A stretch of DNA of 64,000 nt from Bacteroidota bacterium (GTDB lineage Bacteria > Bacteroidota > Bacteroidia > Chitinophagales > Chitinophagaceae): positions 62,001-126,000 of the forward strand of contig JAFDYF010000100.1 in the NCBI GenBank assembly GCA_018267575.1, given 5' to 3'. The notes under the pieces were generated by a model. It did no database searches. It was given only the letters and a program-made list of their open reading frames with translations, and had not been told where the DNA came from. A program made the position numbers and the translations under genes. Each line of letters begins with the position of its first letter. Positions within the stretch are counted from its first letter, which is position 1. This document shows, in pieces, positions 1 to 64,000 of this stretch.

Positions 1-492
1 GGACAGCTCGGTGACTATTTGGGTTTTACAGGATATTATAACCCATTTACGGGTGAGGCACAGGTAAATACCACGGTACCTGTTTTTGTACAGCCCTTTA
101 CCACTTGTCATGAAATTGGTCACCAGCTTGGCTATGCCAAGGAGAATGAAGCCAATTTTGCTGGCTATCTTTCTGCCAAAGGCTCAGACAATAAGGCCTT
201 CCAATATTCGGTGTATTTCGATCTTTATCAGTATGCAGGAAGGGAGCTTTATATACGTGATTCAACCTTGTTGGTGCCATTGCGAGAAAGTCTGAATCCC
301 TCTATTAGAAAGGATTTTCGGATCCTGCGAGAGTTTTATCGCCAATATCAAAATCCTTTTGAGCCTTTTATTAGTAAAATCTATGGAAATTATTTAAAGG
401 CAAACGAACAACCACAGGGATTGAAGTCCTATAATGAAGTGATTGCTTGGCTGATTGCCTATGAAAAAAAATATGGGAAGAAGGCGGTGTAG
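1..492 (+). CDS. DUF3810 family protein, C-terminal part
   Basis: The reading frame is open from the first base, so the true start lies outside the window. The visible 163 residues contain HEIGHQLGYAKENEANF, an HExxH-like zinc-metallopeptidase signature typical of DUF3810 proteins, which are membrane-anchored with the metal motif in the C-terminal half. The substrate is not known for the family. The gene ends with a basic tail and TAG, and is followed by a spacer of inverted repeats before the oppositely oriented dcd gene. Family assignment is from the motif and flanking residues; function is open. Confidence 0.75.
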   Translation, partial: GQLGDYLGFTGYYNPFTGEAQVNTTVPVFVQPFTTCHEIGHQLGYAKENEANFAGYLSAKGSDNKAFQYSVYFDLYQYAGRELYIRDSTLLVPLRESLNPSIRKDFRILREFYRQYQNPFEPFISKIYGNYLKANEQPQGLKSYNEVIAWLIAYEKKYGKKAV

Positions 493-514
493 GAGAAGTC
501 GGGAGTCGGGAGTT

Positions 515-619
515 AATAGTCAATAGGTAGTAGGGAAATATTTGGTCATTCACTATTTACCTATTAGTACGACTATTGACTTACGACTTCCGACTATTCA
601 CCATTCCCTATTGACTATT
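515..619. repeat. Inverted-repeat spacer between convergent genes
   Basis: The 130-base space between the convergent DUF3810 and dcd genes is made of repeated short words. A perfect 13-base inverted repeat (AATAGTCAATAGG at 515-527, its complement at 607-619) encloses further partly complementary pieces such as gtcgggagt and acttccgac. It probably folds as a bidirectional terminator, or is a degenerated dispersed repeat. There is no clear T-run. Confidence 0.5.
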
Positions 620-622
620 CGC

Positions 623-1159
623 TTAGAATTTGTTCTTCCACATCATGCTCTCCACGGGCTTATTGATCTGCCCACTGTATTTCGCGTCTTTCTTTTGGTT
701 GTATTTAACTTCTATTTCCCCATCCACTGGAAAATAAATCAATTGGCCAATAGGCATGCCTTTATAGATTTTCACGGGCTGTTTAACGGATATTTCCAAT
801 GTCCAGTTACCACAAAAGCCAACATCTCCCTTGCCTGCTGTGGCGTGAATATCAATCCCCAGCCTTCCGGTCGAGGATTTGCCTTCCAAAAAAGGCACAT
901 GCGCATGGGTTTCGGTATATTCCTCTGTAACTCCTAAATAGAAAATATGCGGGTAAAGCACAAAGCCCTGCTCGGGAATTTCGAAATAATCGATTTGGTT
1001 ATGTTTTTTGGCGTCAATAATATGCTCTTTATAAGTGGCAAGCCATTTGCCCAGGTGCACATCATAGGAGTTGCTGCCTAGGCATTGGCGGTCATAAGGC
1101 GCTATCTTGATGGTTCCCTTTTCAATCTCTGCAAGAATTTTTTTATCAGATAAAATCAT
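623..1159 (-). CDS. dcd: dCTP deaminase
   Basis: This 178-residue protein matches dCTP deaminase, which converts dCTP to dUTP and so supplies dUMP for thymidylate synthesis in the cytoplasm. Family hallmarks are visible: an N-terminal MILSDKKI start, the trimer and nucleotide-binding stretch FLEGKSSTGRLGIDIHATAG, and the segment GDVGFCGNWTLEI containing the catalytic glutamate. The length is normal for the family. Translation starts at ATG 1159. The gene is divergent from the phosphopantetheinyl transferase gene with an 81-base shared promoter region, and no operon partner is seen downstream. Confidence 0.93.
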   Translation of the reverse strand: MILSDKKILAEIEKGTIKIAPYDRQCLGSNSYDVHLGKWLATYKEHIIDAKKHNQIDYFEIPEQGFVLYPHIFYLGVTEEYTETHAHVPFLEGKSSTGRLGIDIHATAGKGDVGFCGNWTLEISVKQPVKIYKGMPIGQLIYFPVDGEIEVKYNQKKDAKYSGQINKPVESMMWKNKF

Positions 1160-1240
1160 GGCCGTCCCTTTTTTATTTGTTTATTTGCTAAAACTGGTAC
1201 ACTATCGGATCCGGCGAATTTCGGATTTCAGTATTTTCTC

Positions 1241-1912
1241 ATGCCATTATTTTATCAACATAATATTAACGAGCATACGAAACTAGCCGTTTGGCTGATT
1301 GAGGAAGACGAAGATTTTTTTCTTCGTAAAGTACCCTTGAAACGCGATATCACCCATCCACATAAGCGTTTGCAGCATTTGGCAGCCCGGTTTTTGTTGC
1401 CTTTTATGTTTGAAGATTTCCCGCTGGCCGAGATTGAAGTCGCCGATACTCGCAAACCTTTTCTTCCGAATGAAAAATACCATTTCTCCATTTCGCACAG
1501 CGGAAATTTTGCTGCGGTGATTGCGAGTAGGAACAGTAGGGTGGGGGTAGATATAGAAACCGTTACGCCAAGGATCCATCGGGTGGCGCACAAATTCCTC
1601 AGGGAGGACGAAAATGATTTTTTTAATGAGGACTATAAAATGTTTTTGGACCAATGGAATATGAAGGACAAAGTGCATACGGAATACCTGACTCTTTTAT
1701 GGTGTGCCAAAGAGGCCATTTATAAATGGCATGGAGATGGCGGCGTGGATTTCAAGGATAATATCCATTTGTTGAAATTCGCAGGGATTGGTCCCGATGA
1801 GGAAATCAATCTTCCTTTTGTATTTGAAAAAAATGATATCATTTCATTGAACGTGAAGGGTAAATTTTTTGACAATGCAGCACTGGCTTGGGTGGTGAGC
1901 CAAGCAGATTGA
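1241..1912 (+). CDS. 4'-phosphopantetheinyl transferase superfamily protein
   Basis: This 223-residue protein would transfer the phosphopantetheine arm of coenzyme A to a serine of a carrier protein. Visible Sfp/AcpT motifs are HFSISHSGNFAAV (residues about 81-93), RVGVDIETV (about 100-108, with the Mg-binding D and E), and LLWCAKEAIYKWHG (about 160, the WxxKEAxxK motif). The length fits the compact Sfp type. The carrier protein (fatty-acid ACP or a secondary-metabolite carrier) cannot be told from sequence, and no carrier or synthase gene is nearby. It starts at ATG 1241, divergent from dcd. Confidence 0.88.
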   Translation: MPLFYQHNINEHTKLAVWLIEEDEDFFLRKVPLKRDITHPHKRLQHLAARFLLPFMFEDFPLAEIEVADTRKPFLPNEKYHFSISHSGNFAAVIASRNSRVGVDIETVTPRIHRVAHKFLREDENDFFNEDYKMFLDQWNMKDKVHTEYLTLLWCAKEAIYKWHGDGGVDFKDNIHLLKFAGIGPDEEINLPFVFEKNDIISLNVKGKFFDNAALAWVVSQAD

Positions 1913-1973
1913 GGGGCTCATTTTTAGGCTAGTCATTGGTTTGTGTTCTTCCTCAATGGAGTTTTATTGGCGG

Positions 1974-3224
1974 CTACTCCAGCATCAGGTCATCGCCCTC
2001 ATTCAACAGGTCAATATCAATTGAATCCTGGCCGGCGATGCCTTCAATCGACCCTTTGATATGCGATGCATTGAGCAATACTTTTTCCAATTGTTTTTCC
2101 CTGGCCTTCCATAATTTTTCCATCATGTCCCGCTCTTTTTGTATAGAAGTTTTCATTGCCTGGAACCCTTCGCGGATGGCCTTCCACTGTTCGCTGAACT
2201 CATTGCTGGTAAGATAATCGTAGAGCAGGTGCATTTTATCGCCCCTATTTTCCTGACTTTTTGAAGCGCTGTATATTTTAATGATCCCGTCGCGAAGCAC
2301 ATGCGACAATGCTTTTACTTCATCGAATTTACAGACCCATACCCCGTTTTTCTCCCCAAAATGGCTGAGGTCCTTGGGCATGGTCTTAGTAACGATTACC
2401 GCGATATCGGCTCCTTGGCTGCGCATATCGGCTTTTAGTTTTTCAATCCAGTCCACACTGAAATTTTCGGTGCGTTTGCTCTCATAGATAATCTTTCCGC
2501 AAACCTGACCAAAATTGTTGCGGACGGATTGGATGCAGTCTGCGCCCCTGACCCCTTTGCCTACTTCACTGATCTCATCAAAGGGAAAGGAACTTTTCAA
2601 CAGCTCCTCCAATGCCAGTTCCTGGATCTCCCCCTGCAATTGCATGGAGCCCTGCTCGGCTTTGCGTTTCATTTCATCGGCCAATTTTTTCTGGTCCTCG
2701 AGCTGTTTTTCTAATTCTCGATAACGTAGTTGGAATTCTGTTTCCCTTGCCAATGTTTTTTGTTCCTCCTGTTTTCGAATTTCATCGGAGAGTTTGCCTC
2801 TTTCTTCTTGTATTTTCCGTTGAACCGACAATTCCAGTTCCGCTTCCTTGTTTTTGAGTTCTTTTTCCCTCTGTAAAAACTCCAGTTCTTTTTGTCTTGA
2901 TATGCGTAATTTTTCCTCGTTCTCCTGGTTCGATTGTTTTAAGAGGCTAAGTTGGTTCTCAAAATCGGCATGGATGCTTTTACGGAGGTTTTCCTCCATT
3001 GCTTTTTGCATCGAAATTTTTTCTTCCTGCAGTTTTTGGGAAAATTCCACATCCTTGTTTTGAAGCGCTTTCTGGTATTCCTTTTCTTTTTTGAAATACT
3101 CCTCGTCTTTCTGCCTTTTATAATCCTGCATTTTTTCCCTCAGTTCTTTCTTGTATTCTTCCGCCACGGCTTCTTCCATGGGAAACTCATTGCTGCATTT
3201 GGGACATTTTATATTGGTCGCCAT
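1974..3224 (-). CDS. DUF2130 coiled-coil protein with nuclease-like fold
   Basis: This 416-residue protein opens with a small zinc-ribbon-like stretch (IKCPKCSNEFPMEEAV), continues as a long charged coiled coil (about 25-205), and ends in the DUF2130 domain. In that domain GKGVRGADCIQ and IIYESKRT, spaced about 20 residues apart, form a D...ExK arrangement typical of the PD-(D/E)xK nuclease superfamily. A DNA-processing role is therefore possible, but the family has no established function. It has its own upstream region, and the downstream neighbour on the other strand ends 62 bases away. Confidence 0.8.
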   Translation of the reverse strand: MATNIKCPKCSNEFPMEEAVAEEYKKELREKMQDYKRQKDEEYFKKEKEYQKALQNKDVEFSQKLQEEKISMQKAMEENLRKSIHADFENQLSLLKQSNQENEEKLRISRQKELEFLQREKELKNKEAELELSVQRKIQEERGKLSDEIRKQEEQKTLARETEFQLRYRELEKQLEDQKKLADEMKRKAEQGSMQLQGEIQELALEELLKSSFPFDEISEVGKGVRGADCIQSVRNNFGQVCGKIIYESKRTENFSVDWIEKLKADMRSQGADIAVIVTKTMPKDLSHFGEKNGVWVCKFDEVKALSHVLRDGIIKIYSASKSQENRGDKMHLLYDYLTSNEFSEQWKAIREGFQAMKTSIQKERDMMEKLWKAREKQLEKVLLNASHIKGSIEGIAGQDSIDIDLLNEGDDLMLE

Positions 3225-3987
3225 TCCGTTTTTTGGGGCAATTTACTGAATTGGCAGTGGATCCGTGCCACTGCAAAATGGTCTCGCTCACCGTTGAACT
3301 AACCGCAATAGGCGGGCTATACCCTAAGTCCTTATTTCTGGATCGTCTTGACCTGTTTTATGGATTTGATCCGGACTGCTTGTTTATGAAAGGCACAGGG
3401 TAGCTCGTGGCAAGATGGGGGGATCGCCTGTTATGGGATGGCGAAACAGGTTATTTGCAGTATTAGGCAAATTTGCCTGGTGGCTCATCGAACGCTGAGG
3501 TTGATTTATTTTTTTGGAAATATAAATGGGGATTTTGGGTATTGCTATCGGTCAATGGCAGATTAAATAAAATTTTAGGATAAGTCCGCTTAAACATAAG
3601 ATAACCATTTTATTGTTCTTAAAAAAATTTTTATAATAATTATAAATCTCACAACTTTATAAATAAATAGATTACATAGGAAAATAATATAGTGGCTGTT
3701 TTTGAGTTGTGCTTGCTATTTTTACATAATTTATCTAACGAGTTCGTCCTTAAATTAAACCTTATAATTGCCCAATTTGAAATTGTATTGTCCATATACT
3801 GCTTTAAACCCCTGTGTTTTCTCAGTCCTTTTTTTGGGGAACAGGAATAGAACTATACTTCAACCATTATTTATCATATTTTTTATTGCTTTCGACCTTA
3901 TGCATATCCCTAATCAAAATACACCTTTCATTAGGCCTATCCGAACTAGAGTTTGTTTAATTAGGTACAATAGAAAACATCAGCTTT
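3225..3987. other. Intergenic region without a supported gene
   Basis: These 763 bases lie between the start of DUF2130 and the broken response regulator. Near 3254-3274 there is a small perfect hairpin (GCAGTGG, 7-base loop, CCACTGC). From about 3530 onward the sequence becomes very AT-rich, as expected for a promoter region. A possible reading frame at 3768-4010 has no coding character and overlaps the regulator start in another frame. I see no other feature here. Confidence 0.5.
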
Positions 3988-4614
3988 ATGAAAATTTTGA
4001 TTGCAGATGACCATGCTATTTTACGCAAGGGCTTAAAGGAAATTTTACTGGAAGAATATCCTTCAGCCTTGATTGAAGAAGTTGCGGATTCGGATTCGTT
4101 GTTCAAGAAGGCCATTAGTGCCTAATGGGATATTGTGATCACGGATTTGTCCATGCCGGGTCGGAGCGGGCTGGAAGCTTTGCGTGATATCAAGCACCAC
4201 TCACCCAAGATCCCGGTTCTGGTATTGAGCAACTATCCCGAGGAACAATATGCCACCCGTGCACTCAAGGCAGGTGCTTCTGGCTATCTTACCAAGGACG
4301 CGGCTCCCACAGAACTAGTGAAGGCCTTGCAGCGGATTTTACTTGGCAGAAAATACGTTTCCGCTTTCACCGCCGAAAGATTGGCCGCCGAACTGAATCT
4401 CGAAACTGAGAAGGCGCTCCATGAACAACTTTCGGACCGGGAGTTTGATGTCATGAAAATGCTGGCAGGGGGCAAGCCCATACTGGAAATTGCCAATATG
4501 CTTTCCCTTAGCCCGACTACGATTAGTACCTATCGCACACGCATCCTTGAAAAAATGAATTTTAAAACGAATGCGGATATGACCCGGTATGCACTGCAAA
4601 ATGATTTGATATAA
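3988..4614 (+). pseudogene. NarL/LuxR-type response regulator broken by an in-frame TAA
   Basis: From ATG 3988 the frame reads as a receiver domain (MKILIADDHAILRKG...), meets TAA at 4123-4125, and continues in the same frame with WDIVITDLSMPGRSGLEAL, so one codon was changed to a stop with no frameshift. The rest is intact: phosphoacceptor Asp in ITDLSMPG, receiver lysine in YLTKDAAP, and a LuxR helix-turn-helix (SDREFDVMKMLAGGKP... LSLSPTTISTYRTRI). A GTG at 4135 could start a shortened product with the DNA-binding domain but without the first acidic pocket of the receiver. The gene precedes a second truncated regulator and the giant PAS kinase, which presumably was its partner. A sequencing error is an alternative. 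Confidence 0.85.
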
Positions 4615-4765
4615 AACATTTTTTTCGCTCCTTTCCACAGGTCTGTATTGTAGAATATCCGCTACATGGATATACTGTTTTTGCTACTGTGATTGAATAG
4701 CGCATTTAATAATTTTGTTCTGGGTTGAAAATCTGTCCCCCCCTCTTTGATACATATAAAATCAA

Positions 4766-5194
4766 ATGCAGAAAATTCTCATAGCCGATGATCACGAAGT
4801 GATGAGGCACGGTTTAGTGCAAATCCTACAGGAGGAATACCCCCTTGCCCAAATTGAGGAAGCTAGTAACGGTTTGGAATTGGTTTCCTTGGCCAAAAAA
4901 GCAGATTGGACTTTCATCATCACCGATATATCCATGCCCCTTTTGAATGGGCTTGATGCATTGACCCAGATCCGCAAATTTCTTCCAGATATTCCCATTC
5001 TGGTATTGAGCATGCATTCCGATGAACATTATTGCTCCGCGGCTTTTAAGGCCGGTGCTTCTGGCTATGTTACCAAATCGATGGCACAAAACGAATTGAT
5101 CAAGGCCGTCAATAAAATCATGTCGGGTAAAATGTATATTCCCGAGGCATTGGTGATCAAGAACCACAGTCAAGTGCGTAATTCCCCAACCTAG
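4766..5194 (+). CDS. Receiver-only response regulator (lacks the LuxR output domain)
   Basis: This 142-residue protein is a complete receiver domain: ILIADDHEVM at the start (acidic pocket), phosphoacceptor Asp in IITDISMP, and the conserved lysine in GYVTKSMA. It resembles the preceding broken regulator strongly enough to be a tandem duplicate. The chain stops after an 11-residue unrelated tail, and the following 200 bases do not encode a helix-turn-helix in any frame, so the DNA-binding half has been lost by deletion rather than by a simple stop. It could act as a single-domain phosphate sink for the kinase downstream, or be a decaying remnant. Confidence 0.8.
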   Translation: MQKILIADDHEVMRHGLVQILQEEYPLAQIEEASNGLELVSLAKKADWTFIITDISMPLLNGLDALTQIRKFLPDIPILVLSMHSDEHYCSAAFKAGASGYVTKSMAQNELIKAVNKIMSGKMYIPEALVIKNHSQVRNSPT

Positions 5195-6399
5195 TATTTT
5201 ATCCCCCGCTGGATTGTTTACCGATAATCCTTTAGCTGTTACTTACCTATTTTGTAGCGTTTTCTTTACAAAAAGAAAACAGTTAACTGTACTGCAAATT
5301 CAAAGTTCTACTATTTTTATTCCAGTGATTAAGCTATTCCTTTACATTGTTAAAACAAATTAGCATTAGAATATTAAACTGGCTTTTGAAAAATGTATTT
5401 TTTGTAAGCGCCCAATGGTGCAATGAAAAACAGCTTAGCCTTTAAATCCAATATCCAAATGAGGAACGATATCCTTTGAAACCATGACCAGGAAGACACA
5501 AATCAATGGCGGGCATGCCCAATAGGAGCAATGGGCAGAAGAAATCATCAAAACCGGTTTGCTCCCGCATTTTCAATCCGTGCCCATTGAACTTGTGCCT
5601 TCCTTCCTTTTCAGATCCTATTTTTGAAAACCTATAAATCCTTCTTTTATGTCAACCACCACCGAATTGAAAACCCGTCTGCAGGAGCCGATGATTGTTT
5701 TCATGATCTTGCTTTTTTCAGGACTGCCCATTTTTTTTAACTTCTTTTTGGGGGATATTAAAAAAGCAGACGATATTTCCAACAGCTTTTTTAATCTTTC
5801 GATATCTCCCAACAGCAAGCCTGAGAGAGAAACTGGATTTCCACAGTTGTTTGTTGCAAAATCAGATTCCTTAAAGGAAGCCTCTAAAGTGATCGTATCT
5901 ATTAACCAGTAGTGCGAATGAAATAGGTTGAGTTTGAATTTGGCTAGGATCAACGGTCATATATTTCACTCCAATATCCGCCATGGCAAGGAGGAGGAAG
6001 GCATTTCGTTTTGGGTCGGCTTTGCCATTCATCCTTTTATTTTCTAACTTTTTAAGGAATTGCTCCGTATTCCCTTTTTTTAATGTGCTGGCCCACATAA
6101 AAATATTTTTCGTGAAAGGCTATTATTAATATGTAAAAAACGCTTTGCGATAAGTGAATTTTTATTGTTTTCGGAAGGTTGTTTGTGCACCCTAAAAATA
6201 TTTAATCGCCTGAAAGGGAAATATTAGCTTTATTTACACCTTATCACAATCATTTTCTGAGATTAACGTATTATGACTAACTTGAATAAAATATGCTATT
6301 TCTAGACCTTGTCATTTATCTCCCGTATATTTTTTAAACACCCTTATACATGTTAGCCATTGAACCTCAATTCCATTCCATTTCATAAACTTTAGCATC
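5195..6399. other. Long spacer with gene remnants before the giant kinase
   Basis: These 1205 bases hold no gene I can identify. A possible small membrane protein at 5649-5912 (+, 87 residues, ATG start, one hydrophobic segment FMILLFSGLPIFF) is the best candidate but has no recognised relatives. Minus-strand frames at 5618-5953 and 5871-6098 look like coding debris that would need a frameshift to join. Around 5485-5630 a plus-strand frame reads like protein but contains a TAG. The stretch is best seen as decayed coding DNA next to the broken regulators. About 250 AT-rich bases directly before 6400 should contain the kinase promoter. Confidence 0.35.
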
Positions 6400-9300
6400 A
6401 TGAAATCTGGACGGAATGCGCTGTTGTTTTTTAGTATAGTCTTGCCGGTGCTGTTGGTTGCTATATTCGGATTTTTAACCATCAAAAAGCAATTGCTGGC
6501 TCATGTATACGACGAACGCCACAAGGAGGCTTTGTTATCTGCCCAGCTTATGGGCGAAAAACTCGATCATCTTATAGATATTGGTAATGCCATTTCAGGT
6601 CGTACTTTGTACCGCCAATTTATCGAAGAAGGGAAATGGGACAAGGCTATGGCTGAGCTTACACAGATTCCACAAGAATTCCCCTATATTAAAGGTATAT
6701 TGATTACTGATACAACTGGAAGAGTAAAATCAAATTTCCCTTCTGTTCCCAAAATAAAACTAAATAACCAGTCCAGTCTGGATTGGTACAAAGGGCTAAG
6801 CAAAAACTGGAAACCCTATATTTCTGAAATTTACCAATGTCCAGACTCTCCTCAATTAGTGGCCTGTGCGTTGGCCATGCCCGTGAAAAACCAGTATGGA
6901 CAGATGGTGGCTATTTTGCTGTTTCAGGTAAACATGGAAAAACTGTTGGCTTCAAGTAGTGAGGTCAATATCAGTAATAATAACCTTCTTTATATTGTGG
7001 ATCAACATGGGCATGTTGTTATTGGTCCTGGCTATAGTGAACAAAATTCGTTAATTGACTATAGCGCGAACCCTGCCATACAAAAAGCCCTCAACGGAAA
7101 ATCGGATGTCGAGATATTATACGACCCAATAAGCAAGCAAAAAAATTTAGCCGCTTACCAACCCGTTAAGGGTTATGGTTGGGTAGTACTGGTGCAACAG
7201 GAGGCGAAATCAGCACTTACCATCATTCATAGCTTAATTCCGATTTTACTGCTCTATTCTCTGATCATTTTTATTTCTATTTTTTCCGCATGGTTGATTA
7301 TTCGAGAAATAAACCTTCGGCGAAAATCAGCGGAGGAGTTGCAACAGTATACCAATCTCATTGAGAACACCCATGTCCTAATCCGAAAACTAAACGGCGA
7401 AATTAGCTTTTGGAATAAAGGGATGGAACTTTTATATGGTTGGGAAAAAAAAGAGGCAATTGGTAAACGGGTACACCAACTACTTCATACACAATTTTTC
7501 CAGCCGCTGGTTGACATTGAACATGTTTTAGTTAAAACCAATGAGTGGCAGGGCGAACTGTTGCAAACAACCAAAGACGGCAGAAAGATCTATGTCTCTA
7601 GCCATTGGATTCTCCATCGCAACCGGAAAGGCGAACCTATAGTGATCGTAACCAATAATGATATTACCAACCTCAAAATAGCCGAAGCAAAACTTACAAA
7701 AAGCGAAGAAAGCATTCGCTTGTTGGTGGAAAGTGTGAAGGACTATGCGATCTTTCAGTTGGATGTCCATGGCTGTGTGGCCAGTTGGAATAGTGGGGCA
7801 GAATACATCAAAGGTTATAAATCGGAGGAAATACTGGGCAAAAGCTTGGAAATCTTTTATACGGCAGAGGATATTGCAAAAGCCACCCCATGGCGAAATC
7901 TCGCTTTGGCCAGAGAGCAGGGGCGTCATGAAGATGAGGGATGGCGTGTTAGAAAAGATGGCTCCCGGTTTTATGCAAATGTGGTTTTTACCGCACTCTA
8001 TGATGAGGGGGGGGCATTGAGGGGCTATGCCAAAGTGACCCGCGATATTACGGAACGTAACAAGGCTTTGGAACAAATAGCTTTACAAAGCCAACTGATC
8101 AACCAAACTTACGATGCCATTTTTATGGTGGATCGAAATATCCAAATCCAAACCTGGAACCAAGGTGCCGAAAAAATGTATGGGTTTACAAAAGAAGAAG
8201 CGATCGGAAAAAATTCCAATGCATTGTTGCGGCTGGACATTACCCATGATGAACTCGTACAGATGGTTCAAATATTGGACAGCAAAAATCATTGGACAGG
8301 ACAATTAAAAAAGAAAACGAAAGAAGGAAAGGATATTTATGTGTTGTCCTCTATCTCCAATCTAAGGGATAAGGAAGGGAATGAGCTTGGGTACATGATT
8401 GTTACCCATGATATCACCAAACAGCATGAACTGAGAAAGGAAGTGGATTACCTAGCAAACCTGGTCGAACAGTCGAATGAAGCCATTGTTTCTAGGGATC
8501 TGGATTATCGAATCCGGTCCTGGAACCGGGGAGCCGAAAAATTGTTGGGGTTCAAACAACAAGAAACAATCGGTCGAACCTTGGAGCAAATTGGTTTCCT
8601 ACAAATGTCCAATGAGGAAATGGTAGAATTTCAAAAAGAAGCCGATAAATATAATATCGCTGTTAGAGAAACAAATCATACACGTAAAGATGGGTCTACT
8701 TTTGTTGGGGAGACTTCATTGAGTTCTATCAAAAATGAAAAAGGAGAAGTCGTTTTTTATACGGCCATTGTTCGGGATATCAGCGAGCGAAAAAAGCTGC
8801 ATGATGAACTTAAAAAAATGAACGAAGTCCTGGAACTAAAGGTACAGGAACGCACCCAGGAAGTGTATAACAGTGAGCTACGCTTTCGCTCATTGATTGA
8901 AAACAGTGCGGAGGGTATTTCGCTCACCGATCACGAAAATAAAACTATTTATAGAAGTCCCTCCGCTTTCCAAATCCTAGGCTATAATAGTATGGGCAGG
9001 ATAAAGGATTTTGCCCATCCCGATGACGTTTCGATTTTGGAAAGCAAGAGAAACATGGCATTCGAAAACCCGGGTACACCTATAGCTTTTGAAGGGCGGT
9101 TCCTGCACGCGTCAGGTGAGTATATTTGGCTGGAAGGCACACAGACCAATATGCTTCATGTGAAAGGGGTGGAAGCCATTGTTACCAATTTTAGGGATGT
9201 GACGGAAAGGAAAAATACCAAAGAAAAACTGGCATCCAGCGAAAGGCGATTCCGGGCCATGCTGGAGAACAATACTGATATGGTTTCCTTGCTCGATTCC

Positions 9301-12300
9301 TCATTTAGGGTCATTTACAAAAGCCCTTCGGCAAAGCGCCTTGCGGGATGGTCAAGTGAGGAATATTTATATCAACATGCTTCCTTTTTTGCACATCCTG
9401 ATTTTAAGGAACAAGCTACCCGAGATTTTGAAAAATTGATAGCCAATCCGGGTAAATCTATTCCCACTTCTTTTTTGTACCGTCATAAGGACGGTCATTA
9501 TTTTTGGGTTGAAGGCATTGCTACCAATTTGCTGCATGATAAAGATGTACAAGCTATTGTACTGAACCTAAGAGATGTGACCGAGCGGAAAATAGCAGAA
9601 ACTAAAATCAGGCAAACTTTAAAAGAACTTTCGGATTATAAGTTTGCACTCGATGAATCCAGCATTGTAAGTATTACCGACTCACGTGGTTTGATCACTT
9701 ATGCCAATGAGAATTTTTGTAAAATTTCAAAACTGCCTGCTTCGGCTCTGGTGGGACAGTCGCATAATATTGTAAATTCGGGTCAGCACCCTCAATCATT
9801 TTTTGCAAATTTTTGGGCTACCATCAAGAAGGGAGAGATTTGGCGGGGCGAGATCCTGAACAAAGCGGGGGATGGTAGCAGGTATTGGGTTCATGCAACG
9901 GTGGTCCCTTTCATAGACGATGATGGGAATCCCTATCAATACATGGCCATTCGTACAGATATCACCGAACGAAAACTGGCAGAGGAAAAACTGGCTTCCA
10001 GTGAAAAGCGTTTCCGGGCACTCATTGAAAATAGCTCTGATGCAATTGTATTGAATGAACCCAATTCAAATATTTTATACCAAAGCCCCTCTGTGGAAAA
10101 AATATTAGGGTATTCCCCCGAGGAAAGAAATGGTAGAAAAGTACTTGATTACATACACCCAGATTATCAGAATGTTTTCTTTGACCTGTACAAAAAACTG
10201 GAGACCAATCCCGGAAGCCCATTCCAGTTCCAATATCCATTTTTGCATAAGCAGGGATATTATGTTTGGTTGGAAGGCGTGGTAACAAACTTGTTGGCTG
10301 ATCCAGATGTGAAGGCCTATGTAGCCAATTACAGGGATATTACTGAGAGGAAGGTAGCGGAAACAAAAATGATAAAAAGCGAAAAGAAATACCGGGAAGT
10401 CATAGAACGGATATCGGATGGTTTTTTGACGATGGACTTAGATTGGACTGTTACTTTCGTTAATAAGATAGGCGAAAAACTGGTTAATCGTAAAGCGGAT
10501 TATTTGATTGGGAAAAGTATGAAAGAAGAATTTCCCGAAGCCATTGGCAGGCCCATTTTCAACTCCTATGAAACGGCCATTAGTACCCAAAAAAATACCT
10601 ATGTAAAAGCTTTTTCTCCCACATTAGGAAAATGGTTTGATGTTAGTGTTTTCCCTTCCTCAACCGGTGTTTCCATTTTTTATAGGGATATTACAGAGCA
10701 AATGCAAGCAGAAGAGCTGGTTCGCAAATCTGAGGAAAAATACAGCACTTTGATCCAGCGGATCACGGACGGCTTTATTTCATTGGACAAGAATCTCTGT
10801 TATACCTATCTGAACAAGAGGGCTGGCGAAATGATCAATATGAACCCAGATGATTTGATTGGGAAATGTATTTTGGATGTATTCCCTGATTCTATCGGCT
10901 CCCCCACCCATCTCGGATTACAACAAGCGATGAAGGAGCAGCACTACGTTTACAATATCGATTATACGCCGGGGATTGATCTTTGGCACGAAAACCATAT
11001 CTACCCATCGGCAGATGGGCTTTCTGTTTTTTTCCGGGACATTACCGAGAAGAAAAGGGCGGAAGAAAAGATGCGTGAATCCAATGAGCGCTTTGAATTG
11101 GTTTCCAAAGCCACCAATGATATTATTTGGGACTGGGACCCCATAACCGACCAGATCCACTGGAATGAAAATTTTTATACCCATTTTGGCTTCGACCCAA
11201 AAGAAACCAGCATAGACAATCACAAATGGGAAAAGAGTTTGCATCCTGAAGATCGTGATCGTGTGGTTTCAGCTCTCTATTCGGCTTTAAAAGAACGAAA
11301 AAAAATATGGATAGATGATTACCGTTTTATTAAAGCCAATGGGGAAGAGGCTTTTATCCATGATTGCGGTTATATCCTTTTTGACGAAAAAGGCAATCCC
11401 TACCGTATGGTGGGTGCCATGATCGATATTACCAGTATCCGCAAAGCAGAAGAGGAGATAAAGAAAAGTTTTGAGGAAAAGCAGGTATTGGCAGATAGGC
11501 TTGCTACCATCCTGAATACCTTGCCCGCTAGCATTGCCTTGCTCGATAATAATGGGGTGATACTCGATGTGAACCAATCCTGGAATAGATTTGCCGATGA
11601 AAATGCGTATACGGGACCTAATTACCCTATTGGAGACAGTTATGTGAAAATAGCAGAGAACAGTTTTGGCGAAGACAAGGCAAACAGCAAATTGGTGGCT
11701 AGTGGCATCAATGCGGTATTGCATAATAAAGCCAATCAGTTTGTATATGAATATCCTTGCGATTCGCCTACAGAAAAAAAATGGTTCCGAATGATCGTGA
11801 CCCCCATCCATGGAAAAACTTTTTTGGGAGCGGTAGTCATGCATATTGATATTTCTGAACTGCGACGCTTAGAGCAGGAAAGGATGGCCATCAAAGTGGA
11901 AGAACAGAAAAAAGTGGCTCATGCCATGTTTGTAGGACAGGAAAAGGAAAGAAAGGTAATTGCCCAGGAATTGCATGACAACGTGAACCAGATTCTGGCT
12001 GGCACCAATCTGTTTTTGTCCCTGGCAATCAAGCAACCCCAGAAAAGGATTGAACATATCAACTATTCGATGGAGAATATCAAAGTGGCCATCGAAGAAA
12101 ACCGAAGGCTTTCGCATCTGTTGGTACCTCCCGATTTTGATGCCAGTAAATTGACCGCACAGTTGGTAGACCTAACTAACAGTATGTTGAAAATTGCTGG
12201 TATCGAAGTTGCCCTGGATGCCACTCTTTTTAAGGAAGAATTACTGAGCGATGAGCAGAAACTGGCTATTTACCGGATTACCCAAGAACAATGCTCGAAC

Positions 12301-12570
12301 ATTATTAAATATGCGCATGCAAAAAAGGTAAGAATTTCCCTAAGCAGTTCCAATACACTTTCGAAAATGGTGATTGCTGATGATGGCAGGGGAATGGAGC
12401 CTGGCAAAAAGGTGGTGGGTATTGGTTTAAAAAATATCCGTGGAAGACTGAGTATTTTTAACGGCAAAGCACATATCAGTTCCGTTCCGGGCAAAGGGTT
12501 TGTTTTGGAAGTGCAGATACCGAGCCAAAATACAAATGGCAAAAAGCCCAGTCTTCAAAAATTTAAATAA
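6400..12570 (+). CDS. Giant membrane sensor histidine kinase with about twelve PAS domains
   Basis: This 2056-residue protein has a transmembrane helix (about 8-28), a periplasmic Cache-like sensor with a DWYKGLSKNWKPY-type motif, a second helix (about 280-302), and then PAS/PAC units beginning near residues 313, 437, 564, 682, 827, 950, 1081, 1204, 1331, 1448, 1564 and 1705, many closed by DITERK-like PAC ends. A short coiled coil sits near 800-825. The output is HisKA_3 with the phosphorylated histidine near 1859 (IAQELHDNVNQIL), then a HATPase domain with N box near 1967 and glycine boxes near 1995-2010, as in NarX/DesK kinases. It should phosphorylate a LuxR-type regulator, yet both regulators just upstream are damaged. 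The 1439-residue kinase at 46636-50955 is a shorter paralogue. Confidence 0.92.
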   Translation: MKSGRNALLFFSIVLPVLLVAIFGFLTIKKQLLAHVYDERHKEALLSAQLMGEKLDHLIDIGNAISGRTLYRQFIEEGKWDKAMAELTQIPQEFPYIKGILITDTTGRVKSNFPSVPKIKLNNQSSLDWYKGLSKNWKPYISEIYQCPDSPQLVACALAMPVKNQYGQMVAILLFQVNMEKLLASSSEVNISNNNLLYIVDQHGHVVIGPGYSEQNSLIDYSANPAIQKALNGKSDVEILYDPISKQKNLAAYQPVKGYGWVVLVQQEAKSALTIIHSLIPILLLYSLIIFISIFSAWLIIREINLRRKSAEELQQYTNLIENTHVLIRKLNGEISFWNKGMELLYGWEKKEAIGKRVHQLLHTQFFQPLVDIEHVLVKTNEWQGELLQTTKDGRKIYVSSHWILHRNRKGEPIVIVTNNDITNLKIAEAKLTKSEESIRLLVESVKDYAIFQLDVHGCVASWNSGAEYIKGYKSEEILGKSLEIFYTAEDIAKATPWRNLALAREQGRHEDEGWRVRKDGSRFYANVVFTALYDEGGALRGYAKVTRDITERNKALEQIALQSQLINQTYDAIFMVDRNIQIQTWNQGAEKMYGFTKEEAIGKNSNALLRLDITHDELVQMVQILDSKNHWTGQLKKKTKEGKDIYVLSSISNLRDKEGNELGYMIVTHDITKQHELRKEVDYLANLVEQSNEAIVSRDLDYRIRSWNRGAEKLLGFKQQETIGRTLEQIGFLQMSNEEMVEFQKEADKYNIAVRETNHTRKDGSTFVGETSLSSIKNEKGEVVFYTAIVRDISERKKLHDELKKMNEVLELKVQERTQEVYNSELRFRSLIENSAEGISLTDHENKTIYRSPSAFQILGYNSMGRIKDFAHPDDVSILESKRNMAFENPGTPIAFEGRFLHASGEYIWLEGTQTNMLHVKGVEAIVTNFRDVTERKNTKEKLASSERRFRAMLENNTDMVSLLDSSFRVIYKSPSAKRLAGWSSEEYLYQHASFFAHPDFKEQATRDFEKLIANPGKSIPTSFLYRHKDGHYFWVEGIATNLLHDKDVQAIVLNLRDVTERKIAETKIRQTLKELSDYKFALDESSIVSITDSRGLITYANENFCKISKLPASALVGQSHNIVNSGQHPQSFFANFWATIKKGEIWRGEILNKAGDGSRYWVHATVVPFIDDDGNPYQYMAIRTDITERKLAEEKLASSEKRFRALIENSSDAIVLNEPNSNILYQSPSVEKILGYSPEERNGRKVLDYIHPDYQNVFFDLYKKLETNPGSPFQFQYPFLHKQGYYVWLEGVVTNLLADPDVKAYVANYRDITERKVAETKMIKSEKKYREVIERISDGFLTMDLDWTVTFVNKIGEKLVNRKADYLIGKSMKEEFPEAIGRPIFNSYETAISTQKNTYVKAFSPTLGKWFDVSVFPSSTGVSIFYRDITEQMQAEELVRKSEEKYSTLIQRITDGFISLDKNLCYTYLNKRAGEMINMNPDDLIGKCILDVFPDSIGSPTHLGLQQAMKEQHYVYNIDYTPGIDLWHENHIYPSADGLSVFFRDITEKKRAEEKMRESNERFELVSKATNDIIWDWDPITDQIHWNENFYTHFGFDPKETSIDNHKWEKSLHPEDRDRVVSALYSALKERKKIWIDDYRFIKANGEEAFIHDCGYILFDEKGNPYRMVGAMIDITSIRKAEEEIKKSFEEKQVLADRLATILNTLPASIALLDNNGVILDVNQSWNRFADENAYTGPNYPIGDSYVKIAENSFGEDKANSKLVASGINAVLHNKANQFVYEYPCDSPTEKKWFRMIVTPIHGKTFLGAVVMHIDISELRRLEQERMAIKVEEQKKVAHAMFVGQEKERKVIAQELHDNVNQILAGTNLFLSLAIKQPQKRIEHINYSMENIKVAIEENRRLSHLLVPPDFDASKLTAQLVDLTNSMLKIAGIEVALDATLFKEELLSDEQKLAIYRITQEQCSNIIKYAHAKKVRISLSSSNTLSKMVIADDGRGMEPGKKVVGIGLKNIRGRLSIFNGKAHISSVPGKGFVLEVQIPSQNTNGKKPSLQKFK

Positions 12571-12754
12571 TAGAATCATTTTTATCCCATATTCGATTTT
12601 CAACTACAAACGAATGGATAAGGATTTACAAGTTTTGTATCACGGTTTTTAATCCAAGTGTCATAAGTAACCCATGGCTATTTAAATTGTATTTGGCTAA
12701 ATCGGTAACCAATCCAAACCTTTTAAAACCAATTAACACTCAAATTCGAACACT

Positions 12755-13390
12755 ATGAAACCCATTTCTACATCCTTGCCCCTGATTTTCTGCACCCTGT
12801 TTTTTTTACAGGGTCGCGCTTCCGACCGACTTCAATTGATGAAGTTTTCCACAGATCGAATAGCCAATTTAAATGCTGCACTGGCCAACAGCCACCAAGC
12901 CCGGCTCAATTGGGTGGTAACCTCGCATGAAGATGTGAGTTACTATATCATTGAGCACAGCTTGGACAAAGCTCAATTTGACTCCGTGGGCACCGTGGTC
13001 GATGGTAATACCAATCTGTACGTGTTTGAAGATGCCCATCTCAATCCCGGAGCCAACTATTATCGAGTTAGGATCGTTTTTGCTGACGGTACTTTTGATT
13101 ATTCGAATATTGCCATTGTGAATGGTATTGGGGATGAAAAGAAAATCGTTAATGCTGCAGCCTCTTACCAAATGGCTATTGATCTATATAGCGAGTCGGC
13201 TGATTTGGTGCAGGTAAAACTGCATGATATGACTGGCAAAATGATTGAGAGTGCCCATTGTCAGGTCAAGGCGGGAAAAAATTTGATAAGGGTAAATATC
13301 CCGCTTGGTTTGGATAGAGGCCAATATGCATTGAATGTGGTTGGCTCTGATGGAAGGGTAAAGTTTAGCAAAAATCTGTTCAAGCAATAG
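12755..13390 (+). CDS. Secreted protein with T9SS-type C-terminal sorting domain
   Basis: This 211-residue protein starts with a signal peptide (residues 1-22, cut near GRAS), followed by a fibronectin-III-like beta domain (about 50-125, SYYIIEHSLD and YYRVRIVFADG). The C-terminal 70 residues have the pattern of type IX secretion sorting domains: VQVKLHDMTGKMIES, then GLDRGQYALNVV and a short basic end. It is thus probably exported across the outer membrane by the Por machinery. No enzymatic motif is present. A strong hairpin terminator follows at 13413, and the gene stands alone between the giant kinase and a glycosyltransferase. Confidence 0.8.
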   Translation: MKPISTSLPLIFCTLFFLQGRASDRLQLMKFSTDRIANLNAALANSHQARLNWVVTSHEDVSYYIIEHSLDKAQFDSVGTVVDGNTNLYVFEDAHLNPGANYYRVRIVFADGTFDYSNIAIVNGIGDEKKIVNAAASYQMAIDLYSESADLVQVKLHDMTGKMIESAHCQVKAGKNLIRVNIPLGLDRGQYALNVVGSDGRVKFSKNLFKQ

Positions 13391-13412
13391 TTCCGAAACC
13401 ACCTGCGATCGA

Positions 13413-13440
13413 AGCCCCGCCATCAGCGGGGCTATTCGTT
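13413..13440 (+). terminator. Rho-independent terminator after the T9SS cargo gene
   Basis: A perfect 8-bp GC-rich stem (AGCCCCGC at 13413-13420, GCGGGGCT at 13426-13433) with a 5-base loop is followed by a short T-containing tail. It lies 22 bases after the stop codon of the secreted protein. Confidence 0.8.
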
Positions 13441-13555
13441 TATATCCCTTTCCTCGCCATGAAATGATATTATCGATAACAACACTTATTTTTGGATTTG
13501 GATAGCCATTTGGCAAGACGAGTAGGTTCTTGTCCCCCAAAAAAATTATATCAAG

Positions 13556-14584
13556 TTGGTATCGCCTAAAGTAGCCATCGTAATCCTCAACTGGAATGGT
13601 CGCAAGTACTTGGAAGCTTTTCTTCCTTTTGTACTGCAAACTACTTATGCCAACAAGGAAGTGATACTGGCCGATAATGCCTCAACAGATGATTCCATTG
13701 ATTTTGTAAAAATAAATTTCCCAGATGTCAGCATTATTTCATTGGAGAAAAACCTGGGTTTTGCCAGTGGTTATAATGCTGCGTTGAAACTGGTGGAGGC
13801 GGATTATTATGTTTTGTTGAATTCGGATGTGGAAGTAAGTCCAGATTGGGTTGAGCCTGTAATCGAATGGATGGAGACTGACAAAAGCATTGGCGCAGCA
13901 CAGCCGAAAATACTTTCTTATGCAGATCGTGGGTTGTTTGAATATGCTGGAGCCGCGGGAGGGTGGATGGACAATTTTGGATATCCATTCGCTCGGGGCC
14001 GGGTTTTTGAAACCTGTGAAAAGGATTTGGGGCAGTATGATGATGCCGCCCCTGTTTTTTGGGCCAGTGGCGCGGCACTATTTGTACGAGCCAAAGTTTA
14101 CCATCAATTACAGGGCTTGGATGCATATTTTTTTGCACATATGGAGGAAATCGATTTTTGCTGGCGGGCACAATTGGCTGGTCATCGCATCTTCTTTTGC
14201 CCACAATCGGTGGTCTACCATGTGGGCGCAGGCACACTTCAAAAAGAGAGCAAAAGAAAATTGTTCCTGAATTTCCGGAACAACCTCATCATGCTATATA
14301 AGAACCTGCCCTTAGCCCAATCGCTTTGGAAAATACCTTTTCGTCTTTTACTGGATCTGGTTTCTGCCTTCAAATTTTTGGTAGACGGAAAACCAGCCTT
14401 GACCATCACTGTATTCAAGTCGCATCTTGCGTTTTTCTATTGGGCCCTGTTCAAAAAAAGAGTCAGTGTTTTCCCCAATGCAAAGGGGCAAAAGCTCATG
14501 GGCTGGTATAGCCAGAGCATCGTGTGGAAGTATTTTGTATCAGGAAAAAAAACTTTTACTGAAATTATTGGTAGGAAAATCTGA
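13556..14584 (+). CDS. Family 2 glycosyltransferase (rhamnosyltransferase-like)
   Basis: This 342-residue GT2 enzyme has the GT-A start VAIVILNWNGRKYLEAFLPF, the nucleotide-sugar site LLNSDVEVSPDW (DxD-like, about residue 85), and the acceptor region with MEEIDFCWRAQLAGH (about 198-212), as in WbbL-like rhamnosyltransferases of cell-surface polysaccharide synthesis. The C-terminal 90 residues contain amphipathic or membrane-associating stretches (LFLNFRNNLIMLYKNL). The best start is TTG 13556; no ATG lies close enough to keep the first beta strand. It is followed after 44 bases by a small membrane-protein gene with its own promoter. Confidence 0.87.
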   Translation: MVSPKVAIVILNWNGRKYLEAFLPFVLQTTYANKEVILADNASTDDSIDFVKINFPDVSIISLEKNLGFASGYNAALKLVEADYYVLLNSDVEVSPDWVEPVIEWMETDKSIGAAQPKILSYADRGLFEYAGAAGGWMDNFGYPFARGRVFETCEKDLGQYDDAAPVFWASGAALFVRAKVYHQLQGLDAYFFAHMEEIDFCWRAQLAGHRIFFCPQSVVYHVGAGTLQKESKRKLFLNFRNNLIMLYKNLPLAQSLWKIPFRLLLDLVSAFKFLVDGKPALTITVFKSHLAFFYWALFKKRVSVFPNAKGQKLMGWYSQSIVWKYFVSGKKTFTEIIGRKI

Positions 14585-14602
14585 TTTTTTGATTCTATAC
14601 AT

Positions 14603-14610
14603 TATTTTTG
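14603..14610 (+). promoter_or_regulatory. Bacteroidota -7 element upstream of the small membrane protein
   Basis: TATTTTTG fits the TAnnTTTG -7 consensus of Bacteroidota sigma-70 promoters and lies 19 bases before the ATG of the 69-residue protein. The upstream -33 element is less clear. Confidence 0.5.
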
Positions 14611-14628
14611 CGGGGCAACTCATTAATT

Positions 14629-14838
14629 ATGGAAGCAACAGAAGAAATAAAAGACCCCCAAACCAAAGACTTTACTTATAATTGGGTGAATTCGTCGGTA
14701 TTCCTTTTTTATTTGCAGGTGTTTTGTATCATGGCCATTACCTTAGGAGGTTGTTATAGCCTGTACACACACCGTTATAAGGGCAAACCCGAAGTGAACG
14801 TACCGGGCAATACCTTGTATACCCCTGAGTACAAATAG
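14629..14838 (+). CDS. Small single-span membrane protein of unknown function
   Basis: The 69-residue product starts at ATG 14629, preferred over TTG 14608 because the TTG lies inside the -7 promoter motif. It has an acidic N terminus (MEATEEIKDPQTKDF), one hydrophobic span (about residues 22-44, FLFYLQVFCIMAITLGGC) and a short tail with NTLYTPEYK at the end. I do not recognise a named family. The -7 motif upstream and tRNA genes downstream suggest a genuine independent gene. Confidence 0.55.
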   Translation: MEATEEIKDPQTKDFTYNWVNSSVFLFYLQVFCIMAITLGGCYSLYTHRYKGKPEVNVPGNTLYTPEYK

Positions 14839-14851
14839 TTCATAAAAAATT

Positions 14852-14881
14852 TTTGTGGGAAAGCTGTAACGCTTATTTTTG
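14852..14881 (+). promoter_or_regulatory. Promoter of the tRNA-Gly/tRNA-Leu pair
   Basis: TTTG at 14852-14855 and TATTTTTG at 14874-14881 are separated by 18 bases, a near-perfect match to the Bacteroidota promoter (TTTG, about 19 bases, TAnnTTTG). The tRNA-Gly gene begins 55 bases downstream. Confidence 0.7.
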
Positions 14882-14936
14882 CAGTCCCGGAAAAAAACGG
14901 GCAGCTCTCACAGAAGTAACTTTGAAATAGATATAA

Positions 14937-15009
14937 GCGGAAGTAGCTCATTTGGTAGAGCGCGACCTTGCCAAGGTCGAGGTGGCCGGTTCGAGCCCGG
15001 TTTTCCGCT
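14937..15009 (+). tRNA. tRNA-Gly (GCC)
   Basis: The 73-base cloverleaf has acceptor stem GCGGAAG pairing with TTTCCGC (one G-U pair) and discriminator T. The anticodon loop TTGCCAA closed by a perfect stem gives anticodon GCC, and the T arm contains GGTTCGAGCC. No CCA is encoded. It is read from the promoter at 14852-14881 and is followed by tRNA-Leu. Confidence 0.96.
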
Positions 15010-15070
15010 CTGGAAAAATTCCATTCTGAACTTTTAGGGTGGGATTTTTTGTTTGAAGCCACCCAAACCT

Positions 15071-15156
15071 GCCCCGGTGGTGGAATTGGTAGACACGCAG
15101 GACTTAAAATCCTGTGACCCGCAACGGTCGTAACGGTTCAACTCCGTTCCGGGGCA
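15071..15156 (+). tRNA. tRNA-Leu (TAA)
   Basis: This 86-base class II tRNA has acceptor arms GCCCCGG and CCGGGGC with discriminator A. The anticodon stem CAGGA/TCCTG encloses CTTAAAA, giving anticodon TAA, and a long variable arm and GGTTCAACTCC T arm are present. It is 61 bases after tRNA-Gly, with no promoter visible between them, so the two are probably one transcript ending at the terminator at 15158. Confidence 0.96.
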
Positions 15157-15157
15157 C

Positions 15158-15192
15158 AGAAGGTCACTTGTTTCGGTGGCCTTCTTTTTATT
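15158..15192 (+). terminator. Terminator of the tRNA transcript
   Basis: AGAAGGTCAC (15158-15167) pairs with GGTGGCCTTCT (15175-15185) through about ten base pairs including one G-U, followed by a T-rich stretch. It starts one base after the tRNA-Leu end. Confidence 0.8.
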
Positions 15193-15230
15193 CTCTTCCC
15201 CAATAGTTTAAGCTTATATTTAAGAAAGGG

Positions 15231-15282
15231 TCTAGCGCAAGTGCGGTAGCAAAGCAATATGTGTTGGCTATGCTTTGCCAAG
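15231..15282 (+). repeat. Dispersed repeat, half copy of the palindrome at 57739-57852
   Basis: This 52-base stretch contains GGTAGCAAAGCAAT and TGTGTTGGCTA, which recur in the complement of 57808-57852 with few differences. It lies in the 375-base spacer between the tRNA terminator and the dnaE promoter. The rest of that spacer (15283-15520) shows no gene. The repeat probably belongs to a genome-wide dispersed family. Confidence 0.55.
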
Positions 15283-15520
15283 GTCCCTGATTTTTTGAAT
15301 AGCTTGCTAGTTGATCAATAAATGGCTAAATGAGGTTTGAACTTTGGCAATCCAGTATTATAAAGATTGCCAGGATTAGAGGCATTTAGCTATTCTTTGT
15401 TTAAGCCATACTGACAACAGCCCCCAACCTTTCCATCCCAACAATCTTGATACATTAACGTTTTGGTCTTAACCCCATCTTCCCCAATCTTTTACAAAAA
15501 ACTATAAAATTTAGCATCTT

Positions 15521-15541
15521 AATACTAAATATATTAGTATT
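15521..15541. promoter_or_regulatory. Palindromic operator candidate upstream of dnaE-dinB
   Basis: AATACTAA (15521-15528) and TTAGTATT (15534-15541) form a perfect 8-bp inverted repeat around ATATA, 23 bases before the dnaE start. The position just upstream of a lesion-bypass polymerase operon makes it a plausible binding site for an SOS-type repressor. No regulator gene is adjacent, and the Bacteroidota damage box is not established, so this is inference. Confidence 0.5.
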
Positions 15542-15564
15542 TTAGTTGCCCAATAATCACATAC

Positions 15565-18561
15565 ATGTACCTCAACTGCAAGACCTTTTATAGTTTCCGA
15601 TACGGCACTTTCCCCACGGCAGGGCTTGTCAACCATGCAGAGCAGATGGGCATCCAGTCATTGGCGCTGACCAATATCAACAATACCTGTGACGCTCTCG
15701 AATTTGTGCAGCTCTGCAACGCCAAGAACATAAAGCCCATACTAGGTGTAGAGGTACGCAATGCGGACAGGCTGCTCTATATCCTGATCGCAGCGAACAA
15801 CAATGGTTTCTATTGGATCAACCATTTTATTTCAACTTATCTGTCACTCAAAAAAGATTTCCCAACAACCACGGGGGATAGCCCTTTTTTTGACAGCCCC
15901 GACGATGGCTTTGTGGTTTTCCCTTTGGGCACAAAAAAACCACAGGAGCTTTTTTTCAACGAACATATCGGCGTGAGGCCATCGGAATTGAACAAGCTTT
16001 TTGGTATGGACCTAACGGGCGCAGCAAAAAAACTGGTGGTTCTGCAACCGGTCACCTATCAGGATAAAAAAAATTTTGAACTGCACCGCCTTTTACGCTG
16101 CATCGACAAGAACATCATCGGCTCCAAACTTTTGGCAAGCGATACAGCGATGCCCGATGAATATTTCCTCCCCGAGATAGAGCTGATCCAAAAGTTCAGG
16201 CAGTACCCATTCATCATCAGCAACACGTACAGGCTGATGGATATGTGCAACATCAGCTTTGAGTTTGGGAAGGACAAGAACAAAAAACATTTCAGTGCAA
16301 GCAAGAACGATGATGTGCAACTGCTGCGGAAACTGGCCTGGGACGGGATGAAAGCGAGATATGGCAGCGGGAACAAACTTGCGGAGGAAAGGGTGAACAA
16401 GGAACTGGGGATCATCGACAAGCTTGGTTTCAATTCCTATTTCCTGATCGCATGGGACCTGATACGCTATGCCCGTTCAAGGGGCTTCTATCATGTTGGC
16501 CGTGGGAGCGGCGCCAACTCCATCGTTGCCTATTGCATGGAGATAACGAACGTGGACCCGATAGAACTTGACCTTTATTTCGAGAGGTTCCTGAACCCCC
16601 ACCGCACTTCACCGCCAGATTTCGACCTTGATTTTTCGCATGCCGACCGTGACGAGCTGATCGATTACGTTTTTAAAAGGTATGGCGAAGAGCGGGTAGC
16701 CTTGCTAGGTATGTTCACGACCTTCCAGTTCAATGCTGTTGTGAGGCAGTTGGGAAAAGTGTTCGGCCTGCCGAAGGACGAGATCGACATGTTGGGTGAT
16801 AAGGCATACCGCTATACCCAGGGCAGGGGCGATACTTTTGGTGCTGGCACTGGGACTGATACGATACAGCGGTTCATCTTCCAGTACGGCAATCTCATGA
16901 ACGGGTTCCCCGACCACATGAGCATACACCCCGGCGGCATGCTCATTGCAGAGGAGCCCATCCACAACTATACCGCTACCTACCTGCCGCCCAAAAACTT
17001 TGTGACCACACAGATCGATATGTTCGCGGCAGAGGATATCGGGCTTTACAAACTCGACGTACTGAGCCAACGTGGCCTCAGCCATATGAAGGAGACGATC
17101 CGGCTGATGCGTGAGAACAAACAGACAGCCATTGATATCCATGCGGTGGAAAAATTCAAGAAGGACCCCCGTGTGCGGGAGCAGATAAAGAACGTGAACA
17201 CGATCGGGTGTTTCTATATCGAATCCCCGGCAATGCGGCAGTTGCTGAAGAAACTGGAATGCAATGATTATATCAGGCTGGTGGCAGCCAGTTCCATCAT
17301 CCGTCCCGGTGTGGCCAGCAGCGGCATGATGCGGGAATATATTTTCCGCTACCACAACCAAGACAAGTTCCAGCACATACACCCGATGATGAAAGACCTG
17401 ATGCAGGAAACTTTTGGCGTGATGGTGTTCCAAGAGGACGTGATCAAAGTGGCGCACCATTTCGGTGGGCTAGACATGGGCGAAGCGGATATACTTCGCC
17501 GTGCCATGAGCGGCAAGTACCGGGGCAATGAACAGATGCTGCGCATACGGGACAAGTTTTTTGCGAACTGCAAGGGAAAAAACTATCCTGACGATATCGC
17601 CAAAGAAGTGTGGAGACAGATCGAGAGCTTTGGCGGCTACAGTTTTTCAAAAGCACATTCGGCTTCCTATGCCGTAGAGAGTTTTCAGGACCTCTACCTC
17701 AAGACCTACCACCCCATGGAGTTCATGGTGGGGGTGATCAACAATTTCGGGGGCTTCTATGATACCAGCCTCTATTTTTATGAGCTGATGAAAACAGGTG
17801 CCAAGGTGCAGCTTCCCTGTGTGAACAATAGTGCCTACCTCACCGACATACGTGGCACGGATGTGCACACGGGCTTCGTGCACATCAAAGAGCTGGAGAA
17901 AGCAATGGCGGAAAAAATCATTGAGGAAAGAAAAAAATATGGCAGCTATCTCCACCTACAGGATTTTATCGAGCGTACGAACATTGGCCCCGAGCAATTG
18001 AACATCCTTGTGAGTATCGGTGCCTTTAGGTTCACCGGGAAGAGCAAAAAGCAATTATTATGGGAGGCCAATTTTTTGCAGAAGAAGAATAGGTCACTTG
18101 CTCCGGCACATGCGTCGCTTTTTAATGAACGGCCAAGGGAATTTGCGCTGCCCGTACTGTCTGACAATGTGCTTGACGACATGTACGATGAAATGGAAAT
18201 ACTGGGCTTCCCTCTGCGCAACCCCTTTGAGGTGGTGGATGATGATGTTTCAAAATACCTTCCAGCCAAAGAACTGGGCAATCTGGTGGGCAAGGAAGTG
18301 ACCATGCTTGGCTATTATATCACCTGCAAAATTGTGCCTACAAAAAATAATACCACGATGGCCTTCGGCACTTTCATTGACAACAACCTCGACTGGATCG
18401 ATACGGTACATTTCCCTGATTCGTTAAGGGCCTATCCATTGCAAGGCAGGGGCTTTTACAGGATCCATGGAAAAGTGGTGGAGGATTTCAAGGCCTATAG
18501 CGTGGAGGTAAGCCACATGAAAAAAGTGGGATACAAAGAGAGAAAATATGCAAACCTATAA
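15565..18561 (+). CDS. DNA polymerase III alpha subunit, short DnaE/ImuC-like
   Basis: This 998-residue C-family polymerase is shorter than replicative DnaE (about 1160). The N-terminal PHP domain lacks the metal-binding HxH (it reads CKTFYSFRYG) and has LTNINN where LTDHG is usual, so it is probably inactive for proofreading. The polymerase core is intact: HVGRGSGANSIVAY (about 310), PDFDLDFSHADRDELIDY with the catalytic aspartates (about 351), and VMVFQEDVIKVAHHFGG (about 618). An OB-like C terminus is present. The 2-base spacing to dinB shows co-transcription, a gene pair typical of inducible translesion synthesis. Codon and base usage is clearly more GC-rich than in flanking genes, suggesting transfer. 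Confidence 0.88.
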   Translation: MYLNCKTFYSFRYGTFPTAGLVNHAEQMGIQSLALTNINNTCDALEFVQLCNAKNIKPILGVEVRNADRLLYILIAANNNGFYWINHFISTYLSLKKDFPTTTGDSPFFDSPDDGFVVFPLGTKKPQELFFNEHIGVRPSELNKLFGMDLTGAAKKLVVLQPVTYQDKKNFELHRLLRCIDKNIIGSKLLASDTAMPDEYFLPEIELIQKFRQYPFIISNTYRLMDMCNISFEFGKDKNKKHFSASKNDDVQLLRKLAWDGMKARYGSGNKLAEERVNKELGIIDKLGFNSYFLIAWDLIRYARSRGFYHVGRGSGANSIVAYCMEITNVDPIELDLYFERFLNPHRTSPPDFDLDFSHADRDELIDYVFKRYGEERVALLGMFTTFQFNAVVRQLGKVFGLPKDEIDMLGDKAYRYTQGRGDTFGAGTGTDTIQRFIFQYGNLMNGFPDHMSIHPGGMLIAEEPIHNYTATYLPPKNFVTTQIDMFAAEDIGLYKLDVLSQRGLSHMKETIRLMRENKQTAIDIHAVEKFKKDPRVREQIKNVNTIGCFYIESPAMRQLLKKLECNDYIRLVAASSIIRPGVASSGMMREYIFRYHNQDKFQHIHPMMKDLMQETFGVMVFQEDVIKVAHHFGGLDMGEADILRRAMSGKYRGNEQMLRIRDKFFANCKGKNYPDDIAKEVWRQIESFGGYSFSKAHSASYAVESFQDLYLKTYHPMEFMVGVINNFGGFYDTSLYFYELMKTGAKVQLPCVNNSAYLTDIRGTDVHTGFVHIKELEKAMAEKIIEERKKYGSYLHLQDFIERTNIGPEQLNILVSIGAFRFTGKSKKQLLWEANFLQKKNRSLAPAHASLFNERPREFALPVLSDNVLDDMYDEMEILGFPLRNPFEVVDDDVSKYLPAKELGNLVGKEVTMLGYYITCKIVPTKNNTTMAFGTFIDNNLDWIDTVHFPDSLRAYPLQGRGFYRIHGKVVEDFKAYSVEVSHMKKVGYKERKYANL

Positions 18562-18563
18562 CC

Positions 18564-19772
18564 ATGTTTTTGACACCCGAACGACATATCGCCCATTTTG
18601 ACCTCGATGCATTTTTTGTATCGGTGGAGCAATTGAAGAACCCCAAGCTCAAGGGCAAGCCCCTGATCGTTGGCGGCACGGGCGATCGGGGCGTGGTGGC
18701 CGCTTGCAGCTATGAAGCAAGAAAGTTCGGCATACATAGTGCGATGCCGATGAAGATAGCAAGGAGGCTCTGCCCACAACTGATCGCGGTGCGTGGCGAT
18801 TATGAGTCCTACGGGAAATTCTCTTCGATTGTCACGGAGGTCATCAAGCACAACGTTCCGCTCTATGAAAAATCATCCATCGATGAGTTCTATATTGACC
18901 TAACGGGCATGGACAAGTTTTTTGGCTGTGGGAAGTTTACATCGGAACTTAAGACCAAGATTGCCAGGGAAAGCGGGCTGCCCATTTCCTATGCACTGGC
19001 GAGTAACAAGCTCATCAGCAAGGTGGCCACCAACGAGGTGAAACCGAACGGACAGATAGAGATACCCTTCGGGAACGAAAAGGGTTTTCTTTCCCCTTTG
19101 AGCATCATCAAGATCCCGGGCGTGGGGAAGGAAACAGCGATGCTATTGTTGAAGATGGGCGTGGAGACCGTGAAGGTGTTGAGCGAGATACCGATCGAGA
19201 TGATGCAGAATTTATTGGGCAAGAGTGGTACCGATCTATGGAGAAAAGCACAAGGCATCGACGAAAGCCCGGTTGTGCCTTACCGTGAGGTGAAATCCAT
19301 TTCCACCGAGGAGACCTTCCAACAGGACACGATCGATATGGATTTCCTGCGCAGTGAGATCGTGAGGATGACCGAGAAGATTGCGTTCCAACTTAGGGAG
19401 CAGAACAAACTGACGGGCTGCATCAGCGTGAAGCTCCGCTATTCCGACTTTGACACCCACGTCAAACAGGTATCCATCCCATTCACCAATTCAGACCATA
19501 TATTGTTAAAGAAAGCTTGGGAACTGCTTACCAAACTATACGAGCGAAGGATGCTCATCCGACTTGTTGGTGTAAAGTTCACTAACCTCGTGCCTGGGAA
19601 TTACCAGATCAGTCTTTATGAGGACACACAAGAAATGATCAACCTTTACCAAGCAATCGATAGCGTGAAGCACCGCTATGGCGAGAGCCTACTGATGCGT
19701 GCAAGGGGGATGGGTAAGGATGGCGCTAGGCTTGTCGAAAAACCTTTCGATAAGATATTTGTGGTGAAGTAG
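18564..19772 (+). CDS. dinB: DNA polymerase IV (Y-family lesion-bypass polymerase)
   Basis: The 402-residue protein begins with the Y-family palm motif HFDLDAFFVSVEQ (catalytic Asp near residue 14). It contains the second catalytic site SSIDEFYIDLTGMD (about 107-120), a helix-hairpin-helix thumb (IKIPGVGKETAMLLLKMG, about 187) and a little-finger domain. The length and the unbroken acidic residues indicate an active error-prone polymerase. It starts at ATG 18564, two bases after the stop of the alpha subunit, so the two are translated from one message and probably act together at damaged templates. The C terminus has no clear beta-clamp motif that I can name with confidence. Confidence 0.92.
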   Translation: MFLTPERHIAHFDLDAFFVSVEQLKNPKLKGKPLIVGGTGDRGVVAACSYEARKFGIHSAMPMKIARRLCPQLIAVRGDYESYGKFSSIVTEVIKHNVPLYEKSSIDEFYIDLTGMDKFFGCGKFTSELKTKIARESGLPISYALASNKLISKVATNEVKPNGQIEIPFGNEKGFLSPLSIIKIPGVGKETAMLLLKMGVETVKVLSEIPIEMMQNLLGKSGTDLWRKAQGIDESPVVPYREVKSISTEETFQQDTIDMDFLRSEIVRMTEKIAFQLREQNKLTGCISVKLRYSDFDTHVKQVSIPFTNSDHILLKKAWELLTKLYERRMLIRLVGVKFTNLVPGNYQISLYEDTQEMINLYQAIDSVKHRYGESLLMRARGMGKDGARLVEKPFDKIFVVK

Positions 19773-19970
19773 GGCGGCTTTTAACCCAGAACCAATTATG
19801 GAAATTCAATAATTTTTTAAAAAGAAGAATGAGTTGCTAACTAAAATATTTTCAAGCCGATATAAATAGTTTAGGTTTGATGTAAGTGCGGGATTTAAAA
19901 TAATAGGCAACTAAAAAATCAAATATATTTAATTGGTCAAGTTAATATCCAAATACTCAAAATCGAAACC

Positions 19971-20243
19971 ATGATAAAAAAGCAAAAAAATGAAACAGTT
20001 TTAATGTCTTACTCACTTGGAAAAGATTGGCATTATGATATAATATTGGAGGCCAACGCTCAAATTGTTGAGATTAGTCTAAAGGTATTTAGCCTAGTTT
20101 TTCCGGGAAATATATATAACATTTCTTGGAGCACAATCCGACAAAATGGTGCAGAGACACAAATTCCTATCGATGCTGCCAAAATAGGTCTTTCAGATCT
20201 AAGTGAGCAAGTGCAATTGGCCTATGAAGTAACATATTATTAA
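19971..20243 (+). CDS. Small hypothetical protein
   Basis: This 90-residue frame starts at ATG 19971 and has a mixed-charge, soluble composition (KDWHYDIILEANAQIVEISL). I do not recognise a family. It lies between dinB and the convergent SRAP gene after a 198-base AT-rich gap, so it is not obviously part of the polymerase operon. Amino-acid usage looks like a real protein, but support is composition only. Confidence 0.5.
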   Translation: MIKKQKNETVLMSYSLGKDWHYDIILEANAQIVEISLKVFSLVFPGNIYNISWSTIRQNGAETQIPIDAAKIGLSDLSEQVQLAYEVTYY

Positions 20244-20349
20244 AAGTGGGTTCTATACCAATTCTCTTTTTGGATAAAGTAGAAGCCAGCTTCATCCTGG
20301 AGCTAATAAGGGTTCATTGGGCTCAGTTACTATAATAAATAACAATAGG

Positions 20350-21171
20350 TCAATCCAACACAAGTTCAGGAAGCTCATCATATTTAAATGCAGCAGTAGG
20401 GTCAAGCGCACTCTTGAAATCCTTTGCGATCGGATAGGCTTCCATTTCTTTATAAGGATATTGTGTCAGAGCAATCTCTGTGATTCTATCCTCCGAAAGG
20501 TTCCCGAACATCCACTCATGAGCAAGGTCTTCATTTAGGATGGTCGGCATCCGCTCCTTTGAATTGTGGACCTGTTTCATCAGCTCATTGGCTTTGGTGG
20601 TAACGATGGCAAAAGTATCAACATGCTCTCCAGACATTTGGTCTGTCCATGGTTCCCATATACCAGCCATATAAAAATATTCCTTCCCTTTCAGTCCGAT
20701 CCGGTAGGGATATTTAACAGCCGTTTTCAAAGGCTCACCCGTTCTTTTGTTTTTGGGGAAAACATGACGCCATTCGTAGAAGCCAGAGCTAAGCACCAGA
20801 CACCTTCTATTGAGAGCGGCATCACGGTACACCTTATTTGGTAGAAGCAGTTCCTCAGCAACTGCGTTGAGAAAATTCAAACCCGGATGAAAACCTTTTT
20901 CATCCTTATAGCCACGCCGGATTTTTTCAGCGTCCTCCCTGGTCCTGATGAACGGCCATTTGTTTGGGTCGCCCTTCAGAAAGCCCCATTCCATCTGCAC
21001 AATATCAAAATCCTCACGGTCGGGGAAACGTTTGAGGACGGCCGTATTGCCAAATGCAAAACCATCTTGCAAAGGGGATTTCAGGAAATCATAATTTGCC
21101 AACAGTTTTTCCAAACCCTTCAATCGGATATATTCTGCTCTTGTCACCAGTTGTCCGTTATAATAGCACAT
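20350..21171 (-). CDS. SOS response-associated peptidase (SRAP, YedK/HMCES family)
   Basis: The 273-residue protein starts MCYYNGQ; the cysteine at position 2, exposed after methionine removal, forms the covalent thiazolidine link to abasic sites in single-stranded DNA. Other SRAP motifs follow: LVLSSGFYEW (about 126-135), a conserved glutamate and asparagine region, and VHNSKERMPTIL with the active-site histidine (about 202). The family protects replication forks and often sits beside translesion polymerases, as here. It is 3 bases downstream of an 80-residue gene on the same strand, so the two form an operon convergent to dnaE-dinB. Confidence 0.92.
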   Translation of the reverse strand: MCYYNGQLVTRAEYIRLKGLEKLLANYDFLKSPLQDGFAFGNTAVLKRFPDREDFDIVQMEWGFLKGDPNKWPFIRTREDAEKIRRGYKDEKGFHPGLNFLNAVAEELLLPNKVYRDAALNRRCLVLSSGFYEWRHVFPKNKRTGEPLKTAVKYPYRIGLKGKEYFYMAGIWEPWTDQMSGEHVDTFAIVTTKANELMKQVHNSKERMPTILNEDLAHEWMFGNLSEDRITEIALTQYPYKEMEAYPIAKDFKSALDPTAAFKYDELPELVLD

Positions 21172-21174
21172 CGC

Positions 21175-21417
21175 TTATTTATTGTTAGCCCTATAATATT
21201 GTTCAATGAGTGGCCCGATCTTTTCGGCAAGCCCCTGTCTACCCTCAGGGAAAGAGGTCCAAAATTTATCTCCTTCATTATGTGTAGCCCTGCCAAGCAC
21301 CAAGGGCGCAGAGCCACCCGGGAGCATCACACGGAAAAGGGTCTGCTTGTCGATACTGAAAGTATGGACATCCACTTTGTTGCCGTTGTAAACAATCTCA
21401 AATTTTTCAGGGAGCAT
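21175..21417 (-). CDS. Small conserved-looking protein preceding SRAP
   Basis: The 80-residue protein (MLPEKFEIVYNGNKVDV...) reads as a compact soluble beta-rich domain ending in a helix (GLAEKIGPLIEQYYRANN). It is the first gene of a two-gene unit with SRAP, separated by 3 bases, which suggests a function in the same damage-tolerance process. I do not recognise the family. A TACCTTTA stretch about 20 bases upstream on the minus strand could serve as the -7 element. Confidence 0.65.
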   Translation of the reverse strand: MLPEKFEIVYNGNKVDVHTFSIDKQTLFRVMLPGGSAPLVLGRATHNEGDKFWTSFPEGRQGLAEKIGPLIEQYYRANNK

Positions 21418-22238
21418 GGTAAAAATTGGGCTAATAAAGGTAAAAAGTTATTTGAGTAAAACATGGCTTTGTTAAGAGATTTGGTGCTCAAGCCATGCTT
21501 ATAAATATGTTCTCAACTTTAGCTAAGCACTAGCCCGGGCGGGACATTTTCCGCACTCAGCGTAGTCTATTGTAACATCCAGTTACGCTGCCACAGGGCG
21601 TATGGCTTGGCGTACGCCCTAAATCAAACTCAAGCTGTGCCGGAACATCATAACCCTATTCCCAAATGGTAGCTGTAAGCTACAGAAAAGGCGGCGTAGG
21701 CCAAGCCGAGTAAGGTTCTTTATTAATTGCCGCAACAAATTACACCGAGGTTGAGGTTGGCATGTCAGCAAGCTTTATTTTTAACCAATTTCTATATCCG
21801 GGTGGAGGATAAGAGTGTTTTTAAAATGCTTGAATGACATTTTTTATTCTACCTATACATTGTTGCAGATATGCTTTTATGGAAATGGGTGTTGGTGTAT
21901 CTGTGTTTTTACCCTACACTCAACCTAGCTTGTTGTACCAATTGGTTGATCTGCCACTGGGTGTATAACTTGGCCTAGGAACACTCAGGTTATTGCCTAC
22001 AGCAGCACCATTATAATTCAGTAAATTAATAGCTGGTAGTCCTCGTTAAAATCACGATTGTTGAGGGTGCTTCTATTACAAACAAAGACTAGTGAAGGAA
22101 TATATTTTCAACTTTTGTACCTTTAGCCAGCAATGGCATGGGCGGGAGATTTTCCCAATTTCGACACAGAAAGTCAAGCCCAGTCCATTATGTGTCACTT
22201 CAAATGGAACCTTACCAGACAAAACATAAAATCACAAA
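21418..22238. other. 821-base spacer with R1 and R3-like repeats
   Basis: No protein gene is supported here. A copy of repeat R1 is at about 21504-21553 and another at 22101-22156. A weak R3-like segment (GTGTTGGTGTATCTGTG) is at about 21889-21910. Between them are short imperfect palindromes such as GGCGTA/TACGCC pairs at about 21597-21620. The spacer marks the left boundary of the accessory stretch running to 29.6 kb. Confidence 0.5.
22101..22156 (+). repeat. Repeat R1, copy before the esterase gene
   Basis: This 56-base stretch begins TATATTTTCAACTTTTG and ends with GGCGGGA and TTTTCCC. It is roughly three-quarters identical to 24249-24305, which precedes an unrelated AraC gene, and resembles 21504-21553 and, more weakly, 28371-28425. 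It contains TACCTTTA, close to the -7 consensus, so it may be a mobile or duplicated promoter-leader segment. It lies about 80-140 bases before the esterase start. Confidence 0.6.
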
Positions 22239-23429
22239 ATGAAGACATTTGGAAGCATCGTTTTTTTCTTTTTACTAACTTCCGCAAAAAGTCAAAATAT
22301 TGACCCCCTATCAATCGGTAAGGTTGACCATATCTATTCAAAAATATTAAAGGAAAAAAGAACATTATTTATTTATAACCCTGCAGAAAATAATAATACC
22401 AAGGTTCAACGTTACCCCGTTTTATATCTGCTTGATGGCGAAGAACATTTTTATGCTACCGTTGGTATGATAAAACAAATGAGCGGATTTTGGGGGGATA
22501 TGATTGTTGTTGGGATTACCAACAATGACCGTAACAGAGACCTGACACCTGCCACCAGCTATTCAAAAGCTGGTGAATATTTTATGAACTTTATAGAAAA
22601 GGAATTAATACCTCATATTGATTCCATCTGTCCGGCTGCTCCCTACCGTATTTTTAGCGGGCATTCATTAGGGGGGCTAACTGTGATAAATACCCTTTTG
22701 AATAACACCCAACTCTTCCATGCATATATTGCCATTGACCCCAGTTTATGGTGGGAAAATCAAAAACTAGTAAAAGAAGCCAAACAGGTTTTCGTCAAAA
22801 AACAATTCACAAACATTTCCCTGTTTATTGCCAGGGCCAATGATATGCCGCTCGGCATGGATACTATTGCTGTGTTAAAAGATACTACCATCAATACCCT
22901 TCTGTATCGCTCTGTAAGACAGTTTGTGAATAATTTAAAAAAAGTAAACACTAACGGGTTACGGTGGAATTCAAAATTTTATCCGCAGGAAGTACACGAA
23001 ACTATTCCTTTGAATGGGGAATATGATGGCCTGAAATTTTTATTTGACTACAACCAGTTCAAGTCAAACCTTTTGCAGATCGATCCCGGGAAATATTTTA
23101 ATGCGGTAAATAATGTTGATGGATTATTTATCACCCACTATAAAAAGGTATCAAAGCGACTAGGCTATACAGTAACTCCACCAAAAGATCTTGTAAATAA
23201 ATTGGGATATACCTGTCTGAGTTTTAAAAAGTGGGATAAAGCGGAATTTTTCTTTAAGATGAATATTGAAAACTATCCACAAGATGCCAATGTTTTTGAC
23301 AGCATGGGTGATTTTTATGAAGCAAAAGGCGATAAAAAAAATGCAATTGAAAGTTTTACCAAGGCACTTACTCTAGGAAATGATACGGAAACAAGAAAAA
23401 AACTGGAGCAATTGAAATCTAAAAATTGA
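22239..23429 (+). CDS. Secreted alpha/beta-hydrolase (esterase D / IroE-like) with TPR tail
   Basis: The 396-residue protein has a signal peptide (about 1-18) and a putative-esterase domain: YPVLYLLDGEEHF (about 59-71), nucleophile motif IFSGHSLGGLTV with the catalytic serine (about 143), and a late histidine in YPQEVHETI (about 253). The C terminus from about 325 carries tetratricopeptide-like helices (AEFFFKMNIENYPQDANVFD and the following helix pair). Such enzymes cleave small esters, for example siderophores or acyl-CoA-like substrates; the substrate here is unknown. An AllE-like gene starts 13 bases after its stop, indicating an operon. A repeat R1 leader lies upstream. Confidence 0.82.
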   Translation: MKTFGSIVFFFLLTSAKSQNIDPLSIGKVDHIYSKILKEKRTLFIYNPAENNNTKVQRYPVLYLLDGEEHFYATVGMIKQMSGFWGDMIVVGITNNDRNRDLTPATSYSKAGEYFMNFIEKELIPHIDSICPAAPYRIFSGHSLGGLTVINTLLNNTQLFHAYIAIDPSLWWENQKLVKEAKQVFVKKQFTNISLFIARANDMPLGMDTIAVLKDTTINTLLYRSVRQFVNNLKKVNTNGLRWNSKFYPQEVHETIPLNGEYDGLKFLFDYNQFKSNLLQIDPGKYFNAVNNVDGLFITHYKKVSKRLGYTVTPPKDLVNKLGYTCLSFKKWDKAEFFFKMNIENYPQDANVFDSMGDFYEAKGDKKNAIESFTKALTLGNDTETRKKLEQLKSKN

Positions 23430-23442
23430 TATCAACTATAAC

Positions 23443-24189
23443 ATGGAAATTTCAGCTTTAACAAGAAGTATAGTAAAAAGAAACCATGCCATTATTGCCG
23501 AGGATGGGTATATAAACAGTACTGTGCCGGACTGGACAAATTGTACCGTTAATATTATTATTAACCACGCAATGGGTGCCAATTTTAGTCAGACAATTAT
23601 TACGGCTCAAAAAAGTACAAGACTCACAGGTAAAACAGTTAGTTCACAAATTTTCTTTTATATCTTGGAAGGAAGTTGTAAAACAACGATTGGAAATGAA
23701 ACACGGTATTTAAGCAAAGGGCAATTTGTGTTTATGCCCATTCAAAAAAAATATTTGTTTGATGAGTTTGCCGAGGGTACACAAATTCTTACTTTTCACA
23801 AAGAGTATGAAAAGTTGGAAGGGTATGACATTCCCGAAGTTCAATTTGGCGATACAGCTAATTTTCCTGCATCCGCTTATCTTGGTGACGATGCTTTGCG
23901 TCTCCAAGTATTACTGCCCGATAACCTATCATTTGATATGGCAGTAAATATTTTTACATATGAAAGTGGCGGGCATTTGCCCTTAGTTGAAACACATATT
24001 ATGGAACACGGCTTGCTCTTTTTTCAAGGGCAAGGAGTGTACAGGGTTGGTCAGGATTGGTACCCTGTAAAAAAAGGTGATTCCATCTGGATGGCACCCT
24101 ATTGCCAGCAATGGTTCACTGCCATGGGAAAAGAACCGGCCGTTTATATTTACTACAAAAATGTAAATCGGTTCCCAACACAAATTTGA
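23443..24189 (+). CDS. (S)-ureidoglycine aminohydrolase-like bicupin
   Basis: The 248-residue protein has two cupin halves. The C-terminal half carries the metal site GGHLPLVETHIMEHG (Glu and two His, about 178-192), GQGVYRVGQDWYPVKKGD and IWMAPYCQQWF (the Gln ligand), matching YlbA/AllE enzymes that release ammonia from (S)-ureidoglycine in allantoin breakdown. The match is strong across both halves. No other allantoin or urate gene is nearby, so the enzyme may be an orphan copy with a related but different substrate. It is probably translated with the esterase upstream (13-base gap). Confidence 0.82.
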   Translation: MEISALTRSIVKRNHAIIAEDGYINSTVPDWTNCTVNIIINHAMGANFSQTIITAQKSTRLTGKTVSSQIFFYILEGSCKTTIGNETRYLSKGQFVFMPIQKKYLFDEFAEGTQILTFHKEYEKLEGYDIPEVQFGDTANFPASAYLGDDALRLQVLLPDNLSFDMAVNIFTYESGGHLPLVETHIMEHGLLFFQGQGVYRVGQDWYPVKKGDSIWMAPYCQQWFTAMGKEPAVYIYYKNVNRFPTQI

Positions 24190-24248
24190 TTAATTGCCAA
24201 AGAAATCTTTTTCGAGAAAACGTTTCCGGATAGGTGCAAGCGTTAAAA

Positions 24249-24305
24249 TATATTTTCAACTTTTGTGCCTTTAAGCGAGCATCGGTCTGGGCGGGACGTT
24301 TTCCG
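24249..24305 (+). repeat. Repeat R1, copy before the AraC-type gene
   Basis: A second copy of the R1 leader (TATATTTTCAACTTTTG at its start, GGGCGGGACGTTTTCCG at its end). It sits 72 bases upstream of the AraC-type regulator and just after the AllE-like gene, within a 187-base spacer. Confidence 0.6.
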
Positions 24306-24376
24306 TATGCCGCCACAAATGGTAAAGACTAGCCGTTTTAGGCAATTTTACAGACATAGCTTACTAAAACAAGTGA

Positions 24377-25141
24377 ATGAAATTTGAGATACATTTTCCG
24401 ACAGACCAGCTAAAGCCCTATATCAAATATTTTGTGGTTTCTGAGAATGAATGGGAAAATGAGTATAAAGTTTTCCCTTTAACAGGGCTTGTAATGGGTT
24501 TCCAATACAAAGGACAACTTGCTATCATAAACGGGAATACAGAAAGCAGACTGACTTCGGCAGGAATTACAGGAATTACTGACGGCTGCAAAATTTTCAA
24601 AAACGCTGCCGACATCGGAACCATATTAGTTTATTTCACAGAAGTTGGCTTTACTCATTTTGCTTCACACCCTGCCAACGAACTATTTAATTTAAGCATT
24701 TCGCTTGACCATGTTTTTGACAGAAAATGTGTTGCAGAAGTCGAAGAAAAATTGAAAGTAGCTGCCACTGACAAACAACGAATAAAAGTCGTTGAGGCGT
24801 TTTTGGTATCTCAACTTAAAGACATTCAGACAGACAAATTAATTGTTGAAGCTGTTAAACTTATTTACCAGAGTAACGGAACAATCCGTATAAAAGAATT
24901 GAACGAAAGACTATTTATCAGCCAAAGCCCATTTGAAAAACGCTTTAGAAAAGTAGTTGGCACAACAGCTAAAAAATTTGCTTCCATTGTTCGTTTCAAC
25001 GTAGTTCTTGACGATCTAAATAACTGCAAATCCTTGACTGAAATCTGCTACGGTCACAATTTCTTTGACCAAGCCCATTTCATCAATGATTTTAAACAGT
25101 TTACAGGATACACACCCGAAAATTTCAAACGCTTCTTGTAG
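24377..25141 (+). CDS. AraC-family transcriptional regulator
   Basis: This 254-residue protein has an N-terminal beta domain of the DUF6597 type (KYFVVSENEWENEYKVFPLTG) and a C-terminal AraC helix-turn-helix pair: IRIKELNERLFISQSPFEKRFRK (about 176-198) and LTEICYGHNFFDQAHFINDFK with GYTPENFK at the end (about 220-250). The ligand is unknown. The gene stands alone in its spacer-bounded unit and lacks an obvious adjacent target; the DUF1398 gene follows 172 bases later with its own promoter-like sequence. Confidence 0.88.
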   Translation: MKFEIHFPTDQLKPYIKYFVVSENEWENEYKVFPLTGLVMGFQYKGQLAIINGNTESRLTSAGITGITDGCKIFKNAADIGTILVYFTEVGFTHFASHPANELFNLSISLDHVFDRKCVAEVEEKLKVAATDKQRIKVVEAFLVSQLKDIQTDKLIVEAVKLIYQSNGTIRIKELNERLFISQSPFEKRFRKVVGTTAKKFASIVRFNVVLDDLNNCKSLTEICYGHNFFDQAHFINDFKQFTGYTPENFKRFL

Positions 25142-25313
25142 AAAAACGATTTTTTACAATTACAGGATCTTTAGCAGTTGCACCTTTGCAATGTAATCTT
25201 AATGTAAAGAGAATGAAAAATGCAATTTTAAATCAACTATCATTTTGACAGGTTTAAGCATTATGGTTGCTTGTAATTCAACTAATCGGTTAACAATTAA
25301 AAACAAAGCAAAA

Positions 25314-25703
25314 ATGTTTACAGTAGAACAAATCAAAGCGGCTCACCGCAAAGTGAAATCAGGTGCAGACTTCCCTACATACATTCAGGACATCAAAAAA
25401 TTGGGTGTTACCTTTTATGAAACTTTTGTAACTGATGGCCATACCGACTATTTCGGTGTGAATGATTATAAAACTTCGTCAGTTGCTAAGTATGAGGCAT
25501 TGTCAATTGCCGAAACGTCAAACATCGAACAGTTTAAGGCAGAAATAAAGGCACACCAACAAGGTAAAACAGACTATCCAACTTTCTGTAAGGACTGTGC
25601 AAAATCAGGTGTTGAAAAATGGGCGGTTTGTATGGATAACATGACATGTACCTATTTTGACAAAGCGGGCATTGAAATTTTGGTAGAACAGATACCGCAA
25701 TAA
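25314..25703 (+). CDS. DUF1398 family protein, with a frameshifted lipoprotein-like leader upstream
   Basis: From ATG 25314 the 129-residue product (MFTVEQIKAAHRKVKSGADF...) matches DUF1398 proteins (YbcV-like), cytoplasmic proteins of unknown role. The same frame stays open upstream to about 25220 and reads like a lipoprotein signal (ILTGLSIMVACNSTN, a lipobox ending at Cys). It would connect to ATG 25214 if the A-run near 25218 had one more base. Either the leader is broken by a one-base deletion, or it is a chance remnant and the cytoplasmic start is correct. CACCTTTG near 25180 resembles a -7 element. An R3 repeat follows the gene. Confidence 0.78.
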   Translation: MFTVEQIKAAHRKVKSGADFPTYIQDIKKLGVTFYETFVTDGHTDYFGVNDYKTSSVAKYEALSIAETSNIEQFKAEIKAHQQGKTDYPTFCKDCAKSGVEKWAVCMDNMTCTYFDKAGIEILVEQIPQ

Positions 25704-25741
25704 AAACGGCTAGGATTCGCGTAAACATCATCGTTAGCCAT

Positions 25742-25856
25742 GAGCGTTGGCGTATCTGTATTTTTCAGCCTACTCCATAAACTTATGTGCCTTACCAATC
25801 TTGGCACGGATACCCATCTGCACGAAATCATGGCTTCATATCCGCGCCAGTGTGTT
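25742..25856 (+). repeat. Repeat R3, copy after DUF1398
   Basis: About 115 bases that recur, diverged, at 28204-28315 and 29374-29491, in each case 40-80 bases after a stop codon and in the gene's orientation. A reversed copy lies inside the element at 56382-56612. Shared landmarks are GGCGTATCTGT near the start, ACGGATACCCATC in the middle and ATATCCGCGCCAGTGTG at the end. GTATCTGT can pair with ACGGATAC, so the repeat is partly palindromic. Confidence 0.65.
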
Positions 25857-25942
25857 TTTTGTGCCATTATAAGGCTTTCGGATTGGCAGTTGGTGGCCCA
25901 TCGCACAAAGCTTTGCTTCAACTGCAACAGCGGAGTATGTGA
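25855..25942 (+). repeat. Repeat R4, copy a
   Basis: About 88 bases starting TTTTTTGTGCCATTATAAGG, closely matched at 57951-58042 in another accessory spacer. It follows R3 directly. The remainder of the spacer to 26121 contains no gene I can support. Confidence 0.6.
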
Positions 25943-26121
25943 TAACCATCCCCACTGACTTGGTCGGATTTCCTAGCCAGTGGAGGTCTATAAATTGCGG
26001 CTATAATAGCACCGCTGCCAGCTTTTAAGTCTGTCTAACTTCGGCACCACTGGTTTATCCATCTGAGCCACTACCACAATGGCTATGTGGAGCTAAGTTA
26101 TCATGGTCTGCCGGGTAGCGG

Positions 26122-26859
26122 TTACAACTTGCATCGTACAGCGATAGTAGGATATGCTTGAAATACGTTGTCCGTTGTGTTTATGTGATAGTACATATTT
26201 GTTTTTGTTCCGACTGAAAAATCTTTTGAAGCATTGTACCAAAATTGTGGTTCCGCGAAAAATGAAAAGCGTTTTCCCTGCAAGTTTTTCGTAAAGTCAT
26301 CGCCATGATTTTTGTTTTCCGTCCAAACAGAAAAATCACCTGCAAATTCAAATTTGTAATTCATCAAACCTCTCCACCAGTATAGAGTGTACAAAAAATC
26401 CGAGCTCGGTTTTTTATACGGAACAAATTTAAAATTCAACTGGCTGGCAATAAAAGCTCCTTTCCATTTAAACGGATATGACAAACCTAGGGAAAAAGTA
26501 TTATTTATATAAAAGCTATATTGTTTTGGTTCTGTTACCCCAAGTCCGCCGCTGTACTGAACGTCCAAAAAAATTTTAGGCTGCCAGCATCGAAAAGATT
26601 GGCTAACCTGCATGTAAAACTTACCCATATTGTTATCCTGCCCTAAAAAATCGGCCTGCATTTTTAATAAAAAGGAGCCGGGCTTAAAAAAGGCTTTACC
26701 TGAATCCTGGTCCTTAAAATACTCAAAATACAAGGTTGTAAAATTTTTTGGATTATATTTTGGGTCAATTGAATGTCGGGCATCGTAATGAAATTGCAAC
26801 TGTTGCGAAAAAGATGTCATGAAATGAAAGCAAAGCAGTAAAATAATAGCATACTTCAT
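26122..26859 (-). CDS. DUF5020 family outer-membrane beta-barrel protein
   Basis: The 245-residue protein has a signal peptide (about 1-18, ending FSQQ) and a chain of alternating hydrophobic beta strands ending in an aromatic or basic residue, as in DUF5020 proteins that resemble Tsx-type nucleoside channels. Landmarks are LQFHYDARHSIDPKYNPKNF at the mature start, TLYFEYFKDQD and VQYSGGLGV. It probably forms a small outer-membrane channel; the substrate cannot be read from the sequence. It is the only minus-strand gene in the accessory stretch, divergent from the broken HTH/membrane protein with 102 bases between starts. Confidence 0.75.
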   Translation of the reverse strand: MKYAIILLLCFHFMTSFSQQLQFHYDARHSIDPKYNPKNFTTLYFEYFKDQDSGKAFFKPGSFLLKMQADFLGQDNNMGKFYMQVSQSFRCWQPKIFLDVQYSGGLGVTEPKQYSFYINNTFSLGLSYPFKWKGAFIASQLNFKFVPYKKPSSDFLYTLYWWRGLMNYKFEFAGDFSVWTENKNHGDDFTKNLQGKRFSFFAEPQFWYNASKDFSVGTKTNMYYHINTTDNVFQAYPTIAVRCKL

Positions 26860-26961
26860 ATTTTCGTAATTTTTTGAAGTGTAAAACTGCTCTTATATAA
26901 TTTCGTAAGGCGTAACTAAAACAGAAATATTGCGTAAATTCAGCGTAAACATTGAATAATT

Positions 26962-28128
26962 ATGGATGGAGACACTAAAAAAGTGTTCTTTAGTTTATAT
27001 AAAGAGGCAGAAGCAAAATGCATGGGATATCCCTTGCAGCAAGCCCTGACAGAAACAGAAAGTAAGCTGCTGTACAATCAAATTTTTGAGGCGACCGGCT
27101 TAGTGATAGGATGGAAGAGTTTAAAAAATTTTTCACTATTTGTATATAATGAAAATGCAAAGGAAGAAAATCCATCTATCGCAACATTGGACACGTTGGC
27201 GAGATATGTTTTAAATGCACCGTACACTTCAGAAACTGAGCGTAAAAAAAATGAAAACCATTTTCCTTATTGGTTTAAATACAAGGAAGAATACCTTTCA
27301 AATCATAAATCGTTTGAAGCAAATTCAAAAACCAAAAGACATTTTTCAGCTTTTATTTTGATACCTCTTTTCCTGACTATAATAATAATTTGCTTTTATT
27401 TTTTACCTCCGCCCAAGGCAAACGTTTTTTCTACCGATTTCCATTCAGTGAATGATGAATCTTTAACACATGATGGCTGGTTTGTAAAAGATAAGGATGA
27501 AAGATTTTGGAATAGGCGTGGAGAAAAAATTGGAATGCTATCGTTGTATACCTTGACTGGTGATAACTGGCTGGATACAGCTAATCAACCAAAAATAAAA
27601 AACTTGGTACTTAGAAAAATTAATACCGACTGTTTTACAGCAGAAGTGCATTTGCAGAATTTTTTTCCGCAACAAGAATGGCAGCAGGCAGGTATTTTGT
27701 TAATGGAAGACACAAATTAAAATGGCAAAACGCTTCGCTTGTCATTGGCATACAATGATAATTTTGGTGGGTTTACTAATTCAAAAGAGATTATTATACA
27801 GGCGATAACAACTCTTGGCAATAATTTAACTCATCCAGAGGAAATAGTGCATGTACCTGTTTTTACATTGAATTCAATCAATGAAAAGCTGGTAAAAACT
27901 AACCTGGCTTATTCAGGTCTGCGTATTCAAAAATCTGGGGAGAATATAAGATTATTATATTCTTGTAGTTCCGCAAAAAACTTTGCCTTTAAAGATGCCT
28001 CTGCAATGAATTTAAATTTTCATCCAAAATATCTAGGTTTGTTTGCCTTACAGGGTTTCGTTAGCAATAAAAATTATGAACCGGTGTATTTTTCTTCGTT
28101 TACACTTGCACCGCAAACTTGCAAATAA
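26962..28128 (+). pseudogene. HTH-like/transmembrane/beta-domain protein split by an in-frame TAA
   Basis: The frame opens at ATG 26962, stops at TAA 27718-27720, and continues in the same frame (NGKTLRLSLAYNDNFGG...) to 28128. Together this is one protein of about 388 residues. It has an N-terminal helical DNA-binding-like domain (TGLVIGWKSLKNFSLFV, LDTLARYVLNAPYTSE), a transmembrane helix (about 132-149) and a C-terminal concanavalin/DUF1349-like beta domain that straddles the stop. The lower half is clearly homologous sequence and not a separate gene, because the domain would otherwise be cut in its middle. One base substitution explains it. A sequencing error or read-through remain possible. 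Confidence 0.8.
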
Positions 28129-28203
28129 ATAAATAACCGCCTTGGTCAAGGTTCCAATTCTCCACCGTTGTTCCCCAACTAGCTTATATGCAGGGTGGGC
28201 GAT

Positions 28204-28315
28204 GAGTGTTGGCGTATCCGTGCTTCTGCTGACTAATCAATAAGCTTTTGGGGCTTAACATAGGCAACGATACCCATCCGCAGACAAGCATGGCTGCATA
28301 TCCGCGCCAGTGTGA
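28204..28315 (+). repeat. Repeat R3, copy after the split HTH/membrane gene, with R1-like segment behind it
   Basis: The second R3 copy (GTTGGCGTATCCGTGC at the start, GCATATCCGCGCCAGTGTG at the end) begins 75 bases after the stop of the split gene. A weaker R1-like segment (about 28371-28425) follows and precedes the CPBP protease gene, giving an R3-R1 junction. The 382-base spacer has no protein gene. Confidence 0.6.
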
Positions 28316-28510
28316 GCACTTTCTTTATTATTTGCCGCCACAAGCTATGCCGAGATTGGGGCGGAGAATATAAACTCAACTTTCTTAACTTTATGAGGCA
28401 GTGGACCGGCGGCACTTTTCCTAATAGCACCACCATTAAGCAGGGCCTTGTTGTTGTGCGTACCTCTATGTGGCGCATATCAAGTAAAAGGTCAGCCCGA
28501 ATTACATTAA

Positions 28511-29332
28511 ATGAATTATAAAAATATAATTGTACGGCATCCTATTACAAGTTATTTTATTGGCACTTTTGCCATATCATGGCTTGGGGCTTTTATTTTA
28601 GTTTCATCGAAACTATTTAGTGGACAAGCTATTCCTAAGATGGATGGAATTCTCATGTTTCCATTAATGCTTATCGGACCAGTTGCTGCAAGTTTGGCTT
28701 TGACCCAACTAGCTGAAAAGAAAACTGGCATTAGAAATTTATTTTCACAAATGGGTGAATGGAAAGCTCCATTTAAATGGTACGCCATTGTTTTTGTTAT
28801 TCCACCTTGTTTAATTTTGATAACCCTTTTTATCCTGCGAACATTTGTATCCCCTGTATTCAAACCAAATTTTTTCATTTTTGGATTTTTATTTGGAATC
28901 CCTGAGGGCTTTCTTGAAGAAATTGGATGGACCGGTTTTGCCTACAAAAAATTACGGTTACACCATACCGTTTTAAAATCATCCGTCATAGTAGGATTGT
29001 TTTGGGGACTTTGGCATTTACCAGTAATTGATTTTCTTGGGGCAACATACCCACATAAACAATATTTATTGCCATTTTTTATATCCTTTACTGCAATCCT
29101 TGTTGCGATGAGGCTTTTGATGATGTGGGTTTATTCAAAGACTGGGAGTATGCCTTTAGTTCAATTCATGCATGTTGTTTCTACAGGTTGCCTTGTTGCG
29201 TTTGGTCCTTTTAATATTAACCCAGCACAGGAAGCCTTATGGTATGCCATGTATGCAATCGTTCTTTTTATTTCGGCTTTGTTCGTTTTCAAATTTTCCA
29301 AAACCGTAATAAGTTGGCCTAATATTTCGTAA
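28511..29332 (+). CDS. CPBP family intramembrane metalloprotease
   Basis: This 273-residue protein has about seven or eight transmembrane segments and the CPBP (CAAX protease/bacteriocin-processing) motifs: GFLEEIGWTGFAYKKL with the paired glutamates (about 134-149), GLFWGLWHLP with the first catalytic histidine (about 162-171), and a late FMHVVSTGC segment contributing the second. Members cleave prenylated or peptide substrates in the membrane or provide immunity; the substrate here is unknown. It is a single-gene unit in the accessory stretch, bounded by R1-like and R3 repeats. Confidence 0.85.
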   Translation: MNYKNIIVRHPITSYFIGTFAISWLGAFILVSSKLFSGQAIPKMDGILMFPLMLIGPVAASLALTQLAEKKTGIRNLFSQMGEWKAPFKWYAIVFVIPPCLILITLFILRTFVSPVFKPNFFIFGFLFGIPEGFLEEIGWTGFAYKKLRLHHTVLKSSVIVGLFWGLWHLPVIDFLGATYPHKQYLLPFFISFTAILVAMRLLMMWVYSKTGSMPLVQFMHVVSTGCLVAFGPFNINPAQEALWYAMYAIVLFISALFVFKFSKTVISWPNIS

Positions 29333-29373
29333 TATACTCAGTCAACCAATTGGCACAATTAAGCAGCGTGGGC

Positions 29374-29491
29374 AATCAGGTTTGGTCTATCTGTGCTTCA
29401 GCACGCCATCCATAAACTTGTTGGTCTTACCAACCTTGTCATGGATACCATTTGTACAAGAGCCTGGCTGTATATCCGCGCCAGTGTATGA
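29374..29491 (+). repeat. Repeat R3, copy after the CPBP gene
   Basis: The third plus-strand R3 copy (CTATCTGTGCTTCAG at the start, GTATATCCGCGCCAGTGT at the end) starts about 40 bases after the protease stop. Internally GTTGGT and ACCAAC form a perfect stem with a 3-base loop. The following 170 bases to the HAD gene show no further feature. This is the right boundary of the accessory stretch. Confidence 0.6.
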
Positions 29492-29661
29492 GCAATTCGA
29501 ATGAATGCCACTTACCGATTTTCTTCATCCAGTCGTTGATGAATTTGGTAAAGCTGGGAATGGCAAAATATTCCTTCAATGGCGTTATGCCTTCTTTTAA
29601 TCCATAGTATATTGATTAGATTTGCTATTCTTATAGGTTTTCAATTTAAAGAACCACACCC

Positions 29662-30327
29662 ATGATGGACCAATCCCCCAAGGCATTTGTTTTCGACCTG
29701 AACGGCACCATGATTGACGATATGGAATTTCATGTTAGGGCCTGGCATGCACTGTTGAACGAGGACCTCCATTCCCAAAAAGATTGGGATGAAGTGCGCC
29801 GAAATATGTATGGCAAAAACAAAGAGGTTTTTGTCCGAATATTAGGCGAAGGTCATCTGACCGCCGATGAAATGGAGCATTGGTCGGTGGAAAAGGAAAG
29901 ACGTTATCAAAAAGCATTTCTTCCTCATCTGAAACTCATTGATGGGTTGGATGGTTTTTTGAAAGAAGCAAAAAAAAGGGATATCAAGATGGCGATCGGT
30001 TCGGCTGCCATCCGCTTCAATATCGATTTTGTATTGGACAATCTGAATATCCGAAACTATTTTTCTGCCATCGTAAGCGCTGATGATGTTAAACATAGTA
30101 AACCTGACCCGGAAACTTTTTTAAAAGCGGCTCATCTACTGCAAAAAAAACCGGCAGACTGTATTGTGTTTGAAGATGCGCCGAAAGGGGTGGAATCGGC
30201 TATGAATGCAGGTATGAAAACAGTTGTACTAACCACCATGCACCAACCCGATGAGTTTAGCAAATACGGTAATGTCATAGCTTTTGTAAAAAACTATCAG
30301 GACGCATTCTTGCAAACCCTAATCTAA
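29662..30327 (+). CDS. HAD-superfamily hydrolase, beta-phosphoglucomutase-like
   Basis: This 221-residue enzyme has the HAD subfamily IA architecture: motif I FVFDLNGTMIDDMEFH (nucleophile Asp, about 12), a helical cap, motif II IGSAAIRFN (Ser/Thr position, about 112), and motif III/IV KHSKPDPETFLKAA with VFEDAPKGVESAMNAG (about 147-182). Motif I reads DLNGT where most relatives have DxDGT, so the general acid/base Asp is Asn; this may lower mutase activity or define a phosphatase subgroup. Convergence with a sodium/sugar symporter fits a role in handling glucose phosphates from disaccharides, which is inference. Confidence 0.82.
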   Translation: MMDQSPKAFVFDLNGTMIDDMEFHVRAWHALLNEDLHSQKDWDEVRRNMYGKNKEVFVRILGEGHLTADEMEHWSVEKERRYQKAFLPHLKLIDGLDGFLKEAKKRDIKMAIGSAAIRFNIDFVLDNLNIRNYFSAIVSADDVKHSKPDPETFLKAAHLLQKKPADCIVFEDAPKGVESAMNAGMKTVVLTTMHQPDEFSKYGNVIAFVKNYQDAFLQTLI

Positions 30328-30366
30328 TATTTAGTCAATCCAGTTTATTTGATTATTCTAAAAAAG

Positions 30367-30405
30367 AACCCCATCCAATATAAAAATTTACAGAATGGGG
30401 TTTGT
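30367..30405. terminator. Bidirectional terminator between HAD and symporter genes
   Basis: AACCCCAT (30367-30374) and ATGGGGTT (30395-30402) form a perfect 8-bp stem with a 20-base loop. The stem is flanked by A-rich sequence on the left and T-rich sequence on the right, suitable for both convergent genes. Confidence 0.55.
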
Positions 30406-30426
30406 TTGATTGACTACTATGTGCAA

Positions 30427-32133
30427 TTACCAGAACTTCACATAAAGTCCCATCAGCACCAGCAATATGATGATGATAAGGAAAATATTTGACGGGCTCA
30501 GCTTGAACATCTTTGCATCCAATTCAAAAGCATTTTTGTTTATTTTAGGCCCTCCCAAGCTAAAGGCAATCATCACCAACACGGTAAAGACAAAAGACCA
30601 GCCCATGCACACCATGAAGGGGATTTCGTAAACTCCTTTCGAATTGATAAAGGCCGTGTACAACAAGGTTTCGTGCCCAAACCAGCTTGCTGCAAACTCA
30701 TTAAATACCACGGCCATTACAAAGCCGGTAATCAATCCAGCGATGGCAGCAGCCCCAGTGGTTCTTTTCCAGAACATACCCAATATGAACATGGCGAATA
30801 TACCCGGACTGATATAACCTGTGTACCGTTGGATATAGGTAAACCCACCTTCTTTGCTAATGCCCAAAAGATCTTGCCAGGTAAAGGCTACAGAAAAAAT
30901 CATGGCCACTAGAATGGTGATCCGGCCCACCCATACCATTTGCTTTTCGGAAGCATCTTTTTTGATATATTTTTTATAGATATCGAGGGTGAAAATGGTG
31001 GAGATGCTATTGGCCTTACCTGCCAGTGATGCTACAATGGCCGCTGTCAAAGCGGCAACAGAAAGACCTTTCAGCCCATCAGGCAAAAATCCCAGTATGG
31101 AGGAGTAGGCATTGTCTGGATTGAACTTGCCGCCCAGTGACATTTCTGATTGGATGGAACCGTTCTTATACAATACATAGGCCGCAATACCGGGTAACAT
31201 TACAATCACAGGCATAAATAGTTTCAGGATGGCAGCGAACAGAATACCCGTACGGGCAGTTTTTAGGTTAGCGCCCAAGGCTCTTTGCGTGATGTACTGG
31301 TTGCAGCCCCAATAGTTCAGGTTGATGATCCATTGGCCTGCTAAATACATGGTAAGGCCAGGCAGTATCAGGTATTTATCTACCTCATTTTGTGAGCTAT
31401 TCGGACCTGGCTTTGAAAGGATCATATGAAAATGGTCGGGCGCATCTTTCATTAATTGCGTGAAACCCGCTAATGCGTCTTTGCCCAATCCGAATTTCTC
31501 ACTAACCATGGTCAGTGCTACATAAGTGGTCACTACACCACCAATGATCAATACCAGCACTTGGATCACATCCGTATATCCAATCACCTTCATGCCACCC
31601 AGTGTAATGAAGATGGCAAATAAGGATAGGCCAATCATAATGGGGTGGAGGTATTGCCCGCCCGCCAGATTATTGATGGCCAAAGCACCCAGGTACATGA
31701 TGGAAGTGATGTTCACGAACACATAGAGAAAAAGCCAGAATATGGTCATGATCAGACTAACCGTTTCATTATAACGGGTCTTTAAAAACTGGGGCATCGT
31801 GAATATCTTGTTCTTCAGATAAACGGGCATAAACCAAACGGCCACAATGATTAGGGCAATGGCCGCAATCCATTCATAGGCCGCAATGCCGATACCCAGG
31901 AAAAAACCATTTCCACTCATCCCGATAAATTGTTCTGCAGAAATATTCGATGCAATTAGGGAGGCACCAATGGCCCACCAAGTCAACGAGCCCTCTGCCA
32001 GAAAGAAATCATGCGTGTCTTGACTTTTCTTTCTTTTGCGTTGATAGATCCAATAACCGTAAAAAGAAACAATGAGGAAATAAATAACAAATACAATGTA
32101 ATCAGCCGGCACCAGTTTGTTGTTCATATACAA
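30427..32133 (-). CDS. Sodium/solute symporter (SGLT-like, SSS family)
   Basis: The 568-residue protein has about 14 transmembrane segments and sodium/glucose symporter landmarks: an N-terminal DFFLAEGSLTWWAIGASLIASNISAEQ stretch (sodium-site serines, starting near residue 41), ITLGGMKVIGYTDVIQ (about 196-211), YWGCNQYITQRALGA (about 274-288) and VAALTAAIVASLAGKANS (about 366-383). It probably couples inward sodium flow to uptake of a hexose or related sugar. Sugar specificity cannot be read reliably. It is convergent with the HAD enzyme, sharing a terminator, and its start region lies beside the promoter region of the stress cluster. Confidence 0.88.
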   Translation of the reverse strand: MYMNNKLVPADYIVFVIYFLIVSFYGYWIYQRKRKKSQDTHDFFLAEGSLTWWAIGASLIASNISAEQFIGMSGNGFFLGIGIAAYEWIAAIALIIVAVWFMPVYLKNKIFTMPQFLKTRYNETVSLIMTIFWLFLYVFVNITSIMYLGALAINNLAGGQYLHPIMIGLSLFAIFITLGGMKVIGYTDVIQVLVLIIGGVVTTYVALTMVSEKFGLGKDALAGFTQLMKDAPDHFHMILSKPGPNSSQNEVDKYLILPGLTMYLAGQWIINLNYWGCNQYITQRALGANLKTARTGILFAAILKLFMPVIVMLPGIAAYVLYKNGSIQSEMSLGGKFNPDNAYSSILGFLPDGLKGLSVAALTAAIVASLAGKANSISTIFTLDIYKKYIKKDASEKQMVWVGRITILVAMIFSVAFTWQDLLGISKEGGFTYIQRYTGYISPGIFAMFILGMFWKRTTGAAAIAGLITGFVMAVVFNEFAASWFGHETLLYTAFINSKGVYEIPFMVCMGWSFVFTVLVMIAFSLGGPKINKNAFELDAKMFKLSPSNIFLIIIILLVLMGLYVKFW

Positions 32134-32454
32134 TCGTTAGGGTTTGTGTTAATCTTGTGCTATGGGCACTTTTGGGTTTATACTTTTGGAGATGAAAATT
32201 ACGGGAAAAAACGATATCCCAACCCATCACATTGGAAAAAAACAACAAGTAGTTAAAGCTCGGATAAATGTCCACATTATGGCCAATTAAAGCAAACCCA
32301 ATTCCCATTGTCTATTTGGTTCTTTTTAACTGTATCGTATATACGAAATTTGTTTTTTTTTGCGTAGGCAGAAAATTTGTGCGATGCCCAACCCAAGCCA
32401 CTCGTATAGCTTTTTTTGTTTGGCTGTTAGCTTCCATTTTGTCATCAAAAAGCC

Positions 32455-32500
32455 ATTTTCGATTAATAAAAGTATTTAAATACTTTTATTAATCGAAAAT
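32455..32500. promoter_or_regulatory. 46-bp perfect palindrome overlapping the RIC promoter
   Basis: The 23 bases 32455-32477 are exactly complementary to 32478-32500, with no loop and no mismatch; the centre is AAGTATTT|AAATACTT. It abuts the -7 element at 32504 and covers the expected -33 region of the gene train that begins with the di-iron repair protein. This geometry fits a repressor operator, and the downstream Rrf2/NsrR-like regulator or the Crp/Fnr regulator are the natural candidates. The core resembles known NsrR sites in being an AT-rich inverted repeat. The assignment is inference. Confidence 0.65.
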
Positions 32501-32503
32501 CAC

Positions 32504-32511
32504 TACTTTTG
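32504..32511 (+). promoter_or_regulatory. Bacteroidota -7 element of the nitrosative-stress gene train
   Basis: TACTTTTG matches TAnnTTTG, 25 bases before the RIC start codon. The -33 region would fall inside the right arm of the 46-bp palindrome. Confidence 0.55.
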
Positions 32512-32536
32512 TCCCATCACTTAAAAAACTTGTAAA

Positions 32537-33508
32537 ATGGATACCGATACAGAAAATATACTCAACGTTACTTTGTTGGAGCCTAAACAAAAGCACCCTA
32601 CCATTTTTGCCCGCTATGATGCATTGCAGGAAGGCGAAAGCCTGGTGATCCACAACGACCATGACCCTAAGCCGCTCTACTATCAATTGTTGGGGGAAAG
32701 GGGGAATGTTTTTATTTGGGAATATCTGGCCCAAGGCCCAGAGTGGTGGGATGTTAAGATTTCAAAGCGTGTGAGTGGGGATAGCGATGAGACGCTAGGT
32801 CAATTGGCGGCCAAAGACATTCGCAAAGCAGCCATCTTTAAAAAATATGGGTTGGATTTTTGTTGTGGTGGCAAAAAAACCATTAAGGAAGCTTGCGCTG
32901 AAAAAGGGCTGGATGTGACCAAAATAGAAAAGGAGATTCAGGAAGCCGACAAAGTGCCCGCATCGCATCCCATTCCATATAATGAGTGGGATTTGGGATT
33001 TTTATCGGATTATATTGTGAATACCCATCACCGATATGTCCGCAAAACCTTGCCGGACTTAGTAGGGTATGCAGCAAAAGTGAAGTCGGTGCATTCGGCC
33101 CATCACCCGGAACTATCCACTATCAATAAATTGGTTAACGAGGTTGCGGAGGAACTTTCCTCGCATATGGTTAAAGAAGAAGTGATTTTGTTCCCCTTTA
33201 TCAAAGACTTGACTAGTAAGGATAAAAAAACGGCTTCCGTTCAATCAAAACAGTTTGGTTCAGTGAACGCCCCCATCAATATGATGGAAATGGAACATGA
33301 TTTCGTGGCCAAAAATTTTGAGGAAATCAGAAAGCTCAGTAATGATTATTCACTACCCGCTGATGCCTGTGCTTCCTACAGTTTATTATATAAAATGTTG
33401 AAAGAGTTTGAAGAAGATTTGCAAATGCACATTCATTTGGAAAACAATATCCTTTTCCCCAAAGCCATAGAATTGGAAAAGGAAAATAAAAACAACAAAC
33501 ATGCATAG
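32537..33508 (+). CDS. Iron-sulfur cluster repair di-iron protein RIC (ScdA/YtfE) with DUF2249 domain
   Basis: The 323-residue protein joins three parts: an N-terminal DUF2249 domain (about 1-75, KHPTIFARYDALQEGESLVI), the ScdA_N domain with YGLDFCCGGKKT (about 104-116), and a hemerythrin-like four-helix bundle (about 150-312) with repeated His and Glu ligands (NTHHRYVR, HMVKEEVILFPF, MEHDFVAKNF, HIHLENNILFP). RIC proteins restore iron-sulfur clusters damaged by nitric oxide or peroxide in the cytoplasm. It is the first gene after the 46-bp palindrome, and its end overlaps the DUF488 start by 8 bases, so it leads an operon. Confidence 0.92.
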   Translation: MDTDTENILNVTLLEPKQKHPTIFARYDALQEGESLVIHNDHDPKPLYYQLLGERGNVFIWEYLAQGPEWWDVKISKRVSGDSDETLGQLAAKDIRKAAIFKKYGLDFCCGGKKTIKEACAEKGLDVTKIEKEIQEADKVPASHPIPYNEWDLGFLSDYIVNTHHRYVRKTLPDLVGYAAKVKSVHSAHHPELSTINKLVNEVAEELSSHMVKEEVILFPFIKDLTSKDKKTASVQSKQFGSVNAPINMMEMEHDFVAKNFEEIRKLSNDYSLPADACASYSLLYKMLKEFEEDLQMHIHLENNILFPKAIELEKENKNNKHA

Positions 33509-33935
33509 GAATTTTCAAATCAAAAGGGTTTATGAAACCGCTTTTGTGGATGATGGATATCGCATATTGGTTGACAGGCTTTGGCCCAGAGGTTTAAAAA
33601 AAGAAGATGCGATGCTCGATGAATGGAACAAAGAAATTGCCCCCTCCACGGAGTTGAGGAAATGGTTTGACCACCAGCCAGAAAAGTTTGAGGAATTTAG
33701 TAAACGATACCGGGAGGAACTAATGGCACATGAGGATGACTTGAAAAGGCTCAAAGAAATTGCTGGGGAAAGAATGGTCAGTCTACTCTATGCTGCAAAG
33801 GATTCCCAAAACAATAACGCGGCCGTTTTGATGGACCTATTGACCGGGAAAACAAAAAAACTGGCAGCCCACTCCAGTGCTCATATATATTATGAAAGCA
33901 ATCAACGGCAATACAAAAATCTCCAGCATCATTAA
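33501..33935 (+). CDS. DUF488 family protein
   Basis: The 144-residue product has the DUF488 hallmarks FQIKRVYETAFVDDGYRILV, DRLWPRGLKKEDA (about 26-38) and the late LLYAAKD (about 95-101). These small cytoplasmic proteins are common but have no agreed function. The start overlaps the end of RIC by 8 bases, and the end overlaps the next gene by 44 bases, indicating tight translational coupling within the stress operon. Confidence 0.85.
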   Translation: MHRNFQIKRVYETAFVDDGYRILVDRLWPRGLKKEDAMLDEWNKEIAPSTELRKWFDHQPEKFEEFSKRYREELMAHEDDLKRLKEIAGERMVSLLYAAKDSQNNNAAVLMDLLTGKTKKLAAHSSAHIYYESNQRQYKNLQHH

Positions 33936-34701
33936 GGAACATCCCGATGCACTGGAAGCGATCATCAGCTTGTCGCCAAAATTCAACAAGTTGCGCAACC
34001 CGCTTTTGCGAAAGTTGATGGCTTCCCGCACTTCCATTTATATGGCGAGCAAATTAGGTGATTGCAGTATGGAAGATTTCTCTACCAAGTTGGAACCGCT
34101 CGGTTTTGTTTTTGATAAGGATGTAGCGGTTGAAACATATGAGAAGGAAAAGCCCAAACCTGCATTCATGCAAAACCTGGACAATGATTCTATTCTTACA
34201 CTCGATGTGCGCCCAGAGATTGAAAAGGGTAAGGATCCCTTGAACCTGATCATGAAAGGCATTAAACAATTAAAGCCGGGTCAGGTTTTTCGATTGGTAA
34301 ATAGTTTTGAGCCCATTCCCCTCAAGCAATTATTGGAGAAACAGGGCTTCGAATCCTATGCTGAAACCATAGATAATAATCAAGTAGATACTTTTTTTTA
34401 TAAAAAGAATGAAGTGGAATTGAATGAACCTGTAGTGGCTCGTGATGCAGAAGGGTGGGTTAGGGCATTGGGACATTTCGAAGGGAAGATGGAAAAAGTA
34501 GATGTGCGCCAGATGGAAATGCCCATGCCCATGCTCAGCATACTGGATGCCTTGGAGAAATTAAAACCAGATCATGCATTATACGTGACCCATAAACGCA
34601 TCCCAGTGTTCCTACTACCAGAACTGGTAGAAAGAAAATTTGATTATCGGATTAAGGAAGTGGCGGATGGTGAAGTGTACTTGTTAATATTTAAAGCATA
34701 A
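33892..34701 (+). CDS. DUF1858/DUF2249 domain protein
   Basis: This 269-residue product is read from ATG 33892, chosen over an earlier TTG because the conserved domain begins MKAINGNTKISSIIKEHPDAL. An N-terminal DUF1858-type helical domain (about 1-70) is followed by two DUF2249 domains: LTLDVRPEIEKGKDPLNLIM (about 98) and VDVRQMEMPMPMLSILDAL (about 200). DUF2249 resembles TusA-type sulfur carriers and is fused to RIC in the first gene of this operon, which ties the two functionally. The exact reaction is unknown. It overlaps DUF488 by 44 bases. Confidence 0.8.
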   Translation: MKAINGNTKISSIIKEHPDALEAIISLSPKFNKLRNPLLRKLMASRTSIYMASKLGDCSMEDFSTKLEPLGFVFDKDVAVETYEKEKPKPAFMQNLDNDSILTLDVRPEIEKGKDPLNLIMKGIKQLKPGQVFRLVNSFEPIPLKQLLEKQGFESYAETIDNNQVDTFFYKKNEVELNEPVVARDAEGWVRALGHFEGKMEKVDVRQMEMPMPMLSILDALEKLKPDHALYVTHKRIPVFLLPELVERKFDYRIKEVADGEVYLLIFKA

Positions 34702-34707
34702 TATGCA

Positions 34708-35994
34708 TTGTCAAACTTTGGCACCATATCTTTTAAGAATACAGATTATAGGATCGTGTTGCCGTTTTATGTTTATGCAGCGATTTCTTTTTTAGTGGTT
34801 ACCGTGTTGATGTTTTTTTCTATTGATGCGTTTAAGGGTCATTATTTTCATCCCCATATTTTATCTATCACCCACCTCATGGCATTGGGCTGGGGCACGA
34901 TGATTATTTTGGGAGCAAGCCATCAGTTGGTGCCTGTATTGATCGAGGCACCATTGTTCAGCAAAAAACTAGCGGCTATTTCTTTTATATTGGCAGCTGT
35001 TGGTATCCCCATGCTGGTTTATGGTTTTTATTTATTTCAACTTATTTGGCCGGCTGAATATGGGGCCTGTCTGATTGTTTTGGCCGTGCTTGCTTTTCTG
35101 ATAAATATCGGGAGTAGCATTTCCAAAAGTAAAAATGAAAATATCCACGCCCTATTTGTTTTCTCGGCAACAGGGTGGCTGTTCCTCACCGTATCGTCAG
35201 GACTTTTGTTTTTACATAACTTAACTAATCCTTTTTTGCCATCCGATTCATTGCGCTATCTTCCTTTACATGCACATGCCGGCATCATCGGTTGGTTTCT
35301 CTTATTGGTTATCGGGGTAGGATCCCGTTTGATCCCATTATTTCTCATCTCGAAATATCATAATACCCGTTTATTATGGTGGATCTATGGCCTTATTAAT
35401 AGTGCCTTGATCATTTTTGTGGTACTATTTCTTTATGATGCAGATAAGCCCTGGTTTTTGTTGCCCATCCTTTTGATATCAGTGGCTGTTTTGTCATTTG
35501 CCCATTTTTGTTATCAATCCTATGCACAGCGGATACGGAAACAGGTAGACAACCCCATGCGTTTATCGTTGCTCTCTGTTGGTCTATTAGTACTGCCCAT
35601 GATTTTTTTAATAGTGATTGTGATTTTTTTGATTATCGGGGCCAGCAAAATGAACAGCTTGGTACTATCCTATGGCTTTCTTGTATTTTTTGGTTGGATC
35701 ACAGCTATTATACTGGCCATGACTTTTAAAACCCTGCCTTTTATTGTATGGAATAAAGCCTATCATAAATTGGCTGGCCTCTATAAAACACCCAACCCCA
35801 AAGATCTTTTTGATAGCGCCGTTTTTAGGTGGATGGTCATTTCCTATTTATGTGGTTTTGTTTTGTTCGTGATAGGTGTATTAACTAGTAAGGGCTGGAT
35901 TCTTCAGTCAGGTGCTTTGCTATTGCTGGCAACGGCTGTTTTTTATAATTGGAACGTGTTTAAAATAGTGATGCATAAACCCAGGTTGGTATGA
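34708..35994 (+). CDS. Twelve-helix heme-protein-like membrane protein (NnrS-like)
   Basis: This 428-residue integral membrane protein has about 12 hydrophobic segments and conserved histidines at helix ends: FHPHILSITHLMALGWGTMII (starting near residue 48), GASHQLVPVLIEAPLF and LPLHAHAGIIGWFLLL (about 188). That pattern resembles NnrS and related oxidase-subunit-I-like proteins of nitric-oxide responses. The start is TTG 34708, 6 bases after the preceding stop; an ATG at 34703 is out of frame. It shares ATGA with the downstream DUF59 gene, so all belong to one operon. The precise family name is uncertain. Confidence 0.65.
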   Translation: MSNFGTISFKNTDYRIVLPFYVYAAISFLVVTVLMFFSIDAFKGHYFHPHILSITHLMALGWGTMIILGASHQLVPVLIEAPLFSKKLAAISFILAAVGIPMLVYGFYLFQLIWPAEYGACLIVLAVLAFLINIGSSISKSKNENIHALFVFSATGWLFLTVSSGLLFLHNLTNPFLPSDSLRYLPLHAHAGIIGWFLLLVIGVGSRLIPLFLISKYHNTRLLWWIYGLINSALIIFVVLFLYDADKPWFLLPILLISVAVLSFAHFCYQSYAQRIRKQVDNPMRLSLLSVGLLVLPMIFLIVIVIFLIIGASKMNSLVLSYGFLVFFGWITAIILAMTFKTLPFIVWNKAYHKLAGLYKTPNPKDLFDSAVFRWMVISYLCGFVLFVIGVLTSKGWILQSGALLLLATAVFYNWNVFKIVMHKPRLV

Positions 35995-36314
35995 ATATAA
36001 TTACAAATAATGAACTGAAATCGACGATTGCCTCAACGGCTTTATATAATGTGATCGACCCAGAGATTGGTTTGAATGTGGTCGATTTGGGGCTGATCTA
36101 TCAATTGGATTTTAAGGAAAATGAAAAAGCGGTTTATTGTAAGATGACACTGACCACCCAGTTTTGTCCAATGGGCGCATCCATTAAGGAAGGGGTGGAA
36201 AATGTGTTGCAGGATACTTTTAAAGAAGATGCCATTCAAGTGGAACTGACTTTTGATCCCGCTTGGAATATGGATATGATTTCAGAGGAAGGGAGACATT
36301 TTTTAGGGCGTTGA
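35991..36314 (+). CDS. DUF59/MIP18 family iron-sulfur assembly protein
   Basis: The 107-residue protein matches the MIP18/PaaD-like family: YNVIDPEIGLNVVDLGLIY (about 19-37), TLTTQFCPMGASIKEG with the conserved cysteine (about 53-68), and LTFDPAWNMDMISEEGR (about 83-99). Such proteins help mature iron-sulfur proteins in the cytoplasm, which fits the repair theme of this operon. Its start overlaps the stop of the NnrS-like gene by four bases (ATGA). The next gene starts 29 bases later. Confidence 0.88.
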   Translation: MNIITNNELKSTIASTALYNVIDPEIGLNVVDLGLIYQLDFKENEKAVYCKMTLTTQFCPMGASIKEGVENVLQDTFKEDAIQVELTFDPAWNMDMISEEGRHFLGR

Positions 36315-36342
36315 TTGTGGATACTTTGGTATTGCTAGATGC

Positions 36343-38268
36343 GTGGATACAAAATTTCATTTCAGTTTTAATAATAAGCATGGATATGTTTTAGCAATCG
36401 ATGACCTAGGTCATTTTAGCACTTATTTAAAAAATATGCTTATGGATACAGGAGTATTACCGGAAGTAGCGGTGCCGCAGGTCGATTATGATAATTCACA
36501 TCAGCATCATCATGAAACCTTTTTGACAAAATACATTTTTAGTCAAGACCACAAAATGATCAGTAAGCAATTTCTGATAACGGGAATTATTTGGGCCATA
36601 TTGGGTGGGTTGATGTCTGTGTTGTTCCGGTTGCAGCTGGGTTTTCCGGAAACCACTTTTCCTTGGTTGGAGACTATTTTGGGTAAATGGGGCAAGGGTG
36701 GCCATATCAGTGTGCAGGCCTATTATGCATTGGTAACCATCCATGGTACGGTGCTTATATTTTTTGTGCTCACGGCTGGTTTGAGCGGCACTTTTTCAAA
36801 CCTGCTGATCCCTTTGCAGGTGGGTGCCCGTGATATGGCATCCCCCATGTTGAACATGCTCAGTTATTGGTTTTTCTTTGCTGCTAGCGTAGTCATGCTT
36901 TGTTCTTTTTTCTTAGAGAGCGGCCCGGCCAGTGGGGGATGGACGGCCTATCCGCCCCTGAGTGCATTAGGCGACGCCATGCCCGGCTCAAAATCAGGAA
37001 TGGATTATTGGTTGGTCAGCCTCGCTCTATTTGTAGTGTCTTCATTGATGGGCAATCTCAATTATATTTCCACGGTGTTGAACATGCGTACCAAGGGCAT
37101 GAGCATGACACGTTTGCCACTAACGGTTTGGGGCTTTCTTTTTACTGCCATTATAGGCGCATTGTCATTTCCGGTTTTGCTTTCTGCTTTTATACTATTG
37201 CTTTTTGACAGACATGCCGGTACCAGTTTTTATCTATCTGATATTTTTATTGCCTCCACACAAAAAGCCTTGCCAAACCAGGGCGGCAGCCCCATACTTT
37301 ACGAGCATCTTTTCTGGTTTCTTGGTCACCCAGAAGTATATATTGCCATCCTGCCGGTAATGGGCATGGTATCCGAAATAATGAGCGTCAATTCCCGAAA
37401 GCCGATTTTCGGTTATACGGCCATGGTGGGTTCATTGTTCGCGATCATGGTTCTTTCATTTTTGGTATGGGCACATCATATGTTTGTATCGGGGATGAAC
37501 CCTTTTCTTGGATCTGTTTTTGTGGTTACCACACTTTTGATTGCCGTACCATCTTCGGTCAAAGTGTTTAATTGGCTCACTACTTTATGGAGGGGCAATA
37601 TCCGGTTCACGCCTGCCATGTTGTTTTCGATTGGCTTCGTGAGTGTGTTTATCTCTGGAGGGCTTACCGGTATTTTTTTGGGCAACTCCACTTTGGATAT
37701 CCATTTGCATGATACCTATTTTATCATCGCCCATTTTCACTTGGTTATGGGCGTAGCCTCTATGTTTGGCATGTTTGCTGGAATTTATCATTGGTATCCA
37801 AAAATGTTTGGACGTTTAATGAACAATACGATGGCGATGATCCATTTTTGGGTAACTTTTGTAGGGGCCTATCTCATTTTTTGGCCCATGCATTACGAAG
37901 GTCTAGCGGGAATGCCAAGGCGTTATTATAGTTTTAGTAATTGGGAAAGTTTTAAACAGTTTGGCGACCTGAATAAATTTATAAGCACGGTTGTTATTAT
38001 TGTATTCGCCACGCAAATGCTATTCTTGGTAAATTTCTTCTATTCTATCTGGAAAGGAAGAAAGCTAAGGACCCGCAACCCTTGGCAGGCAAATACGTTG
38101 GAATGGACTACGCCCATCCATACTGGTCATGGCAATTGGCCTGGGGATATTCCCGAAGTGTACCGTTGGCCTTATGATTATAATAAAGATGGGAAAGATT
38201 TTATCCCCCAAACAACCAAGCTTGAATCCGATGAAGTACCGGAAAAGGAATTGGTTCATATAAAGTAA
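36343..38268 (+). CDS. Cytochrome c oxidase subunit I (aa3-type), solitary copy
   Basis: The 641-residue protein has twelve helices with oxidase landmarks: FSNLLIPLQVGARDM (D-channel Asn and Asp), LFWFLGHPEVYIAILPV (copper-B histidine and cross-linked Tyr), VWAHHMFVSGM (two further copper ligands), IAVPSSVKVFNW (K-channel lysine) and LHDTYFIIAHFHLVMG (heme ligands). All catalytic and proton-channel residues expected are present. The start is GTG 36343, giving an unusual 50-residue leader before HHHETFLTKYIFSQDHK; ATG at 36436 or 36442 is possible. No subunit II or III gene is in the window, which is unusual and may point to a role specific to this stress cluster. Confidence 0.88.
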   Translation: MDTKFHFSFNNKHGYVLAIDDLGHFSTYLKNMLMDTGVLPEVAVPQVDYDNSHQHHHETFLTKYIFSQDHKMISKQFLITGIIWAILGGLMSVLFRLQLGFPETTFPWLETILGKWGKGGHISVQAYYALVTIHGTVLIFFVLTAGLSGTFSNLLIPLQVGARDMASPMLNMLSYWFFFAASVVMLCSFFLESGPASGGWTAYPPLSALGDAMPGSKSGMDYWLVSLALFVVSSLMGNLNYISTVLNMRTKGMSMTRLPLTVWGFLFTAIIGALSFPVLLSAFILLLFDRHAGTSFYLSDIFIASTQKALPNQGGSPILYEHLFWFLGHPEVYIAILPVMGMVSEIMSVNSRKPIFGYTAMVGSLFAIMVLSFLVWAHHMFVSGMNPFLGSVFVVTTLLIAVPSSVKVFNWLTTLWRGNIRFTPAMLFSIGFVSVFISGGLTGIFLGNSTLDIHLHDTYFIIAHFHLVMGVASMFGMFAGIYHWYPKMFGRLMNNTMAMIHFWVTFVGAYLIFWPMHYEGLAGMPRRYYSFSNWESFKQFGDLNKFISTVVIIVFATQMLFLVNFFYSIWKGRKLRTRNPWQANTLEWTTPIHTGHGNWPGDIPEVYRWPYDYNKDGKDFIPQTTKLESDEVPEKELVHIK

Positions 38269-38379
38269 CCAACTACTTTTATTGATAAGGGATTGATATA
38301 TTTGAGTCCTGTTTTGATGGGGTAACTCATCAATATAGACTGAATGGGGTTTCAAAACAAATCTATATAAAACATCAAA

Positions 38380-38811
38380 ATGCTTAGTCTCTCTTGCAAG
38401 ACAGCGATCAAGGCAGTTGTGTATCTGGCATCACAGCCAGCCGATAGTGCAAAGCCTAGTATTAAAGAAATTGCTGGGTTCATTGATGCCAGCGAACATT
38501 CTGTTGGTAAGCTGTTGCAGGCATTGGTCAAGGGTGCTGTTATCAATAGCACTAAAGGTCCGAATGGTGGGTTTTATATCAATGAAAAACAAAAAGAACA
38601 ACCCCTGATCAATGTGGTGAAAGAAATTGACGGGTTGGAAATTTTTAATGAATGTGGCTTGGGTTTTAGCAAATGCTCTGCCGCTCACCCATGCCCCATG
38701 CATCAGGATTATAAACCCGTTCGGGAGCTTTTCCGAAAGGTATGTAAACAAAAAAAAATCAGCGATCTCTGTGCTACCGTTAATGGCGGTTTGAGCTATT
38801 TGATCGGTTGA
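38380..38811 (+). CDS. Rrf2 family regulator, NsrR/IscR-like
   Basis: The 143-residue protein has the Rrf2 winged helix (LSCKTAIKAVVYLASQP, then SIKEIAGFIDASEHSVGKLLQALVKGAVI with GPNGGFYI wing) and three clustered cysteines ECGLGFSKCSAAHPCPMH (about 87-104), the place where NsrR and IscR bind a [2Fe-2S] or [4Fe-4S] cluster sensitive to nitric oxide. It therefore is the best candidate for controlling the RIC operon through the palindrome at 32455. TATATTTG at 38297-38304 is a likely -7 element 76 bases upstream. It starts at ATG 38380. Confidence 0.9.
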   Translation: MLSLSCKTAIKAVVYLASQPADSAKPSIKEIAGFIDASEHSVGKLLQALVKGAVINSTKGPNGGFYINEKQKEQPLINVVKEIDGLEIFNECGLGFSKCSAAHPCPMHQDYKPVRELFRKVCKQKKISDLCATVNGGLSYLIG

Positions 38812-39249
38812 TTATATCACCGCTTTCAAGAATTTTTTGTTGTGGTACAAAACAGGGATGCCCAAAAATGCGCAAATGCCCAAAATAATAATATAACCGG
38901 TTAGCAAACCACTAAATCCGGATGCCAACAAACCGCCAGGGGTGAACGGGGTTTGGTTGTCTTTCCATAATGCCAATACGGTCAACAACAGGAATAAAAC
39001 AATATATGCAGCTTCTCCCGTGCGTCCCATCTTATGGAAAAAATAATAGACCACACCAAATACAAATAGAATGAGGTTGCAGCCAAAAATGGTGGCTGGC
39101 CAATTGATAAGAATGACATACTGGTCAAAACCGGTAATACCCCTGTAAATAATGGAGTATACCAAACAGATAAGGGTGGCACATATACCTAAGAAAAGTC
39201 CTGTTAAGATGGCTTTAGAAAAGTCGGTACCAAATTCTTCGTTTTGCAT
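38812..39249 (-). CDS. Four-helix membrane protein of unknown function
   Basis: Reading from ATG 39249 gives a 145-residue protein (MQNEEFGTDFSKAILTGLF...) with four hydrophobic segments. A longer version from 39306 would overlap the ClC gene end by 25 bases and has a lysine-rich leader, so the internal start is preferred. I recognise no family. It abuts the Rrf2 gene tail to tail, and lies 32 bases after the ClC gene on the same strand, so it is probably co-transcribed with the channel. Confidence 0.6.
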   Translation of the reverse strand: MQNEEFGTDFSKAILTGLFLGICATLICLVYSIIYRGITGFDQYVILINWPATIFGCNLILFVFGVVYYFFHKMGRTGEAAYIVLFLLLTVLALWKDNQTPFTPGGLLASGFSGLLTGYIIILGICAFLGIPVLYHNKKFLKAVI

Positions 39250-39281
39250 AAAATTGTTTTTTTTAAGTTTTAAATAATCGG

Positions 39282-41030
39282 TTACATTTTTACTTTTTTT
39301 ATCCATTTTCTTCCTCTCACCATAATCCTTTTAGTGTGGCCAGGGGAATGATATCGATGTTGTTGTTGTTTATTTTGGCTATAATATTTAAGAATCGAAA
39401 AAGCGGTAACCATGCCAACTGCTTTATGGTTCTGGCGATTGTCCAAAACCAGTAAAGCCTCTTTATTAAACTTGCCTATCAGTTCCGCTGCTTTACCTGC
39501 ATCATCGTTCATATAAACAAAAGGGTTGTCTTGTATTTCTTTGGTTGCCGGTTCCAATAGTTTGGCCACAGTGGTTGTTTGTAAGGGGTCGGGTTCAAAG
39601 GAGTCGGGTGTCCGTACACCACGACGGTTTATCTTTTCCGTCATGATGCTTCCATCTTTAAGTAAGAAAAAGGAAACAAAATACGCGGCGGCACATGCAC
39701 CCATCAAAGGCAATAACCCATTCATTTGCCCCGTAGTTTCCACGGCGAAAATAACAGAGGTGAGAAAAGCCCTGGAAGCCCCAGCAAACATGGCTGCCAT
39801 GCCGATCAAAGCGGTAGTAGCGATATCGATTTCGAGGGAAGGGAACAAATGCAGACAAGCCATGCCCAATAAAACACCCAAGCTTCCGCCGATGGTAAAC
39901 AAGGGAGCCAAAGTGCCGCCGGATGTACCGCTGCCCAGTGCAACAACCCAAGAAATATATTTTAAGAAGCAGAGCGAGAGCAACAATGCCAATGGTACCG
40001 ACCCAGTCAAGAGGGTTCGGATATTGTCGTAACCAACACCCATGGTCAATGGTGCATAATATCCAACAATGCCCACCAAAACGGCGCCCAATGCGGGCCA
40101 CCACATCCAATGGATGGGCAATTTTTCAAAAAGGTCCTCTACCGCATATACCGATTTTGATACTAAAGAGGCTATTACCCCAATCAATAATCCCAAAAAA
40201 ACATATACCAGTAAGGCCTCATTGCTTGGCACTGGTATGGCTGGCATAGCAAATACAGGTTGCTTACCGAAAATAAGGATATGCATGCCCGCACCTGTGA
40301 TGCAAGCCAGTGTTACCGGGATGATGGAGCGTGGGGAGAACTCAAACAAGAGTAGTTCGATGGCCAAGAAAACCGCGGCCAATGGCGAACCAAAAATAGC
40401 CGACATGCCGGCACATGCACCTGCCGTGAGTATGATTTTGCGCTCGGATGCCGAGATGTGCATCCATTGTCCTGTAAGCGAACCAAATGCCCCACCGGTT
40501 GCGATGATGGGACCTTCCGCACCAAAAGGCCCTCCAGTGCCAATGGCGATGGCTGATGACAGAGGTTTTAAAAAGGTGATAATAGGAGGTATCCGGCTTT
40601 CGTCCACAATTATTTTTTCCATCGCTTCTGGTATGCCATGGCCACGAATGCCCTTGGAACCAAAGCGGGCCATCAGACCTACCAACAAACTGCCGATTAC
40701 CGGAATTATCACAACCCACCAACCTAAATGGTTAGCAGCAGTAGAGGTATTGCTAAAGGACCATTTGCCATAAAAAGCAATATTGGTGATCAGGTCGATG
40801 AGCATGACCAGCCATTTTGCTATCAAGCCAATTACCAATGCATTTATTACGGCTTGTATACTTAAATAAAGGACACGTTTATCTATTGTTTTTGATCGGG
40901 TTTCCTCGGTCTTTTCATCAGGCATATTTAAGGATGGCGATACGGGGATACTTTTGTCTTTTGACTGCATGCTTTTTTTTCTGTATTTTCTCAGGCTTAA
41001 AAATGACAACCACTGTTTCAAACGTTTCAA
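39282..41030 (-). CDS. ClC-type chloride channel/antiporter with CBS domain
   Basis: The 582-residue protein has ClC selectivity-filter motifs: GSKGIRGHGIPEAMEKI (about 128-144), GTGGPFGAEGPIIATGGAFG with the gating glutamate (about 167-186), and the later GTSGGTLAPLFTIGG (about 375-389). About ten membrane segments are followed by one cytoplasmic CBS-like domain (about 480-560, ending before a basic tail). The gating glutamate being present argues for transport of chloride or fluoride-like anions coupled to protons or as a channel. Its place in a nitrosative-stress cluster is unexplained; ClC genes often accompany acid or anion stress. Confidence 0.9.
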   Translation of the reverse strand: MKRLKQWLSFLSLRKYRKKSMQSKDKSIPVSPSLNMPDEKTEETRSKTIDKRVLYLSIQAVINALVIGLIAKWLVMLIDLITNIAFYGKWSFSNTSTAANHLGWWVVIIPVIGSLLVGLMARFGSKGIRGHGIPEAMEKIIVDESRIPPIITFLKPLSSAIAIGTGGPFGAEGPIIATGGAFGSLTGQWMHISASERKIILTAGACAGMSAIFGSPLAAVFLAIELLLFEFSPRSIIPVTLACITGAGMHILIFGKQPVFAMPAIPVPSNEALLVYVFLGLLIGVIASLVSKSVYAVEDLFEKLPIHWMWWPALGAVLVGIVGYYAPLTMGVGYDNIRTLLTGSVPLALLLSLCFLKYISWVVALGSGTSGGTLAPLFTIGGSLGVLLGMACLHLFPSLEIDIATTALIGMAAMFAGASRAFLTSVIFAVETTGQMNGLLPLMGACAAAYFVSFFLLKDGSIMTEKINRRGVRTPDSFEPDPLQTTTVAKLLEPATKEIQDNPFVYMNDDAGKAAELIGKFNKEALLVLDNRQNHKAVGMVTAFSILKYYSQNKQQQHRYHSPGHTKRIMVRGRKWIKKVKM

Positions 41031-41226
41031 GAATATTTTGAAAACACTTCATAAAACTGGATAAGCCAGTTGTTCTGCTTATCAAAAGCTGAACAGGTTT
41101 CTATGAGTTGGTTCATTAATTTTTAAGTAGAGATATTATGATTTTGATACAAAAGTATTAAATAAACAATATTTAAATTAATTTTGTTGTTAAAATATAT
41201 TACTAAATATTAAACAGGCAATATTT

Positions 41227-41904
41227 GTGAAACAAAGTTCTTGCGATGTATCTAGTTGTTTTCTATGTCGTAACAGCATAAATGAGTGGAAAGAAGTGAT
41301 AGCCCAAAAAAAAGAAACGCTTTTCTATAAAAAAGGGGAGCGCATATTTTCCGAGGGTGGAAAAGTAGCGGGTGTTTATTTCCTTTTTGCAGGAGCTGTA
41401 AAAATCCATAAACAATGGAAGGAGGATAAAGAACTGATCCTTCGTTTTGTTGCGGCTGGCGATATCATGGGGCATCGTGGTTTGGGTGCGGCACAGGTAT
41501 ATCCCGTATCAGCTACTGCATTGGTTGATACGAAAGCTTGTTTTATTACGAATGATTTTTTGGAAGCTAGTTTACGCACCAATCAGGGATTTACACATAT
41601 GTTGATGCAATTTTATGCTGATGAACTGCAGAAAGCAGAAACGCGGATGCATAACCGGGCTTCCTGGGAGGCCAAAGCGAGGATTGCCCATAGCCTGCTG
41701 GAACTAGATACCCTTTTTGGCCGCGATGCCGAAAATTATATTGCAGTGCCTATTTCGCGGCAGGATATTGCTTCTTATGCAGGCACCACTTATGAAACAG
41801 TATTTAAAGTTTTGAAAGAACTGGGGCAAGATGGCCTTATTGGCACTTCTGCAAAAAGTATCCGATTGGAAGATCCGGAAAAATTAAAATCAATCATTGA
41901 ATGA
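41227..41904 (+). CDS. Crp/Fnr family regulator with N-terminal cysteine cluster
   Basis: The 225-residue protein begins at GTG 41227 with CDVSSCFLCRN, a C-x4-C-x2-C cluster at residues 6, 11 and 14 that could hold an iron-sulfur cluster as in FNR. A cyclic-nucleotide-type beta barrel (about 30-130) and a winged helix with ISRQDIASYAGTTYETVFKVL (about 176-196) follow; the SR...T..TV pattern is FNR-like. It may sense oxygen or nitric oxide and act on the cluster to its left. The upstream 196 bases are very AT-rich with an AAAGTATTAAATA stretch at about 41150 resembling half of the 46-bp palindrome. The following gene overlaps or nearly abuts it. Confidence 0.88.
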   Translation: MKQSSCDVSSCFLCRNSINEWKEVIAQKKETLFYKKGERIFSEGGKVAGVYFLFAGAVKIHKQWKEDKELILRFVAAGDIMGHRGLGAAQVYPVSATALVDTKACFITNDFLEASLRTNQGFTHMLMQFYADELQKAETRMHNRASWEAKARIAHSLLELDTLFGRDAENYIAVPISRQDIASYAGTTYETVFKVLKELGQDGLIGTSAKSIRLEDPEKLKSIIE

Positions 41905-41917
41905 AAATATATTGGTT

Positions 41918-42352
41918 ATGGAATACTTTAAAGATTTGGACGAAAACGAACGGAACGCTTTATTGAAATACCCTGCCTATATCAGCTTACTTGCTTCCAG
42001 CAATCAGGAAGGGCTGGATGAAAAAGAAAAAAAAGTAGCGCTCAAGCTCTCGCATATAAAAACATTTTCTTGCGAAGCCAAATTGGTGCCTTTTTATAAA
42101 GAAGCAGAAAAATGCTTTGAGGCAGAAATAGATCGGTTGAACAAAGAACTTCCCAAAGATAGGCATGTGCGAACCGCCATCATTACCAAAGAATTGGGGA
42201 AGCTGGACGTAATACTAAAAAAACTAGGTGGCGAATATGCGAGTGCATTGCATAAAAGTATGCGCATTTATAAAGATCAGGTAAGCAGGGCACATCAAAA
42301 TGTGTTGGAATATTTTATTTTCCCGATGCCTATTCCCGGGATTACGGATTAA
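41918..42352 (+). CDS. Hypothetical helical protein downstream of Crp/Fnr
   Basis: From ATG 41918 the product has 144 residues (MEYFKDLDENERNALLKYP...), is rich in Lys and Glu, and appears all-helical with segments such as YKEAEKCFEAEIDRLNKEL. A TTG at 41897 would overlap the Crp/Fnr gene by 8 bases. I recognise no named family, but gene order suggests co-transcription with the regulator 13 bases upstream, and it may bind a metal or act as a helical partner. Function unknown. Confidence 0.7.
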   Translation: MEYFKDLDENERNALLKYPAYISLLASSNQEGLDEKEKKVALKLSHIKTFSCEAKLVPFYKEAEKCFEAEIDRLNKELPKDRHVRTAIITKELGKLDVILKKLGGEYASALHKSMRIYKDQVSRAHQNVLEYFIFPMPIPGITD

Positions 42353-42369
42353 ACCTGTACATCCATTGT

Positions 42370-45300
42370 TCAGGAAACACTGTTGGTAAAATTCCCTTTC
42401 TCAAATATCAGGTCAATGGAGGTTCCATTGCCTTTGGGAACATGGCCAATTTTAAGTTTGATGTGCAAAAGCTTGCACAGGTCTTTGATCACCATCAGTC
42501 CCAATCCGGATTTTTCTGCTACAAAATTATAGTTGTCATGGCTAGGTGATAATAAATGGTTTACAAAATTCATATCAATGCCCTTGCCCGTGTCGGATAT
42601 ATTTAAGGTCAGTTGCTCTTTGCTTTCGATTGCAGAAATGCTGATCTCTCCCGAACTGGTGAATTTGTTGGCATTGTCGATCAGGTTACGGATCATAATG
42701 CTTACCATCTCTTTATTGGAATGGATGGTGATGCCGGCAGCAATATGCACTACTATTTTATTTTCCTTATCAGCAATCAGGTAATCATAATAGTTAGTAA
42801 TTTCCATCACCAGTTCCAATAGATTGAACCATTGGCGGTAGGGACCTTGTACCATATGCTTCGTTTTTGCCCACATCACAAAAGTCTCGGTGAACCGGTC
42901 TAGGTCTTTAATGGCTGATCTGGATTTGTTTGAAAGGTCGGAAAGAGAAGCGTTGTCGTATTTTTCAACACCCTTATGCAACTGTTCCGAAACCAAGGTT
43001 AAGAACCGGAGTGGGGATCGGATATCATGCGCCAATATAGACGATATGACTTCGTTTAATTGGTTACTCTTCAATAGTTCGTTGTGGGAGCTATCCAAGT
43101 CGGCCACTGTTTTTTCAAGTTGGTTAACACTATCTGATAGGGCTTCGGTCCGGTTAGCGACTTTCTCTGTGAGCTGTTTATTGATATTTTTTAGGTGCCT
43201 GCCCCTGAAATATAAAATCAAATAAATGAGCCCGGCTAATAGCAATGTGCACAAACCCCAAAACCATAATTCCTCATAATATTTTTTTTGTATGGAGAAA
43301 TGGATTATTATATCTGAACTGATTTTACCTTCAATATCAAAATGGTTCCTAATTTTTAAAACATGGTTCCCCCCTGAAAGGTCAAGCAGGTCAATCCTTT
43401 TTTCATTGGTTTGTGGATAGGTCCAAATAGTATCATCGTCCAATTGGTAAGACAGCCCCATCACACTGGGGTATTCCCATTGTGCAATATTGAGGTAAAA
43501 GCGTAAGAAGCGCTCGTTTGAATTAAAGGATAGTCCTTGTTCAAAATTTAATGTTCTGGTTGAGCTTTTGATTTTTTCGATATAAATCGGGTATCGTGTT
43601 GGGGGTAGGATGGAGTTGCTGTTCAGTCTTACCAGCCCATTGATCGAAGGGAGTAATACATCACCATTGGGTAATCTGTTGTAGGAGGGGTTGCTGCCAC
43701 CATTGAATTCATTACTCGCCAAGCCGTTTTCCTTGTTGAAGTAATAATAATAAAGTTGTTTGGTGGAATCCTTGCTTGTTTCCAACAGGTTTTTTCTGCT
43801 TAGGTAGAAAAGGCCATTATTGGTAGGTATCAGAAAATTGTCTTTTTCGTCCTCGATAATATAATGGCTAAAAAGTAAAAAGTTATTTGCGTCTGCTTTG
43901 CAGTGGTATAATTTTTTTTTGTTGAGGTCATAAACAAAAATGCCATCCCCATAGGTGCTGATCCATAAATTATTTTCTTGGTCAACGTACAGGTCTCTCA
44001 GGCTTGGGCTTTTAAAAGAGCAGATGGGGATGAATTTTTTCTTTGATTCATCAATAACCCAAATATTCTTGTTATCATGAACCCAAAGCATTTTTTTTAG
44101 CCTTTTTATAAATATCAGTTTGCTTTTCGTTTCATTTTGGGCGAATGGTTTGAATTGATTGTCTTCCAAATATCCAAGCCCTCCGGTACGATTGCCCAGC
44201 CATATTTTATCGGCTACAGAATCGTATTGGCAGGTGGTAACCTCAAAAAATATGGGGGACAAATTTTTCAAGGAACCTGACTCTAGGGCAAGCCTTTGTA
44301 AATAATAACCCCAAGCGCTATAAATCGTATCGCGATGAAGAATATTCGTAGCTGTGCGAACCCGTTTTGTTAAGGAAAGCTGGAAATGACCGTCTCTCAA
44401 ATCCAGTATGATGCCTGTATTGGTGAACACATGGTTGGGGTCGAGCATGGAACAGGAATACAAATTATCCAAGCTTTGGTCTCTGTTGGTTTGCGAGTAT
44501 TGGGGGATGAGTGCTTTATTGCCAACAAAAAGGCTGAGGTCCTCTGTTTGATAGGTTTTCGCCAGGTTTTGTTTATACATGTACAAACCTTGTTCCAAGC
44601 TGCCTACCAAGATGATTTTTTGGTAGGCAAGCCTGTAAATAGTTATGATATTTTGAGGCAGGTTGGGTAGCTCGCACAAAAAATCGAGATGATTGGTTGG
44701 GTCTTCATCCGCCATAACATATAGACGGTTTTTGTGTACTATATAAGTTTCTTGATTGAACTCGGAATAATATACAAAAATCCTTTCCCCCTTGGCCAGT
44801 TTTAAATCGATACGGCTTGTTTCAACAATATGTTTTTCCAGATTGATATTATAAAGTCGGCCATAGTCCGAAAGCAACTCTATTTTCTTCTCGGTTATTT
44901 TTAAAATTTTAAAATATTCGGTTGGTTCCGATTTTAGGTGTAGTGCAAATGGATGGTTTCCAGTGACCACAATACTGTCCTTAGTTTGGTATATAAAAGT
45001 GGAATCGCTGATGAAATAAAAAGCCAACACGGTGGAATCAAAGGAATATTTTTCTTGAAATCCGGGGTTTTGTTTTAAAAATATTTTGGAGGGGATTTTG
45101 AACAATAACCTCGTATCGGGCACCTTGCTCAGTTTCAAATTTTTATTTATCAATAAACCATCTTTTACCAATTCCAGCACGGCTCCATTTTTATCCATCA
45201 CCACTATTTTGCCATCGGTATTTTTGTAAATACCGTAGATGCGGGGAGTGGTCAATCCGGGTTGGTTTGACTGGTTGAACTGTTTTATATTGTTCCCATT

Positions 45301-45516
45301 ATACCTCACCAGTCCGCCATCGGTACCGATCCATAAAAACCCGGTAGATTGGTCGAAATATAAACTGTGGACGGTATTTTGGGGAAGGCCATTTTCGCTA
45401 TTCAATATTTTAAAAAGCGACCAGGTGTCCTCTTTTTGTGCAATGGAAGGAAGACTGCCGAACAATAGGATAAGCAGTAAAAAATCATATAGGATAAAAT
45501 GATGCTTTTCTTGCAA
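42370..45516 (-). CDS. Two-component propeller sensor histidine kinase
   Basis: The 1048-residue protein starts with a signal or membrane segment (about 8-26), then periplasmic two-component-regulator propeller repeats (GFLWIGTDGGLVRYNG near 54; DNLWISTYGDGIFVYD further on), a Y_Y_Y-like domain (about 640-735), one transmembrane helix (about 742-762), a coiled coil, HisKA with ILAHDIRSPLRF (His near 828), and HATPase with NLIDNANKF (about 945) and DTGKGID (about 973). There is no receiver or AraC output, so it is a classical kinase rather than a hybrid. It lies 60 bases downstream of a LuxR-type regulator on the same strand, its probable partner. In Bacteroidota such propellers often sense polysaccharide fragments; no target locus is adjacent. 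Confidence 0.9.
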   Translation of the reverse strand: MQEKHHFILYDFLLLILLFGSLPSIAQKEDTWSLFKILNSENGLPQNTVHSLYFDQSTGFLWIGTDGGLVRYNGNNIKQFNQSNQPGLTTPRIYGIYKNTDGKIVVMDKNGAVLELVKDGLLINKNLKLSKVPDTRLLFKIPSKIFLKQNPGFQEKYSFDSTVLAFYFISDSTFIYQTKDSIVVTGNHPFALHLKSEPTEYFKILKITEKKIELLSDYGRLYNINLEKHIVETSRIDLKLAKGERIFVYYSEFNQETYIVHKNRLYVMADEDPTNHLDFLCELPNLPQNIITIYRLAYQKIILVGSLEQGLYMYKQNLAKTYQTEDLSLFVGNKALIPQYSQTNRDQSLDNLYSCSMLDPNHVFTNTGIILDLRDGHFQLSLTKRVRTATNILHRDTIYSAWGYYLQRLALESGSLKNLSPIFFEVTTCQYDSVADKIWLGNRTGGLGYLEDNQFKPFAQNETKSKLIFIKRLKKMLWVHDNKNIWVIDESKKKFIPICSFKSPSLRDLYVDQENNLWISTYGDGIFVYDLNKKKLYHCKADANNFLLFSHYIIEDEKDNFLIPTNNGLFYLSRKNLLETSKDSTKQLYYYYFNKENGLASNEFNGGSNPSYNRLPNGDVLLPSINGLVRLNSNSILPPTRYPIYIEKIKSSTRTLNFEQGLSFNSNERFLRFYLNIAQWEYPSVMGLSYQLDDDTIWTYPQTNEKRIDLLDLSGGNHVLKIRNHFDIEGKISSDIIIHFSIQKKYYEELWFWGLCTLLLAGLIYLILYFRGRHLKNINKQLTEKVANRTEALSDSVNQLEKTVADLDSSHNELLKSNQLNEVISSILAHDIRSPLRFLTLVSEQLHKGVEKYDNASLSDLSNKSRSAIKDLDRFTETFVMWAKTKHMVQGPYRQWFNLLELVMEITNYYDYLIADKENKIVVHIAAGITIHSNKEMVSIMIRNLIDNANKFTSSGEISISAIESKEQLTLNISDTGKGIDMNFVNHLLSPSHDNYNFVAEKSGLGLMVIKDLCKLLHIKLKIGHVPKGNGTSIDLIFEKGNFTNSVS

Positions 45517-45576
45517 GGTTTTTGTTGAGTTGATTCGAAGGATGAGGTTATTAATTTAATAAAGAGTTATTGTATT

Positions 45577-46242
45577 TTAAGGGGAGGTATCGAATTTGTG
45601 CAAGCGGGCGAGTTCTGCCAATTGCAATGGGTTCTTTATTTTTAGTTTTTCAAAAATATGGGCTTTATGGGTGCTCACCGTAGATATTTGCAAATTGAGT
45701 ATCTGCCCAATTTCTTTGGTGCTTTCTCCCTTCAGTAATAAGGCAACAATCTCAAATTCCCTACCCGTTAAGGAATCGAATGGGTTTTCCATTGTGTTTG
45801 TTTCGGAGGATGACAAACCTTCCACCATGATGCTTTGTAGTGATTCGCTCATATAAGTCCGGTTTTGTACCACCAGAGAGATGGCCCTTTTTACTTCCGT
45901 GTCTGATGACTGTTTTGAAAGATACCCTTTTACACCCAACTTTAAAAATTTTTTGGCATACATTTCCTCGCAGTTCATGCTGAACATCAAAATTTTTTGG
46001 GTTTCATTTTTTGCCTTAATGTAAATAACAAAATCAAATACATTATCATCAGGTATGTTTACATCCAAAATGATGAGGTCATATTCTTTCTTGTCAAGCC
46101 ATTTTTTTGCGGAAGAAGTATTTTCCGCCTCGTCAATGTTACTTCCAAAAAATTCCTGGGATATTAAAATTTTTAGCCCGGTACGAACAATCATATGATC
46201 ATCTACCAGAAGAAAATTTAAGTGAGCCGCTTCGTTTGCCAT
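45577..46242 (-). CDS. LuxR/NarL-type response regulator
   Basis: This 221-residue protein has an intact receiver (NFLLVDDHMIVRTGLKI, phosphoacceptor Asp near 57 in LIILDVNIPDD, lysine in GYLSKQSS) and a LuxR helix-turn-helix (LTGREFEIVALLLKGESTKEIGQILNLQISTVSTHKAHI, in two parts around residues 155-195). It precedes the propeller kinase by 60 bases on the same strand, so the two probably share a message. Since propeller kinases more often pair with other types, it could equally serve the HisKA_3 kinase at 46636-50955, 393 bases upstream. Confidence 0.9.
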   Translation of the reverse strand: MANEAAHLNFLLVDDHMIVRTGLKILISQEFFGSNIDEAENTSSAKKWLDKKEYDLIILDVNIPDDNVFDFVIYIKAKNETQKILMFSMNCEEMYAKKFLKLGVKGYLSKQSSDTEVKRAISLVVQNRTYMSESLQSIMVEGLSSSETNTMENPFDSLTGREFEIVALLLKGESTKEIGQILNLQISTVSTHKAHIFEKLKIKNPLQLAELARLHKFDTSP

Positions 46243-46635
46243 AATCGTTGTCTTGAGGTTTAGATTGGTGGGTGTGATTTAAATAGTAACGGAAATCTAA
46301 AATTTTAATGGATGAACAAATGGGCGTTTTCGTTTGCAAATCAATCCATGGGGTACAGTGGCTGCATCTATCCTTTAGACAACAAATCTGCACCGAAAGT
46401 GCATCGGTACTAGCGGTTTTCAAAGGTAGAAAGAATTTTGGGTAAAGTTTGTCCGTTCCCGAGTAAAAGTTTGTTTGCGGGCAAAACCATTTCACTCTGT
46501 ACCAACTGCAAAATTGGTTACTAGCGTCAACACCAGATGTAGAGAAAACTCGAATTTTCATAGAATTAGTTCGAGTAGTAGATGGTCTGCTCTCGCTTAA
46601 AATCTTCTGAAGCCATTTTCAGGTGATCGTTCGCT
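46243..46635. other. Intergenic region upstream of the response regulator
   Basis: These 393 bases separate the PAS kinase end from the regulator start. A minus-strand frame across 46199-46561 has poor coding character (Cys- and His-rich, overlapping the regulator) and is not called. I see no hairpin terminator. The region should contain the regulator promoter. Confidence 0.45.
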
Positions 46636-49600
46636 TTAGTTTTCGATCTTGTGTATGATTGGCATGCTCACCGCCAGTACAAATCCGTTATTGGGGCTTG
46701 AAAAAATTTGCAGGCTACCATTGAAAATGTTGAGTCGGCTTCTGATATTTTTAAGTCCGATGCCCTCTGATTGTTCCGTAGCATCTCTCCCTTTCCCATC
46801 ATCAGAAATGATCATCTTCATAACCTCGTTTTCTGTTGAAATAAACATGCTTACTTTTTTTGCATCAGCATGTTTGATGATATTGGAGCTTTGCTCCTGT
46901 GCAATCCGGTAAATGGCTAGCTTTTGTTCTGCACTCAGTTTATTTTCTTTCAAGTGTGTTGTACTCATGCTTACCTCAATACCTATAATTTTAAGCATTT
47001 TATCCGTAAGGTTCAGCAATTGCTGCTCTAAGGTAATAAACCCAAAATCAGGAGATGCTAATACATGGGACAGTCTTCTATTTTCCTCAATCACCCGTCT
47101 GATATTATCAATGGCCGACTGGATATGGTCTAGTCTTTTGTTAGGCTGTTTAAGGGCCACCGAAAGATAAAGATTGGTGCCAGCAAGGATTTGGTTCACA
47201 TTATCGTGCAGTTCACGGGAGATGGCTGCCCTTTCTTTTTCCTGCCCAAGGATCATCGCCTTTGCGGTTATCTTCTGTTCTTCGTTTTTTTGTTGCATCC
47301 TTTCCTCCTCCAGTTTTCGGAGTTCGGAAATATCCATAATGATAAGTACCGCGCCTGAGGATATTTTTCCGTTGATGGGTGTGGCAATCATTCGGTACCA
47401 GCGTTTGTTTCCATTCAGTTCCCAAGGGTATTCATGAACAAACTGATTGGTCTGCCTAGCAAGCAAGGCTTGGATACCTTTGACAATTAACCGGCTTTCT
47501 GTTTTTTCTTCGTATTGTGTTTCGTTGGCAATTTGCTGTTGGTTTTGTGTAATAAAGTAAGGTGCTACATTGTACTCATTTTCTTCCGAAAAGGTTTTCC
47601 AGTTCTGGTTCACCTCCATGATTTTCCCATTCTTGTCTAGCAAGGCAATGCTGGCTGGCAGGCTGTTCAAAATAGTGGAGAGCCGATCGGCCAAAGATTG
47701 TTTTTCAGTAAAGCTTTGTTGCAATTCCGCTTCTGCTTGTTTTCTATTGCTGATATTTGCCATGGCACCCACCATCCGGTAGGGCTTATCATGGTCATCG
47801 AAAAGTATATACCCACGCCCCATCATATAAGCAAAGCTACCATCGGCTTTAATGAACCGGTACTCATCAGACCAAAATTCTTGTTTGCGTTTTAAAGCTT
47901 GATAAATACCGGACAAAACCCTTGCTTTATCTTCTGGGTGTATCCCTTTTTGCAATATTAGCACATCGGGGCTGTTGCTTTCATTGTGTTGACCAATATG
48001 AGGATCGTAGTTTTTGTTCCACCAAAACTGGTTGGAGCCGATCTGCCAATCCCAAATGATATCATTGGTGGCACTGGTTACCAATTCAAACCGTTCATTG
48101 GATTCTTTGATTTTTTCCTCCGCCAATTTTCGTTCTGTAATATCGTTTCTGATAGCCATGTATTGATAGGGCTTTTTATCCTCTCCCAAAAAGGGTACAA
48201 TGGTTGTTTGCACCCAATAGTGGCTTCCATCCTTTGCCTTGTTCATGATCTCGCCACGCCATATATTTCCTTTTGTGATAGTATCCCAGAATTTGGTAAA
48301 AAATGATTTGGGGTGATATTTTGAATTGATGATACTATGATGATGCCCAATCAATTCCTTGCGGCTAAATTTTGAGATTTGACAGAAATTGTCGTTTGCA
48401 TAGGTGATCAAGCCTTTATGGTTGGTGATGCTCACGATACTGGATTCGTCCAGTGCGAATTTGTAATCGGAGAGCTCTTTAAGGGTAAGCCTCATTTTCT
48501 CTTCCGCTTCGATTCTTTGGGTAACATCACGGGAGTTGATAACAATGGCTTTCACATTTTCGTCGTGCAATAAATTCATGGCAATGCCCTCAACCCAAAT
48601 ATAATGCCCCTCTTTGTGCCGATAGCGGGAAAAAATGTTGATTATTTTTCCCGGATGGGCCAGTAGATCTTGCAAATTTACTTGGGCTCTTTGGTGAAAG
48701 TCTGGATGGATAAAATGGGTGATGGGCGCTCCGATCATTTCTTCATCCTGCCTTCCGGCAAATCGTTTGGAAGCGCTTCTATAAATAATTTCGAATGATT
48801 GGTTGATGAGTATAATGATATCTGAACTATTCTCCACCAACGCGCGGAAACGTTTTTCGTTTTTGTACACTTCCGCAGTTCTGGCTTTTACTTTTTCCTC
48901 CAGCACCTCGTTCATTTTTCTAAGTTGGTCCTCCAGTTGTTTGCGCTCGCTGATATTTCTGATCATCACGGTATAGGAAAGCGCTTTTCCATTTTCGTTT
49001 TTAATGGAGCTCATTGAGCCTTCCCCAATAAAGGAGTTGCCATCCTTGCAATAATATTTAAATTCTTTTACAGCCACTTTTTTCTCTAAGGTCTCCTGTT
49101 GAAAACTATTGATTTCTTCATTGCTCAGCTTAAGAATACCCAACTCCGAAACTGTTTTGCCAATGGCCTCTGCTTTACTATAGCCAAACATTTTTTCGGC
49201 ACCTTGGTTCCAACTTATAATGCGATGGTCGGTACCCCGTGAGAGAATGGCCTCCCTAGATTGTTCAACGATGCTTGCGAGATAATCCAATTCCTCACGT
49301 TCTTTTTTTTGTTTGCTGATATCATGGTTTACGGTGATGGCGCCCATACGATTCCCTTGGTCATCACGAAGAGTAGTGATATAAGACGATACGCAAATAT
49401 GGTTTCCCGATTTGGTAATTCTGTTGTACTCGCCCGACCAATAGTTTTTTTCCCAAAGAAAATGGTTCAGTTTGTTCATGTATTCACTGGTAGTATCTGT
49501 ACGAAGCAGCAGGTTGGGGTCTTTTCCGATGGCTTCCTCTTTTGTATAGCCATACATTTTTTCGGCACCTTGGTTCCAAGTCTGGATGATGATGTTTTTA

Positions 49601-50955
49601 TCCACGGTATAAATCGCGTCATTCGATTGGTTGATTTGCCGGTTCAGGAATTCCATTTGCCTTTGAGCTTCTTTTAAGCTCGTGATATCGGTAACCGTTT
49701 CCAGTATGGCAGCAGGGTTTCCATGAGGGTCGCGGTGGAGGTACCAATGGCTAGAAAGATAAAGGGTTTTGCCTAATTTGTTTTTTTGGGTGAGTTCTCC
49801 GTACCATTCATTTTTTTTCAGTAGTACATATTCTATTTGTTCCTGAGGTACTGGAAATTCTGTGTGCAAAAGTTGGTGCAGAGATTTCCCAAACATTTCA
49901 TTTTTGCCCCAACCATAGAGTTTTTCCATGCCTTCATTCCAGATAGTAATTTTGTCGTTTTGTATTTCACGGATAACAACATGGGAATTTTCTAATAGGT
50001 CGGTATATTGTTCCAGGGTTTCATCCGACTTTTTTCGTCGGATGATTTCCTTGGTCACCAACATGGCAATGAGTATTTCAATTAGGATGGTTATGGTAAA
50101 GAAAATGTCCAAGGCTCTAAGGCTATGCTTGAATTTCTCAGCCGCCACTGCACCCTGCCGTACGAGCACTGCCCAGCCATATCCTTTTATCTGTTGATAA
50201 CCGGCGAGCCTATTCTTTTTAATGACGGGGTCGTATACTAATCCAACACTCGGCTGGCCGCTCCTTGCTGTTTGAGGATCCAATGTATCTAGAGGCGCGA
50301 GTAGGGGATCAAGCTCATGATCGGTAGAGCCGGTGACCGCTGGGTTCCTGCCGTTTACAATGTTTATGGAATTGTTTTTATTGTCTTTTAGTATGCTGCC
50401 CCATTTGAGCAGGTTTTCCATATTTAGCTGCAACACTAAAATAGCCTGTACTTCTCCTTCTTGGTTTTTGGCTGGTATGGCAAGTGCTGAGAATATCTGC
50501 TCAGGGTTTATTGGGCTTCTGAATATTTGGGTAAGATAGGGTTCCCAATTTTTGCGGACGCCTATATACCAATCCAAATCGGAGCGGTCTGCTTTTGAGT
50601 ATTCAAGATCTTTGGCAGTGGTTGCAATGGTATATCCATTGGTATCTGCAATAAATGCTGATTCTATATAGGGCAAATCATAGTTTGCTTGCTGGAGTAT
50701 ACTCAATGCATGGTTGATATTGGTTTTATTGGTCAGTGGTTGCGCGGTCGCCTGCTTTGAAATAAAATCACCGATTCCGATTAGGTGGTCAAGCCTCCTT
50801 TTAAGCATTTCGGCAGATAGGGAAGCCGTATTGCGCTGTTCTTCATACACGTGTTCGATCAATCGTATTCTAGTTTGCCAATAACTGAGGGAGGCCAATA
50901 AAAGCACGGGAGTCAATATCAAAAAAAATATCAGCGATTTTTGTCTAAGGGTCAT
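46636..50955 (-). CDS. Membrane sensor histidine kinase with seven PAS domains
   Basis: The 1439-residue protein has a first helix (about 8-27), a periplasmic Cache-like domain with SDLDWYIGVRKNWEPY (about 125-140), a second helix (about 285-305), and seven PAS/PAC units starting with YTDLLENSHVV, INQSNDAIYT, IVEQSREAIL, LVENSSDIII, LDESSIVSIT, VTSATNDIIW and ILNSLPASIA. HisKA_3 (ISRELHDNVNQILAG, His near 1249) and a HATPase domain follow. It is collinear with the 2056-residue kinase at 6400, whose PAS units 1, 3, 4, 6, 7, 11 and 12 correspond to these seven. Its partner is likely one of the LuxR-type regulators on either side. Confidence 0.92.
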   Translation of the reverse strand: MTLRQKSLIFFLILTPVLLLASLSYWQTRIRLIEHVYEEQRNTASLSAEMLKRRLDHLIGIGDFISKQATAQPLTNKTNINHALSILQQANYDLPYIESAFIADTNGYTIATTAKDLEYSKADRSDLDWYIGVRKNWEPYLTQIFRSPINPEQIFSALAIPAKNQEGEVQAILVLQLNMENLLKWGSILKDNKNNSINIVNGRNPAVTGSTDHELDPLLAPLDTLDPQTARSGQPSVGLVYDPVIKKNRLAGYQQIKGYGWAVLVRQGAVAAEKFKHSLRALDIFFTITILIEILIAMLVTKEIIRRKKSDETLEQYTDLLENSHVVIREIQNDKITIWNEGMEKLYGWGKNEMFGKSLHQLLHTEFPVPQEQIEYVLLKKNEWYGELTQKNKLGKTLYLSSHWYLHRDPHGNPAAILETVTDITSLKEAQRQMEFLNRQINQSNDAIYTVDKNIIIQTWNQGAEKMYGYTKEEAIGKDPNLLLRTDTTSEYMNKLNHFLWEKNYWSGEYNRITKSGNHICVSSYITTLRDDQGNRMGAITVNHDISKQKKEREELDYLASIVEQSREAILSRGTDHRIISWNQGAEKMFGYSKAEAIGKTVSELGILKLSNEEINSFQQETLEKKVAVKEFKYYCKDGNSFIGEGSMSSIKNENGKALSYTVMIRNISERKQLEDQLRKMNEVLEEKVKARTAEVYKNEKRFRALVENSSDIIILINQSFEIIYRSASKRFAGRQDEEMIGAPITHFIHPDFHQRAQVNLQDLLAHPGKIINIFSRYRHKEGHYIWVEGIAMNLLHDENVKAIVINSRDVTQRIEAEEKMRLTLKELSDYKFALDESSIVSITNHKGLITYANDNFCQISKFSRKELIGHHHSIINSKYHPKSFFTKFWDTITKGNIWRGEIMNKAKDGSHYWVQTTIVPFLGEDKKPYQYMAIRNDITERKLAEEKIKESNERFELVTSATNDIIWDWQIGSNQFWWNKNYDPHIGQHNESNSPDVLILQKGIHPEDKARVLSGIYQALKRKQEFWSDEYRFIKADGSFAYMMGRGYILFDDHDKPYRMVGAMANISNRKQAEAELQQSFTEKQSLADRLSTILNSLPASIALLDKNGKIMEVNQNWKTFSEENEYNVAPYFITQNQQQIANETQYEEKTESRLIVKGIQALLARQTNQFVHEYPWELNGNKRWYRMIATPINGKISSGAVLIIMDISELRKLEEERMQQKNEEQKITAKAMILGQEKERAAISRELHDNVNQILAGTNLYLSVALKQPNKRLDHIQSAIDNIRRVIEENRRLSHVLASPDFGFITLEQQLLNLTDKMLKIIGIEVSMSTTHLKENKLSAEQKLAIYRIAQEQSSNIIKHADAKKVSMFISTENEVMKMIISDDGKGRDATEQSEGIGLKNIRSRLNIFNGSLQIFSSPNNGFVLAVSMPIIHKIEN

Positions 50956-51549
50956 GATATTTAATGTTTTTCACCACCGAAGAATCATTAAATCGATTTA
51001 TCGGTTATTTAGGGCGGTTTTTAGTAGTGTACTCTTTTCGAATCAGCAAACCTGTTCATACCATAGAATAGCGCGGTTTGTTTATTGATGGGGTAGCCGG
51101 TTTTAATTTGAGTCACTTTCTCTTTTTTAAAAAGGATAGGGTTTAAAAAACGGCCGTTTGGGAAGTTTAGCGGGTTATGCCTAGGTGGATCCTGCCGGAT
51201 TGTAAGAGCTATGGTAGGAAATGGGTTCAGGTTCTATCCAAGCTGTGTGAAAATTAAATTCATTTTCAGTTCTTACACTTCGGCTGACTATAGGGTAAGG
51301 ATAAGGATGGTTAATGGGATTTAAGTAGGTTTTCATAGGAGGTATAACCAAATGCGCTATCCAAATGACTGTTTATTTAATGCTATCGAAATTCACACAA
51401 CAAAGATTGTGATAAAAAAAGTGGATGAGGGTAGTAGATGTTTTAAATACTGGTCGAATAATCTCTAGAAAGGAGGGCGCCTGCTGTTTGTTTACAAAGG
51501 GTTTGGCTCTTGATTGTAGATTTGGCTATTTGCTTTTATCCATTTTAAA

Positions 51550-51677
51550 AAGCCAAGCTCACTACTTTGCCGGATGAGGTAACTGGTTTTTCATTAGTAT
51601 CAGACTTCAAAAACTATTTTCAGGACAATCTTAGTATCTACTGGTTAACTGAGTCCTTTAGCAAAGTAGTAGGGCTT
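51550..51677. repeat. Structured element C, copy 3 (diverged)
   Basis: ACTACTTTGC (51561-51570) pairs perfectly with GCAAAGTAGT (51661-51670), extended by AAGCC/GGCTT pairs outside. Inside lies GGACAATCTTAGT, shared with copies 1 and 2, and AACTGGTTTTTC near the left arm. It lies in the 1866-base gap between the seven-PAS kinase and the next regulator. The parts of that gap at 50956-51549 and 51678-51910 show no feature I can support. Confidence 0.6.
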
Positions 51678-51910
51678 GAAGCGTTCGGTACAAAGGACTT
51701 GTTGTTTTGCAAAATTGGATTTTATTAACGTGACTCTCGTAAGGTTAATAAACGTATTTGTAAAGCTGTATGGTATTTGGTTTTATCCTTTTCATTGACT
51801 TATTATTTCTACAAAAGTTGGATGAGTAGTGAAAAGGAATAGTGAATTGTGCATGTGAAAATAATTTTGAACTGCCTTTTTTGTTCATGCTGTTTATGTA
51901 AAACCTCCCA

Positions 51911-51951
51911 AAACCAAAACGACCTTATCATTGATAAGGTCGTTTTGGTTT
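51911..51951. terminator. 19-bp perfect stem hairpin before structured element C1
   Basis: The 19 bases 51911-51929 are exactly complementary to 51933-51951 around an ATT loop; it is flanked by A-rich and T-rich runs and would terminate in either direction. No protein gene lies immediately upstream on the plus strand, so the terminated transcript would be non-coding. A similar hairpin precedes copy 2. Confidence 0.7.
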
Positions 51952-51956
51952 ACGTC

Positions 51957-52341
51957 AAACTTTGCAGTAATGCTGGGCAGTTCAGGGGTTGCAAAGTTTG
52001 CGCTTGCGATAAAAATAAGCTTGGTTCTTCATCGGGGTGATATTTTAAAAAAGCTGCTTTGCCGGGCCGGTCAACTGGTTTTCAAGGATGGACTGGTTTT
52101 AAAGGGTTGGATTTTCAAATGTCTTTTTTAAAGACAATCTTAGTTGTTTGGTGTTGACAGGTCCCCTTGGCAAAGCAGCATAAAAGTCTCGGTGGTTTGG
52201 TACCGATTCTTTGGTTCTTCTGGATATTGGATCAAATGCCTTCGCATTTGTTATACAAAGAAACGACTCGATCTAAATTTAAAATGTAGAATTGTACTCG
52301 AATGGATGTAGTACTATTTCTATTTTTGGTAATCAAAATGA
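51957..52341. ncRNA. Structured element C, copy 1 (candidate structured RNA or palindromic repeat)
   Basis: About 385 bases strongly similar to 55783-56165. Three hairpins recur: AAACTTTGC/GCAAAGTTT (51957-51965 with 51991-51999), AGCTGCTTTGCC/GGCAAAGCAGC (52052-52063 with 52169-52179), and CAAATGC-CTTC-GCATTTG (52233-52250). The interior keeps AAGCTTGGTTCTTCATCGGG and GACAATCTTAGTTG. Small frames across it (51849-52131) are not conserved between copies, arguing against coding. Strand of any transcript is unknown. Confidence 0.5.
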
Positions 52342-52479
52342 TATTTGTACCCAGTAAGACCTGTTGCCCAAGTGACTGTGTTTTCAAAGCCCTGCGTTAC
52401 CATCGCTATGCTATTTGGGGTTTTATTTCCAACGAATATTTATATTAGTAGAGGATTGCTCTCGAAAATAATTATTTGA

Positions 52480-52659
52480 TCAATCTGATCCTTTGGACCT
52501 TCCTGTTTTGCTGTATTGGGCAGTTTCGGCAATGGCATGAATGACTGATTGGTTTAAATTTTGAGGAACCCATTTTTCGATGGATTCAATAGTGATGGCA
52601 ACAAATCCATAGCTTGCATAAACTTTGATTGATAAACCACATGCATCACCTGATTTTTT
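52480..52659 (-). pseudogene. C-terminal fragment of an unidentified protein
   Basis: On the minus strand a 59-codon open frame ends at TGA 52480-52482 and reads like real protein (KVYASYGFVAITIESIEKW, then HAIAETAQYSKTGR). It is preceded in frame by TAA at 52660-52662 and has no convincing start codon, so it is probably the tail of a decayed gene. I do not recognise the family. Confidence 0.3.
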
Positions 52660-52821
52660 TTACAAAAGTTGTATCAAGATTATACTAATTGCTTGAATTG
52701 CATAAATGTTTTAATAACATATAGATGTAAGATGTTGATTGTAATAGTATTTCTACATTTTCAACACTTGCAGAGTATTACTTTTGGCCATTCATAATTT
52801 GATTTCTAACCCAATTTTATA

Positions 52822-53469
52822 ATGAACAAAGGCGAAAAGGTTTTAATTGTAGACGATCATGCGATTGTTGCCAGAGGACTTAAATATTTAATTGACCTGA
52901 ATTTTTCTAATTGTCAGGTTTTTGTAACTGGCGAGATTGAAACCATGCGTAAAATGCTCCGGGAATCCCACTACACGCACCTCATTTTGGACATCAATTT
53001 GACCGATGGGAATTCGCTCGAGGTAATACCGGAATTAAAAAAAGTCTATCCCAGCCTACACATCCTGGTACATTCAATGGTTTCGGAAGAGATCTATGGG
53101 AAAAAACTGATGCAAATGGATATTTCTGGTTTCTTGAGCAAGAACAGTTCGGAATCGGAAATCATCACAGCCTTGCGCATCTTTTTTGAGGGGGAGACCT
53201 ATATCAGCAAAAACCTTCGCAAAGTATTGTTTTCTAATAATAAGGAAACTCGCGTGAGCATGTTTTCAGATTTGTCGGCAATGGAATTGAAGGTTTTGGG
53301 TATGATGTTAAAAGGTGGGAAGACCAAAGAGATTTCTGTTTCCTTGGATGTGGCACAGCAGACCATCGCTACTTACAAATCCAGGATATTCAAAAAGCTT
53401 GGCACCGAAAATGTATTTGATATCAAACGCATGGCGGAAATCGAGAACCTGACTTTTGATAATCTGTAA
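52822..53469 (+). CDS. LuxR/NarL-type response regulator
   Basis: The 215-residue protein has a receiver (KVLIVDDHAIVARGLKYLI; phosphoacceptor Asp near 56 in LILDINLTDGN; lysine in GFLSKNSS) and a LuxR helix-turn-helix (SAMELKVLGMMLKGGKTKEISVSLDVAQQTIATYKSRI, around residues 152-190). It starts at ATG 52822 after an AT-rich region with TACTTTTGG close to 52781, a possible -7 element. It is divergent from the seven-PAS HisKA_3 kinase, separated by 1.87 kb that holds two copies of structured element C, and is a candidate partner of that kinase. Confidence 0.92.
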   Translation: MNKGEKVLIVDDHAIVARGLKYLIDLNFSNCQVFVTGEIETMRKMLRESHYTHLILDINLTDGNSLEVIPELKKVYPSLHILVHSMVSEEIYGKKLMQMDISGFLSKNSSESEIITALRIFFEGETYISKNLRKVLFSNNKETRVSMFSDLSAMELKVLGMMLKGGKTKEISVSLDVAQQTIATYKSRIFKKLGTENVFDIKRMAEIENLTFDNL

Positions 53470-53651
53470 GCAAATTTTATCACTGATTATGTTCATTTTT
53501 GCAGCATCTAAAAGTTGAACCTTCTTCTATAAAAAATATCGATCCTTATTTGGTTGCCCTTGAGTAAAACGGAGCACCTTGTTTTAAATAGATTGGTCCA
53601 AAACTAAAAGGGTAAGGCATAGCTGATATAGAGCGGCTTATTATTATCAGA

Positions 53652-53867
53652 ATGGGCGAAAACCCATTATCTGATGAAATGGTAGCCTTTAAACTGCGCA
53701 TGATCAATGAACTGCTTCTGGGGTTTGAATCCCTAGACCGGTATTGTCAAGTCCATGAATTGTTTTTGATTGCCAAAAAAAGAATTTATCGGGGCAAAAA
53801 AATGTTCAATCATTATGAAAAGGCTTCCTGCTTAAACCAACTTTATTTCTTGATCAACAAAAATTGA
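53652..53867 (+). CDS. Small hypothetical protein
   Basis: The 71-residue frame begins at ATG 53652 (MGENPLSDEMVAFKLRMIN) and looks helical and soluble, with coding-like usage. No family is recognised and no ribosome-binding or promoter signal decides the case. It lies 182 bases after the response regulator, possibly in the same transcript. The 298 bases after it, to the sulfatase, show no feature I can support. Confidence 0.4.
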   Translation: MGENPLSDEMVAFKLRMINELLLGFESLDRYCQVHELFLIAKKRIYRGKKMFNHYEKASCLNQLYFLINKN

Positions 53868-54165
53868 GGATCTATTGGTTGGGGAGAACCATCACTCAAT
53901 ACCTCCGTTTAATAGTTCGATGGCCAACAAGCAATCTCGCAAGCATTCACTAATTTGTTTTATTTTTGAATCGATAAGGGGTTTGGTATAAAGCATGTTT
54001 ATCAAACCAAAACATGGCGACCTCAGTTGTTTCCTCTATATTAACACCTAGTTATTTTTAGTTCTGTCGGTTGGTAGTATGCTCAATTCGAAAACAGATA
54101 GCCCGATTGCTATTAGGTTCATTCAAACGAAGCCGATTTTTTTTTCTTTTTAAAATAAAGATGAA

Positions 54166-55704
54166 ATGGTTAAGATAAGTCTTGTTTTTTTTCTTTCGTT
54201 TTTGGTCATCAGCAGTCTCGCCCAAACACCCAACACAAAAAGGGCAAGTAAACCAAATATTGTTATTATTTATGCAGATGACTTGGGCTTTGGGGATCTG
54301 AGTTGTTATGGTATGAAGCGGATAGCAACACCGAACATCGATCGCTTGGCAAAAGACGGATTGAAGTTTATGGATGCCCATGCCACTTCCTCCACCTGTA
54401 CCCCTTCCAGATATGCCCTGATTACGGGGAGGTATCCTTGGCGGCAGAATGGTACAGGAGTGGCTCCAGGCGATGCATCACTGATCATCCCCATGGATAA
54501 GGGTACTATTGCTTCTACGCTGCATCAAGCAGGTTATGAAACCGCGGTGATTGGGAAATGGCATCTGGGACTTGGCGGTAAGGAAGGAATCGACTGGAAC
54601 GAACAAATCAAACCAGGGCCTAACGAAATTGGTTTTGATTATTCTTTTATTATGCCTGCCACTTTGGACAGAGTGCCTTGTGTATATGTAGAAAATGGGC
54701 GGGTCGTGAACCTAGATCCGAAAGATCCGATCACTGTAAACTACAAACATAAAGTGGGGAACGATCCTACAGGCAAAGAAAACCCCGAGATGCTGAAACT
54801 AAAGCCCGACCCGAATCAGGGGCATAATCAAACCATTGTGGATAGCATCAGCAGGATTGGGTGGATGAGCGGTGGTCACAGTGCTTATTGGCGGGATGAG
54901 GATATTGCAGCCACTATTACCGACAAAACCATCCAGTTTATTGAAAGGAATGCACAACAGCCCTTTTTTGTTTATTTTGCTTCGGGTGATATCCATGTGC
55001 CGCGTTATCCCAATAGCATGTTCCGTGGCAAAAGCGGAATGGGCTTAAGAGGGGATGCCATTCTGGAATTGGATTATTCCGTGGGTCGATTAATAAAAGC
55101 GTTGGATAGCTTGAAACTCACCGATAACACCTTGGTGATTTTTAGTAGTGATAATGGTCCCGTACTTAACGATGGCTATTTGGATCAGGCCGTGGAATTG
55201 GTTGGTGACCATAAACCAGCAGGCCCACTTCGTGGTGGGAAATACAGCATTTTTGAAGGTGGCACAAGGATACCCTTTATTGTGAAGTGGCCTGGGCATG
55301 TAAAGCCTTCTACGGTTACCCATGCATCTATTAGTCAAGTGGATCTTTTTGCGAGCTTAAACCGGTTGGTTGGGCAAAAACTAAAAGAGGAAGATGCCCC
55401 CGATAGTTATGATCTCTTGTCTGCCTTATTGGGAAGAGACCCAAAAGGGCGGGATTATATTATTGAGCAATCCTCGGGCCTAGCCATTATGAAAGGTCAA
55501 TGGAAATATATAGTGCCCAATAAAAAAACTTCCTATGACCCGTTCACTCAAACAGAAACTGGCAATCTGCCCCAACCCCAACTCTATGACCTAAAAAATG
55601 ATTTGGGCGAAAAAAACAATCTGGTTGAAAAAAAGCCTGCTATAGCTAAGGAATTATCTGCTATTTTGGATAAATCCAAAGGTTTTGAAAAAACCCGAAA
55701 TTGA
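54166..55704 (+). CDS. Secreted arylsulfatase-type sulfatase
   Basis: The 512-residue enzyme has a signal peptide (about 1-19, ending SLAQ) and sulfatase family S1 motifs: PNIVIIYADDLGFGDLSCYG with the calcium aspartates (about 29-48), STCTPSRYALITGRYPWR (about 75-92), whose cysteine in CTPSR is converted to formylglycine, and GKWHLG (about 130). It removes sulfate esters from carbohydrates or aryl compounds outside the cytoplasm. No anaerobic maturase or FGE gene is in the window. The start is ATG 54166; an earlier ATG at 54161 stops after four codons. A hairpin terminator follows at 55744. Confidence 0.92.
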   Translation: MVKISLVFFLSFLVISSLAQTPNTKRASKPNIVIIYADDLGFGDLSCYGMKRIATPNIDRLAKDGLKFMDAHATSSTCTPSRYALITGRYPWRQNGTGVAPGDASLIIPMDKGTIASTLHQAGYETAVIGKWHLGLGGKEGIDWNEQIKPGPNEIGFDYSFIMPATLDRVPCVYVENGRVVNLDPKDPITVNYKHKVGNDPTGKENPEMLKLKPDPNQGHNQTIVDSISRIGWMSGGHSAYWRDEDIAATITDKTIQFIERNAQQPFFVYFASGDIHVPRYPNSMFRGKSGMGLRGDAILELDYSVGRLIKALDSLKLTDNTLVIFSSDNGPVLNDGYLDQAVELVGDHKPAGPLRGGKYSIFEGGTRIPFIVKWPGHVKPSTVTHASISQVDLFASLNRLVGQKLKEEDAPDSYDLLSALLGRDPKGRDYIIEQSSGLAIMKGQWKYIVPNKKTSYDPFTQTETGNLPQPQLYDLKNDLGEKNNLVEKKPAIAKELSAILDKSKGFEKTRN

Positions 55705-55743
55705 TTGGTTCAAACTATTTGAGTGAAGCATCTATCAAAATAC

Positions 55744-55777
55744 AAACCGCCTTTCAGTGACAAGGCGGTTTTGTTTT
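55744..55777 (+). terminator. Terminator after the sulfatase
   Basis: AAACCGCCTT (55744-55753) and AAGGCGGTTT (55762-55771) form a perfect 10-bp stem with an 8-base loop, followed by TGTTTT. It lies 40 bases after the sulfatase stop and six bases before structured element C2. Confidence 0.8.
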
Positions 55778-55782
55778 AGGCT

Positions 55783-56165
55783 AAACTTTGCATAATGCAT
55801 AGGGCGGTTCAGAGGCAGCAAAGTTTGCGCTTGCAAAAAAATAAGCTTGGTTCTTCATCGGGATCACATTTTTAAAAAGCTGCTTTGCCGGGCCGGTCAA
55901 CTGGTTTTTCAAGGACGGACTGGTTTTCAAGGATTGGACTTTCAAATGTCTTTTTTAGAGACAATCTTAGTTGGACAATTGTTGACTGGTTCCTTTGGCA
56001 AAGCAGCACAAAGTCTCGGTAGTTTACTCCGATCTCTGGGTCTTCTGGATATTGGACTAAATGCCTTTCGCATTTGTGATACAAAGTAAAGGCTTGGATG
56101 AAATTCTGTATGTAGAATTGCGCTTGATGTGTTGTAGTACTATTTCTATTTTTTGCTTTTAAAAT
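55783..56165. ncRNA. Structured element C, copy 2
   Basis: This 383-base stretch parallels 51957-52341 along its length. Pairing arms are AAACTTTGC/GCAAAGTTT (55783-55791 with 55818-55826), AAGCTGCTTTGCC/GGCAAAGCAGC (55877-55889 with 55997-56007) and AAATGC/GCATTT (56059-56064 with 56070-56075; the loop has one base more than in copy 1 while the stem is kept). It ends in GTAGTACTATTTCTATTTTT like copy 1. It begins right after the sulfatase terminator. Confidence 0.5.
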
Positions 56166-56381
56166 GGAGTTTTTACTGTGCCAATTCGGTTCACTATTTG
56201 GATTAAAGTCCTGATGCCAGGTAAGGCTTTTTTTGAACAGTCAGACCCTATAGGTGAACTTTGTTTTTGGGTATGTGAAGCGTATAATATCGGTCTATTG
56301 GGCTGATTTAATTGGTCAACTGTATTCAAATGGGGCAAAATTGAAGGGGGAATATGGGTTTGAGATTAAAAATGATTCTAC

Positions 56382-56612
56382 GTCGCAGCGGGTTCTGGCG
56401 CAGCCGACCCCGCGTTATATGAGGTTTGTACCAACTGGCGCGGATATGCAGCCATGCCAGGTGTTTGCGTATCCGTGCCAAGCTAAGCGAGGCTTAACTG
56501 CCAACCACTTTGATTTTCTAAGCCCAGTGGGATCTGGCGAAAGTCCTAAACTTTGGAAAAGATTAGCCCAACTTATTTATGTGGGGTCGGCTGCGCTAGA
56601 CCCCGCTGCGAC
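56382..56612. mobile_element. 231-base element with 30-bp terminal inverted repeats (MITE-like)
   Basis: The 30 bases at 56382-56411 match the complement of 56583-56612 at 28 positions. Between them is an R3 repeat in reverse orientation (AACTGGCGCGGATATGCAGC at about 56433). There is no transposase and I see no clear target duplication. A frame crossing it (56254-56637) is not supported as a gene. A partial copy of the terminal sequence is at 57685-57710. It may be a non-autonomous element or a recombination site. Confidence 0.5.
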
Positions 56613-56676
56613 ACATAACCTGAGTGGTCCTAGTTAAATTGCTGATAAAACAGGTTTCACCTATTGCAAACGATGG

Positions 56677-56955
56677 CCAGTGGGGGGCTGGACAAAAAAA
56701 GTAGGATCAATTACTGTGGGAAAATATGCTGATATTATTGCAGTAGAATCAAATGCATTGGATGATGTTTTAGTTCTAGAAAATGTGAAGTTCGTAATAA
56801 ATGGCGGGAGAGTTTGTAAGAATATTTTTTTATGTTCTTTCATTTCATTCGAACTAAAATGCCAGCATATACGTATGTATCAAAAGATATATAAAATACA
56901 CATTCATGAAATTGAGCTTACAAAAAACAGGCCTGGTATTTTTATTGATAACTAA
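56677..56955 (+). pseudogene. C-terminal remnant of an amidohydrolase
   Basis: Residues KVGSITVGKYADIIAVES and VLENVKFVINGGRVCKN are the characteristic end of imidazolonepropionase-like/metal-dependent amidohydrolases. Only these 45 or so residues remain. Upstream, LDKK would join in frame if the seven-A run ending at 56700 had one base fewer, so a frameshift also lies at the break. The metal-binding part of the gene is gone, replaced by the inverted-repeat element 65 bases upstream. The remnant runs past the expected end and overlaps the start of the SGNH gene. Confidence 0.75.
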
Positions 56956-57643
56956 CGCATGGATGATGCTCGCGTGCTCCAAAACAAACTCCTTTCAAAT
57001 GTCATCACGGCCGACAGGCACAAATTATGATACAACAACAAAAACATATCTCGTCCTCGGTGACTCTTATACCATTGGGCAGTCAGTATCCGTAAGCGAT
57101 AGATACCCTGTGCAAACTGTTGCACTTTTGAATGGTGAAAAATATCATTTTTTAGATCCTGATATTATTGCAACAACGGGATGGACAACTGCTGATTTGC
57201 AAAATGCCATCAACAATTATCCTTTCACCGTTACCGAATATGACATTGTTACTTTATTGATTGGCGTTAACAATCAATATCAGGGACAAACACAAGCTGA
57301 GTATAAACAAGAATTCACTGCGCTTCTACAAAAATCAATTGATCTTGCCGGAGGAAGATTTTCTCATGTGATTGTTCTTTCCATTCCTGATTATTCAGTT
57401 ACGCCTTTTGCAAATTACAGGAATGATAAAGCGATTATTGCCAGTCAGATCGATTCTTTCAATGTGATCAATAAACAAATTGCCACTGCTTATAATGTGT
57501 CTTATATTGATATCACAGGCGAAACACGCAAAGCCGCTACCGACAATACGCTTCTCGCGTCAGATGAACTTCACTATTCAGGAAAAGAATATGCAATCTG
57601 GGCAAACATGCTTGCGGCTGAGATTAAAAAAATCCTATATTAA
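56906..57643 (+). CDS. SGNH/GDSL hydrolase lipoprotein
   Basis: The 245-residue protein has a lipoprotein signal (lipobox WMMLACSK, Cys near 24) and GDSL-hydrolase blocks: block I YLVLGDSYTIGQ with the catalytic serine (about 48-59), block III LLIGVNNQYQG (about 116-126), and block V ASDELHYSGKEY with Asp and His (about 222-233). It is likely an esterase or carbohydrate deacetylase attached to the outer or inner membrane facing the periplasm. The substrate is not predictable. It starts at ATG 56906 inside the end of the amidohydrolase remnant and is followed by a repeat-rich spacer. Confidence 0.88.
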   Translation: MKLSLQKTGLVFLLITNAWMMLACSKTNSFQMSSRPTGTNYDTTTKTYLVLGDSYTIGQSVSVSDRYPVQTVALLNGEKYHFLDPDIIATTGWTTADLQNAINNYPFTVTEYDIVTLLIGVNNQYQGQTQAEYKQEFTALLQKSIDLAGGRFSHVIVLSIPDYSVTPFANYRNDKAIIASQIDSFNVINKQIATAYNVSYIDITGETRKAATDNTLLASDELHYSGKEYAIWANMLAAEIKKILY

Positions 57644-57738
57644 ATCTATTGCACGCTGAGAAGAATCAGAAATAATATTTTCTTACGTCGAAGCGGGGTC
57701 TGGCATCCCAACTAGCGCAAGCATGTTAAAAAATCAGG

Positions 57739-57852
57739 ATCTGGCGCAAGGTTGTAGCTTGGGTTTGTGTGCGAGCTAAGCTTGTGCCAGCAGATTCATA
57801 ATATTAAGGCACAAGCTTAGCCAACACACATTGCTTTGCTACCACGCCAGAT
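57739..57852. repeat. 114-base imperfect palindrome
   Basis: GCTAAGCTTGTGCC (57775-57788) and GGCACAAGCTTAGC (57808-57821) form a perfect 14-bp stem with a 19-base loop. The outer ends ATCTGGCG (57739-57746) and CGCCAGAT (57845-57852) are also complementary, with partial pairing between. The right half recurs in reverse complement at 15231-15282. It sits about 100 bases after the SGNH gene in a 527-base spacer that also holds R4 copy b. Confidence 0.65.
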
Positions 57853-57950
57853 TCTTGAATAACTATAAGCTTGGACCTATTGGGTGTTGTGCATGGCAAG
57901 GTGCGATGGCATCACCAACAACAATATGAAACTGGCAGGGACGATTTTGG

Positions 57951-58042
57951 TTTTTTGTGCCATTATAAGGGCTAGCCCATTGGCTGTTGGTGAGCCATCG
58001 CTCAAAGCTTTCCCGCAACACCAGCGGCGGAAAGTGAATATG
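57951..58042 (+). repeat. Repeat R4, copy b
   Basis: Begins TTTTTTGTGCCATTATAAGG and matches 25855-25942 closely over about 90 bases, in the spacer between the SGNH and Fic genes. The remainder of the spacer to 58170 shows nothing further. Confidence 0.6.
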
Positions 58043-58170
58043 TCTTTGCAAAATCCATTAAGAATGGGGTTTAATGACTTCGCAAAGTAACTATTTATGC
58101 CTGTTTATTCAATAGTATGATTTAGTATTCAAGAATCTTTAATTTGTTGATTTGTTTTATTTCAAATGGT

Positions 58171-59631
58171 TTAAGCTTCATCGTAAACCAACATCACGTC
58201 AAAATCAAATTTTTCCTTCGCGCCAATCAACGCAATAGTAACTTGTATTGGAAAATCCTTTTTATATGGTACTTTCTCCCATATATCCGCTGGTATATTT
58301 ATTGGTTGACTCAATATGATAGTTGGTCTGAAATGATATAGACTTGGATTTATCAAAATTGGTGGGGCTTTTATTGTTGAGGCCGTGCCAGTAACACAAG
58401 TAACCTTAATATACAAACCATTTTTCGTAAGTTGGCTACTCCATTCGTTAGGGTTTGACCATTCAAATAAAGGGGTCAATATAATGCTTTTGATTTCGAT
58501 GGATGAGCTTTGGTTCGTCAATAGTAATTCTTTTCTTCTTTCATCATTCGTTAATCGTATAACCAAGTCTTTTTTAATGGTAGCCGTTCCTTCTATGCTG
58601 TAATTGGTGGCAGCACCAGCACCATGCATTGCCAGCAATTTATTTTGGACCATGTCAGCGATTATTCTTTTTACAGTTGGCAAAGGAATGTCTAATTTTT
58701 TTGCAATTTCCCCTGATTTAGAACCTGTATGATTTTCAACGAATGAATAGATTTTTTTCTCTCTCAACGTTAACTTGCCACTTTTTTTTTGTACTTCAAG
58801 TTTGGATATTAACTGGTTTTGGATGTTTTTAAGACAATCTAGGAAAAACATTACCCAGGGATACACATCCTCACCCGGTCTTTGTCTTTGACACTCCATT
58901 AAAATTTTGTAGTATTCGGTTTTTCGGTTTTCAATCTCGTGTTCAAAACTTACGTACTGTATCCATGAATATCCATATTTAAGTAGCAATAATGTTCCCA
59001 ATAAGCGGCTTAGTCGGCCATTCCCATCTTGAAATGGATGAATGCTCAGAAAATCATAAACGAATACAGCCGCTTTTATCAAGGGCAATGTTTCGATATC
59101 ATTTTTATACCATGCTATCAAATTTGCTATTGCATCTTCAGTAGCAAATCCAGGATTTGTAGTTTTAAAAATTACATATGTTGATCCATCCGGATTTCCA
59201 GCTTGCACCACATTGCTATGTTGTTTATAATTACCCTTGTGCCAGGCATCTTTTGTACTATACTTCATTAGGGAATTATGCAAGTGTTTCAGGTTATTCT
59301 CTGTAACATCTATATCCTTGAAGGATTCCGCTATCAACTCCATCGTTTCAAAATAACTGGCCACTTCCTGTTGATCCCTTTCTTCCAATCTTGAAATGTC
59401 AAGATTATTTATCAGCACTTCTACTTCATCATCAGTCATCCTGGAACCTTCGATACGTGTTGAAGCTCCGACACTGCGGGTGGTGGCAATCGATTTCAGT
59501 TGTTTAAGGGTTTGTCCCTCTCGTTTTTCAATGGTTGTCCATGATGCATCAAATCGGTCTATTTGGCTGATTTCATTGGTTAACTGCATCCAGTTTGGAG
59601 CAAAATTAAAAGTGTATATTGAGTTTGGCAT
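58171..59631 (-). CDS. Fic family AMP-transferase-like protein with winged helix and extra C-terminal domain
   Basis: The 486-residue protein from ATG 59631 has a Fic_N-like region, an inhibitory helix motif STRIEG (S-x-x-x-E-G, about 57-62) of the class II type, the catalytic loop HPFQDGNGRLSRLL (about 197-210), a winged helix (about 310-355, SGEIAKKLDIPLPTVKRII), and about 130 further residues of unknown fold (for example EIKSIILTPLFEWSNPNEW). Fic enzymes transfer AMP or other groups to protein hydroxyls. Start 59631 is preferred to 59676 because a 22-base repeat that also occurs farther upstream would otherwise be coding. No antitoxin gene is adjacent; the inhibitory helix is internal. Confidence 0.88.
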   Translation of the reverse strand: MPNSIYTFNFAPNWMQLTNEISQIDRFDASWTTIEKREGQTLKQLKSIATTRSVGASTRIEGSRMTDDEVEVLINNLDISRLEERDQQEVASYFETMELIAESFKDIDVTENNLKHLHNSLMKYSTKDAWHKGNYKQHSNVVQAGNPDGSTYVIFKTTNPGFATEDAIANLIAWYKNDIETLPLIKAAVFVYDFLSIHPFQDGNGRLSRLLGTLLLLKYGYSWIQYVSFEHEIENRKTEYYKILMECQRQRPGEDVYPWVMFFLDCLKNIQNQLISKLEVQKKSGKLTLREKKIYSFVENHTGSKSGEIAKKLDIPLPTVKRIIADMVQNKLLAMHGAGAATNYSIEGTATIKKDLVIRLTNDERRKELLLTNQSSSIEIKSIILTPLFEWSNPNEWSSQLTKNGLYIKVTCVTGTASTIKAPPILINPSLYHFRPTIILSQPINIPADIWEKVPYKKDFPIQVTIALIGAKEKFDFDVMLVYDEA

Positions 59632-59632
59632 A

Positions 59633-59707
59633 TAAAATGATACGATTTGATACGCTAATATACGATTATAATTCATTTTTACCTTTAAAATGATTCGGTT
59701 TGATACG
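59633..59707. promoter_or_regulatory. Pair of 22-bp direct repeats upstream of the Fic gene
   Basis: The 22-base words at 59633-59654 and 59686-59707 differ at two positions; each ends TTTGATACG, and the first contains TGATACG twice. The spacing is 53 bases, five helical turns, so a protein could bind both on one face. The first repeat touches the preferred Fic start codon. Autoregulation through the protein's own winged helix is possible but inferred. Confidence 0.55.
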
Positions 59708-59752
59708 ATTATGGCCGATAAGGATTTTTAAAAGCTAAGCCTTCAGCACTAA

Positions 59753-59923
59753 ATGAAATCGAAGGAAATAGGAATTTTCATTATTATCTCTTTTTTATCA
59801 ATAATGCAAATGATTTGCCATGCTGAGACCTATGTATTAATTATGCAATTAAGTGTGGGTCGTGATGAAACAGAAGTACAAAAAAGAAAAGCTATTAAAT
59901 CATTGGAAATAAAAAGAAAATAA
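59753..59923 (+). CDS. Possible 56-residue exported peptide
   Basis: From ATG 59753 the frame encodes MKSKEIGIFIIISFLSIMQM, a good signal-peptide shape, followed by CHAETYVLIMQLSVG and a highly basic end (EIKRK). It is divergent from the Fic gene with the direct repeats between. No family is recognised, and composition is the only evidence. Confidence 0.35.
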   Translation: MKSKEIGIFIIISFLSIMQMICHAETYVLIMQLSVGRDETEVQKRKAIKSLEIKRK

Positions 59924-59989
59924 ATTCTTTGAAACCTTGTTGTGGCGGCTTTGTGTAAATAAAGAAAAGCCACTTTAAAAGCGGACTTG

Positions 59990-60073
59990 TGCCCAGAACA
60001 GGAATCGAACCTGCACATCCTTGCGAATACCAGATTTTGAGTCTGGCGCGTCTACCAATTCCGCCATCTGGGC
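59990..60073 (-). tRNA. tRNA-Leu (CAA)
   Basis: Read on the minus strand, this 84-base class II tRNA has acceptor GCCCAGA/TCTGGGC with discriminator A and D arm GGCGGAATTGGTAGACGC. The anticodon stem CCAGA/TCTGG encloses CTCAAAA, giving anticodon CAA, and a long variable arm and GGTTCGATTCC T arm follow. No CCA is encoded. It lies 17 bases after hscB on the same strand. Confidence 0.96.
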
Positions 60074-60090
60074 ATTTTATGTCTAAAGAG

Positions 60091-60627
60091 CTATTTGCGG
60101 GGTGCAATATTACGCAATTCAACTATCTTACCCAAAATGCGTTGCAGGTATTTTTTTTTGTAATAATAATCCTTTAATTCCTTCATGGCGGGCCCATCAT
60201 CCCCCTTGTCTTGATAATTGTTGATCGTGGGTGCCACCTCCTCATAAATCTGCCCCATCAAGTTTTTGGCCTGTTCCTCGGTATGGCTTAATGCTGATGG
60301 ATCTGCGCCTACTTCCGCATCCATCAATTGCTCATTGATGTCCATTACTTCCATCAAAAAATCAGGACTGAGTTTATATTTTTCTTCCTCCTCTATCAAC
60401 CCTTTTATTTGTAGGAGGTAGTGGATCGTGAGGTCTTCGTTCTGGAATATCTTGAATGCCTGGTTCACCATCGACGATTTTTCGAGCACGGAGGCTTGCT
60501 CCTCATCGGAGGCATTGGTAAAAAAATCAGGATGGTACTGGCGACTGAGTGCATAAAATTTTTGCTTTATGTATGCCTGATCGGGTTTTAATGTGATGGG
60601 CATTTCGTACAGCTCGAAATAGTTCAT
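60091..60627 (-). CDS. hscB: Iron-sulfur co-chaperone HscB
   Basis: The 178-residue J-domain protein starts MNYFELYEMPITLKPD and has the HPD motif in SRQYHPDFFTNAS (about 29-41), the site that stimulates the Hsp70 partner HscA. The C-terminal helical bundle (LMEVMDINEQLMDAE) binds the scaffold IscU. It thus assists transfer of iron-sulfur clusters in the cytoplasm. Neither hscA nor isc genes are adjacent. The tRNA-Leu gene follows directly and the dehydrogenase is divergent. Confidence 0.9.
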   Translation of the reverse strand: MNYFELYEMPITLKPDQAYIKQKFYALSRQYHPDFFTNASDEEQASVLEKSSMVNQAFKIFQNEDLTIHYLLQIKGLIEEEEKYKLSPDFLMEVMDINEQLMDAEVGADPSALSHTEEQAKNLMGQIYEEVAPTINNYQDKGDDGPAMKELKDYYYKKKYLQRILGKIVELRNIAPRK

Positions 60628-60723
60628 ACCGCAAAGTTAGGGAACTGTCAAAGCTTATGGATCATGCTTATCAATAACCAACTCCCGACTTTGATGTAAA
60701 TTGCCACAAGCAAAAAAATACAG

Positions 60724-61923
60724 ATGACAACGATTGGCTTGATTAGGGAGGGTAAAACGCCTTCGGACAACCGGGTGGCGCTCACCCCGGCGCAATGCCG
60801 ATGGATCCATAAGAATTCCAAGGAGGTAAAAGTAGTGGTTCAAACCAGTCCACACCGATGCTTTAGCGATAAGGAATATAGAATGGCCGGTGTGGAAGTA
60901 AAAGAAGATATGCATGACTGTGATATCCTTTTTGGGATCAAAGAAGTGCCCATTCCAGATCTGATAGAAGGTAAAACCTATCTCTTTTTTTCCCACACCA
61001 AAAAAATGCAGCCTTATAACCAGCAAATGTTCCGTAGCATCCTACAAAAAAAAATCACCCTGATTGATTATGAATGTCTGGAACATGAGGATGGGCAACG
61101 AATATTGGGCTTTGGCTTTTTTGCGGGAATTGTGGGTGCCCATAATGGCATGATGGCCTATGGGAAACGGTCGGGCAGTTTTTCGCTACAGCGGGTATAT
61201 ATACAAAACAGCTTTAGGCAGTTGATCCATACTTATTTTGGGCTTCGTTTACCAAAAATAAAAATAGTGGTGACTGGCTCTGGTCGGGTGGCGCACGGGG
61301 TGTTGGAGATCATGAACCTGATGGGCATTATTGAGGTAGAATCAGATGAATTCCTCGGCCGTGCTTTTTCCTATCCGGTTTTTGTGCAGTTAAAAGGGGC
61401 AGATTTGTACGAACATAAAAAAACGGGTAGGTATAACCGGGAAGATTTTCATCTGCACCCAGAGGAATACCAAAGCCGGTTTCTCCCTTATACCAAAGAG
61501 GCGGATATATTGATGAATGGCATTTATTGGGATAAAGGAATGCCGCGTTTGTTTGAATGGGATGATATGCAAGCATCCGGCTTTCGGATCAAAACCATTG
61601 CAGACATCACGGATGACAAAAACGGTTCCGTGCCTTGTAACTTGGGTGATGCTACCATACAAGACCCCATCTATGGGGTAGATAAAATAAGCAGACTAAA
61701 AACAGTTCCTTATCTTGAAAACTCGGTTGATGTGATGGGGGTTGGCAATCTGCCAAATGAATTGCCAAGAGATGCTTCCCGATATTTTGGGGAACAACTG
61801 ATCAAGTTTTTATTGGAGGATTTATTGAAAGGAGGCTCTCCTGTTATTGACAAAGCCACCATGGTCAAAAATGGCGTTTTGACTGAACATTTTGCATACC
61901 TAAAAGAATATGCGGGAGTATAA
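60724..61923 (+). CDS. NAD(P)-dependent dehydrogenase, alanine/saccharopine dehydrogenase-like
   Basis: The 399-residue protein has the N-terminal AlaDH/PNT domain (TIGLIREGKTPSDNRVALTP, about 3-22; the substrate-binding Arg and Lys region and GVEVKEDMHDCDILFGIKEVP) and a Rossmann-like nucleotide-binding stretch (IKIVVTGSGRVAHGVLEIM, about 179-197). Overall it resembles lysine-forming saccharopine dehydrogenases and their Bacteroidota relatives rather than true alanine dehydrogenase. The substrate is probably an amino acid or amino-acid conjugate. It starts at ATG 60724, divergent from hscB with 96 bases between. Confidence 0.78.
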   Translation: MTTIGLIREGKTPSDNRVALTPAQCRWIHKNSKEVKVVVQTSPHRCFSDKEYRMAGVEVKEDMHDCDILFGIKEVPIPDLIEGKTYLFFSHTKKMQPYNQQMFRSILQKKITLIDYECLEHEDGQRILGFGFFAGIVGAHNGMMAYGKRSGSFSLQRVYIQNSFRQLIHTYFGLRLPKIKIVVTGSGRVAHGVLEIMNLMGIIEVESDEFLGRAFSYPVFVQLKGADLYEHKKTGRYNREDFHLHPEEYQSRFLPYTKEADILMNGIYWDKGMPRLFEWDDMQASGFRIKTIADITDDKNGSVPCNLGDATIQDPIYGVDKISRLKTVPYLENSVDVMGVGNLPNELPRDASRYFGEQLIKFLLEDLLKGGSPVIDKATMVKNGVLTEHFAYLKEYAGV

Positions 61924-61958
61924 GCTTAATAAAGATTTGTATCGAGAAAAAATGCACT

Positions 61959-62672
61959 TTATAATTTCAGATAATAATCCTTCATCAATTCAATAAATTC
62001 GCTGCTATACTTTCCTTCTGATTCTTGAATGGCCAGTGTGAATTCATCTGCCGCCCCCACTTGGTTTTTGGAAAAATGAAGGATGCTTCTGAAATAACTA
62101 TGCGTAACAGTTTGCTTCACCAACAACTTTTCTTTGAGATGGAATCGGTAGCTTTTCGCGAGTTCCTCAAAATAGGCGCTACGGTGATAAGGTAATAGGA
62201 TACCAAAAGAACCTGATGAGTCGAGGTTCGCATCGATGGCTTCTATCAATTCCTTTAGGGATAATTCTTTGCTATGCTTGGCAATATTTTTTTCATTCAC
62301 TGTTGAAACGAGGTCGTTTTCAAAAAAAGGTGGGTTGGAAATAATGAAATCGAATTTTTCATTGAAGGAAAAGGCACGTACATCTCCGGGGTAGACCTTG
62401 AATCGGTTTGCCCATTTGCTTTGTCCCGTATTTTCCTTGAGTTGTTTATAAGCCTGCAGATCGATTTCGATGCCCGATATCCTGGCCTTGCTTTTTTGGG
62501 CGAGCATCAACATCAATAACCCGGTGCCACTACCAATATCCAACAGCTCGGAATAATTGGGGATTTTTTCTGCAAACCAAGCTCCCAATAGGCAGGCATC
62601 GGTGCACACTTTCATGGCACATTGATCCTGATGGATGATGAATTGTTTGAATTGAAAATAGTTATTGGGCAT
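61959..62672 (-). CDS. tRNA1(Val) (adenine(37)-N6)-methyltransferase-like
   Basis: From ATG 62672 the 237-residue protein begins MPNNYFQFKQFIIHQDQCAM and has the class I methyltransferase SAM-binding motif LLDIGSGTGLLMLMLAQ (about 43-59) and the N6-adenine catalytic motif FIISNPPFFEN (about 110-120). This is the YfiC/TrmN6 pattern, which methylates A37 of tRNA1Val. An upstream start at 62720 would add residues encoded by a telomere-like AACCCTAAACC repeat and is not accepted. The tsaD gene lies 54 bases upstream on the same strand. Confidence 0.88.
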   Translation of the reverse strand: MPNNYFQFKQFIIHQDQCAMKVCTDACLLGAWFAEKIPNYSELLDIGSGTGLLMLMLAQKSKARISGIEIDLQAYKQLKENTGQSKWANRFKVYPGDVRAFSFNEKFDFIISNPPFFENDLVSTVNEKNIAKHSKELSLKELIEAIDANLDSSGSFGILLPYHRSAYFEELAKSYRFHLKEKLLVKQTVTHSYFRSILHFSKNQVGAADEFTLAIQESEGKYSSEFIELMKDYYLKL

Positions 62673-62726
62673 GATGAGGTTTAAGGTGGAAGGTTTAGGG
62701 TTTAGGGTGGGAAGCTTCAATGCTCA

Positions 62727-63743
62727 TTAACTCCATTCTGCTCGGGCGGTAGCACTACTGCTCAAGGGTGCAAAATCTTTTGCCAAGAATTTGTGATAGG
62801 CCGTGATGGCGATCATCGCGGCATTATCGGTACAATATTCAAAGGCGGGGATAAAGCTGTTCAACTGTAGGCTCTTGCTCATCTCCACAAATGCACTCCT
62901 CAATCCCGAATTGGCGGATACCCCACCCGCAATGCAAATATCTTTTACGGCGGTTTCTTTCACAGCTTTTTTTAGTTTGTTCAAGAGTATGCTCACAATC
63001 CTATTTTGAATGGAGGCGCAGATATCTGCTAGGTTTTTTTCAACAAAGCCCGGGTCTTTATGGGTTTGTTCTTGTAAAAAATAAAGGATGGCCGTTTTCA
63101 ATCCGCTAAAACTAAAATCCAGACCGGGTATTTGTGGCTCGGGAAATTTAAAACGGTTAGGGTCACCTGTTTTTGCATATTTATCGATCAAAGGCCCACC
63201 GGGGTAGGGGAGTCCCAATAGTTTGGCTGATTTGTCAAAAGCTTCGCCGGCCGCATCATCCAATGTTTCGCCAATCACTTTCATCTGTAAAGGAGATTCA
63301 CATAAAACAATCTGCGTATGCCCACCACTAACGGTAAGGCACAAAAATGGAAAGGAGGGTCTGGGTTCGGCAATAAGGTTGGCCAACACATGTGCCTGCA
63401 TATGATGGACCGCAATCAATGGTATATCCAAGGACAATGCAAGCGATTTGGCAAACTGGCTACCAACCAGCAGGGCACCAATGAGCCCGGGTGCCTGTGT
63501 GTAAGCAACGGCATTGAGTTCGGTAAGCTGGCAGTTTGCTGCTTTCAATGCTGCGTCCACGGTAGGCACAATATTTTGCATATGTGCTCTCGAAGCAAGT
63601 TCGGGCACCACGCCGCCATATTGTTCGTGTATTTTTTGAGTGGCTATGATATTGGATAATATCTTTCCATCTTTGCAAACAGAAGCGGATGTCTCATCGC
63701 AGGAAGACTCAATAGCTAAAATAGTAATGGGCTTCATACTCAT
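62727..63743 (-). CDS. tsaD: tRNA N6-adenosine threonylcarbamoyltransferase
   Basis: The 338-residue protein has TsaD/Kae1 landmarks: ILAIESSCDETSASV (about 8-22), VVPELASRAHMQNI with the metal histidine region (about 45-58), HHMQAHVLA (about 115-123, two metal-binding His), LTVSGGHTQIVL and GEAFDKSAKLLGLPYPGG, and CIAGGVSANSGLR near the end. It completes the t6A modification at position 37 of ANN-decoding tRNAs together with TsaB and TsaE, which are not in the window. The neighbouring gene is another tRNA A37 methyltransferase, a fitting pair. Start is ATG 63743 or 63737. Confidence 0.95.
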   Translation of the reverse strand: MSMKPITILAIESSCDETSASVCKDGKILSNIIATQKIHEQYGGVVPELASRAHMQNIVPTVDAALKAANCQLTELNAVAYTQAPGLIGALLVGSQFAKSLALSLDIPLIAVHHMQAHVLANLIAEPRPSFPFLCLTVSGGHTQIVLCESPLQMKVIGETLDDAAGEAFDKSAKLLGLPYPGGPLIDKYAKTGDPNRFKFPEPQIPGLDFSFSGLKTAILYFLQEQTHKDPGFVEKNLADICASIQNRIVSILLNKLKKAVKETAVKDICIAGGVSANSGLRSAFVEMSKSLQLNSFIPAFEYCTDNAAMIAITAYHKFLAKDFAPLSSSATARAEWS

Positions 63744-63863
63744 AGTAAAATTTGATAATATGGGGTGCCTTTTCTAACCCCGCTTGGGTGCAAAGTTAAC
63801 GGTTCGGAATTTGGAATAGGTCATGCAACGCTTTATAAAGCTAAACTGTCAGAGTAGCAACAA

Positions 63864-64000
63864 ATGGAGCAGAATCAGTTGGTAAATGATTGTCTGAAAG
63901 GAAAATCTGCCGCACAGCGGGAGCTGTATGCCCATTTTGCCGGTACCATGCTGGGCGTTTGCTATCGTTATACCAAATCCATGGCCGATGCGGAGGATGT
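63864..64000 (+). CDS. ECF-type RNA polymerase sigma factor, N-terminal part
   Basis: From ATG 63864 the visible 45 residues (MEQNQLVNDCLKGKSAAQRE, then LYAHFAGTMLGVCYRYTKSM and ADAEDV) match region 2 of ECF sigma-70 factors, including the conserved acidic DAED. The gene runs out of the window. It is divergent from tsaD with a 120-base promoter region. Confidence 0.88.
   Translation, partial: MEQNQLVNDCLKGKSAAQRELYAHFAGTMLGVCYRYTKSMADAED

What the first reader, a model, noticed from the sequence alone, without database searches (positions are those of the whole stretch)
51550..56165. Three-copy structured element (C) with a compensatory stem change
The sequence shows copies at 51957-52341 and 55783-56165 that align over about 385 bases, plus a diverged third at 51550-51677. 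The central hairpin is CTGCTTTGCC/GGCAAAGCAG in copies 1 and 2 but CTACTTTGC/GCAAAGTAG in copy 3, a G-to-A and matching C-to-T change that keeps pairing. The AAATGC/GCATTT hairpin keeps its stem while the loop changes length. GACAATCTTAG is kept in all three. Copies 1 and 2 each follow a strong terminator hairpin by about six bases. Covariation favours a structured RNA or a palindrome under selection over chance; a role in regulation of the adjacent two-component genes is inference.
Basis: seen in the sequence. Interest (0 to 1): 0.75.

Follow-up and report, generated by a model that had tools for sequence, protein, structure and literature searches.

The report
Response-regulator-linked multicopy small RNA genes
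The repeats look like copies of a previously undescribed ~340-base structured regulatory RNA, made from the opposite DNA strand, whose start signals are the same ones that sit in front of a neighbouring sensor-response gene, which suggests that this signalling protein switches on itself and a small family of RNAs.

Summary
Copies c1 and c2 match at 82% over 437 bp, including the terminator hairpin, and c3 shares the central hairpin. I found a fourth, diverged copy (c4) elsewhere in the genome, directly upstream of a paralogue (82% aa identity) of the LuxR/NarL-type response regulator (RR1) next to c1. Across the four copies the central helix keeps 92% of its pairs with 7 compensated pairs; a second hairpin keeps its loop (CCYCTGAAC) while 3 pairs of its stem are replaced. 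A covariance model finds exactly these four places in 4.96 Mb, and none in about 400 same-family genomes; Rfam has no match.

The strand is minus. The right ends of c1, c2 and c4 carry TTCTACA-N21-TNNYTTTG, the promoter architecture and spacing also found before RR1 and RR2. Of six exact matches in the genome, five are these sites; the sixth is inside a coding sequence. On the minus strand each RNA ends in a terminator hairpin. An operator-like 18-nt motif recurs at the same five places.

Best reading: a response-regulator-driven multicopy sRNA circuit, resembling Gac/Rsm or LisRK/LhrC in layout. It is not a Csr/Rsm sponge: no CsrA gene, no GGA enrichment. Transcription, RR binding and targets are inferred, not shown.

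The parts
51905..52250 (-). c1: predicted structured sRNA gene, about 346 nt, start near 52250, end at the terminator
   Evidence: Promoter at its 5' end, terminator at its 3' end; fold z = -8.8 on the minus strand against dinucleotide shuffles
52256..52291 (-). c1 promoter: TTCTACA-N21-TTTCTTTG (-7 box like Bacteroidota TAnnTTTG)
52307..52324 (.). c1 distal operator-like motif TGTAGTACTATTTCTATT, a fixed 31 nt (TAGAAATA start to TTCTACA start) from the proximal TTCTACA
52050..52182 (-). c1 central hairpin, loop holding CTAAGATTGTC and AAAACCAGTT
   Evidence: 7 compensated pairs over four copies; covariance model match
51953..52003 (-). c1 second hairpin AAACTTTGC/GCAAAGTTT with conserved loop CCYCTGAAC
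   Evidence: 3 compensated pairs against c4
51911..51951 (.). c1 bidirectional terminator hairpin (20 bp arms)
   Evidence: stem compensated against c2/c4
55735..56076 (-). c2: predicted sRNA gene, about 342 nt, convergent with the sulfatase gene (54166-55704) and sharing its terminator
56082..56117 (-). c2 promoter: TTCTACA-N21-TTACTTTG
56133..56150 (.). c2 distal operator-like motif
55876..56009 (-). c2 central hairpin
55779..55830 (-). c2 second hairpin with conserved loop CCYCTGAAC
55744..55771 (.). c2 bidirectional terminator hairpin
   Evidence: found on both strands
51558..51676 (-). c3: diverged third copy, central hairpin with an extended stem and T5 on the minus strand; its promoter looks decayed
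   Evidence: no TTCTACA-N21-TTTG match there
51796..51813 (.). c3 degenerate operator-like motif TGACTTATTATTTCTACA
52740..52757 (.). operator-like motif TGTAATAGTATTTCTACA before the response-regulator gene (exact match, TGTA-N10-TACA)
52751..52786 (+). RR1 promoter TTCTACA-N21-TACTTTTG
   Evidence: same spacing before the paralogue on contig C12
52822..53469 (+). RR1: response regulator, receiver + LuxR-type (GerE) HTH, 215 aa
   Evidence: Pfam; nearest NCBIfam model UvrY/SirA/GacA, below cut-off

Best explanation
The repeats are paralogous genes for one structured small RNA, transcribed from the minus strand. Each runs from a promoter at its right end, through a short 5' segment (TCCAATATC), a long central hairpin with a large mostly open loop (CTAAGATTGTC, AAAACCAGTT) and a second hairpin with a fixed loop (CCYCTGAAC), to an intrinsic terminator. 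The promoters share with the response-regulator genes RR1 and RR2 a TTCTACA box exactly 21 nt before a Bacteroidota-type -7 box, plus a nearby 18-bp operator-like motif. The most likely mechanism: a LuxR/NarL-type response regulator, phosphorylated by its sensor kinase, binds these sites, activates its own gene and switches on the RNAs, which then act in trans. They would act by base pairing through the conserved single-stranded segments and the repeated AACCA motif, or by binding a protein such as one of the four RRM proteins. Shown by computation: the four copies, their structure and covariation, the shared promoter architecture and its rarity. Inferred: transcription, the identity of the bound regulator, activation rather than repression, and trans action. 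The target is unknown; nearby sulfatase, fucosidase and sugar-transport genes suggest glycan use, which is only a hint.
For: Covariation: central helix 91.7% paired over four copies, 7 pairs changed on both sides, 0-2 of 500 shuffles as high, slid controls 16-43%; second hairpin 3 compensated pairs; terminator stem 2. Copy number: the model R1 finds only c1-c4 in the genome. Promoter: exact TTCTACA-N21-TNNYTTTG occurs 6 times in 4.96 Mb; 5 are c1, c2, c4 (minus) and RR1, RR2 (plus), the sixth is in a coding frame; 0 expected in window shuffles. Operator motif: the only sites with at most one mismatch in the genome are these five. Spacing of the distal motif is 31 nt in c1, c2 and c4 (read). 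Terminators on the minus strand. Association with RR kept at both paralogous loci. Not coding: longest ATG ORFs 35, 43 and 18 aa, unrelated. The genome has four RRM proteins.
Against: No transcript data. Folding does not settle the strand: c2 folds better on plus, c1 and c4 on minus, and wobble pairs in the central helix split 3 to 2. The -7 boxes of the RNA genes have T instead of A at position 2 (TTNCTTTG). The promoter pattern was written after seeing the sites, so its rarity is partly post hoc; c1 and c2 are not independent. No homologues outside this genome, so the covariation rests on four paralogues. That the RR itself binds the motif is inference from its position only.
Confidence: 0.66

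Rival explanations
1. The RNAs are real minus-strand sRNA genes, but the shared TTCTACA-N21 promoter is read by an alternative sigma factor or another transcription factor, so the RR gene and the RNAs are co-regulated targets and the RR is not their regulator.
For: The same box stands in the -33 region of all five promoters; no binding was tested.
Against: The motif is confined to the RR genes and the RNAs, which fits an autoregulated dedicated regulator better than a sigma factor with a wider regulon; the -7 box looks like the primary sigma consensus TAnnTTTG (PMC7366714, PMC9723704).
Confidence: 0.17
2. Plus-strand RNA or cis-acting leader: the structures lie in untranslated RNA read towards the RR or downstream genes.
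For: Two wobble pairs in c2 and better fold scores of c2 and c3 on plus.
Against: RR1 has its own promoter about 400 nt downstream of c1; c2 and c4 lie right after terminators of upstream genes, and c2 precedes no clear gene; no shared promoter on the plus side of the copies.
Confidence: 0.08
3. DNA-level element: decayed mobile element (MITE-like) or cluster of palindromes, with no RNA function.
For: Several copies in one locus, none in relatives.
Against: Only four copies, all at the two RR loci; no terminal inverted repeats or target-site duplications seen; compensated stems with conserved single-stranded loops; no plasmid or phage match.
Confidence: 0.06

Closest known systems
GacS/GacA - RsmX/Y/Z sRNAs of Pseudomonas
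   Same: A LuxR/NarL-type response regulator with an 18-bp TGTA...TACA operator before multicopy sRNA genes, and an apparent regulon made up mostly of the sRNAs (operator TGTAAG-N6-CTTACA from PMC4950607; GacA acting exclusively through RsmY/RsmZ as stated in PMC4132741).
   Different: No CsrA/RsmA gene in this genome and GGA not enriched in the RNA, so not an Rsm-type sponge; the internal operator letters differ; the GacA likeness of RR1 is generic, since another RR in the window scores higher on the same model; here the RR gene itself carries the operator.
LisRK - LhrC1-5 of Listeria monocytogenes
   Same: Multicopy sRNA fully dependent on a two-component system, with a conserved element upstream of -53 in the promoter (PMC4132741).
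   Different: Different phylum and unrelated regulator context; no sequence relation was seen (no Rfam match); the copies here lie next to the RR genes.
FopS/GibS sRNAs of Bacteroides thetaiotaomicron
   Same: Same phylum, family of paralogous sRNAs, RRM protein RbpB as partner (PMC11697453); this genome also has four RRM proteins.
   Different: FopS has 14 members on canonical sigma-ABfr promoters and is widespread in Bacteroidaceae; that paper names no response regulator for it; sequence likeness to FopS was not tested.

Membership tests
Two-component-controlled multicopy sRNA (functional kind) | Several paralogous noncoding RNA genes with conserved structure | tested here: met
   Four copies, compensated helices, no conserved ORF; transcription itself not shown
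Two-component-controlled multicopy sRNA (functional kind) | Each gene has a promoter with a shared regulator site | tested here: met
   c1, c2, c4 yes; c3 decayed
Two-component-controlled multicopy sRNA (functional kind) | The response regulator binds the site and drives transcription | not testable with these tools
   Needs EMSA and deletion strains; only the shared motif before RR1 and RR2 is seen
Csr/Rsm sponge RNAs (RsmX/Y/Z, CsrB/C) | CsrA/RsmA protein in the genome | tested here: not met
   PF02599 absent, controls positive
Csr/Rsm sponge RNAs (RsmX/Y/Z, CsrB/C) | Enriched GGA motifs in loops | tested here: not met
   2, 2 and 1 GGA against 3.6, 4.1 and 3.2 expected
Csr/Rsm sponge RNAs (RsmX/Y/Z, CsrB/C) | GacA operator TGTAAG-N6-CTTACA | tested here: inconclusive
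   TGTA-N10-TACA frame exact before RR1 and RR2, partial at the RNA genes; inner letters differ
Any Rfam family | Match above gathering score | tested here: not met
   No sRNA-family match on either strand at gathering threshold; nothing credible at relaxed threshold
FopS/GibS family | R1 seed sequence and RbpB binding | not tested
   Seed letters not at hand; binding needs experiment
MITE / transposon remnant | Terminal inverted repeats, target-site duplication, dispersed copies | tested here: not met

The most novel reading that the evidence does not exclude
A Gac/Rsm-like closed circuit in a bacterium without CsrA: a response regulator whose only recognisable direct targets are its own genes and a lineage-specific family of ~340-nt structured RNAs, which act through a new protein partner (perhaps an RRM protein reading the repeated AACCA motif) or multi-seed base pairing.
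Probability: 0.3. Interest if true: 0.75.

Novelty: new variant of a known kind. Interest (0 to 1): 0.57.

Why it matters
In the papers found here no Bacteroidota sRNA is tied to a response regulator (the library is partial). If true, this links two-component signalling to a multicopy structured RNA in a genome without CsrA, gives exact promoters, operators and transcript ends to test, and shows that such circuits can arise in a single lineage.

Tried and rejected
BLASTN and covariance-model searches for copies in relatives: only short chance matches, inspected and rejected. Orthologues of RR1 in relatives and GTDB: best 42% and 38%, so not orthologues; no synteny to use. Further operator hits in the genome with two mismatches: those read lie in coding sequence or lack the hairpin. 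Csr/Rsm sponge: rejected. Plasmid, phage and viral collections: none. Small protein: frames not conserved; the 80-aa plus-strand ORF in c2 is broken in c1 by an indel. Strand from folding energy: inconclusive.

Full report
OBSERVATION. c1 and c2 are real and align at 82% over 437 nt, 51909-52340 against 55735-56166, with the terminator hairpin inside the repeat. c3 (51558-51676) shares the central hairpin and further short blocks. All quoted stem and loop differences are in the sequence, except that the AAATGC/GCATTT hairpin exists only in c1 and c2.

A FOURTH COPY. BLASTN alone found nothing else in the 4.96 Mb genome. The response regulator RR1 (52822-53469; receiver plus LuxR-type HTH) has an 82% identical paralogue RR2 on contig C12. 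Directly upstream of RR2 lies c4 (L082:9371-9795), with the same order of parts but only short stretches of identity. A covariance model built from the four central hairpins returns exactly four places in the genome. Its E-values for these are not independent evidence because they are its training set; the informative result is that nothing else scores.

STRUCTURE. In a sequence-only alignment, the central helix has 91.7% of cells paired, 7 pairs with changes on both sides, covariation above all 500 shuffles, and slid controls at 16-43%. The second hairpin keeps its loop CCYCTGAAC while three stem pairs are replaced in c4 (21 of 500 shuffles reach this with three sequences, so it is supporting only). 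The terminator stem has two compensated pairs (weak on its own). Rfam gives no sRNA family for the copies.

STRAND AND PROMOTER. The fold energy does not decide the strand, nor do wobble pairs in the central helix, 3 for minus and 2 for plus. Signals do. On the minus strand at the right end of c1, c2 and c4 there is TTCTACA-N21-TTNCTTTG; before RR1 and RR2 on their own strand there is TTCTACA-N21-TACTTTTG. The -7 boxes resemble the Bacteroidota consensus TAnnTTTG (PMC7366714, PMC9723704); the RNA genes deviate at the second position. Exact matches to the common pattern number six in the genome: these five and one inside a long coding frame. Window shuffles give none. The pattern was defined from these sites, so the weight lies in the identical spacing in two otherwise unrelated sets of promoters and in the divergence of the 21-nt spacers. 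Upstream, an 18-nt motif TGTAnTAnTATTTCTAyA recurs; the only sites in the genome with at most one mismatch are again these five. In c1, c2 and c4 it lies at a constant 31 nt from TTCTACA (read). At the left end, the minus strand has terminator hairpins followed by T-rich tracts; c4 has T8. The central hairpin of c1-c3 is itself followed by T5-6 on this strand.

NOT CODING, NOT MOBILE. The longest ORFs on the predicted RNAs are 35, 43 and 18 aa and unrelated. The flanks show no target duplication or terminal inverted repeats. No copies were found in plasmids, phages or viral contigs.

MECHANISM. The simplest model is a response regulator that activates its own gene and a set of paralogous structured RNAs. 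Binding by RR1/RR2 is inferred from the motif's restriction to their own promoters and the RNA genes. The RNAs carry conserved open segments (TCCAATATC in c1, c2, c4; AAAACCAGTT in all four; CTAAGATTGTC in c1-c3) and an excess of AACCA (6, 4 and 3 against 0.9, 0.6 and 0.6 in mononucleotide shuffles), candidates for seeds or a protein-binding repeat. The genome has no CsrA but four RRM proteins, the protein class that partners the FopS sRNAs of Bacteroides (PMC11697453). Both loci lie near sulfatases; C12 also has an alpha-L-fucosidase and a sugar transporter, so glycan use is a possible theme, unproven.

COMPARISON. The layout resembles GacA-RsmX/Y/Z and LisRK-LhrC. It fails two defining features of the Csr/Rsm class (CsrA, GGA), so it works like, but is not, an Rsm system. 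The nearest NCBIfam model for RR1 is UvrY/SirA/GacA at 98.8 bits against a cut-off of 280, and another RR in the window (33% identical to RR1) scores higher on it, so this likeness means little. The RNA family appears confined to this genome: none in 198 relatives or in 396 genomes of the family, with strict filters that can lose weak matches.

LIMITS. Four paralogues are few for covariation; no expression data exist here; regulator identity, direction of control and targets are inference.

Noticed in passing
window 56382-56411 and 56583-56612: GC-rich inverted repeat, 30 nt, 93% complementary, 171 nt between the arms; a related 26-35 nt stretch occurs at L128, so it may be a separate dispersed repeat.
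   Followed up: partly
c1, c2, c4 minus strand (L082 about 9489; window about 52030 and 55855): CCRATGAAGAA is kept in all three copies between the two hairpins; it contains ATG AAG but the reading frames diverge at once. A tiny leader peptide cannot be excluded.
   Followed up: partly
L082:9409-9419 and 10105-10115: Identical 11-mer TTCTACCAAGC near the c4 terminator and in the RR2 promoter spacer.
   Followed up: no
window 46636-50955: 1439-aa histidine kinase with a dCache domain, many PAS domains and HisKA_3, divergent from c3/c1/RR1; HisKA_3 kinases usually pair with LuxR-type regulators, so it may be the sensor of RR1.
   Followed up: no
L082:10814-13885 and 13972-17058: Two ~1025-aa sensor kinases (Reg_prop, HATPase) after RR2; the first overlaps the RR2 stop codon, so it is the likely partner of RR2.
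   Followed up: partly
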